A stretch of 64,000 bases of DNA from Nocardioides sp. HDW12B. Its GTDB lineage: Bacteria; Actinomycetota; Actinomycetes; Propionibacteriales; Nocardioidaceae. The stretch spans positions 1 through 64,000 of the forward strand of contig NZ_CP049867.1 of NCBI RefSeq assembly GCF_011299595.1. The letters run 5' to 3'. Every line of letters begins with the position of its first letter. The stretch's first letter is position 1. The notes beneath the pieces were generated by a model that worked only from the letters and a program-made list of their open reading frames with translations, was not told the origin of the DNA and searched no databases. This document shows, piece by piece, positions 1 to 64,000 of this stretch. Both the position numbers and the translations under genes were made by a program.

Positions 1-1
1 C

Positions 2-775
2 CGCAAGGACCGCGAGGACCGGAAGGCCCGGAAGGACCAGAAGGCTCGCAAGGGCCGCACGAGCGGCCCGAGCGCAGGAGGTCCTGCGGGCGCTGCCGCG
101 ACCGGGTCCTCGTCGAGGACGGCACCGCCCGGCGCGCAGCAGGCGGGGGCGCGGCAGATCGGCAGTGCGCTCGGGCGCGGCTGGCTGATCGTGCTGCTGT
201 GCGCGATTCTCGGCGGCGGTCTTGGGGCCGGCGCGGTCTACGCCATGCCGCAGCGGGCGATCGGCACCACCACGGTGCTGGTCGACATCCCGGTGCAGGC
301 GACCGACATCGAGGCGCTGGTGCGCACGGTCGAAACCCTGATCCTCAGCCAGGCGGTCCTCACGGACCTGTCGGCGCAGCCGGGGGTGGAGCTGAGCCCG
401 CAGGCGTTGGAGGATGCGATGGAGGTCGAGCGGGCCACCGGTTCGGCGGTCATCGAGGTGTCGGTGGTCGACACCTCCGAGGATCGCGTGCGGGCCGTGG
501 CCGAGCAGGTCGTCCCGGTCCTGGAGGAGCGGCTGGCCGACATCGAGGTCGCGGTGAGCACCGATGAGACCGGCACCGACGGGACGGAGACGACCACGAC
601 CGAGCAGCCCGGCGGCAGCACGGTCCCGCTGTCCGTCACGACCTTCGGCACCGAGCCCTACGTTCGTGACTACTCCTGGTCGCTGATCCCCACGGTCGCC
701 CTCGGTGTCCTGGGCGGCCTCCTGCTCGGCGGCCTCATCGTGGTCGTCCGCGCCCTCCGCCGCCTCCCCGCCTGA
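2..775 (+). CDS. Wzz-like two-TM membrane protein (5' end outside window)
   Basis: The frame is open from the window edge, so the true start lies upstream; 257 residues are visible. The visible N-terminus is a highly charged Lys/Arg/Asp/Glu-rich segment followed by a Gly/Ala/Ser-rich linker, then a transmembrane helix (WLIVLLCAILGGGLGAGAV), an extracytoplasmic domain of about 150 residues ending in a Thr/Glu-rich stretch, and a second helix near the C-terminus (SLIPTVALGVLGGLLLGGLI) with an Arg-rich cytoplasmic tail. Two helices flanking one external domain is the topology of polysaccharide co-polymerases (Wzz/YveK), but no kinase domain follows. The role in glycan chain length is inferred from topology only; it could be another anchored surface protein. 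Confidence 0.6.
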   Translation, partial: RKDREDRKARKDQKARKGRTSGPSAGGPAGAAATGSSSRTAPPGAQQAGARQIGSALGRGWLIVLLCAILGGGLGAGAVYAMPQRAIGTTTVLVDIPVQATDIEALVRTVETLILSQAVLTDLSAQPGVELSPQALEDAMEVERATGSAVIEVSVVDTSEDRVRAVAEQVVPVLEERLADIEVAVSTDETGTDGTETTTTEQPGGSTVPLSVTTFGTEPYVRDYSWSLIPTVALGVLGGLLLGGLIVVVRALRRLPA

Positions 776-778
776 CCC

Positions 779-890
779 CGCGAAACGTCAGTTGTGCACG
801 CGCGAAACGTCACTCGTGCACGCGCGAAACGTCACTCGTGCATGCGCGAAACGTCAGTTGTGCACGCGCGAGACGTCAGTTGTGTACGCG
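779..890. repeat. Five tandem 22-bp direct repeats
   Basis: Units begin at 781, 803, 825, 847 and 869, each following the pattern CGAAACGTCAGTTGTGCACG plus CG, with variants in the middle (CAGTT or CACTC) and a drift at the last copy (CGAGAC, TGTAC). Each unit contains a GTGCAC-type palindrome. There are no unique spacers, so it is not CRISPR. It starts just after the stop of the first gene and is non-coding by context. Function unknown; it could be an interspersed genomic repeat, a protein-binding array or a transcript tail. Confidence 0.85.
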
Positions 891-933
891 TCGCGCGGCG
901 CGGAGCTCGAGGCGCCGGGGGAGGGACCGGAAG

Positions 934-993
934 AACGGGCAGCTCGACCGCTTCCGCCCCCCGAGACGCCTGATCGAGGTCGAGCTGCCCGTT
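934..993. repeat. 15-bp perfect inverted repeat with 30-nt loop
   Basis: AACGGGCAGCTCGAC at 934-948 is the exact reverse complement of 979-993, separated by 30 C-rich bases. It lies in the 310-base gene-free stretch 776-1085 between the Wzz-like gene and the BKACE gene, after the tandem repeats. It could form a terminator hairpin without a U-tract, as is common in actinobacteria, or be a mobile palindromic repeat. Nothing else recognisable is in this spacer. Confidence 0.7.
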
Positions 994-1085
994 GGTGCGT
1001 GCGCCCACGACGGCGCGGCCGCGCTTGGAGGCCGCTGCGACCACGCCCCAGGCGCACGAGCCCGCCGGTCTGGCAGCATGACGCC

Positions 1086-1913
1086 GTGCCGACCGACAAG
1101 CTCCTCGTGACCGTAGCCCCGACGGGGGCCGAGACCAGCAAGGCCGACTGCCCGCAGCTGCCGACGACGCTCACCGAGCTGGTCGAGACCGCGCAGCGCT
1201 GCGAGGCGGCAGGAGCGGCGATGGTGCACGTCCACATCCGCGACGACGACCACCGACCCAGCCTGGACCCCGCCCGTCTGGCCGACACCGTGGCCGCGCT
1301 GCACGAGAACACCGGCCTGGTGGTGCAGCTGTCGACCGGCGGCTCCGTGCACGACCCGCTCGACTCGCGCCTCGCCGTGCTCGACGCCGAGCCGGACTCC
1401 TGCAGCCTCACCATGGGCACGGTCAACTTCGGCGACGACGTGTTCATGAACCCGTGGGGCTTCATCTGCGAGCTCTACCAGGCCTCGCAGGACAAGCAGG
1501 TCGTCCCCGAGTTCGAGCTGTTCGACCTCGGTCAGGTCCACTCCCTCGCGCGCCTGCTGCGCCGCTACGGCCTCCCGTACGGCGGACGCGTCCACTGCGA
1601 CCTCGTCATGAACGTGCCCGGCGGGATGGACGGCACCGCCGACGCCCTGGTCGCGGCCGTCGCCGCGCTCCCCCCGGAGACCACCTCCTGGTCGGCCACC
1701 GGGATCGGCCGCTCGACCCTGACCGTGGCGCTCGCCGCGCTGTCCAAGGGCGGCCACCTGCGCGTCGGGATGGAGGACGTGCTGACCCTGGCCAAGGGCG
1801 TGCCCGTCGAGCACAACGAGCAGCTCGTCACCCGTGCCGTCGAGCTCGGGCGCCTGGCCCAGCGCGAGCCCATGACCCCAGCGGAGGCGCGCGAGCTGCT
1901 CGGCACCCGCTGA
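1086..1913 (+). CDS. BKACE (DUF849) family 3-keto-acid cleavage enzyme
   Basis: 275 residues from a GTG start. The family comprises zinc-dependent TIM-barrel enzymes that condense acetyl-CoA with beta-keto acids, the type member being the 3-keto-5-aminohexanoate cleavage enzyme of lysine fermentation. Seen here: N-terminal LLVTVAPTGAE, the MVHVHIRDDD strand with the metal-binding HxH pair, the STGG substrate loop, the MNPWGF segment, and a C-terminal GGHLRVGMEDVL motif typical of BKACE. The length matches the family (about 270-310). The actual keto-acid substrate cannot be read from sequence. The gene stands alone between the repeat-rich spacer and the H-NOX operon. Confidence 0.85.
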   Translation: MPTDKLLVTVAPTGAETSKADCPQLPTTLTELVETAQRCEAAGAAMVHVHIRDDDHRPSLDPARLADTVAALHENTGLVVQLSTGGSVHDPLDSRLAVLDAEPDSCSLTMGTVNFGDDVFMNPWGFICELYQASQDKQVVPEFELFDLGQVHSLARLLRRYGLPYGGRVHCDLVMNVPGGMDGTADALVAAVAALPPETTSWSATGIGRSTLTVALAALSKGGHLRVGMEDVLTLAKGVPVEHNEQLVTRAVELGRLAQREPMTPAEARELLGTR

Positions 1914-1931
1914 GGCGACCGCGGACGTCGT

Positions 1932-1954
1932 ACGACCGGTCGTCCGGACGACCG
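1932..1954. promoter_or_regulatory. Overlapping palindromes upstream of the H-NOX gene
   Basis: ACGACCGGTCGT (1932-1943) is a perfect 12-bp palindrome; CGGTCGTCCGGACGACCG (1937-1954) is a perfect 18-bp palindrome overlapping it. They lie in the 152-base gap between the BKACE stop and the H-NOX start. They could be an operator for a dimeric regulator or a loopless hairpin ending the BKACE transcript. No regulator is identified. Confidence 0.5.
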
Positions 1955-2065
1955 AACCCCGGGACGTCAGCGCAGCGCGCTCGGCGGGAAGGTGCGCCCC
2001 GGATAGTCGGACAGATGACCAAGTTTCGCAGTAGCCTCGATGGTCGCGACGAGTCTGGGAGAGCC

Positions 2066-2632
2066 GTGAAGGGCATCATCTTCAACCTGTTGGAGGACAT
2101 GGCCGAGAGCGCGGGCGGGCCAGAGGCGTGGGACGAGCTCCTCGACGTCGCTGGGGTCGACGGCGGGTACAGCGCCCTGGGGGACTATCCGGATGCGGAC
2201 CTCGTAGCCCTCGTCGCTGCGTGCTCGAGGGCGTGGGGCCGGACCGAGTTCGACGTGACGAAGTCCTTCGGTGAGTTCGCCCTCCTTGGGCTGGCACGCC
2301 GGTACCCCGCGTTCTTCGCACCACACTCGCGCACGCGGGACCTGCTGGTCTCGCTCAACGACGTGATCCACCCCGAGGTGCGCAAGCTCCACCCGACGGC
2401 ACGCCCCCCGCTCTTCGGCTATCGCAGCAGCGGGGATGACCAGCTGACGCTGGTGTACCGCTCAGAGCGGCAGCTGTGTGGTTTCGCCGAAGGGATGGTT
2501 GTCGGTGCCTCAGTGCACTTCGGGGAGAGCGTGACCATCAACCAGAGCATGTGTGTTCACACCGGCGCCGACGACTGCCATCTGGACATCACGTTCCTCG
2601 GCGCGCGTGACGAGCATGTCCCAGCCGGTTGA
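2066..2632 (+). CDS. H-NOX heme nitric oxide/oxygen-binding sensor
   Basis: 188 residues. The N-terminus MKGIIFNLLEDM is the family signature, so I chose the GTG at 2066 (preceded by GGGAGAG) over an in-frame ATG at 2015. With this start the proximal heme histidine falls at H102 (VIHPEV) and the propionate-binding Y-x-S-x-R at Y131/S133/R135, exactly the numbering of the Caldanaerobacter H-NOX prototype. The protein binds ferrous heme and senses NO and, if a distal tyrosine is present, O2. Its stop overlaps the next gene, a histidine kinase, by 17 bases; bacterial H-NOX proteins commonly regulate such a partner kinase. Cytosolic, with no signal peptide. Confidence 0.95.
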   Translation: MKGIIFNLLEDMAESAGGPEAWDELLDVAGVDGGYSALGDYPDADLVALVAACSRAWGRTEFDVTKSFGEFALLGLARRYPAFFAPHSRTRDLLVSLNDVIHPEVRKLHPTARPPLFGYRSSGDDQLTLVYRSERQLCGFAEGMVVGASVHFGESVTINQSMCVHTGADDCHLDITFLGARDEHVPAG

Positions 2633-4082
2633 CCTGGTCGCCGAAGCGGCGCTCCTGCGCCGCCGGCTGGACCGTGAGCGTCGCGCCCGGCTGACGGCCG
2701 AGAGCGTGGGTGAGGCAGCGACGGCGCGCCTCTACGAGACGGTCCGGCAGCTCCAGGAGGCCGAAGCGGAGCTGCGGCGCCACGCGGAGGAGCAGGAGCT
2801 CCTCAACGACCTGTTGCGAGACGTGAGACGTGACCTGGACCCGGAGGGCATCCTGCGGCGGACGGTCACGGCGGTGGGGGCTGCGGCCGACGTCGACCGG
2901 TGCCTGGTCCGGATGGCCGACGGTGACAACATCGGGCCCGTCGTGGAGCAGTGGACGCGACCAGGGGTCGCACCCGTGGAGCCGACGACCGCTCTGCCGA
3001 CGGCCTTGGAGCACCTCTGCCTGCAGGCCGCCGACCGACACCAGTGTCTTCGCATCGACGACGTCCTCGACGACGCCCGCCTTCCGGACACGGACGCCGC
3101 CGCGGTCCGCGACGCCCTGGGGATCACCGCCTACCTGGGAGCTCCGATGTGGACGGGGGACCACCTGGTCGGCTGGTTGGTGATGCACGCGACGACGCCC
3201 TCAACCCCGTGGACGCCGCGGCAGCTGACCATCATGAGCGGGGTGGCCCGGGACCTGGGAGCTGCACTGCTCCAGGCCGCTGCGTATCAGCAGAAGGAGG
3301 CAGCCGTGCTCCAGCTGGAGCGCGCCGACCGGGTGAAGAACGAGCTGGTCTCGACCGTGTCCCACGAGCTCCGCACGCCGTTGAGCAGCATCGTCGGCTA
3401 CATCGAGCTGCTGCGGGAGGGCGAGGTCGGGGAGCTGACGGCGCAGCAGCTGCACGTCCTGGCCGTCTTGAGCCGCAACTCGATGAGGCTGCAGCTGTTG
3501 ATCGAGGACCTGCTCTCCCTCGCCCGCGTCGATGCCGGCGTGAGCTTGCCTCCCTGTCGCCCCGTGGACGTGGGGAAGCTGCTGGAGGACGTACGACGAG
3601 CCGTGCTGCCGATGGCGCGCACGCGCGACATCGACCTGGGCGTCACGAACGCTGACGCGGTCCCTCCGGTCCCCGCACGGGGGGTGACGGACCTCGAGCG
3701 AGCGCTCTTCAACCTGGTCACCAACGCCATCAAGTTCACCCCGGCGGGGGGCTCGGTCCTCATGGGTGCGACGAGCGCCGACGACGTGGTGACGATCCGC
3801 GTGAGCGACACAGGACACGGCATCGACGCCCGGGACATCCCCCATGTCGCGGAACGCTTCTACCGCAGCGCCGACGCCACCGACCGGGCCATCCAGGGGA
3901 CCGGTCTGGGGCTGGCCGTGGTCAAGGCCATCACCGACCAGCACGGAGGCAGGCTCGAGATCGAGTCCGAGGTCGGTCGGGGGACCCAGGTCAGCATCCA
4001 CCTGCCAGCGGATGAGCAGGCGTCCGACCAGCCGTTCGGGAAGAGAGTTGCTCCTTCGGCCCATCCATCGGGTGACAGGTGA
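2616..4082 (+). CDS. GAF-domain sensor histidine kinase, H-NOX partner
   Basis: 488 residues from the ATG inside the H-NOX gene. Order: N-terminal coiled coil rich in Arg/Glu (about 10-70), GAF domain (about 75-225), a short linker helix, HisKA dimerisation domain with phospho-acceptor H250 in VSHELRTPLSS, and HATPase_c with N box (NLVTNAIKFTP), G1 (DTGHGI) and G2 (GTGLGLAVV). There are no transmembrane helices, so it is soluble and can contact the cytosolic H-NOX. The 17-base overlap implies translational coupling. No response regulator is adjacent, so the phosphotransfer partner is unknown; the GAF domain may sense a second ligand. Confidence 0.93.
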   Translation: MSQPVDLVAEAALLRRRLDRERRARLTAESVGEAATARLYETVRQLQEAEAELRRHAEEQELLNDLLRDVRRDLDPEGILRRTVTAVGAAADVDRCLVRMADGDNIGPVVEQWTRPGVAPVEPTTALPTALEHLCLQAADRHQCLRIDDVLDDARLPDTDAAAVRDALGITAYLGAPMWTGDHLVGWLVMHATTPSTPWTPRQLTIMSGVARDLGAALLQAAAYQQKEAAVLQLERADRVKNELVSTVSHELRTPLSSIVGYIELLREGEVGELTAQQLHVLAVLSRNSMRLQLLIEDLLSLARVDAGVSLPPCRPVDVGKLLEDVRRAVLPMARTRDIDLGVTNADAVPPVPARGVTDLERALFNLVTNAIKFTPAGGSVLMGATSADDVVTIRVSDTGHGIDARDIPHVAERFYRSADATDRAIQGTGLGLAVVKAITDQHGGRLEIESEVGRGTQVSIHLPADEQASDQPFGKRVAPSAHPSGDR

Positions 4083-4156
4083 CGAACCCGGTTGTGGCTC
4101 GCGTCACACCATGCCCATGAGAACGGGGGAGGACGCCGTAGACGTCAGGGCGCCGG

Positions 4157-4234
4157 CATCCCGTTCGTGCGGGGTCGGACAGTCATGGACCGCTCCTCAG
4201 CGGCGCGCGGGCCCCGAACGAAGGGAACGGGATG
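4157..4234 (+). promoter_or_regulatory. Inverted repeat sequestering the start of the DUF4331 gene
   Basis: CATCCCGTTC (4157-4166) is the exact reverse complement of GAACGGGATG (4225-4234), which contains part of the ribosome-binding region and the ATG start at 4232. An inner CGGGG/CCCCG pairing (4170-4174 with 4212-4216) extends the potential stem. In mRNA this would pair the Shine-Dalgarno region and start codon, which could repress translation until opened. Regulation is an inference. Confidence 0.55.
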
Positions 4235-5788
4235 AGGACTCATCCATCCGTCAGCCGGCGTAGCGTCGCGCTGACGGTCACCGGCGGGCTCCTGGCCGCA
4301 GCCGGTATGGCCGGAATCGGACCGAGCGGCGCCGCCGCCTCGAGCCACCGGGAAGCCCCGCTCATCGCGGGTGCACCGCAGTACGACACGACCGACGTCT
4401 ACGCCTTCCGCAGCCCGGACCGGCAGGACACGATCACGCTCATCGCCAACTGGTTGCCGTTCTCGGAGCCGGCGGGAGGTCCGAACTTCTACCAGTTCGC
4501 GACTGACGCTCGCTACAACATCAAGATCGACAACGACGGTGACGCGCGACCCGATGTGACCTACCGGTGGACGTTCAAGGACAACTACCGCAGCCGGGAC
4601 ACCTTCCTCTACAACAACGGCCCGGTCACGACCCTGAACGACGAGAACCTGAACTACTACCAGACCTACCGGCTCACACAGATCCGGGACGGTCGCGAGC
4701 AGGTGCTCGTCCGCAACCGCATCGTGGTGCCCTCGGACGTCGGCGAAGGGTCGATGCCCGACTACGAGGCTCTGCGCGAGCAGGGAACGACGAACGTCGG
4801 GACGGGCAACAGCCGCCTGCAGTCGTTCGCCGGTCAGGCCGAGGACCCGTTCTTCCTCGACCTCCGCGTGTTCGACCTGCTGTACGGCGGCGACCTGAGC
4901 GAGGCCGGTGACGACACGCTGGCCGGCTTCAACGTCAACTCCGTGGCTCTCCAGGTGCCCCAGCGGATGCTCGCCGACGGCCGGGACGCCGAAGACAACC
5001 CCATCATCGGGGTCTGGTCCACGACGGACCGTCGAGGTGTGAACGGCCGCTACCGCCAGGTCTCCCGCCTGGGGATGCCGCTGGTCAACGAGGTCGTCAT
5101 CCCGGTCAGGGACAAGGACCGCTTCAACGCGTCCAACCCGCGCCGCGACGCGCAGTTCCTCGACTACGTCACGAAGCCGGAGCTGCCGAAGGTCGTCGAG
5201 GCGGTCTACGACTTCGAGGCACCGAAGGAGCCGCGCAACGACCTGGTGTCGGTCTTCCTCACCGGTCTCGAGGGTCTCAACCAGCCGGAGGGCGTGAGGC
5301 CCAGCGAGCAGCTGAGGCTCAACATGTCGACGCCGGTGACCGACGACCCGGACCGTCTCGGTGCGGTCGCGGGCGACGCGCAGGGCTTCCCCAACGGCCG
5401 GCGGCTCGGTGACGACGTCCTCGACATCGCGCTGCAGGCGTCGCAGGGTGTGCTGCTGGGCCCCGACCAGGACCCGGAGTCCGGCGACGACAACCTGGGC
5501 GACGGCGTGGACGTCAACGACGTCGCCTTCGGTGACGCGTTCCCCTACCTGGGGCTGCCGGCCCGGGGGAGCGACGACGCGCCGCACGACGAGGCGCAGA
5601 TGAACCGAGCCGGTGCCGCCGGATCAGCGGACAACGGCGCGGGGTGGCTGCCGTCCTTCGGCGACGGCTCCGGGATCTCCAGCCAGGTGGTTCCGGCCAC
5701 CGCGCTGGGTCTCGGGCTCGTCGCGCTGTTCGCCGGTGTGGCCGGGATGGTACGGCGACCCGCTCGCCGTACCCGCAGCATCGCCTGA
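4232..5788 (+). CDS. Secreted DUF4331 protein with C-terminal membrane anchor
   Basis: 518 residues. The N-terminus has SRRSVALTV followed by a hydrophobic stretch ending in AAA-SSHREAP, a Tat-like signal sequence. The mature protein begins with the DUF4331 hallmark SSHREAPLI, then YDTTDVYAF, and has Asp/Asn-rich segments (IDNDGDARPD) suggesting metal binding. It ends with a transmembrane helix (ATALGLGLVALFAGVAGMV) and an Arg-rich tail, so it is displayed on the outer face of the membrane. It starts a run with the TPR and NicO-type genes. The biochemical function of DUF4331 is unknown. Confidence 0.88.
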   Translation: MRTHPSVSRRSVALTVTGGLLAAAGMAGIGPSGAAASSHREAPLIAGAPQYDTTDVYAFRSPDRQDTITLIANWLPFSEPAGGPNFYQFATDARYNIKIDNDGDARPDVTYRWTFKDNYRSRDTFLYNNGPVTTLNDENLNYYQTYRLTQIRDGREQVLVRNRIVVPSDVGEGSMPDYEALREQGTTNVGTGNSRLQSFAGQAEDPFFLDLRVFDLLYGGDLSEAGDDTLAGFNVNSVALQVPQRMLADGRDAEDNPIIGVWSTTDRRGVNGRYRQVSRLGMPLVNEVVIPVRDKDRFNASNPRRDAQFLDYVTKPELPKVVEAVYDFEAPKEPRNDLVSVFLTGLEGLNQPEGVRPSEQLRLNMSTPVTDDPDRLGAVAGDAQGFPNGRRLGDDVLDIALQASQGVLLGPDQDPESGDDNLGDGVDVNDVAFGDAFPYLGLPARGSDDAPHDEAQMNRAGAAGSADNGAGWLPSFGDGSGISSQVVPATALGLGLVALFAGVAGMVRRPARRTRSIA

Positions 5789-5864
5789 CCGCACCCACCA
5801 CCACCAGTCGGCCGGTTCCGCGGGCGCACGCTCGCGGGACCGGTTGACCGGCGGGAAGGACCCC

Positions 5865-7184
5865 ATGAACCGCACACCGACCTACGTCGCCGTGCTGGCG
5901 ACCGCCCTCGTGCTCTCCGTCGGCGGCGCCCTCGGTCTGGCCGGGGGAGCGCCGACCGACAGCGGCGCCACCACCGGGCCGGCCGCCACGCCGGCCGTCG
6001 CGCCCGCCGGGACCTCGCAGAGCCTGGACGAGACGATCACCGCGCTCCAGGACCGCCTGCGCCGGCTGCCCGAGGACGATTCCGCGTGGGCGACCCTCGC
6101 CCTGGCCTACGTCGAGCAGGCGCGCCTCACCGGCGACCCGTCGTACTACCCCAAGGCCGAGCAGGCCGTCGCCACGTCACTGGACCTGCGGCCGGGCGGC
6201 AATGTCGCCGCCCACTCGTCGGCCGCCGCTCTCGCGGCTGCGCGCCACGACTTCGACGAGGCGCTCGGCGAGGCCGACCGCGCGCTCGCCATCGCCCCGC
6301 GCGACGGCAACGCCCTCGCGGTGCGCGTCGACGCCCTCACCGAGCTCGGGCGCTATGCCGAGCAGGAGCGCGCCGTACGACGGGCGGACCGGTTGCAACC
6401 CGGTCTCCCGGTCGCCGCCCGCTACTCGTACGTCGAGGAGCTGCGCGGTGACCTGACGGGGGCCACCCGGGTGCTCGAGCGGTCGCTCGCCAGCGCCTCG
6501 ATGGCCGACCGTGCCTTCCTGTCGACCCAGATCGCCGAGCTCGAGCGTCGTCGCGGGCTCCTCGGACGCGCGGAGCGCAGCCTGGCGGAGGCTCGGCGCG
6601 CGGGCCCCGACTACTTCGCGGCGGAGGTCAGCCGCGCGCGGCTGGCGGTGGCGCAGGGCGACCTCACGGTGGCCGAACGACGCTGGGCCGGCGTGGTGCG
6701 CCGGGTGCCGCTGCCGGAGTACCTGCTCGAGCTCGGCGAGATCCAGCTCGTGCGCGGCCGCACAGCGGCAGCGGACCAGCAGTTCTCCGTGATCCGGACG
6801 ACGACGCGTCTGTTCGACGCGAGTGGCGTGAACACCGACCTCGAGACCGCGATCTTCGAGGCCGACCACGGGTCCCCGGCCCGTGCGCTGCGCATGGCGC
6901 GCGCGGAGTGGTCGGCGCGGCAGAGCATCCACGTGGCTGATGCGCTGGCCTGGGCCCTGCACGTCAACGGCCGTGACGCGAAGGCGCTGGAGCTGTCCCG
7001 TCGAGCGACGCGTCTCGGCACCCAGGAAGCACGGTTGTGGATGCATCGGGGACTCATCGAGGCAGCGCTGGGCCGGGCCGCCGAGGCCCGGCGTCACCTG
7101 CGCCGCGGGCTCGCCGCGGACCCCGGCGTCTCACCGTGGCAGGCCGCGCAAGCCCGCGACGCGCTCCAGAGGCTGGACCGATGA
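5865..7184 (+). CDS. Exported tetratricopeptide-repeat protein
   Basis: 439 residues, start ATG after GGGAAGGA. An N-terminal hydrophobic segment (YVAVLATALVLSVGGALGLAG) is a signal peptide or anchor, followed by an Ala/Pro/Thr linker. The rest is helical TPR-like repeats (for example SAWATLALAYVEQARL, FDEALGEADRALAIAP, AEARRHLRRGLAADP), a scaffold for protein-protein contacts outside the membrane. Its stop overlaps the ATG of the NicO-type transporter (ATGA), and it follows the DUF4331 gene by 76 bases, so the three probably act together, perhaps as assembly factors for a metal-dependent surface protein (inference). Confidence 0.85.
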   Translation: MNRTPTYVAVLATALVLSVGGALGLAGGAPTDSGATTGPAATPAVAPAGTSQSLDETITALQDRLRRLPEDDSAWATLALAYVEQARLTGDPSYYPKAEQAVATSLDLRPGGNVAAHSSAAALAAARHDFDEALGEADRALAIAPRDGNALAVRVDALTELGRYAEQERAVRRADRLQPGLPVAARYSYVEELRGDLTGATRVLERSLASASMADRAFLSTQIAELERRRGLLGRAERSLAEARRAGPDYFAAEVSRARLAVAQGDLTVAERRWAGVVRRVPLPEYLLELGEIQLVRGRTAAADQQFSVIRTTTRLFDASGVNTDLETAIFEADHGSPARALRMARAEWSARQSIHVADALAWALHVNGRDAKALELSRRATRLGTQEARLWMHRGLIEAALGRAAEARRHLRRGLAADPGVSPWQAAQARDALQRLDR

Positions 7185-8770
7185 GTCGGCGAGCGCCAGT
7201 CCGTCCGGCCCGTCTCCTCGCGCGTCTGCTGGCGCCCGTGCTCGCGGCGCTCGCCCTGCTGGCGCTCGCAGCCCCGGTGGCGTCCGCCCACCCCCTCGGG
7301 AACTTCACGGTCAACCGCTACACGGGAGTGCTGGTCGGACCCGACGGCGTCCGGCTGGACCACGTGATCGACCTGGCCGAGATCCCGACCGCACAGCTGG
7401 GTCAGCGCGCGGACGATCTCGACGGGCTGGCCGCCGACGAGTGCGAGCGGGCCGCCGAGCGGCTGCTCGTGCGCGCCGACGGGGCGCCCGTGGCCCTCGG
7501 CGTCGCCTCGGCCTCGGCCGTCTCCTCACCGGGGGAGGCCGACCTCCCGGTCACCCGCATCACCTGCGGCCTCGAGGGCTCGGCGGACCTGGCCTCCGCG
7601 CAGGAGCTGGATGTCCGGGACGCCTCCGCTCCCGGCACCGTCGGGTGGCGTGAGCTCGTCGTCGTCGGCGACGAGATGACGGTGGAAGGTGCGGACGGCT
7701 CGGACGTCGCGTCGACCAGCGTCAGCGACCGGTTGACGTCCTACCCCGAGGACCTTCTCAGCTCGCCGCTGCGCGTGACCACGGCGTCGCTCGCGCTGAG
7801 CGAGGGCGGGCCCGCCGGATCCCTGCCGGGGGCGACCTCGGACGCCGACGAGACCAGCGGACGTCAGGTCGGCGGCGGGTTGTCGGCCACGGCGACCGAG
7901 CTGCTCGAGCAGGGCGGGGTCTGGGCCGGGCTCCTCGGTGTCATGGTCGCGATGCTGCTGGGGGCGTCGCACGCCCTTGCGCCAGGGCACGGCAAGACCG
8001 TGATGGCGTTCTACCTCTCGCAACGGGGTGACTCGTCATGGCGTTCGGCGCTCTCGGTCGGTGCGACGGTGACCCTGGCCCACACCGGATCGGTGCTCGT
8101 CCTCGGCCTGCTCGTCAGCGTGAGCAGCTCGTTCGTGCCGGCGCGGCTCTACCCGTGGCTGACGCTGCTGACCGGCTTGCTCATCCTCGGGCTCGGGCTC
8201 TCGCTGCTGCGCAACGCCCGCCGCACGGGCGCCCACGGGCACGGGCACGGCCACGGGCACGGCCACGGCCACGGCCACGGACACGGGCACGGGCACGGAC
8301 ACGGGCACGGACACGGGCACGAGGTCGAGCACGGGACCGGCCAACCGGTCGGGGTCGAGCGCGCGAGCGGGCTCGCGACCGTCGCCCGGGCTGAGCCCCG
8401 TGCCCACGAGCACCAGCACGAGCACCAGCACGCCGTACGCACGTCGGGCCGAGCCGGCCTGTGGGTCATGGGGCTCGTCGGCGGTCTCGTGCCGAGCCCG
8501 GCCGCGCTCCTGCTGCTGCTGGCCGCGATCGCCCTGGGGAAGGCCGTCTTCGGTGTGGTCATGGTCGTCGCGTTCGGGGTCGGCATGGCGACGTCCCTGG
8601 CCGTGGTCGGTGTCCTGGCCCGCGACCTCCTCCTGCGGGCGGAAGGCTGGGCGTCCCGCACGGGCCGGCTCGCACAGCCGGTGCGGACCTTCATGACGTA
8701 CGGCGCTGCGGCCGGGGTGGTCGTGGTGGGCGTCGCCATCGTGGTCCGGACGATGTGGCAGCTGTCCTGA
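7181..8770 (+). CDS. NicO-family (RcnA-like) metal transporter with His-Gly repeat
   Basis: 529 residues. The N-terminal signal (LAALALLALAAPVASA) precedes HPLGNFTVN and a 200-residue extracytoplasmic domain. Then comes a six-helix transport domain with the family motif HALAPGHGKTVMAFYL. Between helices is a striking cytoplasmic run of alternating His-Gly (8229-8319, about 15 HG pairs) and a second His-rich HEHQHEHQH block, both able to bind Ni2+, Co2+ or similar ions. Later helices carry LVGGLVPSPAALLLLL. The ATGA overlap with the TPR gene indicates coupling. Direction of transport (uptake or efflux) cannot be told from sequence. Confidence 0.88.
   Translation: MSRRAPVRPARLLARLLAPVLAALALLALAAPVASAHPLGNFTVNRYTGVLVGPDGVRLDHVIDLAEIPTAQLGQRADDLDGLAADECERAAERLLVRADGAPVALGVASASAVSSPGEADLPVTRITCGLEGSADLASAQELDVRDASAPGTVGWRELVVVGDEMTVEGADGSDVASTSVSDRLTSYPEDLLSSPLRVTTASLALSEGGPAGSLPGATSDADETSGRQVGGGLSATATELLEQGGVWAGLLGVMVAMLLGASHALAPGHGKTVMAFYLSQRGDSSWRSALSVGATVTLAHTGSVLVLGLLVSVSSSFVPARLYPWLTLLTGLLILGLGLSLLRNARRTGAHGHGHGHGHGHGHGHGHGHGHGHGHGHGHEVEHGTGQPVGVERASGLATVARAEPRAHEHQHEHQHAVRTSGRAGLWVMGLVGGLVPSPAALLLLLAAIALGKAVFGVVMVVAFGVGMATSLAVVGVLARDLLLRAEGWASRTGRLAQPVRTFMTYGAAAGVVVVGVAIVVRTMWQLS
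8229..8319 (+). repeat. Histidine-glycine codon repeat inside the NicO-type gene
   Basis: A low-complexity run of CACGGG, CACGGC and CACGGA hexamers encodes about 15 consecutive His-Gly pairs. The repeated hexamer makes copy number prone to slippage between strains. It is in frame and flanked by intact transporter sequence. Confidence 0.9.
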
Positions 8771-8897
8771 CGCCGGGGCCCGCGTCCGGCGGCTCGGTCT
8801 CCACACGGCGGCCGGTTCGCGTTACGGTGGGCGGGCGCCGAGGCGGGCGCCGACCGGTCATCAGGCTGCGCCGAAGCGACCGGGGGTGGTGGGCGGC

Positions 8898-9662
8898 ATG
8901 CGGACTCCCCCCGAGAGCGACGGTCACCGTGACTGGGACCGGCTCTGGCGCCTGGTCCACACCCGGACCGGCGAGTGCGCGTCACGGCCGCTCGGCCTCG
9001 AGCAGGTCCTGGAGCGCATCTGTCGGGTCGCCGTCGAGGACCTGGTCCTCTCGGGGGCCGCGGTCACGCTGCCGCCCCGGCCGGACTCCCACGTGGTCGC
9101 CGCCGCGTCCGACGACGCCGCGCGCCGGCTGGAGCAGACCCAGTTCGACACCGGCGAGGGCCCGACGCTCGACGCCTGCCGCCGGCGCCTCCCGGTGCTG
9201 GTGCCCGACCTGACGGCTGGCCACGAGTCGCGCTGGCCCGGCTTCGGCCAGGCGGCCTCGGCGGCCGGCGTGGTGGCGGCGTACGCCCTGCCGCTGCGCG
9301 TCGGAGCCACCCTGCTCGGTGCCCTGACGCTGTACGGCGCTGCGGTCGGTCCGCTGCCCCGGCCGCGGATGCGCACCGCGCTGGTGCTGGCCGAGATCGG
9401 CGTCGAGACCCTCGTCGACGGCTCCGTGGTGGGGGAGGCGGGCCACGACGACGCCCTCGCCCCCTTCCGCCAGGCCATCGACGGACAGGCGCACATCTAC
9501 CAGGCTCAGGGCATGGTCATGGTGCAGCTCGGGGTCACGCTGACCGAGGCGCTTGCCCGGATGCGCGCCCACGCCTACGCCCACGGGCTCACGCTCGACG
9601 CGCTCGCCACGGCGATCGTCAGCAAGGACATCGACCTCGACCAGGACGGGCCGGGCGCATGA
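8898..9662 (+). CDS. GAF-ANTAR RNA-binding antiterminator
   Basis: 254 residues; I prefer the ATG at 8898 after GGGGGTGG over the in-frame GTG at 8886. GAF domain at about 15-165 (FDTGEGPTLDAC and YALPLRVGATLLGALTLYG are typical), ANTAR domain at about 195-250 with QAQGMVMVQLGVTLTEALARM. ANTAR proteins bind paired hairpins in mRNA leaders and prevent termination; the GAF domain should sense a ligand. It is separated by 28 bases from a second GAF-ANTAR gene, so the pair is probably co-transcribed. Confidence 0.9.
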   Translation: MRTPPESDGHRDWDRLWRLVHTRTGECASRPLGLEQVLERICRVAVEDLVLSGAAVTLPPRPDSHVVAAASDDAARRLEQTQFDTGEGPTLDACRRRLPVLVPDLTAGHESRWPGFGQAASAAGVVAAYALPLRVGATLLGALTLYGAAVGPLPRPRMRTALVLAEIGVETLVDGSVVGEAGHDDALAPFRQAIDGQAHIYQAQGMVMVQLGVTLTEALARMRAHAYAHGLTLDALATAIVSKDIDLDQDGPGA

Positions 9663-9690
9663 GACACACGACAGCAGAGGAATCCCCACG

Positions 9691-10413
9691 ATGATCTCGA
9701 CCAGCGAACTCTCCGAGGCCTTCGTGGAGATGGCCGACACCCTGGTGGACGACTTCGACCTCGTCGACTTTCTCAGCAACCTGACGATCCGCGCCGCCGC
9801 GGTCAGCGGTGCGTCCGCGGTCGGGCTGATGCTCGCCGACCACGTCGACCGCGCCCGGTTCATGGCGGCGAACAACGAGTCCGGCAAGCTGATGGAGCTC
9901 TTCCAGCTGCAGTACGCCGAGGGTCCGTGCCTCGACTGCATCGCCACGGGACGGCCGGTGGTCAACGCCGACCTGAACCATGCCGACCACCTCTGGCCGA
10001 CCTTCGCCCCGCGCGCCCGGAGGGCCGGCTTCCAGTCGGTGCACGCCTTCCCGATGCGCCTGCGCGGAGAGCGGATCGGGGCCCTCAACCTCTTCGGGGG
10101 CTCGGACACGCTGTTCGCCGACGACGAGGTCCGGGTGGTGCAGGCGCTGGCCGACGTGGCGACGGTCGCGATCCTCCAGCAGCGCACCATCGCGCGGGCC
10201 GAGGAGGTCACTGAGCAGCTCCAGGGCGCGCTCGACAGCCGGATCGTCATCGAGCAGGCCAAGGGCGCGCTCGCCCAGTCGGCCGACATCTCGCTGGGCG
10301 AGGCCTTCGAGCGCCTGCGTACGTCGGCGCGCAGGTCCGGTCGCAAGCTCGTCGACGTCGCGCAGCTGATGCTGGAGGAGATGGAGCAGGGCAACCGACC
10401 GCCCACGCCGTGA
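9691..10413 (+). CDS. GAF-ANTAR RNA-binding antiterminator
   Basis: 240 residues. GAF domain about 10-165, including LQYAEGPCLDCIATGRPV and FPMRLRGERIGALNLFGG, followed by a helical linker and an ANTAR domain (SRIVIEQAKGALAQSADISL to the C-terminus). The GAF segment carries a Cys pair (CLDC) that could respond to redox or bind a cofactor (inference). Related to, but diverged from, the preceding gene, as expected for an old tandem duplication. Confidence 0.9.
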   Translation: MISTSELSEAFVEMADTLVDDFDLVDFLSNLTIRAAAVSGASAVGLMLADHVDRARFMAANNESGKLMELFQLQYAEGPCLDCIATGRPVVNADLNHADHLWPTFAPRARRAGFQSVHAFPMRLRGERIGALNLFGGSDTLFADDEVRVVQALADVATVAILQQRTIARAEEVTEQLQGALDSRIVIEQAKGALAQSADISLGEAFERLRTSARRSGRKLVDVAQLMLEEMEQGNRPPTP

Positions 10414-10435
10414 CGCACGGCCGGCGCGCGGCGGG

Positions 10436-10464
10436 TTGACACCCACCCGGGCACCGCCCACACT
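10436..10464 (+). promoter_or_regulatory. Possible sigma70-type promoter for the third ANTAR gene
   Basis: TTGACA at 10436-10441 is followed after 17 bases by CACACT (10459-10464), a weak match to a -10 box. Transcription from here would give a leader of about 210 bases containing the hairpin at 10580-10641 before the ANTAR start at 10684. Confidence 0.35.
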
Positions 10465-10579
10465 CGAAGTGTTCATCCGCCCCGGACCCGGCGGTCGGCC
10501 AGCAGGCGACCACAGGTGCGGGGCATCTCTGTTTTTCTGTTCGGTCAGACCGTCGTCCGGGTCGGTGGGCTCCTGTTCC

Positions 10580-10641
10580 GTCGGGCTGCCGGCACCGGCT
10601 CGGACCCCGCCCGCATCGTCCCCGAGCCCTGGCAGCCCGAC
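10580..10641 (+). promoter_or_regulatory. Large two-tier hairpin in the leader of an ANTAR gene
   Basis: GTCGGGCTGCC (10580-10590) pairs perfectly with GGCAGCCCGAC (10631-10641), and inside it GGCTCGG (10597-10603) pairs with CCGAGCC (10622-10628). The structure ends 42 bases before the ATG of the ANTAR-only gene. Because ANTAR proteins control transcription by binding leader hairpins, this is a candidate autoregulatory attenuator, although the classical two-hexaloop arrangement was not verified. Confidence 0.5.
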
Positions 10642-10683
10642 GCCCCTGTCGACGGTCCTGCACCACTCTCTCGAGGAGAGCAC

Positions 10684-11100
10684 ATGTCCATCCCGACGCC
10701 GGTCCCGACACCTGAGGCGCGCGCCGGGGACGCCACCACCGATCTCAGCGCTCTCACCCAGGCGTTGCTCGAGGACGTCACGATGCTGCGACGCCAGGTG
10801 GACCACCTCCTCCGGGACCGTGCGCGGCGCGGCCGCATCGAGCAGGCCCGCGGGATCCTGATGCACCGCTACGGCGTCAACGGGTTCGCCGCCCTGCGCA
10901 CCCTGCACCGGTGGTCGCGCATCGTCGACCTGCCCGTCGAGGCGCTGGCCGAGGCGGTCGTGACCCTGACGGTCAGCGACGACGCGCTGCCCGAGCTCCC
11001 GCGCGACGTGGCGCACACCGTCTCGCGCCTGCTGCGGCGCGAGCTCGTCGCCACCTCGGAGCGGTCGCTCGGGACGAGGAGCCTTCCCCGCAGGCCCTGA
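10684..11100 (+). CDS. ANTAR-only regulatory protein
   Basis: 138 residues, start ATG after GAGGAGAG. The N-terminal half is a short coiled coil (LLEDVTMLRRQVDHLLRDR) and the ANTAR domain follows (RIEQARGILMHRYGVNGFAA). It has no GAF or receiver domain, so it may dimerise through the coiled coil or depend on another protein for its signal. It is the third ANTAR protein in a row but has its own 270-base upstream spacer with a strong hairpin. Confidence 0.85.
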   Translation: MSIPTPVPTPEARAGDATTDLSALTQALLEDVTMLRRQVDHLLRDRARRGRIEQARGILMHRYGVNGFAALRTLHRWSRIVDLPVEALAEAVVTLTVSDDALPELPRDVAHTVSRLLRRELVATSERSLGTRSLPRRP

Positions 11101-11178
11101 CTTGGTATCCCCGCGACGAGGGGTGGCGCCCTACAGTGAGGGCGCGCGCCCGTCGTCGGCGCGGACACAGGGGGAGCC

Positions 11179-12162
11179 ATGACGGGGACGCAGTCGACCC
11201 AGGACGAGCAGCGCCGCGCCACCCGCGGACCGCAGCGGCTCGTCGTACTCGTGGTGGGGGCGCTGCTCGCGCTGCTCGTGCTGGTCGCCTGCGGCGACGA
11301 GACCTCGGAGCCTGGTGCGAGCAGCACCGAGGCGACCGAAGCCGCGAGCCCCGAGAGCGGCGACGCCTCGGAGACCGCGACCGCCTCCGAGGTCACCGAC
11401 GCGGACCGTGACGAGGTCGTGGCGGCGGCGGAGACCGCGGCCGTCGCGGTGCTGTCCTACGACCACCGCTCGCTGGAGCAGGACCGTGACGCGGCGCTGG
11501 AGTTCATGACGACGGCGTACGGCGACAGCTACCGCTCGACGTTCGACGCCGCCGTCCTGCCGTCCGCCACCGATGCCGAGGCGACGGTCGAGGCCGAGGT
11601 GCAGGAGACCGGCATCACCGCGATCGACGGGGACTCCGCCGAGGTACTGGTGTTCGTCGACCAGAGCACGACGACCGCGGAGTCACCCGAGCCGATGGCG
11701 GCGCTGAACCGGATCACCCTCACCCTCGTGCGCGAGGATTCCGAGTGGCTGATCGACGAGATCCGGAGCGACGGCTTCGCGCGACCCGACGACGACGCCG
11801 TCCGCGTGGAGGTCATGGCGGTCGGCGCACGCTTCGCCGAGGTGTGGAACACCTTCGAGCCCGCGCAGGCGCGGGAGTACGTCGACACCGTCACGCCCCT
11901 GCTGACCCCCCGCTTCGCCGACGAGTTCACGGCGTCCTCCGACTCGGTCGTCGAGGGCATCGAGGACCAGCAGCTGTCCTCGACGGGCAGGGCGCTCGGG
12001 TCCGCTGTCAGCGCCCTCGACGCCGACAGCGCGACCGTGCTGGTCGCGTCCGACGCCGAGCGCACGAGCGACGGGAAGGACGTCGTGCGCCACTGGCGCT
12101 GGTCGGTCGACCTCGTGCTGGTCGACGGCACCTGGCTGGTGGACTCGTTCGAGGAGGTCTAG
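11179..12162 (+). CDS. Lipoprotein resembling Mce-associated proteins
   Basis: 327 residues. Hydrophobic N-terminal helix ends in the lipobox LVAC (LVVGALLALLVLVAC), then an acidic Ser/Thr/Glu linker. The mature part holds two similar alpha+beta segments of about 100 residues (AVAVLSYDHRSLEQDRDAA and ARFAEVWNTFEPAQAREYV), each ending in a Trp-rich strand (SEWLIDEIRSDGF, GTWLVDSFEEV); this fold resembles Mce-associated/SnoaL-like proteins. No mce genes are in the window, so the role is open. A TACAGT element at 11132-11137 may be its -10 box. Confidence 0.7.
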   Translation: MTGTQSTQDEQRRATRGPQRLVVLVVGALLALLVLVACGDETSEPGASSTEATEAASPESGDASETATASEVTDADRDEVVAAAETAAVAVLSYDHRSLEQDRDAALEFMTTAYGDSYRSTFDAAVLPSATDAEATVEAEVQETGITAIDGDSAEVLVFVDQSTTTAESPEPMAALNRITLTLVREDSEWLIDEIRSDGFARPDDDAVRVEVMAVGARFAEVWNTFEPAQAREYVDTVTPLLTPRFADEFTASSDSVVEGIEDQQLSSTGRALGSAVSALDADSATVLVASDAERTSDGKDVVRHWRWSVDLVLVDGTWLVDSFEEV

Positions 12163-12223
12163 CGCGGGGTCGGCGCGGGCGCGAACGGCCGAGCCTCCGA
12201 GCCGCCCCCAGCGCCGTACGGCG

Positions 12224-12229
12224 TAGGGT
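12224..12229 (+). promoter_or_regulatory. -10 box of a leaderless transcript (rsbQ)
   Basis: TAGGGT ends 7 bases before the ATG at 12237, so the predicted transcription start coincides with the start codon. Confidence 0.55.
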
Positions 12230-12236
12230 TCGCGTC

Positions 12237-13049
12237 ATGGGCGGCGTGGCGGGCGGTGTGGTGTCTCGGAACAATGTCGTGGTGTCCGGACGCAGCGACG
12301 GTCGACCGATGGTGTTCGTGCACGGATTCGGTTGTGACCAGAACATGTGGCGCTTCGTGGCGCCCGCGTTCGAGCAGGACTTCCGCGTGGTGGTGTTCGA
12401 CCACGTCGGCGCGGGCGGCTCGGACCTGACGGCGTACGACCCGGACAAGTACGCGACGCTCGACGGGTACGCCGCCGACGTCCTGGAGATCTGTCGGGAG
12501 CTCGACCTCCACGACGTCGTCCTCGTGGGTCACTCGGTCTCGGCGATGATCGGCATGCTGGCGTCGCTGCGCGAGCCCGAGCGCTTCGCGAGCCTGGTGA
12601 TGATCGGTCCGTCCGCGCGCTACCTCGACGACACCGGCTACACCGGCGGCTTCTCCCGCGAGGACATCGAGGAGCTGCTGGAGTCCCTGGACAGCAACTA
12701 CCTGGGGTGGTCCACCGCGATGGCCCCGGTCATCATGGGCAACGACGACCGGCCCGAGCTCGGACAGGAGCTGACCTCGAGCTTCTGCCGCACCGATCCC
12801 GAGATCGCGAAGCGCTTCGCCCGCGCGACGTTCCTCGCCGACAACCGGGCCGACCTGCCACGGGTCACGACGCCGACGCTGGTCATGCAGTGCAGCCGCG
12901 ACGCCATCGCGCCCGAGGCGGTGGGGCGTTTCGTCCACGAGCACATCCCCGACAGCTCCCTGGTGCTCCTCGAGGCGACGGGGCACTGCCCCAACCTGAG
13001 CGCGCCCGACGAGACGGTGCGCACGATCCGGGACTTCGTAGGGGCGTGA
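12237..13049 (+). CDS. rsbQ: RsbQ-type alpha/beta hydrolase, stress-signalling partner
   Basis: 270 residues. The sequence closely follows Bacillus subtilis RsbQ, with MVFVHGFGCDQNMWRFVAPA, VFDHVGAGGSDL, the nucleophile elbow GHSVSAM (S100), acid D222 in CSRDAIAP and H250 in GHCPN. In Bacillus, RsbQ is required for the phosphatase RsbP to activate sigma-B under energy stress, and the adjacent gene here (8 bases on) is an RsbP-like PAS-PP2C protein, which supports the assignment. Related fold members are strigolactone/karrikin receptors, so a small hydrophobic ligand is likely but unidentified. Cytosolic. Confidence 0.93.
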   Translation: MGGVAGGVVSRNNVVVSGRSDGRPMVFVHGFGCDQNMWRFVAPAFEQDFRVVVFDHVGAGGSDLTAYDPDKYATLDGYAADVLEICRELDLHDVVLVGHSVSAMIGMLASLREPERFASLVMIGPSARYLDDTGYTGGFSREDIEELLESLDSNYLGWSTAMAPVIMGNDDRPELGQELTSSFCRTDPEIAKRFARATFLADNRADLPRVTTPTLVMQCSRDAIAPEAVGRFVHEHIPDSSLVLLEATGHCPNLSAPDETVRTIRDFVGA

Positions 13050-13056
13050 GTCCCCG

Positions 13057-14202
13057 ATGACGGCGGCGGACGAGGCATCGCTGCTCTACCAGCGTGCGGC
13101 CTGCGGGCTGCTCTCGACGACGCTCGACGGCGAGATCGCTCAGGTCAACGACACCTTCCTGGCCTGGACGGGGTGGGCGCGCGAGGAGCTGGTCGGCCGG
13201 CGCCTGTTCTCCGAGCTGCTCAGTCCCGGTGGCCGGATCTACCACGAGACCCACTTCGCGCCGATGCTGCGCGTCGACGGCGAGGTCCGGGAGATGGCCT
13301 TCGAGATCGCGACCGCGACGACCCGCATCCCGGTGCTGGTCAACGCGGTGCGTGAGCAGAGCCCGACGGGCGGACCGCCGGTGGTCCAGCTGGCCGTCTT
13401 CGGAGTCGCCGAGCGGCGGGAGTACGAGCGCGAGCTGCGCCGCGAGCGGGACCGGGCCGAGGCGTCCGAGGTGCGGGCGCGGGCCCTGGCGCAGACGCTG
13501 CAGCAGACGCTCATCCCGCCGAGCCCGCCGCTGGTGCCCGGCCTGGAGGTGGCGGCGGTCTACCGCCCCGCGGGCACGGGGGAGGAGGTCGGCGGAGACC
13601 TCTACGACGTCTTCCAGGTCGCTGACGACGACTGGGTCGTCGTGCTCGGCGACGTGTGTGGCAAGGGCGTCCAGGCCGCGGTCGTCACCGCCCTGGTGCG
13701 CTACACGATTCGCGCCTCCAGCGTGCTCGCACCCGACCCGGCCCGGGTGCTGGCGGACCTCGACACCGTGCTGCTGGCCCACGGCTCCGAGCGCTTCTGC
13801 ACCGTCGTCCTGCTCCGGCTGCGCCGCCACGAGGGTGCCTGGACCGTCCGGATGGTGGTCGGGGGCCACCCGCTGCCGCTGCTGAAGTCCGGCGACGACC
13901 CGCCGACCCCGGTGGGCACCCCCGGGGTGCTGGTCGGCGCCTTCCCCGACGTCGAGCGCACGTCGACCGAGCTGGCCCTGCTGCCCGGCGACCAGGTGCT
14001 GCTCTACACGGACGGCGTCACCGAGGGCCGGCGCGGCCGCGTGATGTACGACGACGACCGGCTCGCCGCCACCGTCGCCTCCCACACCGGCGATGCGGCG
14101 TCGCTGACCGAGACCGTCCTGGCGGACGTGCTCGAGTTCCAGGGCGGGCTGCCCCGCGACGACATCGCGCTGGTCGCCCTGCGCGTGCCGGACGGCGACT
14201 GA
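13057..14202 (+). CDS. rsbP: RsbP-type PAS-PP2C serine phosphatase
   Basis: 381 residues. PAS domain about 8-120 (LLSTTLDGEIAQVNDTFLAW), a coiled coil (about 125-150, ERELRRERDRAEASEVRAR), then a SpoIIE/PP2C domain (about 160-378) with metal-binding signatures GGDLYD, GDVCGKG and DDIALV. In Bacillus the product dephosphorylates the anti-anti-sigma factor RsbV. Neither RsbV nor RsbW is in the window, so the target is elsewhere. It pairs with rsbQ just upstream and converges on the c-di-GMP gene with only 6 bases between stops. Confidence 0.92.
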   Translation: MTAADEASLLYQRAACGLLSTTLDGEIAQVNDTFLAWTGWAREELVGRRLFSELLSPGGRIYHETHFAPMLRVDGEVREMAFEIATATTRIPVLVNAVREQSPTGGPPVVQLAVFGVAERREYERELRRERDRAEASEVRARALAQTLQQTLIPPSPPLVPGLEVAAVYRPAGTGEEVGGDLYDVFQVADDDWVVVLGDVCGKGVQAAVVTALVRYTIRASSVLAPDPARVLADLDTVLLAHGSERFCTVVLLRLRRHEGAWTVRMVVGGHPLPLLKSGDDPPTPVGTPGVLVGAFPDVERTSTELALLPGDQVLLYTDGVTEGRRGRVMYDDDRLAATVASHTGDAASLTETVLADVLEFQGGLPRDDIALVALRVPDGD

Positions 14203-14208
14203 CGGGGC

Positions 14209-16473
14209 TCAGACCCGGTTCGGCTTGAGCTCGTACATCCGTAGGTCGGCCTGGTGCAGCAGCGCGCTGAAGTCGCCGGCGTCGTGCGGGTAGGTGCAGA
14301 TCCCGATGCTGGCGGTCACCGTCACCTCGGTGCGCCGGATGCGGAACGGCTCGGCGACGACGGCTGCCAGACGGGCGGCTGTGGCCCGGGCCTCGGCGAG
14401 CGCCTGGTCGGGGTCGAGGTCGGTGAGCGCCACGAGGAACTCGTCGCCGCCGAGGCGGGCGAGGGTGTCGGTGACCCGCAGCCGGTCGGCCAGCCGCCGT
14501 GCGACCTCGATGAGCAGCTCGTCGCCGGCGGCGTGCCCGAGGGCGTCGTTGACGTGCTTGAAGCCGTCGAGGTCCATGAAGAGCAGCGCGAGGGCGTGGC
14601 CATTCTCCCGGGCGCGCAGCAGGTCGGCCTCGACGACGGACTCCACGTGGCGGCGGTTGGCGATGCCGGTCAGGGCGTCGGTGTAGGCGAGCTCCTCGAG
14701 GCGCGTCAGGTAGTCCCGCGCCCGGTCGCTCTCCTGCAACAACGCCTGCTCGGCCTCGACGCGGGCGGTGACGTCGGTCTGGACGCCGATGTACTGCACC
14801 AGCCGGCCGGCGCTGTCGTGAACCGGCGAGAGGTGCACCTCGTTCCACCAGGGCACCCGCTCGGGACCGCGCACGTTGAGCAGCGTCTCGTGCACGACGC
14901 GACCCTCGGCAACGGCCTCACGAATTCTTGTCACCGCGACAGGATCGGTGTCGGGGCCCTGCAGGAAGCGGCAGTTGCGACCCATCAGGGTGTCGAGCGG
15001 GAAGCCGGCCAGGGCCCCGAAGGCCTCGTTGGCGTAGACCAACGGCTGGTCAGGAGCGGTCATGTCGGCGATGGTGAGCCCGTTGGTGCTCGCCGCCAGT
15101 GCCCGGCGCAGCAGCTCGTCGCTGACCGAGGCGGCGCCGACCACGTCCGCGAGGTCCGGCGGGACCGGAGCCGGGCGCACGTCGGCGACGGTGCCGGAGA
15201 CTGCGCGCGGTGTCGAGCGCGGTGCCACGCGCAGCAGCAGCTCGTGGGCGGCGCGCGTGACGACGTCGCGGTCGTAGGTCAGGGCGTACTCGAACAGCCG
15301 GTCGTGGTCGGGCCCGACGTCACCGAGGTCGCGGGCGAGGAGGGCGGCGCTGAAGTGCGGGCTGAGCACCACCACGTCCCACTCGCCGCGCACCGGGTCG
15401 TCGCCGGCCAGCTCGGCGCCCCGCAGCCCCGGCAGCGGCTCGGCCTCGATGCCCTCGCCGAGGGTGCAGACGAAGCCGGTGCGCTCGACGAGGTCGCGGT
15501 AGCGCTGTCGGGTGGCGAGGGTGAAGTGGTCGCGGTGCTGCAGCGTCGAGGCCACCACGCAGGTCTCGCCGATGCGCCGGGCCTCCCGCTCGAGCTGCTT
15601 GCTGACCTCGACGAGCAGCCGCTTGGGCGAGCGCCGCAGGGGGGTGCCGGCGGGCAGGGCGGCGAAGGGCGAGCCGGGCAGGGTGCGTGACGACGGTGCC
15701 GCCGCGCGCGGGAGCACCAGCCCTGCCGCCGTACGCCGGTGCGCGGGGTCGGGCGAGGCGGTCGGGTGGCCGAAGAGCCACCCCTGCCCGAGCACGGCGC
15801 CCAGCGCCCGGGCCTGGGTGAGGTGATCGGGGGTCTCGATGCCCTCGGCCAGCAGCAGGGCGCCCGACCGCTCGGCGTAGGCGTTGACGGCGTTCATCAC
15901 CTCGGCGGCCGCCGAGGAGGGCCGACCCTGCACGAGGGCGAGGTCGAGCTTGACCACCTCGGGGCGCAGCAGCGCCATGAAGGCCAGCGACGCCGTCTCG
16001 GCGCCGACGTCGTCGAGGGCGATCGCCCACCCGAGCTCGCGGATCCGCTCGGCGGTGCGCAGCAGCTCGGCCGGCCGGGACGCGAGCGCGCGCTCGGTGA
16101 TCTCGACCACGACCTGCAACCGGCCGGGGGCGCTGCCGGCGATGGCCAGCAGGTCCTCGGCGGGAGCGGTGTCGAGCACCTCTGGCTCGACGTTGACGAA
16201 GACCAGCAGCGGGTCGACGAGCCCGTGGGCGACGGCGCCGCGGAAGGCCGCGCCGCGGCAGGCGCCGTCGAGCTCGGCGAGCAGGCCCTCCCCCCGCGCG
16301 GCGGCGAACAGGGCGGCGGGCGAGTGCAGCGGCCCCTCGGGGCCGCGGGCCAGGGCCTCGAAGGCGACGGTGTCGCCGGTCTCGAGGTCGACGATAGGCT
16401 GGAAGACACTGGTCACGCCGCCGGACGCGATGACGTCGGCTACACCGCGCGAGGTCACCGTCGCTGCGTCCAT
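14209..16473 (-). CDS. EAL-DICT-LOV-GGDEF blue-light c-di-GMP enzyme
   Basis: 754 residues; ATG at 16473 is preceded by GGGAGACC. Domain order is unusual: EAL phosphodiesterase first (about 15-245, FEALARG, VVVEITE, LDDVGAE, LLAEGIE, GQGWLFG all present), then a DICT sensory domain (about 275-400), a LOV domain (about 450-560) with the flavin-adduct motif GRNCRFLQG (C501) and a VGVQTDVT end, and GGDEF (about 585-750) with intact RLGGDEF. Both catalytic domains look competent, so light could switch the balance between making and degrading cyclic di-GMP. DICT domains commonly accompany photosensory proteins. Soluble, no membrane segment. Confidence 0.93.
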   Translation of the reverse strand: MDAATVTSRGVADVIASGGVTSVFQPIVDLETGDTVAFEALARGPEGPLHSPAALFAAARGEGLLAELDGACRGAAFRGAVAHGLVDPLLVFVNVEPEVLDTAPAEDLLAIAGSAPGRLQVVVEITERALASRPAELLRTAERIRELGWAIALDDVGAETASLAFMALLRPEVVKLDLALVQGRPSSAAAEVMNAVNAYAERSGALLLAEGIETPDHLTQARALGAVLGQGWLFGHPTASPDPAHRRTAAGLVLPRAAAPSSRTLPGSPFAALPAGTPLRRSPKRLLVEVSKQLEREARRIGETCVVASTLQHRDHFTLATRQRYRDLVERTGFVCTLGEGIEAEPLPGLRGAELAGDDPVRGEWDVVVLSPHFSAALLARDLGDVGPDHDRLFEYALTYDRDVVTRAAHELLLRVAPRSTPRAVSGTVADVRPAPVPPDLADVVGAASVSDELLRRALAASTNGLTIADMTAPDQPLVYANEAFGALAGFPLDTLMGRNCRFLQGPDTDPVAVTRIREAVAEGRVVHETLLNVRGPERVPWWNEVHLSPVHDSAGRLVQYIGVQTDVTARVEAEQALLQESDRARDYLTRLEELAYTDALTGIANRRHVESVVEADLLRARENGHALALLFMDLDGFKHVNDALGHAAGDELLIEVARRLADRLRVTDTLARLGGDEFLVALTDLDPDQALAEARATAARLAAVVAEPFRIRRTEVTVTASIGICTYPHDAGDFSALLHQADLRMYELKPNRV

Positions 16474-16609
16474 GAGGTCTCCCGAGCTCGAAGGGACGGG
16501 CCGCGAGCGCCAGGAAGGTGCGCGGCCCACCCGTCGAGCCGGGTGTCGCCCTCCGTTCACGGTAGTGCGGGTGAACCCTGTGCGTTTCGTGATCGGCGAA
16601 CCCGACGCC

Positions 16610-16615
16610 TAGGGT
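16610..16615 (+). promoter_or_regulatory. -10 box of a leaderless transcript
   Basis: TAGGGT lies 6 bases before the ATG at 16622, matching the same spacing seen upstream of several other genes here. Confidence 0.55.
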
Positions 16616-16621
16616 TGTCAC

Positions 16622-17401
16622 ATGGAATCGATGGGGGATCGGATCTCGAAGGCCGGCATCGCCGTGCTCGTGCTCGCCGTGCTGGTGTTCGGCTGGATCG
16701 CGTACGAGCTGAGTCGTTGGCCCGGCACACCGCCGGAGCCGGCCAGCGCCACGACCAGCAGCACCTCGGAGGACGCCGCGAGCGGCGACACGGGTGGAGC
16801 AAAGGCGTCGAAGGAGCCCAGTCCGTCGGCGACCCCGACCGGCCCGCCGCTGCGCGTCGCGCTGCTGAGCGACGGCCTGGCCATTTCCGAGGGCTCGTGG
16901 TTCCAGCGCTCGATCGGTCAGCGCACCGTCGACGGGCTCGTCCCCGGCGTCACGGCCTCCCTGGCGGGGGCGACCGCCGCCGCGCTCGAGCCGCGCGCGG
17001 CCCAGGCCGCGAACGCCGACGTGCTCGTGGTGACCGCCGGCACGGTGGACCTGCTCTCCGGCGTGTCGCCCCAGACCGTCGCCGCCTCCGTGCAGTCGCT
17101 GCTGCAGACCGCTGACGACCTCGGCGGCAAGGGCGGGCCGGTCGTGGTGTGGGTGCCGACGCCTCCGATCTCGACCCAGGCCGCCAACGTGGAGGCGGTC
17201 AACGACGCCGTGCGCACCTTCGTCACCGACAACGACCTCGTCGAGTGGGACCTCACCACCCCGGTGTCCACCCCGACGGGGGCCTGGAAGCCCGCCCTGA
17301 CGGTCGACGGGATCGCGGCCAACGAGGCCGGCCAGCAGGCACAGGCCGAGGCCGCCCGTCGCGCGGCGGCCGAGACCCTCCCGGAGCTCCAGGCTCGGTA
17401 G
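16622..17401 (+). CDS. Membrane-anchored SGNH-hydrolase-like protein
   Basis: 259 residues. One N-terminal transmembrane helix (AGIAVLVLAVLVFGWIAYEL), a Ser/Thr/Ala/Pro linker to about residue 70, then an alpha/beta domain outside the membrane: LRVALLSDGLAISEGSW, ADVLVVTAGTVDLL, GGPVVVWVPTPP, DGIAANEAG. The pattern fits SGNH/GDSL-type folds (strand-D, strand-xG-x-D, final D-x-x-H region), but the usual GDS serine is not seen and the terminal His is missing, so it may be a non-catalytic relative. It overlaps nothing and shares a -10/start spacing with the following small gene. Confidence 0.6.
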   Translation: MESMGDRISKAGIAVLVLAVLVFGWIAYELSRWPGTPPEPASATTSSTSEDAASGDTGGAKASKEPSPSATPTGPPLRVALLSDGLAISEGSWFQRSIGQRTVDGLVPGVTASLAGATAAALEPRAAQAANADVLVVTAGTVDLLSGVSPQTVAASVQSLLQTADDLGGKGGPVVVWVPTPPISTQAANVEAVNDAVRTFVTDNDLVEWDLTTPVSTPTGAWKPALTVDGIAANEAGQQAQAEAARRAAAETLPELQAR

Positions 17402-17404
17402 CAT
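17399..17404 (+). promoter_or_regulatory. -10 box of a leaderless transcript overlapping a stop codon
   Basis: TAGCAT begins at the TAG stop of the preceding gene and ends 6 bases before the ATG at 17411. Confidence 0.45.
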
Positions 17405-17410
17405 GCACCG

Positions 17411-17632
17411 ATGCCTGCCTTCCTCGTCGCGCTCATGGTCGTGGTGCTGGTGGTGCTCGGCCTGACGGCCGTGCTGCTGCTCACCCGCACGATGCGCAAG
17501 GAAGCCGCCGCCGTGCCTCTCGCCCGCCCCGAGGAGCGCGACGACGTGGCTGCCTCGCACACTCCAACCGGGAGCGGCCACCCCGACAGCGAGCCGTCGG
17601 GCCCCCACCCCCCACGCACCGAGGACGACTGA
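17411..17632 (+). CDS. Small single-helix membrane protein
   Basis: 73 residues. A single transmembrane helix fills residues 4-26 (FLVALMVVVLVVLGLTAVLLL), followed by a basic step (RTMRK) and a hydrophilic, Pro/Ser/His-rich cytosolic tail. Not recognised as any named family. It lies 9 bases after the SGNH-like gene and 3 bases before the nitrobindin gene, so co-expression with nitrobindin is likely. Codon use is typical of its neighbours. Confidence 0.7.
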   Translation: MPAFLVALMVVVLVVLGLTAVLLLTRTMRKEAAAVPLARPEERDDVAASHTPTGSGHPDSEPSGPHPPRTEDD

Positions 17633-17635
17633 GAC

Positions 17636-18130
17636 ATGCCTTTCGAGATCCCGCCGAACCTCCACCCCAACCTCCACAAGTTCGCCTGGTTGCTGGGCCG
17701 CTGGGAGGGTGGCGGCGACGGGGACTACCCGACGATCGACGCCTTCAAGTTCCACCAGGAGGCGATCTTCCAGCAGGACGGGCGCCCGTTCATCCACTAC
17801 ATGGCCAAGGCCACCGTGGTCGACGACGCCGGCAACAAGATCCGTGACGCCGCCCAGGAGACCGGCTTCCTGCGCTGCCAGGAGGACGGCTCGGTGGAGC
17901 TGCTGCTGACCCACAACACCGGCTTCCTCGAGCTGTGGCACGGCAAGGTCGACGGAGCGAAGCTCGACCTGACCACCGACGCCGTGATCCGCACCGAGAC
18001 GGCCAAGGAGGTCACCGCCGGTCACCGGCTCTACGGCCTCGTCGAGAGCGAGCTGTGGTTCGCCTACGACATGGCCGCCGCGGGCCAGCCGCTGACGCCG
18101 CACCTGTGGGGCAAGCTCAGCCGGGCCTAG
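17636..18130 (+). CDS. Nitrobindin-like heme-binding beta-barrel protein
   Basis: 164 residues. N-terminal LLGRWEGGGDGDYPTIDAF is the GxWxGxGxGxYPTI signature of nitrobindins (THAP4/FABP-like), ten-stranded barrels that bind ferric heme and can convert peroxynitrite or bind NO. A candidate proximal histidine occurs near the C-terminus (LTPHLWGKLSR). Family length is about 160-200, so the gene is complete. The presence of an H-NOX sensor 15 kb away gives two NO-related heme proteins in the window. Confidence 0.88.
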   Translation: MPFEIPPNLHPNLHKFAWLLGRWEGGGDGDYPTIDAFKFHQEAIFQQDGRPFIHYMAKATVVDDAGNKIRDAAQETGFLRCQEDGSVELLLTHNTGFLELWHGKVDGAKLDLTTDAVIRTETAKEVTAGHRLYGLVESELWFAYDMAAAGQPLTPHLWGKLSRA

Positions 18131-18207
18131 CCGCAGTGCTGCCTGCGACGCCCCCAGACGGGTCCCGATTCGCGACAGCGTGAGGAGGCTCCAGCCCCAA
18201 CGGTCAC

Positions 18208-18222
18208 TGGTCCCGCGGACCA
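18208..18222 (+). terminator. Short hairpin downstream of the nitrobindin gene
   Basis: TGGTCC (18208-18213) pairs with GGACCA (18217-18222) around a 3-base loop, in the 160-base gap before the next gene. No U-tract. A weak terminator candidate. Confidence 0.3.
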
Positions 18223-18290
18223 AGGTCTGTGGTGCGCGGCGAGAAGTCGGGTGTACCAAGGAGCATCTGGACTGAGCCCCAGGGGGCGAC

Positions 18291-18815
18291 ATGAATGACG
18301 CTGCTGAGGGCGGTTCTCGCCCTCTGATCCCGGCGGACGTGCGGCAGCAGCACAAGACCGCCGATCAAGCCATTGGCATCCTCATGGAACACGTCCTGAC
18401 CCTGGTTGGGTTGCTGGTGGGTGGTGGTGTGGTCTCCTCGCTCGTCTCCCAGGAGGTCGGCGAGGCGCGGAGCTTCTGGGGCATCTTCTTCGCCACGCTC
18501 GCCTGGTCTCTGGCCGTGGCCGTCTGCACGGCCGCGATCTCGGTGAAGGACGTTGTCACGGCACACCCCATGGTGCTGCTGGGCCTCGCGGCCATCGTGC
18601 TGATCTGTGCTTCCTATGTCGCCACCGCCTTTGCGACCGGAGCGCTGGACAGCGACCCCTGCACGACCATGTCGTGTGCCACGGCGCAGGAGACCATCGG
18701 TGCCTACATCAGTGAAGCCATCGCTTCCTTCGGTCTCCTTGGCTTCGTGTTGGGGACCGCGACCGGGATAGCGGCCGGGGTGTGGGCCGTCAGGACCATC
18801 AAGCACCACGCCTGA
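18291..18815 (+). CDS. Four-helix membrane protein of unknown function
   Basis: 174 residues, start ATG after AGGGGGCGAC. Four predicted transmembrane helices (HVLTLVGLLVGGGVVSSLV, IFFATLAWSLAVAVCTAAI, MVLLGLAAIVLICASYVAT, IASFGLLGFVLGTATGIAA). A pair of Cys in an extracytoplasmic loop (DPCTTMSCATAQ) may form a disulfide. No recognised family. Slightly less extreme third-position GC than its neighbours. Confidence 0.7.
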   Translation: MNDAAEGGSRPLIPADVRQQHKTADQAIGILMEHVLTLVGLLVGGGVVSSLVSQEVGEARSFWGIFFATLAWSLAVAVCTAAISVKDVVTAHPMVLLGLAAIVLICASYVATAFATGALDSDPCTTMSCATAQETIGAYISEAIASFGLLGFVLGTATGIAAGVWAVRTIKHHA

Positions 18816-18901
18816 CGTGCAGGAGCCCGCCGCGTGCGGCCGAGACCGGTGACCAGGTCCAGGGTTTTCCTGACGTTCCCTCCGGCCTCACCGGGCTTGG
18901 C

Positions 18902-18907
18902 TACTGT
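18902..18907 (+). promoter_or_regulatory. -10 box of a leaderless transcript (ugd)
   Basis: TACTGT ends 6 bases before the ATG at 18914; no Shine-Dalgarno sequence precedes the start, consistent with a leaderless mRNA. Confidence 0.5.
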
Positions 18908-18913
18908 CGCACC

Positions 18914-20233
18914 ATGAAGATCGGTGTGATCGGTTGCGGTTACCTGGGGGCGGTCCACGCGGCTTGCATGACCAAGCTGGGGCACGACGTCGTCGGCTAC
19001 GACGTCGACGAGGCCAAGATCGAGTCGCTCTCCGCCGGGAAGGCGCCGTTCTACGAGCCGGGGCTCGACGAGCTGCTGGCCGAGAGCCTCGCCACCGGTC
19101 GGCTGTCGTTCACGCTCGACCCCGCCGAGCTGGCGGACGCGACGGCGTACTTCGTCTGCGTGGGGACCCCGCAGAAGCGCAACGAGAACGCCGCCGACAT
19201 GACCTTCGTCGACGCCGCGGTCACCACCCTCATCCCGCAGCTGTCCGACGGTGACGTCGTGATCGGGAAGTCGACCGTGCCGGTCGGCACCGCTGAGCGG
19301 CTGCTGGCGCAGATCGAGGAGGCCGTCCCGGGCGCGACGCTGTGCTGGAACCCGGAGTTCCTGCGTGAGGGCTTCGCGGTCGAGGACACCCTCACCCCGG
19401 ACCGGCTGGTCTTCGGCCTGCCGGTGGGCGACGGTGCCGAGCCGAGCGAGCGGGTGCTGCGCGAGGTCTACACCTCTGTGCTCGACCTCGGTACGCCGCT
19501 CGTGGTCACCGACCTCGGCACGGCGCAGCTGGTGAAGGTGGCGGCCAACTCGTTCCTGGCCACCAAGATCAGCTTCATCAACGCGATGGCGGAGTTCTGC
19601 GAGGCGACCGGGTCCGACGTCGTCGCGATCGCGGACGCCATCGGCTTCGACGAGCGCATCGGCCGCAAGTTCCTCAACGCCGGGCTGGGCTTCGGCGGCG
19701 GCTGCCTGCCCAAGGACATCCGCGCCTTCATGGCTCGTGCCGGCGAGCTCGGCGTCGACCAGACGCTGACCTTCCTGCGCGAGGTCGACTCCATCAACAT
19801 GCGGCGTCGCACGCGCATGGTCGACCTGGCCCGCGAGGAGTGCGGCGGCTCGATCGCCGGTCGCCGCATCGCGGTGCTGGGTGCCTCCTTCAAGCCCAAC
19901 AGCGACGACGTGCGCGACTCCCCGGCACTCAACGTGGCCGAGCAGATGCGGCTCCAGGGCGCCGACGTCACCGTCACCGACCCGATCGCGGTCGAGAACG
20001 CCCGGGGGCGCTTCCCGGACCTGCGGTTCGTATCCTCCGTCGAGGAGGCGATCGCGGGCGTCGACCTCGTGCTGCTGCTCACCGAGTGGAAGGAGTACGT
20101 CGAGCTCGACCCCGACGCGCTCAAGCCGCTGGTGGGCCAGGCCCGCGTCCTCGACGGCCGCAACGCCCTCGACCCCGCCCGCTGGCGTGCGGCCGGCTGG
20201 ACCTACCGCGCGCTGGGCCGCTCCCGCGCCTGA
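18914..20233 (+). CDS. ugd: UDP-glucose 6-dehydrogenase
   Basis: 439 residues. N-terminal Rossmann motif IGVIGCGYLGAVHA, the FVCVGTPQ segment, KSTVPVGTAE, and the catalytic thiolate C264 in GFGGGCLPKD; the C-terminal UDP-binding domain has LGASFKPNSDDVRDSP. The enzyme oxidises UDP-glucose twice with NAD+ to UDP-glucuronate for surface polysaccharides. It lies 5.5 kb before the glycan locus, which has its own diverged UDP-sugar dehydrogenase. A related substrate (for example GDP-mannose) cannot be excluded. Confidence 0.92.
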   Translation: MKIGVIGCGYLGAVHAACMTKLGHDVVGYDVDEAKIESLSAGKAPFYEPGLDELLAESLATGRLSFTLDPAELADATAYFVCVGTPQKRNENAADMTFVDAAVTTLIPQLSDGDVVIGKSTVPVGTAERLLAQIEEAVPGATLCWNPEFLREGFAVEDTLTPDRLVFGLPVGDGAEPSERVLREVYTSVLDLGTPLVVTDLGTAQLVKVAANSFLATKISFINAMAEFCEATGSDVVAIADAIGFDERIGRKFLNAGLGFGGGCLPKDIRAFMARAGELGVDQTLTFLREVDSINMRRRTRMVDLAREECGGSIAGRRIAVLGASFKPNSDDVRDSPALNVAEQMRLQGADVTVTDPIAVENARGRFPDLRFVSSVEEAIAGVDLVLLLTEWKEYVELDPDALKPLVGQARVLDGRNALDPARWRAAGWTYRALGRSRA

Positions 20234-20238
20234 CCGGT

Positions 20239-20275
20239 GGTCGAGCAGGGCCCCCTGGGGCCCGTCGTCGAGACC
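20239..20275. repeat. Palindromic repeat, copy A
   Basis: Shares the outer arms GGTCGAGCA and GTCGTCGAGACC with the other copies but has an alternative inner stem GGGCCCC/GGGGCCC. Different inner arms that remain complementary indicate selection for hairpin structure. Confidence 0.8.
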
Positions 20276-20288
20276 AGGTCCCACCGGT

Positions 20289-20324
20289 GGTCGAGCAGGT
20301 CGCGCAGCCACCGTCGTCGAGACC
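20289..20324. repeat. Palindromic repeat, copy B
   Basis: Same 36-base element with inner arms GGTCGC and GCCACC around GCA. With copy A (50 bases apart) it fills the spacer between ugd and the Fur-family gene. Confidence 0.8.
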
Positions 20325-20345
20325 AGGCAACCAGGGGCAGAGACC

Positions 20346-20351
20346 TAGACT
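20346..20351 (+). promoter_or_regulatory. -10 box of a leaderless transcript (Fur-family gene)
   Basis: TAGACT ends 6 bases before the ATG at 20358, immediately after palindromic repeat copy B. Confidence 0.5.
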
Positions 20352-20357
20352 GACCGC

Positions 20358-20789
20358 ATGCCCCAGCCCCCCGACTCCCGGCAGTGGCAGGAGACCCTGC
20401 GGGAGCGCGGCTACCGGCTGACCCCCCAGCGTGAGCTGGTGCTGGCCGCGGTGGAGGAGCTGGGTCACGCCACCCCCGACGAGGTGCTCGCCAAGGTCCA
20501 CGAGCGGTCGTCGGCGGTCAACATCTCCACGGTCTACCGCACCCTCGAGCTGCTCGAGAGCCTCGGCCTGGTGCGCCACACCCACCTGACCGACCGGGCA
20601 CCGACCTACCACTCGCGCTCGGGCGACGAGCACGTCCACCTCGTCTGCCGCGGTTGCGAGCGCGTGCTCGAGGCCCACCTGAGCGAGTTCGACGAGTTGG
20701 CGGCTGCGTTGCAGCAGCGCCACGGCTTCACTCCGGACGTCGGCCACCTCACGGTCTTCGGCACCTGCGCGGACTGCCGAGACGCCTGA
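20358..20789 (+). CDS. Fur-family metal-dependent repressor
   Basis: 143 residues. Winged helix (RGYRLTPQRELVLAAVEELG, INISTVYRTLELLESLGLV-like region), the metal motif HVHLVCRGC, and a second Cys pair (GTCADC) forming the structural zinc site. The protein should dimerise and repress metal-responsive genes. Whether it is Fur, Zur or another member cannot be settled; paired CxxC motifs are common to Zur/FurB. A 15-base palindrome (20796-20810) lies just after its stop. Confidence 0.9.
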   Translation: MPQPPDSRQWQETLRERGYRLTPQRELVLAAVEELGHATPDEVLAKVHERSSAVNISTVYRTLELLESLGLVRHTHLTDRAPTYHSRSGDEHVHLVCRGCERVLEAHLSEFDELAAALQQRHGFTPDVGHLTVFGTCADCRDA

Positions 20790-20795
20790 GTGCGT

Positions 20796-20810
20796 CTCAC
20801 CGCCGGTGAG
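20796..20810. promoter_or_regulatory. 7-bp-arm palindrome between the Fur-family gene and ygfZ
   Basis: CTCACCG and CGGTGAG are perfect inverted arms around one base. Could be an operator before ygfZ (start 20852) or a hairpin ending the Fur-family transcript. Confidence 0.35.
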
Positions 20811-20851
20811 GGACACTGGGAGGGACGTCCCCACCGATCGGAGCACCTGAC

Positions 20852-21901
20852 ATGCCGAGCCCCCTGCTCACCCTGCCCGGCGCCGTCGCCGCGGAAGGCG
20901 TCGACGCCGAGGTGGCCGCCCACTACGGGTCGTTCAACGTCGAGCAGCGCACCCTCGCCGCCGGCGACGGCTTCGTCGACCTTTCCCACCGCGGCGTCTT
21001 CCGCGTCACTGGTCCCGACCGGCTGACCTACCTGCACGCGATGACCACCCAGCACCTCGAGCGCCTTCAGCCCGGTGTGCCGACCGAGGCGCTGGTGCTG
21101 AGCCCGCAGGGCCACGTCGAGCACCACTTCCGCGGCGTCGACGACGGCGAGACCTTCACCGGCCACGTCGAGCCGGGCCGCGTGGCCGCGCTGGTCGAGT
21201 TCCTCGACCGGATGCGCTTCATGATGCGCGTCGAGGTCACCGACGCCACCGCCGACCTCGCCGTCGCCTGGCGCCCATCGTTGGTCGAGCAGGTTGCGCA
21301 GCAACCGTCGTCGAGACCAGGTTCCCCGGTGGTCGAGCAGGTTGCGCAGCAACCGTCGTCGAGACCCGGTGAGGGACCCGGCAAGTACGACCTGATCCCC
21401 CGCGACCAGCTCGAGAAGTACGCCGCCGCGGCCGGCCCGGCCTGCGGGCTGTGGGCCTTCGAGGCGCTGCGCATCGCCCGCGGCGAGCCCCGCTTCGGCG
21501 TCGACACCGACCACCGCACCATCCCCAACGAGATGGGCTGGGTCGGCCCGGCGGTGCACCTCGACAAGGGCTGCTACCGCGGCCAGGAGACCGTGGCGCG
21601 CGTCCACACGCTCGGGCGCCCGCCGCGGCGACTGGTGCTGCTGCACCTCGACGGCTCGGAGAACGCCCTGCCCCGGCCCGGTGAGACGGTGACGCTGCCC
21701 GGCCCCGGTGGAGCACCCGGCAAGCCGGTCGGTTTCGTCGGGAGCTCGGCGCGCCACCACGAGCTCGGCCCGATCGCCCTCGGCCTGGTCAAGCGCAATG
21801 TCTCGGTGGAATCCCAGCTCGATATCGCTGGCATGCCCGCCGCCCAGGAGGTCCTCGTCGACCCCGAGGTCGGTCTGCACGTGCGTCCGCGGCTGGGCTG
21901 A
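20852..21901 (+). CDS. ygfZ: YgfZ/GcvT-like folate-binding iron-sulfur protein with repeat insertion
   Basis: 349 residues. Aminomethyltransferase-like fold with FVDLSHRGVFRVTGPDRLTYL and the YgfZ hallmark KGCYRGQE; such proteins support assembly or repair of Fe-S clusters. Between VAWRP and KYDLIPRDQL is an insertion of about 34 residues with two repeats of LVEQVAQQPSSRPG, encoded by two in-frame copies of a palindromic DNA element (21283-21318, 21331-21366). The element is 48 bases apart copy to copy, keeping the frame. It probably lies on a surface loop, because both flanks look intact. Confidence 0.9.
   Translation: MPSPLLTLPGAVAAEGVDAEVAAHYGSFNVEQRTLAAGDGFVDLSHRGVFRVTGPDRLTYLHAMTTQHLERLQPGVPTEALVLSPQGHVEHHFRGVDDGETFTGHVEPGRVAALVEFLDRMRFMMRVEVTDATADLAVAWRPSLVEQVAQQPSSRPGSPVVEQVAQQPSSRPGEGPGKYDLIPRDQLEKYAAAAGPACGLWAFEALRIARGEPRFGVDTDHRTIPNEMGWVGPAVHLDKGCYRGQETVARVHTLGRPPRRLVLLHLDGSENALPRPGETVTLPGPGGAPGKPVGFVGSSARHHELGPIALGLVKRNVSVESQLDIAGMPAAQEVLVDPEVGLHVRPRLG
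21283..21318. repeat. Palindromic repeat inside ygfZ, copy C
   Basis: 36-base element with inner hairpin GGTTGC-GCA-GCAACC and outer arms GGTCGA/TCGAGACC. Read in frame within ygfZ. Confidence 0.9.
21331..21366. repeat. Palindromic repeat inside ygfZ, copy D
   Basis: Identical to copy C over the whole 36 bases, 48 bases downstream, also in frame. Near identity points to recent tandem duplication or insertion. Confidence 0.9.
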
Positions 21902-22391
21902 CATCGACACCGGGACGACCTCGACGGGGGACGGGAGTGCACTTACACGCGTCCCGATCCGGCGCCTTCTCGTCGCTCTGCTTGTCTTTGAGGTGCTCGG
22001 GATCGCGTGGCTGGTTCTGAACCCGAGCCCCGCCACGCCCACGAGCGCCGTCGAGCGGCTGAGCGCGGCGCTTACCGCCGTCGGTCTTCCCGGTTGGTTG
22101 GTCGGGACCGATCAGGTCGAGTTCGGACTGAACGTCGCACTCTTCGTTCCGCTCGCTGCCTTGACAAGCCTGCTATGGCCGCAGCGCCGGGTGTGGTTCT
22201 GGGTGCTCGTGGGGTTCGCGTTGAGCTCGACCCTCGAGTGGCTGCAGCTGACGTTCCTGTCGGACCGGAGCTCCACCTCGCGCGACATCGTCGCCAACAC
22301 CCTGGGGGCCCTCGTGGGCGCCGTCGTGGTCGTCGTCGGCCGCGCTCTGATCCGGGAGCACCGTGGACGGGTGGTTGCCCGTCCACGGTGA
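21798..22391 (+). CDS. VanZ-like membrane protein (start uncertain)
   Basis: Clear coding begins about 21940: four hydrophobic segments (RRLLVALLVFEVLGIAWLVL, VEFGLNVALFVPLAALTSLL, VWFWVLVGFALSSTLEWLQL, IVANTLGALVGAVVVVVGRAL) with NVALFVP and STLEWLQ typical of VanZ. No ATG, GTG or TTG lies in frame between the ygfZ stop and GTG 21993, which would cut the first helix; the next upstream start is ATG 21798 inside ygfZ, where the peptide looks like a ygfZ shadow. Either the gene overlaps ygfZ by 104 bases, uses an atypical start, or an indel disrupts the N-terminus. VanZ proteins can lower teicoplanin sensitivity; here the role is unknown. Confidence 0.7.
   Translation: MSRWNPSSISLACPPPRRSSSTPRSVCTCVRGWADIDTGTTSTGDGSALTRVPIRRLLVALLVFEVLGIAWLVLNPSPATPTSAVERLSAALTAVGLPGWLVGTDQVEFGLNVALFVPLAALTSLLWPQRRVWFWVLVGFALSSTLEWLQLTFLSDRSSTSRDIVANTLGALVGAVVVVVGRALIREHRGRVVARPR
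22361..22388. terminator. Perfect 11-bp hairpin between convergent genes
   Basis: CCGTGGACGGG (22361-22371) pairs with CCCGTCCACGG (22378-22388) around a 6-base loop, overlapping the end of the VanZ-like gene and just before the stop of the convergent metalloprotease gene. No U-tract. Likely bidirectional terminator. Confidence 0.7.
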
Positions 22392-22397
22392 CGTGGA

Positions 22398-24098
22398 CTA
22401 CTTGCGACCGAGCTTGACCGAAGCACTGGCGCCGTCCAGGTAGCCAGTTACTCCTCGTACGACCGCCTGGAGCGAACCACTGGTGCCCACGACGCCCGCG
22501 TTCACCGAAGCGGTCCAGGACCCAGTGGAGGTCGTGACCGCAGAGGCAATCGTGGTCGTGGTTCCACTGGTGGACGTGAGTACCACGTCAACCGGGACCT
22601 GGGCAGCGGGTGACCGCTCGGCGAGGTAGGACCGGGCCACGGAGCCGCTGAACTGGTAGAACTTGCCACTCTTGAAAGCGTTGAACTGGAGCGAGGGCGT
22701 CCATGAGCCCACCATCACCTGTCCGAGCGAATGCTCGGCCGCTGCAAGGGCAGATGTCTGCGAGGTGGCCAGCATCATCTCGCCGCTGTGAGCGGGCGAC
22801 ACGGTCACTGATATTGATCCGTCGTTGGACGTGACAGCACTGCCGAGAAGGGAACCGGCGCCTGAACCGTCCTTGAGCTTGACGGCAACTCTGACCCCCG
22901 CGACGGGTTCCCCATCCGGCATCTGGAGTCGAGCGGACACAGCAACTGGAGACCCGAAGCCCACGTTTGTCCGGTTGACAGATCCGTCGAGAATGGGCGC
23001 GACGCCGGCTCCCAACCGTCCGCCGTCAATCAAGAACCGAGAGTTGGCCACGTTCCAGTGGGTAGCGAGGTAGCTCCCCACTGCCGGATCAGTCGAGAAG
23101 TAGTCATCGCTGTTGCAGTCCAGCAGGAACTCCTGCTCGGGCGAGCACTTCTCGACGACCGCCGCAGAGGGCCCGCCGTCGTTGTAGCAGAGCGTGTCGC
23201 TCTCGTCGTTGCAGTGCCCACTGCCGGTGGCGTTGGGCGCGGAGTTCTGTACGCCGCCCAGATTGTGCGCCAGTTCGTGCGCCTCGACGGAGCGTGTGCC
23301 CGCGGAGTCGCCCAGGCCCCAGCACGCGTTGTCGACTCGCGCGAACATCGGGTATCGACCGTTGTTGGAGTTCGTGTCCGCCGCACTGTCGTCCGGGTAC
23401 TGCTGCGCGACACCGCATAGGGCGTTGGCATCCGTCCACATCAGGTACTTACGAGTCGGGTCTCTATATCCGAGTGCCTTGACGGCAGCGATCGTCGAGG
23501 CGAAGTCCGCGGTGGCTCCCGCAGGGACCTCCACGTTCAGCACCGAGGCTTCACAGGTTCCGTCAGCTGCCGGCTCGGTGACGAACCGCACGTGTCGTAC
23601 GCCGCCTGTTGTGGCGGCAGACTGGCTGAAGACCTCGTCCACACCCGCAGCCCACAGCTTCAGGCTGGACTGAAGGGCAGCGAAGCGGTTGGGCTTCCCC
23701 GCCTCGACCACATACATCGCCTGGACGCGGTAGCCCGTCGTTCCATCGCCGTCGCACGGCACTGCGGTCAGCGCGCCGGCCGAGCTGGTTGAGGTCTCGG
23801 CGATGGAGGGATCAGCTTCGACGACGGCTTGCGTCACGGCCCCGGTGCGCTTCCGCAGCTTTCGAGTGTCCACCCGCGTCCGGACGTCGATCCCTCGAGG
23901 CGCGACGTCGGTGTGGACGCAGACGATGCCGGTGTCCGCGGCGCGCTGAGTCTCACCGTCGCCACACGCGCTGGCTAGGGGAACGCCTGTCGCCCCCGTA
24001 GAAATGACGACCGCGAGGGGTGCCGAGGCCATCGCCAAGGCGAGCGACGCCAAAACGAACCGTCGCGGAGATTGCGTACGCGCAGACTCAGTAAGCAT
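22398..24098 (-). CDS. Secreted zinc metalloprotease with Ig-like C-terminal domains
   Basis: 566 residues, start ATG preceded by GGGAGGA. Signal sequence FVLASLALAMASAPLAVVIS; the catalytic domain (about 100-350) carries HELAHNLGGVQ, with two zinc His and the catalytic Glu. A third ligand is probably the His of GSGHCND, followed by ESDTLCYND, where the Met-turn methionine expected in metzincins is Leu. Cys residues are frequent, as in secreted enzymes. C-terminal residues (about 360-566) form two beta-rich, Ser/Thr-rich Ig-like segments that may bind the cell surface. Substrate unknown. It converges on the VanZ-like gene. Confidence 0.82.
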   Translation of the reverse strand: MLTESARTQSPRRFVLASLALAMASAPLAVVISTGATGVPLASACGDGETQRAADTGIVCVHTDVAPRGIDVRTRVDTRKLRKRTGAVTQAVVEADPSIAETSTSSAGALTAVPCDGDGTTGYRVQAMYVVEAGKPNRFAALQSSLKLWAAGVDEVFSQSAATTGGVRHVRFVTEPAADGTCEASVLNVEVPAGATADFASTIAAVKALGYRDPTRKYLMWTDANALCGVAQQYPDDSAADTNSNNGRYPMFARVDNACWGLGDSAGTRSVEAHELAHNLGGVQNSAPNATGSGHCNDESDTLCYNDGGPSAAVVEKCSPEQEFLLDCNSDDYFSTDPAVGSYLATHWNVANSRFLIDGGRLGAGVAPILDGSVNRTNVGFGSPVAVSARLQMPDGEPVAGVRVAVKLKDGSGAGSLLGSAVTSNDGSISVTVSPAHSGEMMLATSQTSALAAAEHSLGQVMVGSWTPSLQFNAFKSGKFYQFSGSVARSYLAERSPAAQVPVDVVLTSTSGTTTTIASAVTTSTGSWTASVNAGVVGTSGSLQAVVRGVTGYLDGASASVKLGRK

Positions 24099-24441
24099 CC
24101 GAGGGTCCTCCCAGACTCTCTAATCGGGCCCGAGACCCGAGCCGCCCTCCCAAGCGACTCTTAGACCATATGCCACGTATGGGACCTTCGTCCTCACTTT
24201 TCAGGACGACATACCTGTAACACGCAATACGGGATAGGTCTGGCGCTCGCGACGACGTGTCGTCCATGTGGCTGTGCTGCCAGCGGCGGGGGAGGCTGAG
24301 GCGTCGGATTTGTACCCGACGCTGGTGCGAGCGTTACCCTGAGGTGCTCTGCGCGTTGTCTGTTCGTGTGAGCCCGCCACCGCAGTTGCCCTCCCGCGGA
24401 CCGGCGAGTCGGGGGACTTCAGGATCGAGAGGCCTAGCATT
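24099..24441. other. 343-base divergent promoter region
   Basis: No gene seen. It separates the leftward metalloprotease from the rightward glycan operon. It contains three inverted repeats: TCGTCCT/AGGACGA (24188-24209), GACGAC/GTCGTC (24251-24264) and GCGTCGG/CCGACGC (24301-24322). A TAGCAT element at 24435-24440 sits one base before the ATG of the BY-kinase gene at 24442 and 7 bases before the in-frame ATG at 24448. The inverted repeats could bind regulators of the glycan locus. Confidence 0.5.
24301..24322. promoter_or_regulatory. Inverted repeat in the glycan-operon promoter region
   Basis: GCGTCGG and CCGACGC are perfect 7-bp arms around the 8 bases ATTTGTAC, about 120 bases before the BY-kinase start. 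Operator or leader hairpin; unassigned. Confidence 0.4.
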
Positions 24442-25920
24442 ATGGAGATGCGCGACTACGTCCGCGTACTGAGGGCGCACTGGGTGGGCGTCACCCTGAT
24501 CGTGACTCTTGCGGTCGCTTCCGTCGCCCTCTACACCCTGGCGCAACCCAAGGTGTACCAGGCCAATGCCAGCGGCTTCGTCAGCACGGGCCCGAACTAC
24601 GAACCAGGCTTGGGGTCGGTCAACGACCAATTCGCGAAGTCTCGCGCGGTGTCCTACGTCACGCTGGCAGAGAGCCGCGCCACGGCTCGGGAGGTCATTC
24701 GAGAGCTGAAGCTTGATGTGAGCCCGGACGCACTGGTCAACTCGATCGACGTGCTCCAACCCGAGAGCACGGTGAATATCAGGATCACGGCACGGGCAGG
24801 AACGCCGCAGCAAGCGCGCGCCCTGGCGGACGCCTGGGTCGCCGCACTGGCACAACAGATCGACGAGATCGAGGATCCGGAGGGAATCGATCCTGTCGGG
24901 TCGCCCGTGCTTGTGCCCGTCGAGTCCGCAGCCTTACCCGCGGCGCCCATAAGTCCGCAGCCCCTTCGAAATGTCCTGATCGGACTCGCAGTCGGGTTCG
25001 TGCTGGGTCTCGGGTACGCGCTCGTGAGGAACGTCCTGGACCGCCGGCTGCGCACGGCAGCGAGCGTCGTTGAGCGCTTTGGTGTCAACGTGCTCGGAAG
25101 CATCCCCAGCACCCCAGTGCTGGGGCACGGGACGGGTGAGCGCGCAACCCTCATCACGTCGATCGAGAGCAGCGACGCCTCGGGAGCGGGCGAGGCGTTT
25201 CGCAAGCTCAGGACCAATCTGCGGTACATGGCGATCGACGACCCGCCGCGCATCATCGTGGTGACCAGTCCGAAGCCGAGCGACGGGAAGTCGACTGTCT
25301 CGACGAACCTCGCTGCGGCGATGGCCGTGAGTGGACGCCACGTAGTGCTCGTGGACGCGGACCTCCGACGGCCGAGCGTCGCCACGGCGCTCGGCGTCGT
25401 CGAGGGCGTTGGCCTGACAGACGTGCTCGTCGGGCAGATGTCCCCGGCAGACGCTCTCCAGCCTTCCGGGGTCCACGATCTGCTGCAGGTCATGGGGGCA
25501 GGTCGCATTCCGCCAAACCCCAGTGAATTGCTGGGCTCCCAGAGCATGAAAACGCTGGTGGAGAAGTTGTCACAGGATGCGATGGTCATTCTGGATGCGC
25601 CGCCGCTGCTGCCCGTGACCGATGCGGCCGTTCTCACAGCCTGGGCCGATGGAGCGATCATCGTCATCTCGGCAGGTCAAACACTGGATGGTGAGCTGCG
25701 AACTGCACTGGGTCACTTGGAGGCGGTGAACGCCAGGGCGCTGGGCGTCATTCTCAACAAGGTGCCGCGGCGGGGCGCAAACGGCGGGACCTACGCGGGC
25801 TACTACTCCGACCCGTATGGTTCGTCACAGCCCAAGGCCGGTACCGCCGGCTGGTGGCGACAGCTGAAGCGAAAACCCCGCGGGGGGACGGGTGGCAGCC
25901 ACGCGCGGGGCCGTGAGTGA
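24442..25920 (+). CDS. Polysaccharide co-polymerase / tyrosine autokinase (Wzz-BY-kinase)
   Basis: 492 residues. Wzz domain with helices at about 13-35 and 175-195, then a cytosolic BY-kinase domain: Walker A SPKPSDGKST, Walker A' VVLVDADLRRP, Walker B MVILDAPP. A Tyr cluster near the C-terminus (YAGYYSDPYG) is the expected autophosphorylation tail. It controls chain length and export of exopolysaccharide, and would be opposed by the Wzb-like phosphatase at 56024. Family members start MELRDYLRVLR, matching the ATG at 24442. It heads a co-oriented operon and overlaps the next gene by 4 bases (GTGA). Confidence 0.93.
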   Translation: MEMRDYVRVLRAHWVGVTLIVTLAVASVALYTLAQPKVYQANASGFVSTGPNYEPGLGSVNDQFAKSRAVSYVTLAESRATAREVIRELKLDVSPDALVNSIDVLQPESTVNIRITARAGTPQQARALADAWVAALAQQIDEIEDPEGIDPVGSPVLVPVESAALPAAPISPQPLRNVLIGLAVGFVLGLGYALVRNVLDRRLRTAASVVERFGVNVLGSIPSTPVLGHGTGERATLITSIESSDASGAGEAFRKLRTNLRYMAIDDPPRIIVVTSPKPSDGKSTVSTNLAAAMAVSGRHVVLVDADLRRPSVATALGVVEGVGLTDVLVGQMSPADALQPSGVHDLLQVMGAGRIPPNPSELLGSQSMKTLVEKLSQDAMVILDAPPLLPVTDAAVLTAWADGAIIVISAGQTLDGELRTALGHLEAVNARALGVILNKVPRRGANGGTYAGYYSDPYGSSQPKAGTAGWWRQLKRKPRGGTGGSHARGRE

Positions 25921-26216
25921 CGCCAAGAGACTCGATGCTTCAGCGAGCGGCCGTCGCTGAAGTTGTCAGCCCAGGCGAACTTCGCGTAGCGCTGCTACGT
26001 CTGAATGACCTCGCAGCGCCGCCCGTGGTCCTGGAGGGGGTCGCGTTCGTGCTGTGGACCCTGTTCACCGTCGAGACGACGCATGCCCATGTCGCGGAGA
26101 AAGCTGCTGTGCTGTGGCCGGGCGAGGACCTGCAGTACCAACGTGAAGTCATCACAGCCTTCGTGGACGACCTACTCGTCCTTGGTCTTCTCGAGGAGTC
26201 CGTGACGCATGAGTGA
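25917..26216 (+). CDS. PqqD-like protein (RiPP recognition element fold)
   Basis: 99 residues, GTG start overlapping the kinase stop; an ATG seven codons in is an alternative. The body follows PqqD: LRVALLRLNDLAAPPVVLEGVAFVLWTLF, then a helix-rich second half with VITAFVDDLLVLGLLEE. PqqD-like folds bind leader peptides in ribosomal peptide (RiPP) pathways, including lasso peptide protein B1. It is one of two PqqD-like genes flanking an HPr-kinase-like gene. No precursor peptide was found in the module. Confidence 0.75.
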   Translation: MTPRDSMLQRAAVAEVVSPGELRVALLRLNDLAAPPVVLEGVAFVLWTLFTVETTHAHVAEKAAVLWPGEDLQYQREVITAFVDDLLVLGLLEESVTHE

Positions 26217-26955
26217 CATTCAGCTGTGCGCGCTGGGTGTGCCAGTGCGCGTGTGCATTGAGGATATTCTGGCTCCGCGCTTCGTGAGTGCATGGGAGCT
26301 GTGCCTGGCTGAACACGCCTCCGAAACCGATCTGGTGGTCGAGCAGTCGAGCAGCGACGATGTCGACTCAGCCCTCGAGAGACTGACTCGAGACGTGACC
26401 CGCTCTGTCATTGACGCGAATGCTGGTCGACTCCTGATGTTGCATGCGTGCGCTGTGGGGCGGCCAGAGACCGGGGAAGCCGCCGTCTTTGTCGGACGTT
26501 CGGGTGCTGGCAAGACGACCCTTGTGCAGGCGTTGACCGAGCACGGATGGCACTACCTCACCGACGAGACGGTGGGGATCCGTGCGGACGGTACGAAGAT
26601 CATCGAGCCGTACCCCAAACCCCTGTCTGTCGTCTCGTCCTCTGGCCCCAAGGTGCAGGCGCTGCCCCGAGGCCTGATGTCAGAGAGCTGGCGGAGGTCG
26701 TCCATTATCCCGTTCACTGTTTCAGCGGTCTTCCTCCTGGATCGCGGCCAGCACTCGATCGCGACAGTTACGCCGCTGCCAACTGCCCGGGCGCTGCCCC
26801 CGCTTGCTGCCCAGTCCTCGCACCTGTCGGCACTCCGTGGCCCTTTGGGTGTGTTGGCGAGCCTGGCCACCGACGCGAATCCTTTCCGGATCCTGACCTA
26901 TGGGGAGGCGTCGAAGGTGCCCGCTGCATTGGCGACGTCATGGGCAGCCCCATGA
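26209..26955 (+). CDS. HPr-kinase-like P-loop protein
   Basis: 248 residues, overlapping the upstream PqqD gene by 8 bases. P-loop VGRSGAGKTTLVQAL at about residue 90, then YLTDETVGIRADG, a region resembling the HprK catalytic segment, in a 150-residue C-terminal half. Upstream half lacks the usual HprK N-terminal domain. Such proteins recur beside PqqD-like proteins and nucleotidyltransferases in RiPP (lasso) clusters, where they phosphorylate precursor peptides, and also in glycan loci. Its substrate here is not identifiable; the gene for HPr is not nearby. Confidence 0.8.
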   Translation: MSDIQLCALGVPVRVCIEDILAPRFVSAWELCLAEHASETDLVVEQSSSDDVDSALERLTRDVTRSVIDANAGRLLMLHACAVGRPETGEAAVFVGRSGAGKTTLVQALTEHGWHYLTDETVGIRADGTKIIEPYPKPLSVVSSSGPKVQALPRGLMSESWRRSSIIPFTVSAVFLLDRGQHSIATVTPLPTARALPPLAAQSSHLSALRGPLGVLASLATDANPFRILTYGEASKVPAALATSWAAP

Positions 26956-27224
26956 GGTGGGCTGCCGTCAGTATCGCGGACGTGTGGCAGGGATCGGGTG
27001 AGGCCGTCCTGCTGCTCGACGACAACCGCGTCGTGACACTCGGCCCGGGTGCCACGGCGCTGTGGAACGCGCTTGGCGCTGGGCCCATGGGGATCGGCGT
27101 TCTTGTCGAAGCTGTCGAGGACGCCCTCGGGCCCCCGCCGGACGGCGTAGACGCGCGAGAATTGACAGAGATCTCGCTCCGTGAACTGGTACAAAACGGA
27201 ATACTGCGTGAGATTGCGGACTAG
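26952..27224 (+). CDS. Second PqqD-like protein
   Basis: 90 residues from the ATG that overlaps the HprK-like stop (ATGA); an ATG at 26940 would add four residues. PqqD pattern: DDNRVVTLGPGATALWNAL, then LVEAVEDALG and ISLRELVQNGILRE. Diverged from the first PqqD-like gene; two recognition elements in one operon suggests two partners or a heterodimer. Coupled translation is likely. Confidence 0.75.
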   Translation: MRWAAVSIADVWQGSGEAVLLLDDNRVVTLGPGATALWNALGAGPMGIGVLVEAVEDALGPPPDGVDARELTEISLRELVQNGILREIAD

Positions 27225-27312
27225 GGCCCTTCGTCCGGTTGTGCCTAGCCCCCCTTCATGGCTTAACATCTGCTCGATGGATTCGCAGAATCACGGTCCA
27301 AGGGGGACACGC

Positions 27313-27906
27313 ATGACTTCGCAGCACTCGAACGACTCGCGCGGCACGGCCGCCGAGGTCACGCGACGAACGCTCATTCGAACGGGTGCTAACGCCGCGT
27401 GGGCTGCGCCTGTCGTCGCCATCGTGGCGACGGCCCCGAAGTTCGCTCTCGTGAGTCATGAGCCGGGGCACGACGGCCCCATTACGCCGGCCGCGGCGCC
27501 GAACCTGCAAGTGTCGAGTTTCGACGCAGCCCGCAGGGTTCCCAACAACGAGAAGAAGTTGGTCGATGGTTCATTCACCCTGACCAATGTTGGTGACGCC
27601 GTCGCCCCCGCAACGACCACGACTGTGGAGCTCACCATCACCCAGGGCAGCTACGGGACGTCGTTCGCCCCGAGCGTCACGGCCGGGAACACTGCGTGGA
27701 CGCGGGTGACTGACTTTGTCGGAGCTACCTGGCCCAAGAAGGCGACCTTCAAGCTCAACAACGACCTCGCCCCGAATGCAGCCGTGGCCTTGGCGTTCCT
27801 GGTCGACACCAAGCAGACTCAGCCCTCTACTTCTGCCATCACACTCGAGGTCACGCCAAAGGTCGGTACCGAGTCCTACGCGGCGAAGACGGACACGTTT
27901 AACTGA
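27313..27906 (+). CDS. Tat-exported protein of the PqqD/HprK module
   Basis: 197 residues, ATG after AGGGGG. N-terminal RRTLIRTGANAAWAAPVVAI is a twin-arginine-type signal. The mature part is a single beta-sandwich-like domain (SFTLTNVGDAVAPATTTTVEL, AVALAFLVDTK, SAITLEVTPK) ending YAAKTDTFN. It lies between the second PqqD gene and the nucleotidyltransferase, 88 bases after the former and one base before the next gene, so co-transcription is likely. It is exported and non-enzymatic in appearance; it may be a surface target of the module (inference). Confidence 0.75.
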   Translation: MTSQHSNDSRGTAAEVTRRTLIRTGANAAWAAPVVAIVATAPKFALVSHEPGHDGPITPAAAPNLQVSSFDAARRVPNNEKKLVDGSFTLTNVGDAVAPATTTTVELTITQGSYGTSFAPSVTAGNTAWTRVTDFVGATWPKKATFKLNNDLAPNAAVALAFLVDTKQTQPSTSAITLEVTPKVGTESYAAKTDTFN

Positions 27907-27907
27907 G

Positions 27908-28825
27908 GTGACCGAGCAAGCGCTCGGTCTACAGCCGGCGGAGGCCGGGCTGTTGGCGCATGTTCTCGTCGGACGTGCGCTGCAGTCGGCCGAGGTGGAC
28001 GCCGTCATCATAAAGGGTCCGACGCTGGCATCACGCGGACTCAGAGCCGAACGGCTCTCGCACGACGTCGATGTTCTGGTGCGCCCTCGGCAGGTGAGCA
28101 CCGCCCTCCAGGTGATGCAAGACCTGGGATGGGAGCTTGAGGCGCCAGCGGGCAGCCGGCGCCGCTCGATCTCCGGACACGTGGGTGCCACACTCGGACA
28201 CAGGCTGTGGCCCCTTCAGATCGATGTGCACGAGTCATTCCCTGGTTTCTGCTTCGACAACGACGTCGTCTTCGACGAGTTGTGGCACAGACGCGAGGCC
28301 GTCGTGATCGCCGGCGTCGAGGTGGTCAGCGTGGACAGGCCGACGAGTGCCGCCATTGGAGCCCTGCACGCTCTGCGAGACATTGCTGTACAAGGCCCGG
28401 CCTACAGCGACCTTGTGAGTCACGCGCGGCATGTGATGTCGGCCGAAGAGCTCGAGCAACTTTCGACGCTGGCGCGGGTGACCGGTGCTCAATTACCTCT
28501 CGCGCCCTTCCTCCGGGATCTCGGGCTCCCTGTACATCTCACTGGGGAGGACCACGAGATATCCCGGGCCTGGCGGGTGCGCCAGGCAGTGGGGGGACGA
28601 CGCTCCGCCACGTGGGTGTACGCCCTCCTAGACGCCCCTCCGAGGTCCTGGCTCAGCATCGTCGGAGAAGCGCTCGCGGTGACGCCCGCGGACGTGCGGA
28701 CTCCCGATGGCAGCGAGTCCCCTCGCGGTCTGCGCCTCGGGCAGTTGCGACGCATCGGACGGGGATTGCTCGCACTTCCGATGGCTGTTTGGGCGGTCGC
28801 GCGCGCAATGAAACGGCGCCGGTGA
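27908..28825 (+). CDS. NTP_transf_5-type nucleotidyltransferase
   Basis: 305 residues from GTG immediately after the previous stop. Motifs: KGPTLASRGL and LSHDVDVLVRPRQV with the DxD metal pair of the nucleotidyltransferase fold, then WPLQIDVHESF with a third acidic residue. The C-terminal half is helical and Arg-rich, ending MKRRR. Family members (NTP_transf_5, PF14907) are frequent next to PqqD/HprK-like genes and in lasso clusters; they probably transfer a nucleotide or related group to a protein or peptide. Substrate unknown. Confidence 0.82.
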   Translation: MTEQALGLQPAEAGLLAHVLVGRALQSAEVDAVIIKGPTLASRGLRAERLSHDVDVLVRPRQVSTALQVMQDLGWELEAPAGSRRRSISGHVGATLGHRLWPLQIDVHESFPGFCFDNDVVFDELWHRREAVVIAGVEVVSVDRPTSAAIGALHALRDIAVQGPAYSDLVSHARHVMSAEELEQLSTLARVTGAQLPLAPFLRDLGLPVHLTGEDHEISRAWRVRQAVGGRRSATWVYALLDAPPRSWLSIVGEALAVTPADVRTPDGSESPRGLRLGQLRRIGRGLLALPMAVWAVARAMKRRR

Positions 28826-28979
28826 TCGGAACAGGGCACTAGGTCCCGTCGCGCACCATCACTTTGCCCGAATGTCGCACCCTTTGGTCCGATGTGACTG
28901 AGTAGTGCATCTGTTCTATCCTGAGGACATCGAGAGCGCGATCAGCGCCCGAGGCATCCAAGGGTGACGGGGGTCCCAC

Positions 28980-30908
28980 ATGTCTGACCTGCTTGCACGC
29001 GTTCGTCGGCGTCGTTTCGCCTACCTCTTCATGGCGGACACCGCCGTGTGGTTGGCCTGCTTCGGAGCGTTCGCGGTCCTGCGTCGCGTTCTCGAAGGGA
29101 TGGGAGCGAGAGAGTCGGCCGAGCTCACGAGTTGGGCCGCCGTCCTCGGGCTTGCCCTCACTGCGGCGGCCTTGCACGTGTCGTGCGGACTGGTCTTCCG
29201 GCTTCATCAGGGCCGGGCGCCCATGGGAAGCACTGAGGAGATGCTGTCGCTGACCATGATCGCCGGATTCACCGGCTTTGCGGTCACGGTGCTCAACGTC
29301 CTGGTCGGGCGCCCGGTTCCGGGCAGCGTTCCCCTGGCGGGCGCCGCCCTCGCTACCGTGGTCATGGCGACCTACCGGGCCACGTATCGGGCGAGCATGG
29401 ACCAGACGCTCTGGACGGGGCGACGCTACGAGCACCGCGATCAGGACGGTGTCGGCCGAGCGATTGTCCTCGGAGCAGGCGACGCGGGGCTGAAGCTCGT
29501 CCGGTCGATGCTCGCTGACGGAAGCATGCGATTGTCGCCGGTCGCCATGCTCGACGACGACCGGGCGCGTCGGCATCGCCGGGTCGGACCCGTCAGAGTC
29601 CTGGGCAGCCGAGAAGACGTGGCTGCGGTAGCGGAGAGCACCGGCGCTCGGACCCTCATCATCGCCATCCCGAGCGCATCGTCGTCGGACATCCGCGAGC
29701 TGAGCCAGCCGGCACTCGACGCCGGTCTCGAAGTAAAGGTTCTCCCGCCCGTCCACGAACTCCGGGAGCCGGGGAAGGTAGCCGTTGATGACGTACGTGA
29801 CATCGATGTCACCGACCTGCTCGGCAGGCACCAGATCGACACCGACATCGACTCGATGGCCGGTTACCTGACAGGCAAGCGAGTCCTGGTCACCGGTGCG
29901 GGCGGGTCCATCGGCTCTGAGCTGTGCCGGCAGATCGCGAAGTTCAACCCGGCGGAGCTGATCATGCTGGACCGTGACGAGTCGGCACTTCACGCGGTGC
30001 AGCTCTCCATCTACGGACGCGCCCTGCTCGACTCGGACGACGTGGTGCTCGGGGACATCCGGGACTCATTGTTCGTGGACGCTCTGTTCGATCAGCGCAA
30101 GCCCGACGTGGTCTTCCACGCGGCGGCACTCAAGCACCTCCCCATGCTCGAGCAGTATCCAGGCGAAGCCGTCAAGACCAACGTCTGGGGGACCTTGAGC
30201 ATCCTGGAGGCGGCGAAGACTCACAAGGTCGAGAAGTTCGTCAACATCTCGACGGACAAGGCCGCCAACCCGTGCAGCGTCCTGGGGTACTCGAAGCGCT
30301 TGGCGGAGGGGCTGACCGCGGCGGTGGCCGCAGATGCGGAGGGCACCTTTCTCTCGGTGCGGTTCGGCAACGTCTTGGGCAGTCGCGGTAGCGTCTTGAC
30401 CGCCTTCTCGGCGCAAATCAAGGCGGGTGGCCCCGTTACCGTCACGGATCCCGATGTGACGCGGTACTTCATGACCGTCCAGGAAGCCGTCCAGCTCGTG
30501 ATCCAGGCTGCGGCCATCGGCAACGACGGCGAGGCGCTCGTGCTTGACATGGGGCAGCCCGTCTCGATCGATGGGGTCGCGCGGCAGCTCATCGAGCTCT
30601 CCGGTGAGGACATCGACGTTGTCTACACCGGGCTTCGAGGTGGAGAGAAGATGCACGAAGAGCTGTGGGGGGACGGAGAGGCAGACGTGCGTTCCAGCCA
30701 CCCGCTCGTCTCCCACACTCCCGTGCCGCCCTTCGACGCTCTGGAGGCGCGCGAGCTCGACCCCTGGTCGTCGCCCGACATCGTCATCGGTTCGTTCCGA
30801 CGCTCTGTCGCGCGCATGACCCGACAGATGCCGGCTCAGCGGCGAGGCGCGGATGAGTACGCGGACGTCGCGGAGTTCGAGCTCTCCAAGCGTTGGTCGC
30901 ACACGTGA
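28980..30908 (+). CDS. Membrane NDP-sugar 4,6-dehydratase (PglF/CapD/WbpM family)
   Basis: 642 residues. Four N-terminal membrane helices (about 14-130) then two NAD-binding regions: IVLGAGDAGLKLVR and, for the catalytic SDR domain (about 300-560), VLVTGAGGSIGSELCRQI, AAALKHLPMLE, NISTDKAANP, and GYSKRLAE where the family normally has a Met before the Tyr-position; here it is Leu. The enzyme makes the 4-keto-6-deoxy intermediate of UDP-GlcNAc for bacillosamine-type sugars. It overlaps the aminotransferase by 4 bases. Confidence 0.92.
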   Translation: MSDLLARVRRRRFAYLFMADTAVWLACFGAFAVLRRVLEGMGARESAELTSWAAVLGLALTAAALHVSCGLVFRLHQGRAPMGSTEEMLSLTMIAGFTGFAVTVLNVLVGRPVPGSVPLAGAALATVVMATYRATYRASMDQTLWTGRRYEHRDQDGVGRAIVLGAGDAGLKLVRSMLADGSMRLSPVAMLDDDRARRHRRVGPVRVLGSREDVAAVAESTGARTLIIAIPSASSSDIRELSQPALDAGLEVKVLPPVHELREPGKVAVDDVRDIDVTDLLGRHQIDTDIDSMAGYLTGKRVLVTGAGGSIGSELCRQIAKFNPAELIMLDRDESALHAVQLSIYGRALLDSDDVVLGDIRDSLFVDALFDQRKPDVVFHAAALKHLPMLEQYPGEAVKTNVWGTLSILEAAKTHKVEKFVNISTDKAANPCSVLGYSKRLAEGLTAAVAADAEGTFLSVRFGNVLGSRGSVLTAFSAQIKAGGPVTVTDPDVTRYFMTVQEAVQLVIQAAAIGNDGEALVLDMGQPVSIDGVARQLIELSGEDIDVVYTGLRGGEKMHEELWGDGEADVRSSHPLVSHTPVPPFDALEARELDPWSSPDIVIGSFRRSVARMTRQMPAQRRGADEYADVAEFELSKRWSHT

Positions 30909-32035
30909 CCCTGAAGGTCTTGTTGTCACCTCCAGACGTCGGCGAGACGGAGGAGCAGTACGTACTCCAAGCACTCAGATCGGGGTGGGTGGCGCCTGCC
31001 GGGCCTGACCTCGATGCATTCGAGGCCGAGATCGCATCGAGGGTAGGCGTTCGGCACGCGGTCGGTCTGAGCTCGGGGACTGCTGCGTTGCATCTGGCCC
31101 TCGTTTCGTGGGGCGTTGGCGATGGCGATGTCGTGATCGTCCCGACGATGACCTTCGCGGCGACTGCTAATGCAGTTTGTTACGTAGGAGCGCGACCGCA
31201 CTTCGTCGACTGCGACCCGGCCACGGGGAACATCAGCCCGGAGCTGCTCGAGTCGGCCCTGGACGAGCTCGCGGGGTCCGGAGCGCGGGTGCGGGTGGTC
31301 ATCGCGGTCGACCTCTTCGGTCACTGCGCTGACTATGCCCGCATCGAGGCCGTCGCCGCATCGCGCGGGCTGAAGCTCCTGTGTGACAGCGCGGAGTCCT
31401 TCGGTGCTAGAGGTGCTGGGCGGCCGGCTGGCTCTCATGGCGATGCAGCCGTCCTCTCCTTCAATGGAAACAAGGTGATGACCACCTCGGGCGGCGGCAT
31501 GCTGCTGACTGACGACGGTCATCTGGCGGCCCACGTTCGGAAGCTCTCTACCCAGTCACGGGAGCCGGTACCTCACTACGAGCATGTTGAGATCGGCTAC
31601 AACTACCGACTGTCTAACCTCCTCGCAGCACTCGGCCGCGGGCAGCTCTCCCGTTTGGACGACATGATCGAGCGGCGGCGCCAGTGGCGCGGGGCCTATC
31701 GAGATCTGTTCGCTGATACTCCGGGCGTCCGACTACTCGCCCCGGAGGACGATGCAGACGACAACTGTTGGCTCACAGCCGTCGTAGTGAATCCGTGCGC
31801 AGCCCCGTGGGCGGCGGAGGATCTGGGAGCCTCGATGGCTCGTCACGGTGTCGAGTCACGGCGAGTCTGGAAGCCCATGCATGCGCAGCCAGTTTTCGCT
31901 GGTCTTTCCTCGACCCTGGACGGCAGCGCGGATCGGATCTTTGACTACGGTGTCGTTCTTCCGTCCGGCTCCAAGATGACCGACGACGACTTCGCCCTGG
32001 TGTCCGCGGCCGTCGAGGCAGTCGGCTGCCGATGA
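30905..32035 (+). CDS. DegT/DnrJ/EryC1 sugar aminotransferase (PglE type)
   Basis: 376 residues from the GTG overlapping the dehydratase stop. PLP fold-type I: SSGTAALHLAL, PTMTFAATANAV, VDLFGHCADY, DSAESFGA, and the Schiff-base lysine in NGNKVMTTSGGG. With the upstream 4,6-dehydratase it should place an amino group at C4 of the sugar, giving UDP-4-amino-4,6-dideoxy-HexNAc. No PglD-type acetyltransferase is seen in the window, so the sugar may stay as the amine or be modified otherwise. Confidence 0.92.
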   Translation: MTLKVLLSPPDVGETEEQYVLQALRSGWVAPAGPDLDAFEAEIASRVGVRHAVGLSSGTAALHLALVSWGVGDGDVVIVPTMTFAATANAVCYVGARPHFVDCDPATGNISPELLESALDELAGSGARVRVVIAVDLFGHCADYARIEAVAASRGLKLLCDSAESFGARGAGRPAGSHGDAAVLSFNGNKVMTTSGGGMLLTDDGHLAAHVRKLSTQSREPVPHYEHVEIGYNYRLSNLLAALGRGQLSRLDDMIERRRQWRGAYRDLFADTPGVRLLAPEDDADDNCWLTAVVVNPCAAPWAAEDLGASMARHGVESRRVWKPMHAQPVFAGLSSTLDGSADRIFDYGVVLPSGSKMTDDDFALVSAAVEAVGCR

Positions 32036-32099
32036 TCGAAGCGGGACTTGACTCGCTCCTAGCTAGCCGGCGGATGACGACGATGGCTGGTGATGCGCC

Positions 32100-33314
32100 A
32101 TGGTCTCCCTGATCGCCGGTCAGAAGTCGGAAAGCGAACAGCGAATCCTGTACGGCGTCACCGCGGCGACGACAGCACGCGCTTTTCTCCGGGGGCAGCT
32201 TCGCTACTTCTCCGACATGGGCTGGGACGTCCGTCTGGTCTGCGGGGAAGGGGGCCTCGAGGACTTTGCGAAGAGCGAGGGCGTGTCACGCACGTATGTG
32301 GCTCCGATGGAAAGGGAGCCGTCTCGACGGGATCCGATGGCGCTCCTCGGACTGTGGCGGGTCGTGCGGCGTTGCCGGCCGAAGGTGACGGTCTTCGGCA
32401 CGCCGAAGATGGGCGTCCTCGGCTCGATTGCAGCATTCGCCTGTCGGGTGCCAGTTCGCATCTACGTTGTGCACGGCTTCCGCGCCGAAGGACTGAGCGG
32501 CCCTCGAGCGTTCGTGCTGCGGGCGTTGGAGCGCGTTGCCTGTCGAATGTCGACCTCGGTCGTCTCCGTCAGCCCCAGCCTTCGCGCTCTTCTCGTGGAC
32601 GAGGGAGTCGTATCGCCTCGAAAGGCAGTCGTCCTCGGTGCAGGGTCCGCGAACGGGGTAGATCTCCATCGATTTCAGCCTGTGGGCGAAGACCTCCGCG
32701 TGCTCATTCGCAATGAGCTTGGCATTCCCGCTGACGCGTGTGTCCTCAGTTTCGTTGGCCGGCTCTCGGGCGACAAGGGCGTGGCCGAGCTCGCCGCTCT
32801 CTGGCGGCGTCTGCTCCCGGACCTCGACAACGCATGGCTCGTGCTTGCTGGGACGCACGAGCCCAGCGGGCCCGATGAGGCCCGAACTATAGAGCACCTC
32901 CTGCGAAGCGAAAGAGTTCGCGATGTGGGGTTCACGGATGAGGTAGAGAAGATCTATCAGGCCTCGGACCTCATGATTCTGCTATCGAAGAGAGAGGGGC
33001 TAGGAATGGTGGCTCTCGAAGCCGCGGCCTGCGCTGTACCTACGATTGGTTGGGTGGCGACTGGCGTGGTTGATGCGGTCAGGCATGGCGATACCGGCGT
33101 GCTCATCGAGCCTGGCGACCAAGTTGCGCTGCAAGCTGCGACGCGCAATCTGCTGAACTCGATCGAGGAGCGCCATCGCCTCGGTCTGCGCGGGCGCGAG
33201 CGCGTGGAGCGCGAGTTCTCCGAACGCGACGTCTGGCATCGTCTGGAGCTACATGTGCAAGGTCTGGCTCGCGGGTGGAGCGACCCCGCCCCAACAAGAA
33301 GAGGCGACAAATGA
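32100..33314 (+). CDS. GT4-family glycosyltransferase
   Basis: 404 residues. Two Rossmann halves: MGVLGSIAAFACRVP and a C-terminal donor-binding domain with VLSFVGRLSGDKGVAEL and the EX7E-type motif LSKREGLGMVALEA (E at both ends of the nucleotide loop). Cytosolic, no TM. The donor is a nucleotide sugar, the acceptor a lipid-linked saccharide. Start lies 64 bases after the aminotransferase; no strong ribosome site precedes the ATG. Confidence 0.9.
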   Translation: MVSLIAGQKSESEQRILYGVTAATTARAFLRGQLRYFSDMGWDVRLVCGEGGLEDFAKSEGVSRTYVAPMEREPSRRDPMALLGLWRVVRRCRPKVTVFGTPKMGVLGSIAAFACRVPVRIYVVHGFRAEGLSGPRAFVLRALERVACRMSTSVVSVSPSLRALLVDEGVVSPRKAVVLGAGSANGVDLHRFQPVGEDLRVLIRNELGIPADACVLSFVGRLSGDKGVAELAALWRRLLPDLDNAWLVLAGTHEPSGPDEARTIEHLLRSERVRDVGFTDEVEKIYQASDLMILLSKREGLGMVALEAAACAVPTIGWVATGVVDAVRHGDTGVLIEPGDQVALQAATRNLLNSIEERHRLGLRGRERVEREFSERDVWHRLELHVQGLARGWSDPAPTRRGDK

Positions 33315-34234
33315 GAGTCGTAGTCACCGGGGGTGCAGGCTTCATCGGTGCCAACCTTGCTTCCGCACTCGTCGATCGAGGGCACGAGGTCGTGGTTGTT
33401 GACGACCTCTCGACTGGGAGCAGCGAAAACCTCCGAGGGCTCAATCTTGAGCTTGTCGAGGGCACGATCCTTGGAAACGAGGCACGACCAGCGCTCGAGT
33501 CGGGTCAGGCCATCGTGCACCTTGCGGCCGTGCCCTCTGTGCCTCGGTCGGTGAAGGAACCGGTCATCAGTCACGAAGCGAATGCGACGGGCACACTCCG
33601 AGTGCTCGAAGCCGCCCGCCACAACGGCGCACACGTGGTGGTCGCTTCGTCGTCCTCGGTCTACGGCGCGAATCCAGCCCTCCCCAAACGCGAAGACATG
33701 CGGCCCATGCCGGTGAGTCCCTACGCGGTGAGCAAATTGGCTGCAGAGTCTTATGCGGTCTCGTACCAGCGCTGCTACGGCCTCCCCACTTTGGCCTTTC
33801 GCTTCTTCAATGTTTTCGGACCGTTGCAGGCGCCCGATCACGCGTATGCCGCGGTCGTTCCGGCGTTCGCTGCCGCCGCATTGCGCGGGGACCCCCTGGT
33901 TGTGCACGGCGACGGCAGCCAGACGCGTGACTTCACGTACGTCGGGACTGTGGTGGAGACCATCTGCAGCGCCATCGACCGGAAGGTCGCGTCGCTCGAG
34001 CCAGTGAACCTTGCGTTCGGCACCAGGTTCTCCTTGCTGGAGGTCATCAGCCTCCTGGAGAGGGAACTGGGCGCGAAGCTGACACGGGAGCACACAGACA
34101 CGCGCGCGGGCGACGTGAAGGATTCGCAGGCAGACAGTGCCGCGCTGCGAGCACTCTTCCCTGACGTGAACCCTGTGGAGCTCGCGCAAGGGCTGGCAGA
34201 GACTGTCAGCTGGATGCGCACCCGTGTCAGGTGA
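33311..34234 (+). CDS. NAD-dependent sugar epimerase (GalE/WbpP-like)
   Basis: 307 residues, ATG overlapping the previous stop (ATGA). Motifs: VVVTGGAGFIGANLA, HLAAVPSVPRSV, SSSSVYG and YAVSKLAAE (YxxxK). Family members interconvert UDP-Glc/UDP-Gal or UDP-GlcNAc/UDP-GalNAc; the exact sugar is not predictable. It sits between a glycosyltransferase and the UDP-sugar dehydrogenase, a typical arrangement for making UDP-HexNAcA-type donors. Confidence 0.9.
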   Translation: MRVVVTGGAGFIGANLASALVDRGHEVVVVDDLSTGSSENLRGLNLELVEGTILGNEARPALESGQAIVHLAAVPSVPRSVKEPVISHEANATGTLRVLEAARHNGAHVVVASSSSVYGANPALPKREDMRPMPVSPYAVSKLAAESYAVSYQRCYGLPTLAFRFFNVFGPLQAPDHAYAAVVPAFAAAALRGDPLVVHGDGSQTRDFTYVGTVVETICSAIDRKVASLEPVNLAFGTRFSLLEVISLLERELGAKLTREHTDTRAGDVKDSQADSAALRALFPDVNPVELAQGLAETVSWMRTRVR

Positions 34235-34278
34235 AAGCGCCGACTCAGCCGAGTACACGAAATGAGAAAGAAGGACGC

Positions 34279-35535
34279 GTGAGCAAGCTAGTCGTTGTAG
34301 GTCAGGGGTACGTCGGGCTGCCGATTGCCATGCGCGCGGTGGAAGTCGGCTACTCAGTAGTCGGTCTCGACACCGACAACGCGCGAGTGGCGGGCCTCCT
34401 TGACGGGCAGTCCTACGTCGAAGACGTCGAGGGCCAGACCGTCGCAGCGGCTCTTCAGTCTGGACGCTATCTGCCGACTACGAACCCTGAAGACGCTGCG
34501 GACTTCGACTACGCGATCATCACCGTGCCGACCCCGCTGAAGGAGACCTTGCCGGATCTGACCTTCATTGAGGACGCCACCCGCGCTCTCGCCCAGCATC
34601 TGAAGCCTGGCGCAACCGTCGTCCTGGAGTCGACCACGTACCCGGGAACTACTGAGGAGCTCATGGTTCCAATTCTCGAGAGCGTGAGCGGGCTGACCGT
34701 GGCGTCAGACTTCCATGCTGGCTACTCCCCGGAACGCATCGACCCTGGGAATCAGACGTACACCTTCGTGAACACGCCGAAGGTGGTGTCGGGTATCGGG
34801 GTTGAGGGGCGTGCCGCTGTTGTGGACTTGTACCGGAAGTTGGTCGACGAGGTTGTTCCGGTCGCCACCCCGAAAGAGGCAGAATTGACCAAGCTTCTCG
34901 AGAACACGTTCCGACACGTCAACATCGCCCTAGTCAACGAGCTTGCTGTCTTCGCTCGCGATCTCGGTATCGATGTTTGGGAGTCGATCGATGCAGCGTC
35001 CACGAAGCCCTTCGGCTACATGCGTTTCACCCCCGGTCCCGGCGTCGGCGGACACTGTCTTCCCGTTGATCCCTCGTACCTGTCGTGGCAGGTCCGCAAG
35101 ACCCTGGGTCACAGTTTCAGGTTTGTCGAGCTGGCAAACGATGTGAACGAGCACATGCCCGACTACGTGGTCCGTCGGCTGATCTTGGCGCTTAACAAGC
35201 AGCGCCGATCGGTCGCTGGGAGTCGGATTGTCCTATTGGGCATGGCGTACAAGAAGAACACCGGAGACTCGCGTGAGTCGCCTTCACGCCGCATCGCCGA
35301 CCTTCTGCACGAGTTGGAAGCTGAGGTGGTCGTTATCGATGACTATGTGCCGACCACACAAGTCCCCGGCTTCGCGCTGCACACGCATCTCTCCGACGAG
35401 GAACTGCATAGGGCAGACGCAGTCGTCCTCCTGACTGACCACGACAATGTCGACTACGAGCTCGTTTCACGCAGCGGCGTTTATGTGCTCGACACCCGCC
35501 GGCGCATGCGGGGCGAGAATGTGGAGTTGCTGTGA
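34279..35535 (+). CDS. UDP-HexNAc-type sugar 6-dehydrogenase (WbpA/WecC-like)
   Basis: 418 residues; I chose GTG 34279 (preceded by AAAGAAGGA) over the in-frame GTG at 34231. Motifs: LVVVGQGYVGLPIAMRA, ESTTYPGTTEE, SPERIDPG, and catalytic C260 in GPGVGGHCLPVDP; LLGMAYKKNTGDSRESP in the C-terminal domain. The ...SPERIDPGN...GGHCLPVDP pattern favours UDP-N-acetyl-sugar over UDP-glucose substrates, unlike ugd at 18914. It overlaps the next glycosyltransferase (GTGA). Confidence 0.9.
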   Translation: MSKLVVVGQGYVGLPIAMRAVEVGYSVVGLDTDNARVAGLLDGQSYVEDVEGQTVAAALQSGRYLPTTNPEDAADFDYAIITVPTPLKETLPDLTFIEDATRALAQHLKPGATVVLESTTYPGTTEELMVPILESVSGLTVASDFHAGYSPERIDPGNQTYTFVNTPKVVSGIGVEGRAAVVDLYRKLVDEVVPVATPKEAELTKLLENTFRHVNIALVNELAVFARDLGIDVWESIDAASTKPFGYMRFTPGPGVGGHCLPVDPSYLSWQVRKTLGHSFRFVELANDVNEHMPDYVVRRLILALNKQRRSVAGSRIVLLGMAYKKNTGDSRESPSRRIADLLHELEAEVVVIDDYVPTTQVPGFALHTHLSDEELHRADAVVLLTDHDNVDYELVSRSGVYVLDTRRRMRGENVELL

Positions 35536-36407
35536 CCTCCGCTTCTTCGCCGGCGGCTCCAGAGGCGACGACCCCCAGAGCGCCTCTGGTGTCAGTGGTC
35601 ATGGCCGTATATAACTGCTGCGAGACTGTAGGTCGCGCGGTGGAGTCGATATTCGACCAGACCTACCAGAATTGGGAGCTGGTCATCTGCGACGATGCCT
35701 CCACCGATGACACCCCGCTCATCTTGGCCGACCTCGTTGCGAGGTCGGCTGGACGTGTGCGGCTGATCCGCAACGATGTGAACAGCAAGCTTTCCCTCTC
35801 GCTTAACCGCTGTCTTGCCGAGGCGCAGGGTGAACTGATCGCTCGTATGGATGGCGACGACATCTCTGCTCCGAATCGCTTCCAGCTTCAAGTTGACCAT
35901 CTCGCGGCCCACCCCGAGATAGATGTAGTTGGAACGGCGATGCAACGGTTCGACGCTACTGGAAAGCACGACGTAGTTACGCTCCCGCCTGAACCAACGA
36001 AGTACGCGATGAGGGCCGGGGTGCCGTTCGCGCATGCGACCATCATGATGCGGCGAGCAGCATATGAGTCTCTCGGCGGGTACACGGTGTCTGAACGCAC
36101 GGTGCGCGGCCAGGACTACGACCTTTGGTTCCGCTTCTTCGCCGCGGGATTTTCCGGCCACAACCTCCCCGCGCCGCTGTATCTCGTGCGAGAGGACACC
36201 AGCGCCCTCAAGAGGAGGACCTTGAAGGTCAGGTGGGCGACATTCCAAACGAGCATAATTGGCTATTCGCTTTTGGGGTTTCCAAGGTATTGGCTGGCTC
36301 GACCCGCGATTTCTCTAGTGAAAGCATTCGTGCCCTGGCAGTTGGCGCATGTCTGGCGCAAGTACCAAGCCCGGATTGCACTAAAATCAACGACTTCTAG
36401 TTCATGA
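35532..36407 (+). CDS. GT2-family glycosyltransferase
   Basis: 291 residues. GT-A fold: VSVVMAVYNCCETV at the N-terminus, CDDASTDDTP, and the DxD-like RMDGDD metal site; HATIMMRR and GQDYDLWFRFFAAG later. Cytosolic with a hydrophobic C-terminal helix region (SIIGYSLLGFPRYWLA). Overlaps the polymerase gene by 4 bases. Confidence 0.9.
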   Translation: MTSASSPAAPEATTPRAPLVSVVMAVYNCCETVGRAVESIFDQTYQNWELVICDDASTDDTPLILADLVARSAGRVRLIRNDVNSKLSLSLNRCLAEAQGELIARMDGDDISAPNRFQLQVDHLAAHPEIDVVGTAMQRFDATGKHDVVTLPPEPTKYAMRAGVPFAHATIMMRRAAYESLGGYTVSERTVRGQDYDLWFRFFAAGFSGHNLPAPLYLVREDTSALKRRTLKVRWATFQTSIIGYSLLGFPRYWLARPAISLVKAFVPWQLAHVWRKYQARIALKSTTSSS

Positions 36408-37486
36408 CCGTCTACTACCTTGCCACCTTCTTTGCGGTCGGTTTCGCTCTGCTAGCCCAGCGACCGACGAGATTCCCGACCGCGCCGACGAGGGGTGACC
36501 TGCCGCCCAAGGAGCCGCGTCCCAACCTCACCCTTGCAGCCGCCGTGTTCCTCCTGCTTGCGGGCATTTCTGCCCTCAGGTGGCGAGTGGGTACCGACTA
36601 CGTGACATACGAGCTCCTCTACGAGAGATACTCGGTGACCCCCTTTGACGAACTCTCCTGGGACGGAGAGCCCGGAATTCGCGTCCTGGCAAAATTAGGG
36701 AGGCAACTTCAGGACGATTCTGCAACCATGTTCGCCTTTGCTGCGGTCGTTACCGTAGGGCTCACCGTGTTGACGCTTTGGCGGCGAAGCCCAATGTTTG
36801 CCTTCAGCGTCGCCCTATATATACTAACGTCGGCATGGCAGAACAGTTTCAACGGCGTGCGCCAATTCATCGCCTGCGCTATTCTATTCTCGGGCCATCA
36901 CCTCATTGTCGAACGCAAACTTGGAAAGTTTGTCGGCCTGGTTTTCGCCGCGGCACTCTTCCATATTAGTGCGCTGATCGCCATAGCCGCGTACGCTCTA
37001 CCCCGTCGCCGTCTCCGACCGCTTGGAGTCTTCTTGTTGCTCCTCGCGACTATCGTGGCGACTAATCTTTACGACACCTTCGGGCTAATTGCGGACGAAA
37101 TCAAGCAGGACGATGTGTCTGCTGGCTCGTATTTCACGGAAACGGTGGATCCGCTTCGAATCGCGGTGGCGCTTGCTCCGATAGTCTTGTACTGGTTGTT
37201 CACGGATGCTGATCGCTTATCGCCCTACGACCACCTCTATATCAATCTTGCACATGTCAATGCTGCGATATTCATCGCGGCAAGTGGCAGCGCGTATCTA
37301 GCGAGATTCGCGATCTACACCAGCATATTTCTGACGCTGGCTTATCCTGCAATCGTAAGAGTCAAAGATCGGGACTTGCAGAAACCGTTAACAGTGGTGA
37401 TCCTAATTTTCTATGCTACATTCTGGTACATCGAAACGAGCGAGGTTGCGGCTCTATCTAACTTCCGTTGGATCTTTGACCGGTAG
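36404..37486 (+). CDS. EpsG-family polysaccharide polymerase
   Basis: 360 residues with about nine to ten hydrophobic helices. EpsG-like signatures include LRWRVGTDYVTYELLYER near the N-terminus and NSFNGVRQFIACAILF in the middle. Such Wzy-like proteins polymerise repeat units at the outer face of the membrane. Codon use is distinctly more AT-rich than in flanking regions (for example a CTATATATACTAACG run at 36815), marking the start of the variable glycan core. Confidence 0.85.
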   Translation: MTVYYLATFFAVGFALLAQRPTRFPTAPTRGDLPPKEPRPNLTLAAAVFLLLAGISALRWRVGTDYVTYELLYERYSVTPFDELSWDGEPGIRVLAKLGRQLQDDSATMFAFAAVVTVGLTVLTLWRRSPMFAFSVALYILTSAWQNSFNGVRQFIACAILFSGHHLIVERKLGKFVGLVFAAALFHISALIAIAAYALPRRRLRPLGVFLLLLATIVATNLYDTFGLIADEIKQDDVSAGSYFTETVDPLRIAVALAPIVLYWLFTDADRLSPYDHLYINLAHVNAAIFIAASGSAYLARFAIYTSIFLTLAYPAIVRVKDRDLQKPLTVVILIFYATFWYIETSEVAALSNFRWIFDR

Positions 37487-37489
37487 GCT
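37484..37489 (+). promoter_or_regulatory. -10 box of a leaderless transcript overlapping a stop codon
   Basis: TAGGCT includes the TAG stop of the polymerase gene and ends 6 bases before the ATG at 37496, the same geometry as other leaderless starts in the window. Confidence 0.4.
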
Positions 37490-37495
37490 AAACCT

Positions 37496-38644
37496 ATGGT
37501 GAATCGAGAGGGAGACGAGAGCGTCGGTCGGGGCGCAGCGCCGACGCGTGTGCTGCAGGTGACTGGATCGTTACGTGCAGGTGGCGCGGAGACGATGGTC
37601 ATGAACCTGTACCGAAAGCTCGATCGTTCGCTCGTGCAGTTCGATTTCCTAGTTTTCGACGAGGAGATTGGGACTTTCGAGTCGGAAGTGAACGAGCTGG
37701 GCGGCAAAGTCATTCGTATTGGGCCGCTGCGTGGGCGAGGCTACCGAGAGAGCTGTCGCGCAATCGCTCAGGAGATTCGATCCCACGGTCCCTATCAAGT
37801 TGTGCATTCCCACTTGAACCTGGCCTCCGCTGCGGTGGTCCAAGGGGCATGGGGCGAGAATGTTCCCGTTCGTGTCGCTCATTCGCATACCACAAGGGAT
37901 GGTGACCAACTTGGAGGACAGCGTTCAAAGCAGGCGTTCGCGAGACTGTTGATTCGACGGTTTGCGAACCGATATGTCGCTTGCGGTGAAGACGCCGGTC
38001 GCCATCTCTTTGGTAATGCATGGAAGCGAGGTTCGGTACTCCCCAACGCAGTCGATTTGGAAAGATTCGTGCACCAAGACGTCACGGACGCTATCACGCT
38101 ACGGACGGCGCACGGCGTCCCTGCTGATGCGCTTCTGGTCGGTTCGGTGGCCCGCCTCGGAAGCGCCAAGAACCTTGACTTCGTTATTGACCTCGCGGAG
38201 CAGGTCGTCCGAACGTCGGAAGTGTATTTTTGGATCGTAGGTGACGGACCAGACCGTGAGCGGCTTGAGTCGAGAGTGCATAGGTCCGACCTTACTGACC
38301 GAGTGCAGTTCCTAGGGATGCGGACTGATATTCCCGCGGTCCTCCTCGCCCTCGATGCGTTACTGATGCCGTCGCTTTACGAAGGCTTGCCTGTGTCAGT
38401 CATCGAGGCACAGGCCGCGGGAACTCTCAGTCTCGTGTCCGATCGGGTTACTCGTGAGGTGGATCTTGGCCTCGGACTGGTCGAGTATTTGTCCCTTGAG
38501 CGACCGGACATATGGCAGGATTCGATCTTGCGTCTCAAAGCAGGAGGCACGAAGACGGACACGCGTGAGCTCCTTTCGGAGTCCGATTACAATGCTGCGA
38601 ATGCCGTCGAATTGGTCCTACGGTTGTACGGTCTGGAAGCCTGA
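37496..38644 (+). CDS. GT4-family glycosyltransferase (EpsF-like)
   Basis: 382 residues. GT-B fold: LQVTGSLRAGGAETMVMNLYR at the N-terminus, HSHLNLASA, and C-terminal GSVARLGSAKNLDFV with SLYEGLPVSVIEAQAAG carrying the EX7E pair. Adds a sugar to the lipid-linked repeat unit. Its stop overlaps the next ATG by one base (TGATG). Confidence 0.9.
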   Translation: MVNREGDESVGRGAAPTRVLQVTGSLRAGGAETMVMNLYRKLDRSLVQFDFLVFDEEIGTFESEVNELGGKVIRIGPLRGRGYRESCRAIAQEIRSHGPYQVVHSHLNLASAAVVQGAWGENVPVRVAHSHTTRDGDQLGGQRSKQAFARLLIRRFANRYVACGEDAGRHLFGNAWKRGSVLPNAVDLERFVHQDVTDAITLRTAHGVPADALLVGSVARLGSAKNLDFVIDLAEQVVRTSEVYFWIVGDGPDRERLESRVHRSDLTDRVQFLGMRTDIPAVLLALDALLMPSLYEGLPVSVIEAQAAGTLSLVSDRVTREVDLGLGLVEYLSLERPDIWQDSILRLKAGGTKTDTRELLSESDYNAANAVELVLRLYGLEA

Positions 38645-39693
38645 TGATGGCTGGCCCCATAGTCTCTGTCATTATCCCAGCGTACAACGCAGCGGCTCAT
38701 CTTCCTGCGTGCGTGGCTTCGGTGCAAGCGCAGTCACACGCCGCGTTCGAGCTGATGATTGTTAACGATGGTTCCACTGATGCGACCCCGGCGCTGTGCG
38801 ACGAACTCGCTTCTCAGGATCCTCGCATTATCTCTGTGCATAAGATGAATGGCGGCCTGTCGGACGCACGAAACGCTGGGCTAGATCGGGCTACGGGGCG
38901 TTACGTGCTCTTCCTGGACGCCGACGATTGGATGGAAAAGGACACGCTCGAGCGGATGGTGGAGGCGGCAGAAGTCACGCTAGCTGACGTCGTTGTGGCA
39001 GGGGCCATGGTCGATTTCCGGTCCGAATCGGGGCTGGTTACGCGTTCTGCGATTCAGATACCAGTAACAGCGGATACCGATGCCGAGGCCCTCCGGGCCG
39101 TCGTCGGCGTAACAACTGCAGACTTTGTGAATCTCCTCGGATACGCTTGGAATAAATTGTATCGCTTGGATCGGCTGCGCACTTGCGGGGTCCGATTTGA
39201 AGAGGGAACTAGTCTGATAGAGGACGTTATCTTCAACGCGACACTTTGTCGCGCTGGGGCTCGTTTCTCGTTCGTGGCCGCAGCCTTCGTGCATTATCAG
39301 CAGTTTGAGCACCAAACGCTTGGGACCAAGTACTACGCTGAATATTTTCAGCTTCGATGTCGAGCTGTGCGCGCGCTTTGTGAAATGCTCACCACTTGGG
39401 AGCTCTCGACTGAGTATGTCGGAGCGACAAGGCAAAGACTGACGGTCCGCGCGGCGGTCACATCGGCCAAGCGGCCAGAACGGACGGGCTCGTGGCTAAG
39501 GTGTGCCTGCGCCTTCTCGAGAAGAACCAGGAGTCGCTCGACACGCGACTGCGTCGCTCTGGGCAGGGGCTTCAGGGGTCTGAGTCGACGTGAAAAGTTG
39601 GGCGTGTTGCTGCTACAGAGCTCGTTTCTCACGCCCGTGCTGTTTGCTGTGGCTCGTTGGGACCGCAGTTTGTCCGGTACCAGCGGTCGGTGA
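38644..39693 (+). CDS. GT2-family glycosyltransferase, probable internal frame switch near the C-terminus
   Basis: 349 residues. GT-A part is clear: VSVIIPAYNAAAHLPAC, VNDGSTDATP, LSDARNAGLDRATG, FLDADDWM. From about 39440 to 39585 the peptide becomes Arg/Ser/Cys-rich (LRCACAFSRRTRSRSTRDC), while another frame there reads like a helical GT2 tail (TDGLVAKVCLRLLEKNQESL). The original frame then resumes sensibly (LSRREKLGVLLLQSSFLTP). Two compensating indels in this stretch are likely, from evolution or sequencing. The last 65 bases overlap the convergent asparagine-synthetase-like gene. Confidence 0.8.
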   Translation: MMAGPIVSVIIPAYNAAAHLPACVASVQAQSHAAFELMIVNDGSTDATPALCDELASQDPRIISVHKMNGGLSDARNAGLDRATGRYVLFLDADDWMEKDTLERMVEAAEVTLADVVVAGAMVDFRSESGLVTRSAIQIPVTADTDAEALRAVVGVTTADFVNLLGYAWNKLYRLDRLRTCGVRFEEGTSLIEDVIFNATLCRAGARFSFVAAAFVHYQQFEHQTLGTKYYAEYFQLRCRAVRALCEMLTTWELSTEYVGATRQRLTVRAAVTSAKRPERTGSWLRCACAFSRRTRSRSTRDCVALGRGFRGLSRREKLGVLLLQSSFLTPVLFAVARWDRSLSGTSGR

Positions 39694-41044
39694 AGGCGAG
39701 GGACCAGAGGAGGTTGGTGTGCCCGTGCGGCAATGTGGAAAGCGAAGAGTGATTGACTAAGCGCCGCAATCGGGCGGCGTTCACGATCCCGTTCAGAGCG
39801 CTGTCAGCTGAAAGTGCGTCCTCAAGAGCGGCTCGAAACGGCGCGGTGCGCAGCATCGATCCCCCTGGGTCGATGAATCCTGACTTTCGACGGTTGATCA
39901 GCGACGAGCTGAGGCGCGTGGAGAGTGCGTCTTTCATCCATCGTTTGGGTGGGGTGTTCGGGTTGGCTTTCGTTGACGCGATGCCCAGCGCAGCCAGCGG
40001 GCTGTCGAGAAATGGGTAAACCACGCTCAGCCCATGGCGCGATGCTGGGCCCAGGGTCTTCTGGGCAAATACTCGCGCGCAGGTCAGCATGAGGTCAGTC
40101 ACGACCGCTTGTGCATAGACGTTTGCGTCAGCAATATCGACTGCAGTGTTGGTCATGTCTCGGGTGAGGCTCGCGCGATGGTCGTCTCTAAACATTACGT
40201 GGAAGAGCGAAGTCTGCGCGATGAGGGCCAACGGCACCGGGAACTCGCTGATGCGCCGGGCAATACGTCCGCGATACTCAAGGTCGCCCTTTGCGCGCCA
40301 CAGGCCCCATCGATAGGCGGCGCCCGGTGCGCTGCTGACCCACCCAGGCGCGCTGGCTAGACGCTGGAATGTCGCAATCTTCGCTCCAAGACCGAAGGCG
40401 CCGTCGGCACCAGTGCCGTCGATGATCACAGTCGGAATGCCATCTACCAGGTGGGCGACGCCTTGCATGAGTTCAGCTGTGGGTGAAGTTGAAATATCGC
40501 CGAAGGGAATAGGGTAGACGGTCCCAGGCTGCTCAAGGCAACTCACTCCAGAACCAGTCGAGCGAAGCTCGTGAAGTTCCATTCCGAGGGTCGATGCCAC
40601 AGACCGGGCGGCTAGTGTCTCGGGGTCTTGGGCACCAAAGGAAAGGTGGACAAGAAGCGTGTCACGCCTGCCCAGGTCACGCAGTGTTGATGCAATGAGG
40701 CTCGAATCGATGCCACCGCTAAAGAGCACGATGGGGCGTCGCGACTCGGTCATCGTGGAGAGGGTCTGCTCAAGAAGGCGCACGCCCTCCTTACGTATGT
40801 CGAGGTGCTCCCGTGCGTGCCAAAATGCGGCGATCTCGGTGCGCGCCGCTTCGAACACGCCTGGCGTTGGCGTGGGACTGGTCTCCTGCCACGGCACTAG
40901 ATGAGTTGGCATTCCGCCGAGTGTCAGGACCGCCTCGATGGCAGCGACGCTAGGGCTTACCCCCCGAGCCGTGGAGAGCGACAAATGTGGTGACCAGGGC
41001 CGCATCGATCCGTCCGAGCGTGCATGATCCAACGGTGCCTCCAA
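39629..41044 (-). CDS. Asparagine-synthetase-like (PP-loop) protein lacking a glutaminase domain
   Basis: 471 residues on the opposite strand to its neighbours. PP-loop VLFSGGIDSSLIA at about residue 105, with DGTGADGAFG and RRKSGF further on, define the Asn-synthetase ATPase domain. Full asparagine synthetases have a 200-residue N-terminal class II glutaminase beginning Cys; here only a 100-residue remnant (EAVLTLGGMPTHLVPWQETS) precedes, without the nucleophile. Amide-forming relatives include lasso cyclases and beta-lactam synthetases, so an adenylating amidotransferase on a glycan or peptide is possible. Its C-terminus overlaps the convergent GT2 by 65 bases. Confidence 0.85.
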   Translation of the reverse strand: MEAPLDHARSDGSMRPWSPHLSLSTARGVSPSVAAIEAVLTLGGMPTHLVPWQETSPTPTPGVFEAARTEIAAFWHAREHLDIRKEGVRLLEQTLSTMTESRRPIVLFSGGIDSSLIASTLRDLGRRDTLLVHLSFGAQDPETLAARSVASTLGMELHELRSTGSGVSCLEQPGTVYPIPFGDISTSPTAELMQGVAHLVDGIPTVIIDGTGADGAFGLGAKIATFQRLASAPGWVSSAPGAAYRWGLWRAKGDLEYRGRIARRISEFPVPLALIAQTSLFHVMFRDDHRASLTRDMTNTAVDIADANVYAQAVVTDLMLTCARVFAQKTLGPASRHGLSVVYPFLDSPLAALGIASTKANPNTPPKRWMKDALSTRLSSSLINRRKSGFIDPGGSMLRTAPFRAALEDALSADSALNGIVNAARLRRLVNHSSLSTLPHGHTNLLWSLAFTDRWYRTNCGPNEPQQTARA

Positions 41045-41131
41045 GGTCTCTCCGTCGATGGCCTAGAGTGGGCTGGCCACGGAGCGACCATGTGGGCCAT
41101 CGATCGGGTCCATGCCTCCTAGCGACCATAC

Positions 41132-42274
41132 ATGTCATACGAGTTCGTGGAGCTTCAACAGGGGGAGCGTGTGAGCAGGGTGATTGCGCCGTTGCGACGT
41201 CGAGTCCTGCGCAGCGGGGCAGGTCAGGCCCTAGTGCGACGACGTCTCAGGAGAGCGCTGGCCGCCGCCGATCCCGATCCCGCCATCCGGGCCAGCGACC
41301 CACGCAAGCGTCACGTGTTTGTGGCTCTGGGCGCCGACTATGGAAACCTCGGTGACCTAGCCATCACAAAGGCGCAGCGAGAGTACCTTGAGCGGGCATT
41401 CCCCGATGCAGTCGTTGAGGCGATCCCCATCTCGCGGAGCATGCCAGCGATCGCGCGGCTACGCGACGTTATCGGAAGCAGCGACGTCATCACGCTCATA
41501 GGCGGTGGAAACACTGGCGACCGCTATGATGACATTCAGTTCCTGCGCGAACTCTGGGTCGAGTCATTCCCGGGAAACAAGATCATCTCTTTCCCACAGA
41601 CCGTCGAGTTCAGCCGTTCGATAACGGGTCGCCGCGCCGCCCGAAGAGCGACGAGGGTCTATTCGAGTCACCCACGGCTAGCCATACTCGTCAGGGATTC
41701 TCGATCGGCAGCGCATGCCGAGACCATCTTTTCGCGAAGTACTGTGATCTCGGCCCCCGATGTCGTGCTGACCCAGTTGCCCCCCGTCCGCAGTATCGTT
41801 CCGCGCTCCGGAGTATTGTTGGCATTGCGATCCGATCTCGAGAAATCGCTGACCGCGAAGCAGGAACTCTTGTTGTCCTCGGTATGTGAAAGCTTTGATT
41901 CGACTCGCCGCCGGGACACCCACATCGGAGATGTACGTATCGGCACTGCTGAGGCCGACACGGAACTGGGCGATATCTGGTCAGAGTTTGCTGCAGCCAA
42001 ACTGATTGTCACCGACCGACTCCATGGCGTGATCTTCGCCATGATCACGGGGACGCCATGCATCGCGCTGGACAGCAAGACCGGCAAGGTTGCGCAGTTC
42101 GTCGATGACTGGCTGCGCGAGTCGCCCCTCGTGCAAGTGCTCAGAGCCGACGAGATAAACTCAGATGCCTTGCAATTGCGAGCGCAATCGATAACTCGAT
42201 TGGCAGTTCACGAGCAGCATCTGGCTAACCTTTGCCGGCAGTTTGATCACGCCTTCCGCAAGGCAGCGGATTGA
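41132..42274 (+). CDS. Polysaccharide pyruvyltransferase-family protein
   Basis: 380 residues. GT-B-like fold with VALGADYGNLGDLAITKAQR, LIGGGNTGDRYDD, and TDRLHGVIFAMITGTPC, signatures of PS_pyruv_trans. Such enzymes move a pyruvate ketal from phosphoenolpyruvate onto a sugar, adding negative charge. Basic N-terminus (RRRVLRSGAGQALVRRRLRR) may contact the membrane. The 87-base divergent spacer from the asparagine-synthetase-like gene must contain promoters for both. Confidence 0.88.
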   Translation: MSYEFVELQQGERVSRVIAPLRRRVLRSGAGQALVRRRLRRALAAADPDPAIRASDPRKRHVFVALGADYGNLGDLAITKAQREYLERAFPDAVVEAIPISRSMPAIARLRDVIGSSDVITLIGGGNTGDRYDDIQFLRELWVESFPGNKIISFPQTVEFSRSITGRRAARRATRVYSSHPRLAILVRDSRSAAHAETIFSRSTVISAPDVVLTQLPPVRSIVPRSGVLLALRSDLEKSLTAKQELLLSSVCESFDSTRRRDTHIGDVRIGTAEADTELGDIWSEFAAAKLIVTDRLHGVIFAMITGTPCIALDSKTGKVAQFVDDWLRESPLVQVLRADEINSDALQLRAQSITRLAVHEQHLANLCRQFDHAFRKAAD

Positions 42275-42321
42275 CTCGCATGCGTGGCTTGGGCAGAGAT
42301 ATCAGGGCTAGGAACGCATGA

Positions 42322-43839
42322 ATGAGTAGTCGGACCTCGAAGGCACTTCTCAACATGGGCGTCGGTCTGGGGGTTCAGCTAGTCCTTCTTTTGTCGAACC
42401 TACTTAACCGTACCTACTTTGTGCGCACGTTGGAAATCGATGTTCTTGGCGTGCATGCCCTGTTCCAAGGGCTTATTGCGCTAGCTACGATAATTGAGTT
42501 TGGTCTCAGCACCTCTTTAATGTACGTTCTATACCGGCCGCTTGAGGCTGGAAACGAGAGACGAACCGCCGCACTCGTTTCCCACGGAGCACGTCTATAT
42601 CGGCGGGTTGCCGCAGGCGTTCTCGTGGTCGGGATTCTACCAATACCGTTTCTAAGCCTCCTGACGACTGCCGAGATCGGCTTCGGGCAACTTGCTGGAT
42701 ACTATCTGGTCCTGCTGTGCGGTTCGGCAGCGAGTTTTCTCATGGCGCACCGAGTCACTTTACTACTGGCTGACCAACGCGCATTCGTCTCGCGGTTATA
42801 CTTCATGGCCGTTGACCTCACGCGTTCTGGATTGCAGATAGCCGCTCTGATCGCCATCCAAAGTTACCTCGCCTACGTACTGATTCAGGTCGCTGGCACC
42901 GTGATTTACAACCTGGCCGTGTATAGCCATGTCGGACGCGCTTATCCATACGTAAATAAATCGACACAATCCATCGACGACGAAACTCGACGCGACGTTC
43001 GAGAATCAATAAGTGCAATGATGGTGTACCGCGTCTGTGGAGTATTGATTAGTAATACGGATGCCGTGATGATATCGATCATTGTCGGGTCCGCTGCGCT
43101 AGGATTCTACTCGAACTATGCCCTTATTATTGGCGCCGTCGTGATGGCAACTGAGATCATGTTCCGAGGAGTCGCCGCTGGTGTCGGCAACCTTATAGCT
43201 TCGCGTGACAGGGTTTCGGCACTTGGCGTGTTCTGGGAGCTTTCTCTTGTCGCTTATGTTGTGTTCTCGTCTGCGACGCTTGTTCTCTGGTCGTGTTTGG
43301 ATGACTTTGTAGCACTGTGGCTGGGTGAACGGTTCACGATATCGCGCGAGATTACATTCGTCGCTCTTGCAAACTTTTACTTGCTGGGAAATCTGCTGCC
43401 CATTCTTGTTTATCGCACGGGAACGGGTCTATTCAAGGACACGAAGTACATATTGGTGTTCACGGCGGCCCTCAACCTGTTTCTGTCAATTCTAGGTGGG
43501 GTCGTCTTTGGTGTTGCGGGCGTCCTTGCTGCAACGTTCGTCGCACGCATACTGACAAACTGGTGGTACGAACCCTGGCGTCTACTGCGCGAGCACCTTG
43601 GCGCGAGTCCATGGCGGCACTATGCAGCCCAGCTAATTGGGGCACTGCTGGTAGTTGCGCAGGGCGCTCTTTATTCGATGGTTCCATTCGACAATATAGG
43701 TGGTGCGATCTTCACCTTGATCGCTGAGAGTCTCATTGTTGGTAGCGCCTCCGTTCTCCTAACCGCGTTGTTATTTAGTCGAACCCAGGCGGCGCGCGCG
43801 CTTCGTGTCCGCAGCAAGATGCTGCTGCGCGGGAGCTAG
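42322..43839 (+). CDS. Wzx-type polysaccharide flippase
   Basis: 505 residues with 12 to 14 hydrophobic helices and the MOP/Wzx pattern: NMGVGLGVQLVLLLSNLLNRTYFVRTLEIDVLG-type N-terminus, an internal STALGFYSN-like segment (SAALGFYSNYALI), and C-terminal helices. It should flip the lipid-linked repeat unit across the membrane for EpsG-type polymerisation. AT-rich third positions, including TTA and ATA codons (e.g. around 42755), contrast with the surrounding genome. Confidence 0.9.
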   Translation: MSSRTSKALLNMGVGLGVQLVLLLSNLLNRTYFVRTLEIDVLGVHALFQGLIALATIIEFGLSTSLMYVLYRPLEAGNERRTAALVSHGARLYRRVAAGVLVVGILPIPFLSLLTTAEIGFGQLAGYYLVLLCGSAASFLMAHRVTLLLADQRAFVSRLYFMAVDLTRSGLQIAALIAIQSYLAYVLIQVAGTVIYNLAVYSHVGRAYPYVNKSTQSIDDETRRDVRESISAMMVYRVCGVLISNTDAVMISIIVGSAALGFYSNYALIIGAVVMATEIMFRGVAAGVGNLIASRDRVSALGVFWELSLVAYVVFSSATLVLWSCLDDFVALWLGERFTISREITFVALANFYLLGNLLPILVYRTGTGLFKDTKYILVFTAALNLFLSILGGVVFGVAGVLAATFVARILTNWWYEPWRLLREHLGASPWRHYAAQLIGALLVVAQGALYSMVPFDNIGGAIFTLIAESLIVGSASVLLTALLFSRTQAARALRVRSKMLLRGS

Positions 43840-44069
43840 AGCGTCTTCGGATAGGCAGTGGCATCGAAAGCGATCTGAACGTTGGGCAACGCTTACGTCG
43901 CGAACTGGCGGCATGGAGGAAGCATTGGAATGCTCCTTGCCATTGGCTCGTCGTGTGGCGGATGTCGCCCTCGGTAGGAGCTTCGCGTCCGCGGAGAGCG
44001 TGTCTCGAGTAGCACGTCGCTTGGGCGCCGCACGGGTGTGCGGACGCCACCGCGAACGGTGGTTGTCCG

Positions 44070-45224
44070 GTGTACCGTGTTGTAATGAAACGTGGGGGAC
44101 GTCCGTCCATCAACATCAAGCACAGCCCGAGTCCTGGGCCGAACGTACTGATGGCGTCGTGCGCCATAGCGGGGCGGCCCGAAATGCCGCTGTTCATTGA
44201 GGCGAACGTACCCTTGAGACGGTCCATGAATGCGTGGGTGTCTGCGTTGCTGCCAGTGGCCTCGCATCTCGGTTTGGACGTTCACACTGATGGTGATCCG
44301 GTTGATCCGAAGTTGGCGACGGGGCTCTTGAGCGTGCAGGATACGTTCTCGCAATGGTGGCCCAGCATGTTCAACATGATCAAAATCATAGCGCCGGTGA
44401 TGCAGTCGGGACCTGACGAAGAAACTCGAGGAACAGGATGCTTTTTCAGTGGAGGAGTTGATTCTTTCTTTAGCGTGCTCAAGAACCGCGACCGCGTCAG
44501 TCATCTGATTTTTGTAGTTGGCTTCGATATCGATCCTGATGACGGAGTATTGGTTGAGCGCGCGACCCGATCCGCCCGCGATTCCGCGCAAGCGCTCAAC
44601 AAGCCGTTGATTGAGGTCCGTACAAACATTGCTGAACTCAGTCGCGGTCGCATCGATTGGGGCTTCCATCACCACGGTGCGGCCCTTGCAGCCGTCGGTC
44701 ACGCCCTTGCCGAGCATCTGAGCGAAGTCATTATCCCCGCGAGTTATCATCAGGCTGACCTGATCCCTTGGGGGAGCCACCCTGCAGTCGATCACCTTTG
44801 GTCATCGAGTGACTTGACGTTTAGTCATGATGGCGTTGAATTTACGAGGCCGGAAAAGGTAGCGGTTATTGCTGAGAGTGTGGTGGCACTCGATCATCTT
44901 CGCGTGTGTTGGAAGAATCCAGGCGGAGCGTTCAACTGCGGTCGTTGTGAGAAGTGCTTGCGCACGATGATCAACCTGAAGCTTGTCGGCGCGCTGGAGC
45001 GATGTCGAACGCTGCCGGATGAGCTGCGGGTGAGAGATGTAGCGAGACTCGAGGTCGGGCACGGGGGCGACCGATTCGCGTATCAGAATGTCCGCGCTCT
45101 AAGAGACCACTCGGGAGGTTGGGCCCTGTCTCTGGCTCTGCGCGTCGCCATGGGGCGCAGCCGCCTGCACGTTGCGGGCTCGCAAATCAGGCAACGCTTT
45201 GATCGAATGCGTAAAGCAGGCTGA
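44070..45224 (+). CDS. QueC-like PP-loop ATPase of unknown substrate
   Basis: 384 residues from GTG 44070 (ATG 44085 is a likely alternative start). PP-loop CFFSGGVDSFFSVL at about residue 125, then FHHHGAALAAVGHAL, and a zinc-type cysteine pair FNCGRCEKCLRTM near the C-terminus, as in 7-cyano-7-deazaguanine synthase relatives. The N-terminal third is unmatched. Adenylating PP-loop enzymes in glycan loci could amidate or otherwise modify a carboxyl group. Encoded after a 230-base gap following the flippase gene that shows no gene. Confidence 0.8.
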   Translation: MYRVVMKRGGRPSINIKHSPSPGPNVLMASCAIAGRPEMPLFIEANVPLRRSMNAWVSALLPVASHLGLDVHTDGDPVDPKLATGLLSVQDTFSQWWPSMFNMIKIIAPVMQSGPDEETRGTGCFFSGGVDSFFSVLKNRDRVSHLIFVVGFDIDPDDGVLVERATRSARDSAQALNKPLIEVRTNIAELSRGRIDWGFHHHGAALAAVGHALAEHLSEVIIPASYHQADLIPWGSHPAVDHLWSSSDLTFSHDGVEFTRPEKVAVIAESVVALDHLRVCWKNPGGAFNCGRCEKCLRTMINLKLVGALERCRTLPDELRVRDVARLEVGHGGDRFAYQNVRALRDHSGGWALSLALRVAMGRSRLHVAGSQIRQRFDRMRKAG

Positions 45225-45301
45225 CATTGCGTCGTGGATACGAGACCAGTTCAAGGCTCAGAAGCCCTTGGCGGGCAGACCTCATTGAAAACCTGAAGGC
45301 A

Positions 45302-45318
45302 GCCCAAATCACTTGGGC
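45302..45318. terminator. Short hairpin between convergent genes
   Basis: GCCCAA (45302-45307) pairs with TTGGGC (45313-45318) around 5 bases, midway between the convergent PP-loop and initiating-transferase genes. Likely bidirectional terminator. Confidence 0.45.
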
Positions 45319-45349
45319 ATCAAGGTGCTCCGTTTAGCATGGAGGCGGC

Positions 45350-45946
45350 TCATGTCTCTCCATCGTTCAGCGATGAATTCGCGAGATCCGTCCCGCGAAA
45401 CGGCTCCATTATGGTCCCGGAGGCTCCGTCGATGCCGCTAGGCCGAACGACACGGGCCGCAGTAAGCGCCAGGATTTTTAGGTCCAGTAGGAATGACCGG
45501 TTATCTACGTACCACACGTCCAGTTCGAACTTCTCGTCCCAACTCAAGTTGTTGCGGCCGTTGATTTGGGCCCAGCCAGTCAAGCCCGGCCGCACCTCGT
45601 GTCGGCGCGCTTGTGTTGGGGAGTATAGGGGAAGGTACTCAACGCGCAGGGGGCGGGGGCCAACGAGTGAGAGGTCTCCTGTGAGGATATTGACGAGTTG
45701 AGGAAGTTCGTCGAGACTAGTTCGCCGAAGATGGTGCCCAAGTTTCGTGACTGTGTCGGTGTTGTCGTTCGTCATTGTCCGGAACTTGTAAATTCGAATG
45801 ATTTTGCCGTTTTTACCCGGACGGTCCTGACTGAAAATTACGGGTCTGCCGTCTAAAGCGCGAACACTGATTGCTACGATGCACACTATCGGGCTAGCGA
45901 TAGAGAGCACGGCCAGCGAGACGATCAAGTCAAGGATTCGTTTCAC
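45350..45946 (-). CDS. Small phosphoglycosyl transferase (PglC type)
   Basis: 198 residues, close to Campylobacter PglC in size. One N-terminal re-entrant helix (ILDLIVSLAVLSIASPIVCI) and the catalytic core: YKFRTM with the basic residues, TSLDELPQL (Asp-Glu dyad), LVGPRPL, RPGLTGWAQINGRN. It transfers a sugar-phosphate from UDP-sugar to undecaprenyl phosphate, starting repeat-unit assembly. It is 16 bases downstream of cysN on the same strand, so cysD-cysN and this gene may form one transcript. Confidence 0.92.
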   Translation of the reverse strand: MKRILDLIVSLAVLSIASPIVCIVAISVRALDGRPVIFSQDRPGKNGKIIRIYKFRTMTNDNTDTVTKLGHHLRRTSLDELPQLVNILTGDLSLVGPRPLRVEYLPLYSPTQARRHEVRPGLTGWAQINGRNNLSWDEKFELDVWYVDNRSFLLDLKILALTAARVVRPSGIDGASGTIMEPFRGTDLANSSLNDGET

Positions 45947-45962
45947 GATGGCCCCGAGCGAT

Positions 45963-47213
45963 TCAGTTGCCGCTGTTAATCATCCCAGCGCCCACCGTGA
46001 CGCCTGTTGCCTCGTCAATGAGGATGAAAGACCCAGTCGTGCGGTTCTTGGAGTACGGGTCGCACAACAACGGGACCGTGGTGCGCAACTGTACGCGTGC
46101 GATCTCGTTGACACCGATCTCCTTGGTCTCCTGATCGCGGTGCAGCGTATTCACGTCCAGGCGGTACTGAATGTCCTTCACCAGCGCACGACCCACCCGC
46201 GTCGTGTGCTTGATGGCCAGCTTCTGCCGCGGCTTCAGCGGCTCCGTGGTCATCCAACAGATCATCGCGTCGATGTCCTGGCTCGGCTTCGGGGCATTCG
46301 CCGGTCGGCAGATCATGTCGCCGCGAGAGACGTCGACGTCGTCCTCGAGGCGGACCGTCACGGACATGGGCGGGTAGGCCTCGGTGATCTCCTTCTCGTG
46401 GAGATCAATGCCGGCGATCTTGCTGGTCATGCCGGACGGCAGGACGAGGACATCGTCCCCGGGCTTGAGCACGCCGCCGGCCACCATGCCGCCGTACCCG
46501 CGGTAGTCGTGGTGGGCGTCCGACTTCGGTCGGATGACGTACTGCACCGGGAAGCGTGCGTCGACCAGGTCGCGGTCGGAGGCCACGTGCACGTGCTCGA
46601 GGTGATGCATGAGCGAGGGACCCTTGTACCAGTCCATGTGCTCGCTGCGGTTGACGACGTTGTCGCCTTTGAGAGCCGAGATCGGGATGATCTCGAGGTC
46701 AGGGATCGAGAGCTTCGTGGCAAACGCCGTGAACTCCTCGTGGATCTTGTTGTAGATGCTCTCGTCGTAGTCGACCAGGTCCATCTTGTTCACCGCGAGC
46801 ACCAGGTGGGGGACCCGCAGCAGCGACAGGATCACCGCGTGGCGGCGAGACTGCTCGGTCAGGCCCTGACGGGCGTCGACAAGCACGAGACCGAGGTCGG
46901 CGGTCGAGGCGCCGGTGACCATGTTGCGCGTGTACTGCACGTGGCCGGGGGTGTCCGCGATGATGAACTTCCGCGCGGGGGTGGCGAAGTAGCGGTAGGC
47001 GACATCGATCGTGATGCCCTGCTCCCGCTCGGAGCGAAGACCGTCGGTGAGCAGCGCAAGGTCGGTGTAGTCGTAGCCGCGCGACTTCGACGTCGACTCC
47101 ACGGCCTCGAGCTGGTCCTCGAAGATCGACTTGGAGTCAAGCAGAAGTCGTCCGATGAGAGTGGACTTGCCGTCGTCGACCGAGCCGGCGGTGGCGAAAC
47201 GGAGCAGGTCCAT
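45963..47213 (-). CDS. cysN: Sulfate adenylyltransferase GTPase subunit CysN
   Basis: 416 residues. EF-Tu-like GTPase with G1 GSVDDGKSTLIG, G3 DTPGH, G4 NKMD and G5 ISAL, followed by two beta-barrel domains. It drives APS formation by CysD. Its length fits the CysN form without a fused APS kinase. The gene overlaps cysD by one base (47213). Unlike the glycan core around it, it has normal high GC. Confidence 0.96.
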   Translation of the reverse strand: MDLLRFATAGSVDDGKSTLIGRLLLDSKSIFEDQLEAVESTSKSRGYDYTDLALLTDGLRSEREQGITIDVAYRYFATPARKFIIADTPGHVQYTRNMVTGASTADLGLVLVDARQGLTEQSRRHAVILSLLRVPHLVLAVNKMDLVDYDESIYNKIHEEFTAFATKLSIPDLEIIPISALKGDNVVNRSEHMDWYKGPSLMHHLEHVHVASDRDLVDARFPVQYVIRPKSDAHHDYRGYGGMVAGGVLKPGDDVLVLPSGMTSKIAGIDLHEKEITEAYPPMSVTVRLEDDVDVSRGDMICRPANAPKPSQDIDAMICWMTTEPLKPRQKLAIKHTTRVGRALVKDIQYRLDVNTLHRDQETKEIGVNEIARVQLRTTVPLLCDPYSKNRTTGSFILIDEATGVTVGAGMINSGN

Positions 47214-48127
47214 CAGAAGTAGCCTTCCTTCTTGCGGTCTTCCATGGCTGCCTCGGAGAAGCGGTCGTCACCACGGGTGGCGCCTCGCTCGGTGACCCGG
47301 GCGATGGCGATCTCTTCGATGATCTCGGGGATGGTGCTGGCTGTGCTCTCCACGCAGCCGGTGAGGGTGAGGTCGCCGACGGTCCGGAAGCGGACGGTCT
47401 TCTCCTCGACGGTCTCGCCCTGCTTGGTGGGGTTGTGCTCGCTCTCGCTCAGCAGCATGCCGTCGCGCTGGAAGACGCGGCGCTGGTGGCTGAAGTAGAT
47501 GTTGGGGATCTCGATGTTCTCGCGACCGATGTAGTCCCAGACGTCGAGTTCGGTCCAGTTCGAGATCGGGAAGATGCGCATGTGCTCACCCTCGTGGAGA
47601 CGCCCGTTGTAGAGGCTCCACAGCTCGGGGCGCTGCATCTTCGGGTCCCACTGACCGAACTCGTCGCGGTGAGAGTAGACACGCTCCTTGGCGCGGGCCT
47701 TCTCCTCGTCGCGACGACCGCCGCCGAAGGCCGCGGTGAAGCCGCCCTCCTCAAGGGCGTGCAGCAGCGTGCCGATCTGGAGACGGTTGCGCGAGGTCTT
47801 GCCGTCGTCGACGACGGTGCCGTCCTTGATGGCCTCCTCGACGCTCGCGACGATCAGGCGGACGCCGAGGCGGTCGACCCAGTGGTCGCGGGTCTCGAGC
47901 ACCTCGGGGAAGTCGTAGCCGGTGTCGACCTGCAGCACCGGGAACGGGATCTTCGCCGGGTAGAAGGCCTTTTCGGCGAGACGCATCATGACGATGGAGT
48001 CCTTGCCGCCGGAGAACATGAGGACCGGCTTCTCGAACTCGGCGGCGACCTCACGGAAGATGTGGATCGACTCCGCTTCCAACTCATCGAGCTGGCTCAG
48101 CCGGTAGTCGGCGTGCGTTGCTGTCAT
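47213..48127 (-). CDS. cysD: Sulfate adenylyltransferase subunit CysD
   Basis: 304 residues. PAPS-reductase-like PP-loop fold with LMFSGGKDSIVMMRLA, LQVDTGYDFPE and the CysD-typical FGGGRRDEEKARAKER and C-terminal ERGATRGDDRF. It catalyses ATP + sulfate to APS with CysN. Upstream 95 bases (48128-48222) hold its promoter. No cysH, cysI or CysJ genes are in the window, which favours a role in sulfation over assimilation. Confidence 0.96.
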   Translation of the reverse strand: MTATHADYRLSQLDELEAESIHIFREVAAEFEKPVLMFSGGKDSIVMMRLAEKAFYPAKIPFPVLQVDTGYDFPEVLETRDHWVDRLGVRLIVASVEEAIKDGTVVDDGKTSRNRLQIGTLLHALEEGGFTAAFGGGRRDEEKARAKERVYSHRDEFGQWDPKMQRPELWSLYNGRLHEGEHMRIFPISNWTELDVWDYIGRENIEIPNIYFSHQRRVFQRDGMLLSESEHNPTKQGETVEEKTVRFRTVGDLTLTGCVESTASTIPEIIEEIAIARVTERGATRGDDRFSEAAMEDRKKEGYF

Positions 48128-48222
48128 CAGGGGTGAAGACCTCTCTTGGGACCAGCGGCCATGCTACCCATCACCAGGGTCGTGCGCGGACCATGCCCGC
48201 CCCCGCCGCACGGAAATGACGA

Positions 48223-48924
48223 TCACCGGTGATTCGGACGTCCGAGTTCTCTGAGGAGCTCGGCCAGTGCCTGCTCGCTGGCGCCCCCCAGATCGTTGAC
48301 CGGCTCGAGCGAGGAAACCTCGCCAACGCCTCTCGGCGAGTCCGCGCTCTCGTGAAGGCTCTCGGGTCGGCGGACTCGCAGCACACGCCAGCCGCGCGCG
48401 AGTGGGCCGTCGAAGTCTTTGTGCGGATTGTCGGCCACATAGACGAGGTCCGGTCCGCTGAGCCCGAGAGCGAGCTCTACCTCCTCGAAACAGCGCTGGT
48501 CAGGCTTGCTCGTGCCCAGCTCGGCCGTAACAATCAGGGCGGCCGCCCCTCCGAGACCCAAAGCCTCGCACTTGGCGCGCTGACTGACCGCCGGGCCGTC
48601 GGTCACCACCCCCCAGGGGCGCCGTAGGCGGTCCAGAAAGATGCGGGTATCGGGTAGAGGCTCAATCCGCGGTCGATGAGACCGGTAGACCGCGATCGCT
48701 TCATCGCGAACTGAAGGCGTGACCTCGACTCCTTGCTGCGCGAGCGCGTTGGTGAGCGTGCGCCCACGCACTCCAGACTCGAACAGTCGCCAGGCCACGG
48801 CCGAAACGCCGGACACGCCTAGGGACGTGTCAGCCCATGAGCCGACCGCCTCAAAACCGCTCCTGACGTAATCACGCTCGAGATAGACCGTGTCATCGAC
48901 ATCCAGAACCACACCGCGAATCAC
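48223..48924 (-). CDS. HAD-superfamily hydrolase
   Basis: 233 residues from the GTG overlapping the ATP-grasp stop (GTGA). Motif I VVLDVDDTVYLERDY, motif II VTDGPAV (threonine/serine position), motif III lysine GTSKPDQRCF and motif IV YVADNPHKDF. A small phosphatase of the phosphoglycolate type; the substrate is probably a phosphorylated sugar or the product of its neighbour. Coupled with the ATP-grasp gene. Confidence 0.88.
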   Translation of the reverse strand: MIRGVVLDVDDTVYLERDYVRSGFEAVGSWADTSLGVSGVSAVAWRLFESGVRGRTLTNALAQQGVEVTPSVRDEAIAVYRSHRPRIEPLPDTRIFLDRLRRPWGVVTDGPAVSQRAKCEALGLGGAAALIVTAELGTSKPDQRCFEEVELALGLSGPDLVYVADNPHKDFDGPLARGWRVLRVRRPESLHESADSPRGVGEVSSLEPVNDLGGASEQALAELLRELGRPNHR

Positions 48925-49922
48925 GTCTGCACGCCCAGGTCGTCGGCCGACGCGAACACGGCTCTGTCGTAGCGCAGCATCACGAGCCCAGCCGCCCACT
49001 GAAGTGAAGCGGTCGGCGGAACCAGGTCGATGTCCTGCGCGAGCCAGCCCGGAAGATCCGCGCCGGCGCGGTACGTGAGCGGGAAGCCGCCTCCGAACCG
49101 CGCGTTCACCTCGATCACAGCACTCGGACCTGTTGCGTCGGCAAAGATCTGGACGTTCAGCACCCCGAACGCGTCGGGCAGCTTCGTGACGACCTCTCGT
49201 GCGAGAGCCGCCAGATCAGGGCGGTCGACCGTAACCCCCTTCGAAACCTCACCCGCGCGCACCTCGAGCCTCTTTCGAGGAATCGATGCTCGGCAGGTGC
49301 CCAGCCGATCGACAAGCACGTCGACGGTGTACTCAGTGCCGCGAGCCACGGACTCGACAACGTAGTCCTGGCCCCCTCGCTCGGTCCGGAGTTGGGAGAG
49401 GGCGTCAGATGAGGTGACGCGAGCCAAACCCACCGAGCTCGATCCTCGCGCAGGTTTCGCAATCACGGGAAAGGAGAGGCTGTGAAAGTCGTCGAGCGAG
49501 TCCAAGTCCCATTGCCGCGCGTGGGGGAGTCCGTGCTCGGCGAGGAACCTGTTCGTCAGCCGCTTGTCCTGGGCGAGTGCAATAGTCTCCGGCCCTGACA
49601 CCCACACCCGGGTCCCTTGGTTGTCAAGATGCCGGACGGCGCTCGCCATGAGGGGCAGCTCAGTGTCGATCGTCGGCACCACGTGGCCGACGTCGAGCTC
49701 ATCGCAGAGCCGGGTGAGAACGTCGAGATACGTCGGATCGTCCAGGCGAGGCACGACGTGATGGCCATCGCCGACCAGTCCGGCTGCGGAGAGTGCCGAA
49801 GCATCCGCGGTGAACACCGAGGCGCGGCGGCCGCCCGCGGCGAAGGACTGCCGCAGAATCTCGATGAGCTCGCCGCGACGCCCAGCGCTCGTGACCAGTA
49901 CGTTCGGTCGGCCGTGCCGCAT
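48921..49922 (-). CDS. ATP-grasp ligase (CarB-like)
   Basis: 333 residues, ATG after GGGGGGAGA. N-terminal Rossmann part VLVTSAGRRGELIEIL, then ATP-grasp with FPVIAKPARGSSSVG and IEVNARFGGGFPLTY (metal-binding E-x-N-x-R). Such enzymes ligate a carboxylate to an amine or thiol. Pairing with a HAD phosphatase at a glycan locus suggests decoration of a uronic acid or synthesis of an unusual amide sugar; this is an inference, and no homologue of known function is obvious. Confidence 0.85.
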   Translation of the reverse strand: MRHGRPNVLVTSAGRRGELIEILRQSFAAGGRRASVFTADASALSAAGLVGDGHHVVPRLDDPTYLDVLTRLCDELDVGHVVPTIDTELPLMASAVRHLDNQGTRVWVSGPETIALAQDKRLTNRFLAEHGLPHARQWDLDSLDDFHSLSFPVIAKPARGSSSVGLARVTSSDALSQLRTERGGQDYVVESVARGTEYTVDVLVDRLGTCRASIPRKRLEVRAGEVSKGVTVDRPDLAALAREVVTKLPDAFGVLNVQIFADATGPSAVIEVNARFGGGFPLTYRAGADLPGWLAQDIDLVPPTASLQWAAGLVMLRYDRAVFASADDLGVQT

Positions 49923-50266
49923 GAATTCTCCCCCCGACTACCACTAGGACTGTTTCGCCGAAGGTTCACACTAATCTCATCCGGGACGGAGGAGTGTGGG
50001 GATCAGTTCGGCTCTGGGCACTTCACCCAGCCGCCGACCATCGGGTCGAGCGAACGAGCCTCAGATTCGACGATCCTTGGGTGCTGGGTCTGGGTGGTGC
50101 GAGCCGCACACTGAGGTTCCTGAGGATTGAGCAAGCGACTGGGGAGCCGTAAAGGTCAGGTCATTGCAGGAGAGCTTCATGACCCGCCGACCACGCAACC
50201 GCCACGGAGTGCAACTCGGCGGTCTATGCTCAGCTTTGTTCAGGTGCTCGAAAGTGGGGATGTTGA
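49923..50266. other. 344-base divergent spacer
   Basis: No gene is supported. It separates the leftward ATP-grasp/HAD pair from the rightward methyltransferase and so holds two promoters. Minor features: a rightward G-rich segment near 50240-50260 before the GTG at 50267. A short frame starting at 50164 has no supporting signal. Confidence 0.5.
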
Positions 50267-50947
50267 GTGAAGAGTCTGCTGAAGTCCATCAGGTGGCGTT
50301 TTGTCGAACGCTTCTACGCGGACCACGGCAAGAGTGCCCACGTCACGAAAGAGCTGCAACTGCTTCTGGGCGAGCTCCCTGCGAGTGCGACCGGACTGAA
50401 CGTAGGGGCCGGAAGTTCTCGACTTGACCCGAGACTCAAGAACCTGGACCTCAAGGATGGTCCGCTCGTAGATATTGTCGGGGACGCCGCAAATCTGCCG
50501 CTCCCGGATTGCAGTCTGGATCTAGTCGTTACTCAGGAGACTCTGGAACACGTTTCGGACCCTGCGACGGTCATGCGGGAAGTCGCACGAGTCCTACGCC
50601 CTGGTGGCAAACTCTACCTGCAGGTTCCATTTATCATCGGATTTCATCCATCCCCACACGACTACTGGCGTTTCACCGAGGAGGGGATCTCAAGGCTTGC
50701 CGAGTCCTCGGGGCTCCGCGCAGTGCGTCGGCAGCAGTCTGTCGGGGCGGCGACGGGCTTTTACCGGGTAGCTGTCGAGTTCTTTGCAATCCTCCTTTCG
50801 GGAAAGTCGACCCCGCTGTATCGGGTAGTCAAGGCGATTTTCTCAGTGTTGCTTTTTCCGGTGAAACGTCTCGACACGGTGTGCGCGCGCTCACCGCAGG
50901 CCGGTCGTATCGCTGGAGGTTTCTACGTCGTCGCAGTCAAGGATTGA
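50267..50947 (+). CDS. Class I SAM-dependent methyltransferase
   Basis: 226 residues from GTG. Motif I LNVGAGSSRLD (glycine loop), GDAANLPLPDCSLD, VVTQETLEHVSDP (motif II/post), LRPGGKLYLQVPF (motif III). A hydrophobic C-terminal patch (IFSVLLFPVKRL) may associate with the membrane. Likely methylates a sugar or lipid-linked glycan in this locus. Confidence 0.85.
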   Translation: MKSLLKSIRWRFVERFYADHGKSAHVTKELQLLLGELPASATGLNVGAGSSRLDPRLKNLDLKDGPLVDIVGDAANLPLPDCSLDLVVTQETLEHVSDPATVMREVARVLRPGGKLYLQVPFIIGFHPSPHDYWRFTEEGISRLAESSGLRAVRRQQSVGAATGFYRVAVEFFAILLSGKSTPLYRVVKAIFSVLLFPVKRLDTVCARSPQAGRIAGGFYVVAVKD

Positions 50948-51310
50948 GTCCCCCGCGCTTACGCAAGTGACGGTCAGTACGGCGGTGGTCAGATGTCGCA
51001 ATCAAATCACCGGGACCCTGCTCGGGTCCGACTCGCCGGCGAGCGCGGCACTGATTCCTACCGCGTACACCTCGTGCTACCCGAATGTGCGCGGGCCGAG
51101 CTCCGAGAAAGTGGATTGGGTGCGAGATAGTCAGCAGGCTTAACACTAGAGCCGAACTAAAGGGCCCGTTTGATCGGACCGCGAATGAAGATGTGAGGTT
51201 CACGTGAGCGCGCCGGTGAGAGGTTTGATACCCAATCTCTGTAGGGGACGGTGCGATGGGCTTCGATGGCCTCACGCTGCCGCGAGCACTCTCGATTGTC
51301 AGCCTCGTGG
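50948..51310. other. 363-base gap with hairpins, no gene seen
   Basis: Between the convergent methyltransferase and TauE-type genes. It holds GGACCC/GGGTCC (51013-51029, 5-base loop) and a perfect 12-bp palindrome CTCGCCGGCGAG (51032-51043), which together look like a terminator region. AT-rich around 51130-51175. No supported coding sequence. Confidence 0.5.
51013..51043. terminator. Hairpin plus palindrome after the methyltransferase
   Basis: GGACCC/GGGTCC with a 5-base loop is followed 2 bases later by CTCGCCGGCGAG. No U-tract, as usual for actinobacteria. Confidence 0.4.
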
Positions 51311-52288
51311 CTACCGAGTTTCGGTGTGTTGTGCGCGGCCTTCCTCGATCTCGCGCACGGTCGGGCCACCGAAGAACGGCAACCCCTCCGACTTGCGGAT
51401 GAATCCCCAGACGATCGGCACGAGGACCAGCACCATGACGCCCGTGGCCGCGATCAGCATTGGGTAGGTCTCGTCCTCGGCAGCGCCCAGCGGCGCCCAA
51501 CCGGCCTTGTCGAGCAGTGCGACGCCCGACATGCAGAGCACGACGACGATGCCGCGGCGGATGATCGACTGGGGCACCGCAGGCGCCAGGCGCGAGCCGA
51601 TGATGGTGCCCGGCACGGAGCCGATGATGAGCGGGATGGTGAGTCCCCAGTCGAGGCCGTGGGCCAGGATGTTGGCGATCGCAGCCGCCAGCACCAGCGG
51701 CACCGCCTGCACCAGGTCGGTGCCGACCAGCTTCACCGCCGACAGCGCCGGGTAGAGCATGAGCAGGGCCACCATGATGACCGAGCCGGAGCCGACCGAC
51801 GTGACGCCGACCAGCAACCCGCCAACCGCGCCGACGGCGATCGTTGGGATGGGGCGGATCTGCACCTTGCTGTCGTCGGGCTCGAAGCCGCGACGGACGG
51901 CGCGCAGGTTGATGTAGAGGCGCAGCGCGTAGGTGGCGGCTGCGAAGAGCAGGGCGAAGCCGATGCAGATCTTCAGGACGTCGTCGACCTTGTCAGGGTC
52001 GACCACCGCTTTGACGAGGAACGGGCCGAGGAAGGCCATCGGCACCGAACCGACGATCAGCCACTTGGCCATCTCGAAGTTCGGCGCGCCGTGGCGCGAG
52101 TGCACGATCGCGCCGCCGGACTTGTAGACGGCGGCCGCGGTCAGGTCCGCAGTGATGACGGCCTTGGTGTCGCCGACGCCGAGAAAGATCAGCGCCGGCG
52201 TCATGAGGGCTCCGCCACCCATGCCTGTCAGACCGACGACGATGCCGACGGCGAAGGCCGCGGCCGCGATCTGCAGGAACTCGGTCAT
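51311..52288 (-). CDS. TauE/SafE-type sulfite/sulfonate exporter
   Basis: 325 residues, about eight helices. N-terminal GIVVGLTGMGGGALMTPALIF and the second repeat VGGLLVGVTSVGSGSVIMVALL are the paired TauE/SafE signatures. It exports sulfite, sulfonates or related anions. The ATGA overlap with the APS-kinase gene upstream on this strand links it to sulfur metabolism, perhaps removing sulfite. Confidence 0.88.
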   Translation of the reverse strand: MTEFLQIAAAAFAVGIVVGLTGMGGGALMTPALIFLGVGDTKAVITADLTAAAVYKSGGAIVHSRHGAPNFEMAKWLIVGSVPMAFLGPFLVKAVVDPDKVDDVLKICIGFALLFAAATYALRLYINLRAVRRGFEPDDSKVQIRPIPTIAVGAVGGLLVGVTSVGSGSVIMVALLMLYPALSAVKLVGTDLVQAVPLVLAAAIANILAHGLDWGLTIPLIIGSVPGTIIGSRLAPAVPQSIIRRGIVVVLCMSGVALLDKAGWAPLGAAEDETYPMLIAATGVMVLVLVPIVWGFIRKSEGLPFFGGPTVREIEEGRAQHTETR

Positions 52289-53571
52289 GTGGTGACTCCA
52301 GGTGCACGCTCGCCCGACGGGTGGGGGAGGTAGCCGGACTCGTCCAGGGCGTCGAGCACCTCCGCGAGGCAGTCCTCGATGCTGCGGCCGGTGGTGTCGA
52401 CGCGGACGTCGGCGTCGGCCGGCTCCTCGTAGGGCGACGATATGCCCGTGAACTCCGGGATCTCGCCGCGGCGCGCCCTGGCGTAGAGGCCCTTGCGGTC
52501 ACGCCGCTCGCACTCCTCGACGGGGGTGGCTACGTGGATGAGGAAGAAGACTCCGCCCGCGGCATCGACCATGGCTCGCACCTGCTGCCGGGTCTCGTCG
52601 AACGGCGCGATCGGGCTGCAGATCGCCAAACCGCGGTGCCGACTGATTTCGGCGGCCACCCAGCCGATGCGGCGGATGTTGGTCTCGCGATCGGCCTTGG
52701 AGAAGGTGAGGCCGGCGGAGAGGTTCCGGCGTACGACGTCACCGTCGAGGCTCGTGATGGTGCGTTCACCCCGCTCGAGGACGACGTCGGTCAGTGCGCG
52801 AGCCAGGGTGGACTTACCGCTGCCGGAAAGGCCGGTGAAGAACAGCACCAGACCGATCTCACTCGGGGGCAGGATCTCGGCGTCCACGACCGCGGCCACC
52901 TCGTCAGGAAGCTCGCCGTCGCCCGGGACCGCGAAGACGTCTCCGGCGGCGTAGGCCGATGTCACGATCTCCCCCAGTGAGTGGTCGTCTGACGCGCGGC
53001 CCGGACCACGGGAGGCCAGGGGCGCAGCCACCACGGCGGCGTTCGGCAGGAGGTCCGCGGCGGCGAGGGTCGCTCGCAGGAGGCCGGTCGCGGACAGTGG
53101 ACGGCCCTCGAAGCTCGGTGTGCCGTGCCCGACCAGTGCGAGCAGGACGACCTGGCGGTTCTGGGCTCGGTCGGTGATGCCCTCGATATCGGCTGACGTC
53201 AATGGGCCGGCCACCGGGATCGTCAGAGTGTCCTCGCCGTACATTTCATGCACCTGGGCGGGCGAGAGGTAGAGCCGACGGAACGCGCCGAACACATGGT
53301 GCCCCCGTGACTCGACCGCGCCGGCGAGCCCGGTGCCCTGCTCGGCATCAAACCTGTCCTCAACCGTCAAGTGTGCCAGGGCGGTGCCCTCGGGATCGAC
53401 GAGCTCCAGACCGTCTCGTCCGAGTGCAGCGGCCACAGACGCTGGTACAACGAGTTGGACGAGATCGTCCGCGCCGCCAAATCCTTGGCGGCCGCCGAGG
53501 GCGCCGTAGGCGATGAGCTCCAGATCGTCGAGCTCGCGGGGCGAAGGGCAGTGCTGTGGGGGGGCAGTCAC
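52285..53571 (-). CDS. cysC: APS kinase with degenerate N-terminal sulfurylase-like region
   Basis: 428 residues from GTG 53571. The C-terminal 190 residues are a complete APS kinase: FFTGLSGSGKSTLA, SLDGDVVRRNLSAGLTFSKADRE-type region, IAPFDETR. It phosphorylates APS to PAPS, the donor for sulfotransferases. The first 230 residues resemble an ATP sulfurylase/PUA-like module (LELIAYGALGG, YLSPAQVHEMYG) but I cannot see the sulfurylase active-site motif QTRNPxHxAH, so this part is probably non-catalytic. The spacer 53572-53765 contains no gene. Confidence 0.85.
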   Translation of the reverse strand: MTAPPQHCPSPRELDDLELIAYGALGGRQGFGGADDLVQLVVPASVAAALGRDGLELVDPEGTALAHLTVEDRFDAEQGTGLAGAVESRGHHVFGAFRRLYLSPAQVHEMYGEDTLTIPVAGPLTSADIEGITDRAQNRQVVLLALVGHGTPSFEGRPLSATGLLRATLAAADLLPNAAVVAAPLASRGPGRASDDHSLGEIVTSAYAAGDVFAVPGDGELPDEVAAVVDAEILPPSEIGLVLFFTGLSGSGKSTLARALTDVVLERGERTITSLDGDVVRRNLSAGLTFSKADRETNIRRIGWVAAEISRHRGLAICSPIAPFDETRQQVRAMVDAAGGVFFLIHVATPVEECERRDRKGLYARARRGEIPEFTGISSPYEEPADADVRVDTTGRSIEDCLAEVLDALDESGYLPHPSGERAPGVTT

Positions 53572-53765
53572 GCGCTCATTATGGGTCTTGCCGCTCAACT
53601 TTGCGCCGCACCTGCTGCTGTCGGGCAGAGCGTGCGCCAAGTAGGGACCTGCGGCGGTTGCCAAACCGAGCAGAGCCATTGATAGAGTGCGCGCGTATTG
53701 GCAAATCGGGGGTTCACGGGGGCTTCGCGCCGCCGCCCTCACAACATTGAGTTCGTGAGGACATC

Positions 53766-54212
53766 ATGATCAAGAAAGCGGCCGTCAAGGCCACCGTCGG
53801 CACCGCCGCAGCTTCGCTGCTCTTCCTGCCGGGAGCGACCATGGTCGCAGCACCGTCACTCGAGCTCATGGCCTGCTCGTACCCGGACTCCGTTGTGACG
53901 ACGACCGAGCTCGAGCTCGCCAAGTCAGTCGTTCGCCGAGGTGAGCGCAACCAGGCCCGGGTCGAGGTGCGGTCCAGTGGACCCACGCCGCGGGGCGAGG
54001 TGCGGCTGACGATCCGCAAGGACACGCGAAACGGGTCCAAGGTCGTTTGGGGACGCACCAAGGGACTCAACCAGAACGGCGTTGCGCGATTCAAGCGTGT
54101 CAAGACCAACCTTGCGCCTGACACCTACGAGGTGCGCGCTCAGTACCTGGGGAAGTGCCGATTCCGCGACTCCAGTGACACGGACTTCATGACGGTTCGG
54201 CCGCGCCGCTGA
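53766..54212 (+). CDS. Small secreted Ig-like protein
   Basis: 148 residues. Signal peptide (AAVKATVGTAAASLLFLPGA, cleaved near AAPS), then a single beta-sandwich Ig-like domain (KSVVRRGERNQARVEV, GEVRLTIRKDT, TYEVRAQYLG) and a basic end (RPRR). Two Cys (ACSYP, GKCRF) could form a disulfide. 32 bases before the DUF4012 gene, so probably co-expressed. Confidence 0.75.
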   Translation: MIKKAAVKATVGTAAASLLFLPGATMVAAPSLELMACSYPDSVVTTTELELAKSVVRRGERNQARVEVRSSGPTPRGEVRLTIRKDTRNGSKVVWGRTKGLNQNGVARFKRVKTNLAPDTYEVRAQYLGKCRFRDSSDTDFMTVRPRR

Positions 54213-54244
54213 TCGATCAGCAACCCTCTGAGTCCTCCTCACGC

Positions 54245-56005
54245 ATGGCTCGGAGCCGATCTGATCGCAACGGACTCCGACGAGGCATTCTCGCCGGAGT
54301 CTTTGTTGTGCTTTTTCTCTTGCTGTTCACGGTGTGGCAGGCCCTTGTCGTCAAGAATGCGCTGACGGACGCGGCTGCTGACCTGAAGGTCGCCGCGAAG
54401 AAGTTTGGTGAGGGACGTGACCGTCAGGCGGCTGCGCGTCTCGAGGCCGCTGCATCGTCAGCGAGTCGAGCGCAACGCAACACCACCGGTCCCATTTGGT
54501 GGATCGCCAGCTACCTACCCGACGTCGGCGACGACGTCGAGGCCGTGCGGACAGTTAGTGCTGTCGCCGATGACTTGCTGGGTGGGGCCCTCCCAGGGCT
54601 GACGGAAGGCGGGTCCGCAGCGAGACCTGAGGCCTTCCGACCTGTGCGTGGGCGATTTGACATCGAGGGGATCAAAGCTGCTCAGCCGATCCTCGCCTCC
54701 TTGGCCGACGACGTCTCCAAAGGGAATGCGCGGGTTGCAACGCTTGATACTCCAGGGCTGATCGTCCCTCTGAGAACGAGGGTCCTTGACCTGCAGGAGA
54801 CGCTGGAACTCGCCGACTCTGCCGCGAGAGCTGCTGCCTCGGCGGCAGAACTCATGCCCACGATGCTGGGTCAGGACGGCAAACGGACCTATCTTCTGCT
54901 GTTCCAGAACAATGCTGAGATCCGAGCGCAAGGCGGCATGCCGGGGGCCCTCGCGATCATCGAGGCCGAGGATGGGAGCGTTCGCATGACGCGGCAAGGG
55001 GCTCCTCGCGACATCGGAACGTTTCCGCGCCCCTTCGTCGATCTCACCGGGGAGGAAGTGGAACTCTTCACGACTCGGGCAGCCATCTATCCCCAGGACA
55101 CCGTCTTCATCCCAGACTTCCCGCGAAGCTCGAGCATCGTCAGTCAGATGTGGGAGCGTCGCCAACCCGAGGAACTTGACGGAGTCCTGTCGGTGGACCC
55201 AGTTGCTCTCTCGTACTTGTTGCGGGCGACAGGCCCGGTCCGATTGGCTGGCGGCCAGGTCGTCACAGCGACGGACGCTCGTGACTACCTCATGCGGGAG
55301 GTGTACCTCGACGTCCGGGGCGAGAAGGCGCAGAACACGATCTTTGCTGACACCGCAAGAGGCGCGTTCGACGCCTTGACAGGCGGATCGGTCGAACCCG
55401 CGGCACTGTTGCGCGCGGTGGCGGAAGCAACCACCGAACGCAGGATCATGGTGTGGTCGGAAAGATCCGAGGAGCAAGACTTGCTCGCCGGAACTGCGAT
55501 CGGTGGGGACCTGCCGGTAGCCGCAAACGAGCGCCCCGAGGTGGGCGTCTATGTGAACGACTCCGCAGCGGACAAGTTGAGCGCCTATTTCGACTACCGG
55601 GTGGATGTCAGCGCTCGAACGTGCTCGGCCGATCGGCAAACGCTCGACGTGCAGGTCACGATGACCTCGACGGTGCCTGCAGGAGTCACCCTTCCGACAT
55701 CGGTCGTTGGCCCCCCAACCAACCCAACGCGCCCTGGGGACATCTTGAACTCCGTCTATCTCTATGCGCCGCCAGGTGGCTACATCGTGTCAGCAGATCT
55801 CGATGGACAAGAGCCGCCACTCGGTGACTACACCTACAGGGGACGCGATGTCGGCGCGGTTACCGTGGGGCTGGAGAGAGGCGAGACCCGAACCCTCTCC
55901 TATGAGGTTCGGACGGGTGAGGGCGAGACGGGCGACCCCCGTCTGATCACCACACCAGGGGCGCTCGGCAGTGGGATGGGTGACGTCAGTGCCACAGCAT
56001 GCTGA
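54245..56005 (+). CDS. DUF4012 membrane-anchored surface protein
   Basis: 586 residues. N-terminal basic segment and one helix (GILAGVFVVLFLLLFTVWQAL), then an all-outside region: Ala-rich helical part (about 35-200) and the DUF4012 core with LLLFQNNAEIRAQGGMPGA and YLLRATGPV. DUF4012 genes are recurrent in actinobacterial exopolysaccharide loci, though their chemistry is unknown. Followed after 18 bases by the LMW phosphatase gene. Confidence 0.88.
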   Translation: MARSRSDRNGLRRGILAGVFVVLFLLLFTVWQALVVKNALTDAAADLKVAAKKFGEGRDRQAAARLEAAASSASRAQRNTTGPIWWIASYLPDVGDDVEAVRTVSAVADDLLGGALPGLTEGGSAARPEAFRPVRGRFDIEGIKAAQPILASLADDVSKGNARVATLDTPGLIVPLRTRVLDLQETLELADSAARAAASAAELMPTMLGQDGKRTYLLLFQNNAEIRAQGGMPGALAIIEAEDGSVRMTRQGAPRDIGTFPRPFVDLTGEEVELFTTRAAIYPQDTVFIPDFPRSSSIVSQMWERRQPEELDGVLSVDPVALSYLLRATGPVRLAGGQVVTATDARDYLMREVYLDVRGEKAQNTIFADTARGAFDALTGGSVEPAALLRAVAEATTERRIMVWSERSEEQDLLAGTAIGGDLPVAANERPEVGVYVNDSAADKLSAYFDYRVDVSARTCSADRQTLDVQVTMTSTVPAGVTLPTSVVGPPTNPTRPGDILNSVYLYAPPGGYIVSADLDGQEPPLGDYTYRGRDVGAVTVGLERGETRTLSYEVRTGEGETGDPRLITTPGALGSGMGDVSATAC

Positions 56006-56023
56006 CCGAGCGAGAGGATCGGC

Positions 56024-56611
56024 GTGAGCCAAGCGGGGCCGTATCGCGTTCTCACCGTTTGTCTGGGGAACATCTGCCGCTCTCCGTTGGCTGAGCGACT
56101 CCTCGCCACCCGGCTCAATGGCGCCGCTGAAGGTGGCTTCGCGGTTTCATCGGCGGGTGTCATCGGGATGATCGGTCGCTCGATGGAGCCGGCCGCGGCC
56201 GCTCAGCTCGAGCGGCTCGGCGGCAACCCGTCCGGATTCGTCGCCCGGCGGCTTGACGTTCATCACGTCAGGAATGCGGACCTCGTCCTTACCGCAACCG
56301 TCGACGTACGCAGGCAGGCCCTGGAGGAGGCGCCGGGTGCGCTCCGGCGTACCTTCACGTTGCTCGAATTCGCGGCGCTCTGCTCCACCGCCGGGCCAGA
56401 GCTGCGCGGGCGCCCTCGTGAGCTCGTGGCGGACGCCGCTGTCCGCCGGGCCACCGTGGGTGGCCAGGAGCTCGACATCCCCGACCCGATGGGGCGGTCG
56501 GATCGTACGCACGCCCGCGTGGCGGACCTCATCGACGGTGCAGTCGAAACCATCGTGGCCGCCCTGACGTCGCGTGGTTCGCGAGCAGACGGAAGTGCTA
56601 GCCGCGGCTAG
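56024..56611 (+). CDS. Low-molecular-weight protein-tyrosine phosphatase (Wzb-like)
   Basis: 195 residues from GTG, preceded by AGAGGATC. P-loop VCLGNICRSPLAE with nucleophile C13 and R19; general acid in DIPDPMGRS near residue 150. It would dephosphorylate the Tyr-rich tail of the BY-kinase at 24442, so the locus has a matched kinase and phosphatase at opposite ends. Longer than the usual 150 residues because of an Ala/Arg-rich insertion (about 110-140). Confidence 0.9.
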   Translation: MSQAGPYRVLTVCLGNICRSPLAERLLATRLNGAAEGGFAVSSAGVIGMIGRSMEPAAAAQLERLGGNPSGFVARRLDVHHVRNADLVLTATVDVRRQALEEAPGALRRTFTLLEFAALCSTAGPELRGRPRELVADAAVRRATVGGQELDIPDPMGRSDRTHARVADLIDGAVETIVAALTSRGSRADGSASRG

Positions 56612-56614
56612 CAC
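56595..56614. promoter_or_regulatory. Perfect 20-bp palindrome at the end of the phosphatase gene
   Basis: GTGCTAGCCGCGGCTAGCAC overlaps the stop of the phosphatase gene and lies about 90 bases upstream of the XRE gene. A related half-site GTTAGCACC occurs at 56688-56696, just before the XRE start. The two could be operators for the XRE repressor (autoregulation); the palindrome may also terminate the glycan operon. Confidence 0.5.
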
Positions 56615-56704
56615 CTGATTTCGTTATGCAGGCAAGGCGCGAACGTAGGCCAGGTCACAGGCTTCCAGCTTGCAATTGCTTGCTCTAGTTAGCACCATGG
56701 AGTC

Positions 56705-57076
56705 ATGGCAACACCGCTAGGCAGGACGATGGGGTCGCTGGGCGACTACCTCCGAGAGCAGCGACTCGCCAACAAGCTGTCGCTGCGTCAGCTCGCTGAT
56801 GCAGCGGGGGTCTCCAACCCCTACCTCAGCCAGATCGAGCGAGGCCTGCGGCGTCCCTCCGCCGAGGTCCTGCAGTCGATCGCGACCGCCCTGCGCATCT
56901 CGGCCGAGACGCTCTACGTCCGCGCCGGGATCCTCAGCCCCGACGACAGCGAGATTCGCTCGGTCGAGCTGGCCATCCTGGCCGACCCGGGACTCTCCGA
57001 CCGTCAGAAGCAGTCGCTCGTCGACATCTATCGATCGTTCCGTGCATCCAACGACACCACCCCCGAAGGAGACTGA
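56705..57076 (+). CDS. XRE-family regulator upstream of the HBHA-like gene
   Basis: 123 residues; an ATG nine codons in (56729, preceded by AGGCAGGAC) is a possible true start. HTH_3 domain: LGDYLREQRLANKLSLRQLA, VSNPYLSQIERGLRRPS, then a short Leu-rich C-terminus. Same family and position as M. tuberculosis Rv0474, which precedes hbhA. 1 base separates it from the next gene, so the pair is co-transcribed. Confidence 0.85.
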   Translation: MATPLGRTMGSLGDYLREQRLANKLSLRQLADAAGVSNPYLSQIERGLRRPSAEVLQSIATALRISAETLYVRAGILSPDDSEIRSVELAILADPGLSDRQKQSLVDIYRSFRASNDTTPEGD

Positions 57077-57077
57077 C

Positions 57078-57905
57078 ATGGCCCAGGCCACGCAGTTCAA
57101 GCTCGACCCGACCAAGCCCCTCTACGCCCTCGCCGGCACCGCCGACGTCGCCGTCGAGCGCGGCCGCAAGCTGGCCGCCGACGTCCAGTCGCAGCTCGAC
57201 GACGCCGTCGCGCGACTGTCGAAGCTCGACACCGACCCCAAGGCACTCGGCGACACCGCCCGCAAGCAGGTGGGCGAGCAGCTCGACTCCGTGCTCACCG
57301 ACGTCAAGAAGGCCCAGGTCCGGCTCGAGCGTCGTATCGCTGAGCTCCAGGGTGAGGCCAAGAGCCTCCCGAAGACCGTCGAGGCCCGTTTCGCCGAGCT
57401 CCAGGGTGAGCTGAAGGCCCTGCCGAAGCGCATCGAGGCGGTCATCGCCGAGCTCCAGGCAGAGGCGAAGTCCTTCCCCGGCAAGGCCGAGGCTCGCTTC
57501 AACGAGCTGCAGGGCGAGCTCCGGTCGCTGGTCAGCAAGTACGAGGCGCGCGCCGCCGAGCTGCGCAAGGAGGTCGAGAAGGCCCTCGACGAGCAGGTCA
57601 GCGCGTTCGCGTCCCTCGCCGCTCGAGGCGAGACCGCCGTGGCGAAGGTCCGCGGCGAGAGCGTCCCGCAGAAGGCCGCCGCCAAGAAGTCGCAGGCGAA
57701 GTCGGCCGTGACCAAGAAGTCGTCCGCCGCGAAGTCGACCGCCGCGAAGAAGTCGTCGGCCGCGAAGTCGACCACGGCGAAGAAGACCTCCGCCGCGAAG
57801 TCGACGGCCACCAAGAAGACCTCCGCTGCGAAGTCGACGGCGACCAAGAAGACCTCCGCTGCGAAGTCGACGGCCGCGAAGAAGGCTCCTGCCACTTCCG
57901 CGTGA
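57078..57905 (+). CDS. HBHA-like coiled-coil protein with Lys-Ala repeat tail
   Basis: 275 residues. N-terminal helices (AGTADVAVERGRKLAADVQ), a long coiled-coil region with repeating ARFAELQGEL units (about 75-165), then a C-terminal tail of alternating KKTSAAKSTAT-type repeats (about 200-270), the hallmark of heparin-binding hemagglutinin. In mycobacteria HBHA binds sulfated glycans, membranes and actin; here it may bind the bacterium's own polyanionic surface glycan. The DNA of the tail has tandem copies that can vary in number. Confidence 0.88.
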   Translation: MAQATQFKLDPTKPLYALAGTADVAVERGRKLAADVQSQLDDAVARLSKLDTDPKALGDTARKQVGEQLDSVLTDVKKAQVRLERRIAELQGEAKSLPKTVEARFAELQGELKALPKRIEAVIAELQAEAKSFPGKAEARFNELQGELRSLVSKYEARAAELRKEVEKALDEQVSAFASLAARGETAVAKVRGESVPQKAAAKKSQAKSAVTKKSSAAKSTAAKKSSAAKSTTAKKTSAAKSTATKKTSAAKSTATKKTSAAKSTAAKKAPATSA

Positions 57906-57993
57906 GCCGCTCGCCGGCGCTGACGCCGGTCGATCCCGGACCAGTCGAGCTCGTCTGACCCTCCACATCGGCGATCTCGACTGCCAGCAGGGC

Positions 57994-58025
57994 GTGACCT
58001 CGACCTCCCGTGAGGTCGGGGTCAC
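57994..58025 (+). terminator. 14-bp hairpin after the HBHA-like gene
   Basis: GTGACCTCGACCTC (57994-58007) pairs with GAGGTCGGGGTCAC (58012-58025) with one G-T pair and a 4-base loop. No U-tract. Placed about 90 bases after the HBHA stop and before the DUF2516 start. Confidence 0.65.
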
Positions 58026-58059
58026 GCTGCGTCTGAGGAGGTTGATCGGCCTCGGCGGC

Positions 58060-58065
58060 TAGGCT
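58060..58065 (+). promoter_or_regulatory. -10 box of a leaderless transcript (DUF2516 gene)
   Basis: TAGGCT ends 6 bases before the GTG at 58072. Confidence 0.5.
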
Positions 58066-58071
58066 GAGGCG

Positions 58072-58359
58072 GTGGACCTCTTCGCCCTGCCCAGCCTGAT
58101 CCTGCTGGTCGTCAAGCTGGCGACCTTCGTGCTGCAGGCGTTCGCGTTCGTCGACGCGTTGACCCACCGTGCCGAGGCCTACGTCGCAGCGGACAAGCTC
58201 ACCAAGCCGGCCTGGTGCATCATCCTCGGCGTCGCCACCGCGTCGCAGCTCGTCTTCCGTGACCCGATCAACCTGTTCAACCTGGCGGGCACGATCGCTG
58301 CTCTGGTCTACGTGCTCGACGTACGCCCCACCCTGCGCGAGCTGACGCGTCGTCGCTGA
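58072..58359 (+). CDS. DUF2516 small membrane protein
   Basis: 95 residues from GTG. Two to three hydrophobic segments (LPSLILLVVKLATFVLQAFAFVDAL, WCIILGVATASQLVF, LFNLAGTIAALVYVLDV) and a basic C-terminus. It matches M. tuberculosis Rv0476, which follows hbhA, so gene order XRE-HBHA-DUF2516 is conserved. Function unknown. Confidence 0.88.
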   Translation: MDLFALPSLILLVVKLATFVLQAFAFVDALTHRAEAYVAADKLTKPAWCIILGVATASQLVFRDPINLFNLAGTIAALVYVLDVRPTLRELTRRR

Positions 58360-58386
58360 GCCGGGCTCTCGTCTCGGGGACGGGCG

Positions 58387-58575
58387 TCAGTCCGACGGGC
58401 GGTCGGTGCCCGCTGTGCTGCCGCCCTGTCGCTGGCGCGGGACGCTGATGCTCGTCTCCGTGACCGTGTAGGGCGCCAGGCGCAGCTCGAGCCGGTCGCA
58501 GGGAGAGTCGATCGTGGTCGCCTCCGGCTGCTGACGGTGACCTACGACGCTGGCAAGCGCATCTCTGATACTCAT
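58387..58575 (-). CDS. Small protein of unknown function
   Basis: 62 residues. Supported by a strong Shine-Dalgarno sequence (GGGGGA, 5 bases before ATG 58575) and high GC at third codon positions after codon 13. Sequence: MSIRDALASVVGHRQQPE at the start, a basic Gln/Arg-rich middle (SISVPRQRQGGST) and acidic end. No hydrophobic segment and no known family. Could be a conserved small gene or a false ORF; I weigh it slightly towards real. Confidence 0.5.
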   Translation of the reverse strand: MSIRDALASVVGHRQQPEATTIDSPCDRLELRLAPYTVTETSISVPRQRQGGSTAGTDRPSD

Positions 58576-58729
58576 CTGGATCCCCCGTGATCCTTCTAGT
58601 GCATCGGACCGATTGCCGAGTGCCATCGGCGAGCGCTAGGTGGCTTCGACGGTAACACCGACGGGTGGTGCGATCACCACCCGAAAGGGCCACGGGTCGG
58701 TCTCGTTCTCGCATCGCCCCTGGACGCCG

Positions 58730-58745
58730 TACCAACTGGTTGGTA
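58730..58745. promoter_or_regulatory. Operator palindrome before the TetR gene
   Basis: TACCAAC-TG-GTTGGTA is a 7-bp inverted repeat overlapping a probable -10 element (TATGTT, 58744-58749) about 8 bases before the ATG at 58758. Placement suggests repression of the TetR gene, and possibly the ABC exporter genes, by the TetR protein. Confidence 0.7.
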
Positions 58746-58757
58746 TGTTCCGTGGCC

Positions 58758-59387
58758 ATGACGACGCGCACCGCCCGGGGGACCGCACGCACGCGGCTGC
58801 TCGAGGCTGCCCTGCGCGTCATCCGCGAGCGCGGTCTGCACGCCACCACGGTCGACGACCTCTGCGCCGCGGCCGGCGTCACCAAGGGAGCGTTTTTCCA
58901 CCACTTCGCCTCCAAGGACGAGCTGGCCGTCGCGGCCGCCGACCACTGGAGCTCCTCGACCGGCGCGATGTTCGCCGCCTCCGACTTCCGCGCGCTCACC
59001 ACCCCGTGGGAGCGCATCATGGGCTACCTCGAGCTGCGGGAGAACCTGCTCGACGGCGACGTCGCGGAGTTCACCTGCCTGGTCGGCACCATGGTCCAGG
59101 AGGCCTACGCCACCCACCCCGAGGTCCGCGACGCCTGCCGGGCCAGCATCCTCGGCCACGCCGGCACGCTGGTCTCCGACTTCGGTGACCTCATCGCGAC
59201 GTACGGCGCGCCCGCCTCGGTCACCGCGACCGGGCTGGCCGAGCACACCCAGACCGTGCTCCAGGGCTCGTTCGTGCTGGCCAAGGCCACCGACGACGCC
59301 TCCGCCGTCATCGTCGCGATCGACCACCTGCGCCGCTACCTCGAGCTGCTCTTCCCCGCCGCTGCCGCCCCCAAGGAGACCCCGTGA
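58758..59387 (+). CDS. TetR-family repressor
   Basis: 209 residues. HTH part: TRLLEAALRVIRERGLHATTVDDLCAAAGVTKGAFFHHFASKDEL at about 10-55. The C-terminal ligand domain is Ala/Leu-rich and helical. A palindromic operator overlaps its promoter. Next, 70 bases on, lies a drug-exporter-type ABC gene pair on the same strand, so it probably controls these. Confidence 0.9.
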   Translation: MTTRTARGTARTRLLEAALRVIRERGLHATTVDDLCAAAGVTKGAFFHHFASKDELAVAAADHWSSSTGAMFAASDFRALTTPWERIMGYLELRENLLDGDVAEFTCLVGTMVQEAYATHPEVRDACRASILGHAGTLVSDFGDLIATYGAPASVTATGLAEHTQTVLQGSFVLAKATDDASAVIVAIDHLRRYLELLFPAAAAPKETP

Positions 59388-59457
59388 CCGTCGCCGTCCT
59401 GCTTCCTGTCCCGTTATCCGCTCGCATCCTGTCGGTGCCGTCTGTTGAGGTGTCCTC

Positions 59458-60441
59458 ATGACCACGTACGCAGTCGAGGCCGACGACCTCGTCAAGAAGT
59501 TCGGCGACACCCTGGCCGTCGACCACGTCAGCTTCCAGGTGCCGGAGGGCTCGGTCATGGGCGTCCTCGGGCCCAACGGAGCCGGCAAGACGACCACGGT
59601 GCGGATGCTGACCACGATGTCGCGCCCCACCAGCGGCACCGGACGGGTCGCCGGCCACGACATCGTCGGCGACCCCGAGGCGGTCCGGCGGTCGATGGGG
59701 CTGACGGGCCAGAGCGCCACCGTCGACGAGCTGCTGACCGGGCGGGAGAACATCCGCCTCATCGGCCGCTTCGCCGGCCTCTCCAGCGCCGCGGTGAAGC
59801 GCGTCGGCGACGACCTGCTCGAGCGGTTCTCGCTCACCGACGCCGCCGACCGCACGGCGAAGACCTACTCCGGCGGCATGCGGCGGCGCCTCGACCTCGC
59901 GGTCAGCCTCGTCGCCACCCCGCCGGTGCTGTTCCTCGACGAGCCCACCACCGGGCTCGACCCCCGCAGCCGCACCGAGCTGTGGGAGGTGCTGCGCGGG
60001 CTGGTCCATGACGGCACCACGCTGCTGCTGACCACGCAGTACCTCGAGGAGGCCGACCAGCTCGCCGACGACATCATCGTCATCGACAAGGGCCGCATCA
60101 TCGCCCAGGGCACCCCGACCCAGCTCAAGCAGCAGTCGGGCCAGGCCAGCGTCGTCGTCCACGTCGCGACGGCCGCGGACCTCGAGCGTGCCGCCGCCGT
60201 CGTACGCCGCTGCGCGCCCGAGGTGCACGTCGACGACGCCTCGCGCCGCATCACCGCGAAGGCCGACGGGCTCGGCGACATGATCCTGATCAGCGAGGCG
60301 ATCAACGCCGACGGTGTCGATGTCGACGACATCGGCCTGGCGCGACCCAGCCTCGACGACGTGTTCCTGCACCTCACCGGCCACCGGGCCGAGGACGAGA
60401 CCGACGGCTCCGCGGAGCTCATCGAGGAGGGTGTCCGATGA
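59458..60441 (+). CDS. DrrA-type ABC exporter ATPase
   Basis: 327 residues. Walker A GPNGAGKTTT, Q-loop LTGQSA, signature YSGGMRRRLDLAVSL, Walker B VLFLDEPTTGLDP, H-loop TTQYL. C-terminal domain (about 240-315) as in DrrA. Powers export of small molecules such as antibiotics or lipids with the next gene. GTG/ATG overlap of 4 bases with the permease gene. Confidence 0.92.
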   Translation: MTTYAVEADDLVKKFGDTLAVDHVSFQVPEGSVMGVLGPNGAGKTTTVRMLTTMSRPTSGTGRVAGHDIVGDPEAVRRSMGLTGQSATVDELLTGRENIRLIGRFAGLSSAAVKRVGDDLLERFSLTDAADRTAKTYSGGMRRRLDLAVSLVATPPVLFLDEPTTGLDPRSRTELWEVLRGLVHDGTTLLLTTQYLEEADQLADDIIVIDKGRIIAQGTPTQLKQQSGQASVVVHVATAADLERAAAVVRRCAPEVHVDDASRRITAKADGLGDMILISEAINADGVDVDDIGLARPSLDDVFLHLTGHRAEDETDGSAELIEEGVR

Positions 60442-61301
60442 CGACCACCACCACCCCGGCCCACCTGGGCACCCAGCCCGCGGAGGGGCGCGAGCCGCTG
60501 TCGCCGCCGAGCTACGCGGCCGCCTGCCTCCTCGTGGTGCGGCGCAACCTGCTCCACATCAAGCGGATGCCTGAGCTGCTGCTCGACGTCACCATCCAGC
60601 CGGTGATGTTCGTGCTGCTCTTCGCGTTCGTCTTCGGCGGCGCCATCGCGATCCCCGGCAGCGACGTCGAGTACCGCGAGTACCTCATCCCCGGGATCAT
60701 GGCCCAGACGATGGTGTTCAGCTCGTTCATCGTCGCGCTCGGGCTCGTCAACGACCTGCAGAAGGGCTTCGTCGACCGGCTGAAGTCGCTGCCGATCGCG
60801 CGCTCCTCGATCCTCGTGGGACGCAGCATCTCCAGCATCCTGCACTCCTCGATCGGCATCACCGTCATGGCGCTCACCGGTCTGGCCATCGGCTGGCGGA
60901 TGCACGAGGGCGTCGGCAAGGCGGTGCTCGCGTTCGGGCTGTTCCTGCTCGTCGGCTTCGCGATGATCTGGGTCGGCATCCTCGTCGGCTCGACCTTCAA
61001 CTCGGTCGAGGCCGTGAACGGCTTCATGTTCACCGTGATGTTCCCGCTGACGTTCCTGGCCAACACGTTCGCGCCGCCGGAGGCCATGCCCGACGTGCTC
61101 CGTGTGATCGCCGAGTGGAACCCGGTCTCGTCGCTGACCCAGGCGGCTCGCGAGCTGTGGGGCAACGGCCCGGTCGCGTCCCCCGACGCGCAGCTGCCGC
61201 TCCAGCACCCGGTGCTCTTCACCATCGGCTGGGCGCTGCTCATCACCGCCGTGATCGCCCCGCTGGCGCTGCGCCAGTTCCGCAACAAGGCCCGCGACTG
61301 A
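60438..61301 (+). CDS. DrrB-type ABC exporter permease
   Basis: 287 residues, six helices. ABC-2 signatures: VTIQPVMFVLLFAFVFGG, YLIPGIMAQTMVFSSFI, and NPVSSLTQAAREL. The ATG overlaps the drrA-like stop (ATGA). Substrate not predictable. Confidence 0.92.
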   Translation: MTTTTTPAHLGTQPAEGREPLSPPSYAAACLLVVRRNLLHIKRMPELLLDVTIQPVMFVLLFAFVFGGAIAIPGSDVEYREYLIPGIMAQTMVFSSFIVALGLVNDLQKGFVDRLKSLPIARSSILVGRSISSILHSSIGITVMALTGLAIGWRMHEGVGKAVLAFGLFLLVGFAMIWVGILVGSTFNSVEAVNGFMFTVMFPLTFLANTFAPPEAMPDVLRVIAEWNPVSSLTQAARELWGNGPVASPDAQLPLQHPVLFTIGWALLITAVIAPLALRQFRNKARD

Positions 61302-61369
61302 CCCCAGCGTTCGTCGATCTCGACGAGCTCGATCCAAGGAGCAGCGAGCGCCAGCGAGCGTCGTCGGGA

Positions 61370-61411
61370 CCCGGGGAGCGTGGCGGTCCCCTAGGCCTTT
61401 CGACCCCCGGG
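61370..61411. terminator. Hairpin after the exporter genes
   Basis: CCCGGGG (61370-61376) pairs with CCCCGGG (61405-61411) around 28 bases, in the 212-base gap between the permease and FHA-like genes. Weak evidence. Confidence 0.3.
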
Positions 61412-61513
61412 CCCTTGCCCTTCGGCCCTGCATCTGAGATTCCCGGCGGCGGAGTCTGGCTGGAGGGGGAGGTCAGGCGGGCTCATGTCATCGGACAAGG
61501 GGGGTGGACGGCT

Positions 61514-62314
61514 GTGCATCTCGGGCAGCAGGCGGCGAAGCGGTCGACCCATCTCGAGTACTCCGTGCTCGACGGCGAGGCACGCTCCGTCGACCTCGCG
61601 GCGGGTGAGCCCTGGACCTTCGGCCGCAGCCCCGGCTGCTCCGAGACGCTGGCGCTGCCCGCGCTGAGCCGGGTCTCGCTGGTGCTCCAGCACGTCGAGC
61701 CCGGGCTGCTCCGCGTCGTCTCCCGCCAGAGCAACCACGGACGCGTCCTGGTGAGGTCCGAGGACGAGGTCGAGCAGCACGTGATCGGCCTCGGCTCCGG
61801 ACCGGTCCACCTCGCCGGCGGCAACTACACCCTCAAGGTCGAGCTGCCGCCCGTCGTGCTCCGCCTCCATGCCGCCGTACCGCTGCCCGTGGGCGACGCA
61901 CGCAGCGTGCCGCGGCCGCGCGGGGTGAGCCCCGCCGCCGAGCGGACCGGTCTGAGCTGGGAGCCCCGTCCGAGCGCCTCCGCCGGACCGGACTGGATCG
62001 CCGTCACGGCGCTGGCGGTGACCCTGGCGCGCTACCCCCGGCTGCGGCAGCCCGGACCGGGGGAGCCCGGTGCCGGCGCCACCCGCACCAGCGAGACGCT
62101 GCGTCGCGCGGTCGCGCTGTGGTGCGGCCACACCAGCAGGTACTGGGTGAACGAGCGGCTCAAGGAGGCGGCCGAGGCCGCGGACCTCGACGTCAAGGAC
62201 GGCGGCGACCGGGTCGCGGCGGTCGTCGCCCACTACGCCCCGATGTTCCCCGACGTCGTCCTGCGCGGAGTGCGCGACGACCTGCTGCGGCTGGGACTGC
62301 AGGAGGCCGGGTGA
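61514..62314 (+). CDS. FHA-like phosphopeptide-binding protein
   Basis: 266 residues from GTG preceded by a G-rich run; earlier in-frame codons lack a good start. The FHA-like domain (about 15-100) has PWTFGRSPGC, then LSRVSLVLQHV (Ser-Arg), and RQSNHGRVLV (Asn-x-Gly), the three phosphothreonine-loop motifs. A C-terminal helical region follows. It lies 4 bases before a PknB-type kinase gene; FHA proteins commonly bind their partner kinase's autophosphorylated loop. Confidence 0.78.
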   Translation: MHLGQQAAKRSTHLEYSVLDGEARSVDLAAGEPWTFGRSPGCSETLALPALSRVSLVLQHVEPGLLRVVSRQSNHGRVLVRSEDEVEQHVIGLGSGPVHLAGGNYTLKVELPPVVLRLHAAVPLPVGDARSVPRPRGVSPAAERTGLSWEPRPSASAGPDWIAVTALAVTLARYPRLRQPGPGEPGAGATRTSETLRRAVALWCGHTSRYWVNERLKEAAEAADLDVKDGGDRVAAVVAHYAPMFPDVVLRGVRDDLLRLGLQEAG

Positions 62315-62318
62315 GCTG

Positions 62319-64000
62319 ATGTCCTTGAACCTCGCGCCCGGCTCCGTCCTGGGCCGCTACCGCATCAGCGGCACGCTCGGCCGCGGCGGCATGGGCGTCG
62401 TCTACGCCGCGGTGCGCGAGGACCTGGACCGCAAGGTCGCCGTCAAGGTGCTCGCGCCGGAGCTGACCGGGGACCCGGCCTTCCGCCGCCGCTTCGCGCG
62501 GGAGGCGCAGACCCTGTCGGAGGTCTACTCCCCGCACATCATCGACATCTACGAGCACGGCGAGCAGGACGGCTGTCTCTTCATCGCCACCCCGCTCGTC
62601 AACGGCGGGGACCTCCGGGGTCTCCTGACCGAGCACGGCGGGCTGCCTCCTCTCGAGGCGCTCGACCTCGTCCAGCAGGTCGCCTCCGCGCTCGCCGACG
62701 CCCACGCCGCCGGCGTCATCCACCGCGACATCAAGCCCAGCAACGTGCTGCTGCACCGGTCCCCGGACGGAGAGCGCTTCGCCTACCTCGCCGACTTCGG
62801 GATCGCGCGCAGCCTCGACGACGAGGCCACGCTGACCGGTCGCCTGTCGGGCACCCGGGGCTACCTCGCCCCGGAGTGCCACGCCGGGGCGCGGTCCACC
62901 GTCGCCTCCGACGTCTACGCGGTGGGCTGCCTGCTCGTCGCCACCCTCACCGGCGCCCCTCCCTACGACGGCACGGACGTGCAGGTCGCGATGCAGCACC
63001 TGCGTGGACCCGTGCCGCACTACCCCGAGCCCGGGGTGGTGGCCGGGGCGGTCAACGCGATCCTCCAGCGCGCGATGGCCAAGGACCCCCGGGAGCGCTA
63101 CGACTCCGCTGCCGAGCTGCGGGCCGACCTCCGGCGGGCGTGGGCGCTGGCGCAGAGCCACCCCGGCGAGGTGCTCGACGCGGACAGCCTGACCAGCGAC
63201 CCGGAGCCGACGGCGCCTGGACTCGCCCCGCTCCCGCCGTACCGATCCAGCGGGACGCAGCGGCGCCGTCCCGGGGCCCGGCCGCAGGCTCGGCGCCCGC
63301 GCGGCGCCCGCGCCGTCTGGACCGCCACCTTGGTGGCCGCCGCTGTCGTGGCTGCCGTCCTCGTGCCGTGGGAAGGCTTCGTCGACCTCCGGGCCGAGCC
63401 GGGCCTCGACTGCGTGGCCGCCGACTCGGCCGGCACCGTCACCAGGCTCGGCACGGCCGGCGGCGCCGTGCGGGGCGCCGGCCGCAGCGGCGGCGCGACC
63501 GGGGCCGACTGCCAGCAGGCGAGCTCGAGCACCCCGACCCCTCGGGGCAAGCACACATGCTGGGACGGGACGCCGGTGCAGCACCGCGTCGACTGCCTCG
63601 AGCCGATGGGTCTGCGCGGCCTGCTCTGGGTCTTCCCGTCGCTGCGCCGCGACCTCGGCCGCTGCGAGCAGCTCGTCGACCCGACGGTGGACCCGTCCCT
63701 GCGGCAGTGGCGCTGCACGGTGCCGCTCGGCAGCGACGACCCGGTCGGTGCGGTCACCTACTCCGAGTGGCGCGAGCCCCGCGACGCCTGGGAGTACTTC
63801 GACGGCCGCTTCGCGCGGCCCGCGGTGAACTTCCGGGTGGGCGACAAGGCGGCCGGCTACCGCTGGTGGTCGGAGACCCGGGACGAGGCCGGCCGGCTGG
63901 CGATGGCGGTGGCCTACCTGCAGATCGGGTTCTCCGCCACCATGGTCTCGCGCACCTCCGAGGGTCTCGACCGCGTCTGCAGCACCGTGCGCGCTCGCTC
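62319..64000 (+). CDS. PknB-type Ser/Thr kinase with extracytoplasmic domain (3' end outside window)
   Basis: The frame is open to the window edge; 560 residues are visible. Kinase domain: LGRGGMGVVYAAV, VAVKVL (K43), HRDIKPSN (D137), DFGIARS, GTRGYLAPE. After an Arg-rich segment comes one helix at about residues 331-350 (AVWTATLVAAAVVAAVLVPW). The visible outside region has many Cys (about nine) and Trp, with no PASTA repeats, so it is unlike PknB proper. The stop is not seen. It probably phosphorylates the FHA-like neighbour's partners. Confidence 0.9.
   Translation, partial: MSLNLAPGSVLGRYRISGTLGRGGMGVVYAAVREDLDRKVAVKVLAPELTGDPAFRRRFAREAQTLSEVYSPHIIDIYEHGEQDGCLFIATPLVNGGDLRGLLTEHGGLPPLEALDLVQQVASALADAHAAGVIHRDIKPSNVLLHRSPDGERFAYLADFGIARSLDDEATLTGRLSGTRGYLAPECHAGARSTVASDVYAVGCLLVATLTGAPPYDGTDVQVAMQHLRGPVPHYPEPGVVAGAVNAILQRAMAKDPRERYDSAAELRADLRRAWALAQSHPGEVLDADSLTSDPEPTAPGLAPLPPYRSSGTQRRRPGARPQARRPRGARAVWTATLVAAAVVAAVLVPWEGFVDLRAEPGLDCVAADSAGTVTRLGTAGGAVRGAGRSGGATGADCQQASSSTPTPRGKHTCWDGTPVQHRVDCLEPMGLRGLLWVFPSLRRDLGRCEQLVDPTVDPSLRQWRCTVPLGSDDPVGAVTYSEWREPRDAWEYFDGRFARPAVNFRVGDKAAGYRWWSETRDEAGRLAMAVAYLQIGFSATMVSRTSEGLDRVCSTVRAR

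Follow-up and report, generated by a model that had tools for sequence, protein, structure and literature searches.

Short peptides are the best-known substrates of RRE-guided RiPP machinery. In PEP-CTERM/exosortase systems, one glycan-linked processing module serves several unrelated exported substrates through one short shared signal. The closest described relatives of the locus reported here were the linear polyphosphorylated peptides (LPPs) of Bacillota, with the lpp cluster of Paenibacillus alginolyticus: in the portions of that account drawn on here, RRE, HprK-like kinase (LppK), and NTP transferase (LppN) genes were located in capsule loci, the leader carried Y-16xxP, LppK phosphorylated Ser3 and failed to phosphorylate S3T, deletion of lppN gave no detectable change, and LPPs were called restricted to Bacillota (PMC13381572). 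The MNIO-modified bufferins and their relatives used a signal peptide as the leader, some of their substrates were of protein size, and the authors, in the sections consulted, speculated that a partner protein masks the signal until modification (PMC12452194).

The window analyzed here was a 64,000-bp stretch (positions 1 to 64,000, forward strand) of contig NZ_CP049867.1 from the 4.19-Mb genome of Nocardioides sp. HDW12B (assembly GCF_011299595.1). The five ORFs of the original prediction were found at their place and strand (see the table), and they composed a nearly gapless module in a glycan locus, flanked by homologues of wzc and capD, with spacings of –4 bp (overlap) for wzc/PqqD1, –8 bp for PqqD1/K, –4 bp for K/PqqD2, +88 bp for PqqD2/Tat, +1 bp for Tat/NT, and +154 bp for NT/capD. 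The 88-bp gap contained one promoter-like match (9/12; mean 0.4 in shuffles of 24200–29100), and thus the Tat protein and NT genes may also have their own promoter.

Features of the module and its flanking genes in the window
Feature	Position	Strand	Basis or remark
wzc homologue (Wzc-type polysaccharide chain-length/tyrosine-kinase), upstream partner	24442..25920	+	TIGR01007 above cut-off
PqqD1, discrete RRE-like protein	25917..26216	+	group A3 PF05402 matches and predicted fold
K, HprK-like P-loop kinase	26209..26955	+	P-loop at residue 96, YLTDET at residue 116
PqqD2, second discrete RRE-like protein, K-adjacent group	26952..27224	+	group A4 PF05402 matches
Tat-W protein, 197 aa, proposed protein-size precursor	27313..27906	+	Tat-W signal
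Tat signal	27364..27447	+	RR at residues 18-19, W30-x-x-P33-x-V35 RRE-type motif, P42
Ser48, candidate phosphorylation site	27454..27456	+	mature +3, W+18; from sequence
NT, PF14907 nucleotidyltransferase	27908..28825	+	PF14907 match; KG...DVDVLV motif; GTG start
CapD/FlaA1-type nucleotide-sugar dehydratase, next glycan-locus gene	28980..30908	+	PF02719 E 4e-101

A search for related loci with the K alignment gave seven loci, and searches across genomes yielded more. Of 31 strong-K loci (a tally omitting the weak-K loci L024, L025, L032, and L078 to L082, counting L027 to L031 as distinct from the G-numbered genomes, and with L026 dropped as the same record as L019 and L067/L068 being one genome), 30 had a PqqD gene immediately 3′ of K and 21 had at least two RREs; K and a PqqD of the PqqD2 group shared one open frame in the loci of 11 relatives. 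The gene set is real and no chance neighborhood.

PqqD1 alone matched no Pfam family, PqqD2 matched PF05402 only at E 0.065 (below the Pfam cut-off), and the PF05402 profile recovered neither of them from the whole source genome, so that homologues were reached via K instead. Among the aligned homologues, PF05402 was matched at E≤0.1 by 18 of the 19 proteins of the PqqD1 group (A3; the window PqqD1 was the one miss) and by 20 of the 25 proteins of the PqqD2 group (A4). The AF2 model of PqqD1 (pLDDT 87) had as its best PDB match the lasso RRE TbiB1 with leader (E 6.7e-5, TM 0.81/0.90), and the predicted fold of PqqD1 is that of a lasso RRE; with these group matches and this fold, the module harbored a discrete RRE of the kind found in the LPP family. 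K matched HprK-related kinase A (HprK_rel_A, TIGR04352, NCBIfam) at E 3e-11, a family relationship at 42.9 bits but far below the curated cut-off of 200 bits, and its modeled fold is PEPCK/HprK-type with a match at superfamily level. PEPCK filled the best 50 structure matches listed for K, with free-standing HPrK structures absent among them, and hence the label "HprK-like" rests on TIGR04352 plus the shared superfamily; when their sequences were compared with those in the PDB, PqqD2 and K gave P-loop or chance matches only. NT matched PF14907 at E 6e-10, above the cut-off. Nothing relevant was found among the listed papers on the annotation "HPr-rel-A", and no prior description of the system was found in the open papers of PubMed Central, a collection with subscription papers and preprints largely outside it.

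The Tat signal in the window contained W-x-x-P-x-[V/I], the motif by which lasso and LPP leaders bind RREs (Tat signals of this type are termed Tat-W below); its cleavage was expected after A45, it was the only such signal found in the genome (profile, E≤1e-6), and the protein itself displayed a weak CARDB match (E 0.025). The original prediction of a RiPP-like system with an exported protein as its target was supported by this RRE-binding consensus, while its statement that a precursor was missing looks wrong, because the Tat protein appears to fill that role. Across 72 aligned Tat-W proteins (77 minus L024, L082, and the K-negative cases L083 to L085), the only invariant residues were R18, R19, W30, P33, and P42 of the signal, and the mature parts had none. 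The 77 signals shared V/I/A/L at W+5 (77/77, all fitting the lasso-type leader motif [Y/W]xxPx[L/V/I/A/F/Y]), P at W+12 (77/77), and A at W+15 (74/77), where W..P had been required by the extraction script, the W+5 residue was left free, and four profile hits lacking WxxP were dropped (three from L070 and one from L067); in L070, W was replaced by L or I in three Tat signals. The resulting consensus was WxxPx[VI]...PAxA-[A]S in proteins of 117 to 537 aa, with the distance from W to the cleavage site fixed at 15 residues, and the twin-arginine, hydrophobic region, and AxA-type site mark these proteins, at the sequence level, as probable Tat substrates. Of 50 non-seed sequences, retrieved with a profile that ends before W+17, 43 had Ser and another five had Thr at that position, compared with Ser frequencies of 3–14% elsewhere at mature +4 to +29; the window protein deviated in having its Ser one residue later, at W+18, and a Lys at position –3 relative to the cleavage site. 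Five Tat-W proteins were compared with NCBIfam, and no model matched save for one chance match (E 0.023).

Tat-W was nearly confined to K-positive genomes (the Fisher tests on all of these co-occurrences treat genomes as unrelated): (i) 83 of 91 K-positive (E≤1e-10) versus 2 of 300 K-negative genomes in the order sample of 391 genomes, including 67 of 75 K-positive genomes outside earlier searches (G478 and above); (ii) 18 of 19 genomes with strong K (E<1e-40, a cut chosen after the score gap was seen) versus 3 of 375 others in the class sample, or 18 of 37 versus 3 of 357 at E≤1e-10; and (iii) 11 of 13 K-positive versus 0 of 85 K-negative genomes in the relatives sample. No A2-type signal was found in the 18 class-sample genomes with weaker K-like kinases (the loci of 5 of these 18 were read at length). 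Eight K-positive genomes of the order sample had no Tat-W call: in two, a WxxP Tat protein scoring below the threshold lay close to K (at about 0.6 and 1.6 kb), in another two, which belong to a single genus and may reflect one event, K contained a TAG codon in frame, and G658, G692, G718, and G729, like G397 of the class sample, gave no Tat-W match at E≤0.1. Genomes with Tat-W harbored 1 to 18 such genes, often distant from K, and the gene set thus proved more than the group of unrelated neighbors that would have spoken against the original prediction.

Compared to the LPP system as far as it is set out in the parts of its description used here, the module shared the discrete RRE, HprK-like kinase, NTP transferase, and capsule-locus setting, while Tat-W proteins and LPP precursors shared the [Y/W]xxP motif, an aromatic residue at –16, Ser just past the cleavage site, and a conserved N-terminus followed by a variable C-terminus. 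The differences were as follows: (i) Tat-W proteins were Tat-signal proteins of 117 to 537 residues with W for Y and no HQxIxFET stretch, and they fell outside the LPP precursor definition (35 to 200 residues, YxxPxVLxHQxIxFETxxS); (ii) the module often had more than one RRE (see above), and its proposed substrates were scattered over the genome; (iii) the module was found in Actinomycetota, whereas LPPs were in Bacillota; and (iv) scanning the window and 42 loci for peptidase motifs, which a diverged enzyme could escape, revealed no SipW-like (archaeal-type SpI) peptidase near K and only one signal-peptidase-like ORF (LepB-like, in L075). An MsbA-like exporter was not among the module genes.

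The module also shared the WxxP leader motif, discrete RRE (B1), HprK-like kinase, and nucleotidyltransferase with paeninodin-like lasso peptides as covered by the same source (PMC13381572), but no macrolactam synthetase C was present within the module, no B2 transglutaminase-like protease was found among 27 window proteins scanned with Pfam, and the proposed substrates were whole proteins. An asparagine-synthase homologue (39629–41044, minus strand, about 14 kb from K), overlooked by the original prediction, was located in the glycan locus of the window; the idea of a lasso cyclase was dropped, since 39 K loci, most of them spanning only about 10 kb on either side of K, yielded no asparagine-synthase homologue. 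Unlike the module, the bufferins, in the portions of the source at hand, relied on a Sec signal, on MNIO enzymes, and on partners of the DUF2063 type, with no HprK-like kinase and no WxxP in a Tat signal (PMC12452194). The logic of PEP-CTERM/exosortase, namely a glycan-linked module, unrelated exported substrates, and one short signal, recurred here, but with an N-terminal Tat signal, and a simple scan of the last 40 residues found a PEP-CTERM-like or LPxTG motif in 0 of 77 Tat-W proteins.

The module is probably an RRE-guided post-translational modification system with whole Tat-exported proteins as substrates, the Tat signal doubling as a RiPP leader. The motif, fold, and co-occurrence suggested that PqqD1 and/or PqqD2 would bind W-x-x-P-x-[V/I] in the hydrophobic region of the signal as a leader, and this docking would set the fixed 15-residue ruler and offer the Ser at mature +2/+3 to K. 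Given the closeness of this Ser to the LPP Ser3 position and the analogy with LppK, K is proposed to phosphorylate what becomes the new N-terminus, in the cytoplasm before export. NT might act later, possibly on the phosphate. It may be speculated that the RRE masks the signal and retains the protein until it is modified, and that the modified protein then exits via Tat, with cleavage after A-1 leaving a modified N-terminus that may be used in the capsule or matrix built by the same locus; any glycan link of the system is something that we infer. Of the 31 loci, 20 had an NT homologue and 25 a wzc homologue no more than 12 kb from K, with none found in that range in 11 and 6, respectively, and thus neither the later steps nor the glycan link would be universal. 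Also weighing against the reading are the sub-cut-off Pfam scores of the window PqqDs, the shifted Ser and the Lys at –3 in the window protein, the W-less signals of L070, the genomes with weaker K-like kinases or with K that gave no Tat-W match, the silent lppN deletion of the LPP system, and the five sequences with Thr at W+17, given that LppK failed on S3T.

Several other explanations were weighed against this reading. TorD and DmsD exemplify chaperones that bind Tat signals, and the PqqDs could likewise act in proofreading only, with K regulating them and the exported protein left unmodified; the RRE fold and the signal motif would suit chaperoning equally well, and the mature parts without any invariant residue point the same way. 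Such proofreading leaves unexplained both the Ser conserved just past the cleavage site and the presence of K in one frame with PqqD, and two of the three K-negative Tat-W proteins that were read lack that Ser (Thr in G448 and Gln in G327; G318 keeps it), so that we regard it as unlikely. If the target of K, the PqqDs, and NT were instead Wzc or some other protein of the capsule, and the Tat protein were a co-regulated matrix protein, the frequency of nearby wzc homologues, the presence of LMW-PTP near K in 14 of 31 loci, and the overlap of wzc with PqqD1 would be accounted for, but not the six loci without a nearby wzc homologue or the Tat-W genes far from K; among 43 wzc-positive relatives, moreover, all 11 with K and none of the 32 without it had Tat-W. 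Tat-W follows K, not wzc, and this capsule regulation appears quite improbable.

A hidden small-peptide cluster, in which the enzymes actually serve an unannotated lasso or LPP precursor while the Tat protein is a bystander, would agree with enzymes that, in the parts of the source used here, are those of paeninodin and LPP clusters (PMC13381572). A search of 24401–31000 for such a precursor (first-start ORFs of 20 to 90 codons with [YW]xxPx[LVIAFY] in the first 45 residues) found only a 20-residue antisense frame, which together with the 0 of 39 K loci (most covering about 10 kb to either side of K) having a cyclase homologue of the asparagine-synthase type and the co-occurrence of Tat-W with K makes a hidden precursor most improbable. 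W-x-x-P might also be no more than the way in which Tat signals happen to be built in these actinomycetes, most cases coming from a few families; such a lineage artefact was disfavored by same-genus and ordinary-signal controls and is very hard to credit, as G001, G003, and G004 of the same genus had neither K nor Tat-W, G001 and G003 did have ordinary Tat signals, and ordinary Tat signals (PF10518, E≤1), present in K-positive and K-negative genomes alike, contained WxxP in 0 of 14 legible cases (from 30 loci, 16 of which were unreadable or doubtful and left uncounted).

With modification of whole Tat-exported proteins as the preferred reading, a wider version can be put forward only tentatively, and we hold it as possible but doubtful: a genome-wide modification and sorting system of Actinomycetota, analogous to PEP-CTERM/exosortase but at the N-terminus, in which K/PqqD would mark 1 to 18 unrelated Tat-exported proteins on their first Ser (phosphorylation, then nucleotidylation or glycosylation), joining or anchoring them to the exopolysaccharide of the locus. 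It seems that RiPP machinery has here acquired whole exported proteins as targets through an RRE motif embedded in the Tat signal, and chemistry known from small peptides would thereby extend to a family of exported proteins. RRE/HprK/nucleotidyltransferase sets of glycan loci that are otherwise without explanation would thus gain a function, and for dozens of genomes both the substrates and the residue to be modified can be predicted. The reading also suggests a short tag that could direct N-terminal phosphorylation of an exported protein, and it provides a concrete, testable link among RiPP biosynthesis, Tat export, and capsule loci.

The module consisted of five same-strand genes, PqqD1, K (the HprK-like kinase gene), PqqD2, a Tat-signal protein gene, and a PF14907 nucleotidyltransferase gene (NT), located between a wzc-type and a capD/flaA1-type gene, with spacings of -4 (wzc/PqqD1), -8 (PqqD1/K), -4 (K/PqqD2), +88 (PqqD2/Tat), +1 (Tat/NT), and +154 bp (NT/capD). 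It was surrounded by an exopolysaccharide locus (glycosyltransferases, EpsG, pyruvyl transferase, and priming sugar transferase) in a genome composed of a single contig of 4,192,138 bases. The window also encoded an asparagine-synthase homologue, no counterpart of which was found in 39 fetched K loci (most covering ~10 kb either side of K). Additional features of the window were as follows: (i) a repeat read as VVEQVAQ[QP]PSSRPG, with two copies inside an otherwise conserved-looking ORF (20852-21901), presented again at about 20290-20340 downstream of the gene preceding that ORF, and resembled by a string in L063; (ii) an exported-looking protein (22398-24098, minus strand) with a weak transthyretin-like match and an HELAHNLGG motif, which we take to be zinc-metalloprotease-like; (iii) two minus-strand ORFs (45963-48127) adjoining the glycan locus, CysN/CysD-like in appearance and, judged from the sequence start, presumably the CysN/CysD sulfate adenylyltransferase subunits; and (iv) an exported-looking Ig-like protein (Big_3_5, below cut-off), a DUF4012 protein, and a low-molecular-weight tyrosine phosphatase, which follow one another at the distal end of the glycan locus (53766-56611).

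Coordinates of the module borders, the asparagine-synthase homologue, and the interrupted K genes
Feature	Coordinates	Strand	Remark
wzc-type gene	24442-25920		5' border of module
capD/flaA1-type gene	28980-30908		3' border of module
Asparagine-synthase homologue	39629-41044	-	PF00733; absent from the list of the original prediction
K with in-frame TAG	G626:C1:2125961-2126371		genome without Tat-W protein
K with in-frame TAG	G751:C43:23757-24167		genome without Tat-W protein

K was present in 13/98 relatives (the window's genome counted among them) and, in a search with the K alignment A1, in 37/394 genomes of the class sample, 19 of which matched at E<1e-40 with a clear score gap below them. 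Among the 31 strong-K loci, PqqD was directly 3' of K in 30. Within 12 kb of K, wzc homologues were found in 25 of these loci, two or more PqqD in 21, NT in 20, Tat-W (a Tat-signal protein with W-x-x-P in its signal) in 15, and LMW-PTP in 14. K and PqqD had one common open frame in 11 loci, and the L069 frame displayed two PqqD matches. A locus from a same-genus relative (L017) had the gene order wzc-PqqD1-K-PqqD2-Tat-NT-capD, identical to that of the window. Demequina activiva (L028:11097-13566) harbored four tandem Tat-W genes adjoining K-PqqD, with mature parts unlike each other.

The module-type Tat proteins shared an unusual signal, RR...W-x-x-P-x-[V/I]......P-A-x-A-A-S, represented by profile A2 (20 sequences from K loci, Ser column included). 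At E<=1e-6, A2 matched a single protein of the window's genome, the module's own Tat protein; at the high end, Tat-W genes numbered 14 in G046, 14 in G055, and 18 in G697. P at W+12 and V, I, A, or L at W+5 were found in 77/77 Tat-W signals and A at W+15 in 74/77, and the only invariant columns over 72 full proteins (R18, R19, W30, P33, and P42) were all within the signal. Few Tat-W proteins matched Pfam at E<=0.01: RCC1-like in three, GH18 in one, and single weak matches to Ig-like, PKD, and others. Near the C-terminus, a hydrophobic run was seen in 3/77 proteins and an LPxTG or PEP-CTERM-like motif in 0/77. Four genomes with K (K+) and four without (K-) each had 3 to 16 ordinary Tat signals, taken as PF10518 matches at E<=1, most of which scored under the family's cut-off; 14 of 30 such loci gave a legible ordinary signal, and 0/14 contained WxxP. 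The K-PqqD fusion locus L070 (G326) had three Tat signals with L or I replacing W (GAALAVPAI and GSAIAVPAI), a possible change of RRE specificity.

Tat-W was found in 18/19 strong-K genomes versus 3/375 others of the class sample, and in 18/37 versus 3/357 with the K cut-off at E<=1e-10. Because A2 came from K loci, genomes without an A2 seed constituted the fair test, and 11/12 seed-free strong-K genomes of this sample contained Tat-W. The corresponding counts were 11/13 K+ versus 0/85 K- in relatives and 83/91 K+ versus 2/300 K- in the order sample (K at E<=1e-10; Fisher's p = 1e-72, in a test that ignores relatedness), including 67/75 K+ genomes new relative to the previous samples. K was patchy (17/40 genera of the order sample) with Tat-W tracking it, which is better support than Fisher's p. 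Of the 43/98 relatives with wzc homologues (E<=1e-40), all 11 with K and 0/32 without K had Tat-W. Eight K+ order genomes lacked a Tat-W call: (i) G724 and G775 each had a sub-threshold Tat protein with WxxP, at distances of about 0.6 and 1.6 kb from K, respectively; (ii) G626 and G751, from one genus, had an in-frame TAG inside K; and (iii) no explanation was found for G658 (weak K) and the drafts G692, G718, and G729. Tat-W without K occurred in G448 and G587 (order sample) and in G448, G318, and G327 (class sample).

Since A2 contained the Ser column, the profile was rebuilt to end at W+12 (A5), and it matched 88 places in 24/25 K+ genomes. The resulting test set had 70 unique sequences, 50 of them non-seeds; exactly at W+17, these 50 displayed Ser in 43 and Thr in five, counts that include many paralogues or relatives and are not phylogenetically independent. 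Background Ser at mature +4 to +29 of Tat-W proteins was 3-14%. Relative to the AxA end, W was at -16 and Ser at +2 (+3 in the window protein). Three K- exceptions were read at W+17: L083 Thr, L085 Gln, and L084 Ser.

According to Popov et al. 2026 (PMC13381572), LPPs of Bacillota are encoded in capsule loci with a discrete RRE, an HprK-like kinase, an NTP transferase (for which those authors found no role), a SipW-like peptidase, and an MsbA-like exporter; the leader has Tyr at -16, Ser3 is phosphorylated by the kinase LppK, the recognition motif of most discrete lasso RREs is [Y/W]xxPx[L/V/I/A/F/Y], and paeninodin RREs favour WxxP. Two further reports describe W/Y/LxxP recognition groups of RREs (PMC12710340) and, as a precedent, signal peptides serving as leaders in Sec-exported bufferins (PMC12452194). 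The Tat-W system differs from LPPs in having W for Y, often two RREs, and, as proposed substrates, whole Tat-signal proteins scattered over the genome; a motif scan of the window and 42 loci found no SipW-like peptidase. Mainly because enzymes, motif, ruler (aromatic residue at -16), and target Ser match those described there for LPPs, Tat-W proteins would be candidates for RRE-guided phosphorylation by K. No earlier description of the K/PqqD/Tat-W system was found in searches of open-access papers in PubMed Central.

Six of the eight long weak-K loci (L024, L025, L078, L080, L081, and L082), which come from other actinobacterial genomes and carry diverged K/PqqD sets, had a WxxP Tat protein no more than about 4 kb away from K or PqqD; none was seen in L032 and L079. 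Given these six loci, the K/PqqD/WxxP-Tat arrangement may extend, in diverged forms, across Actinomycetota.
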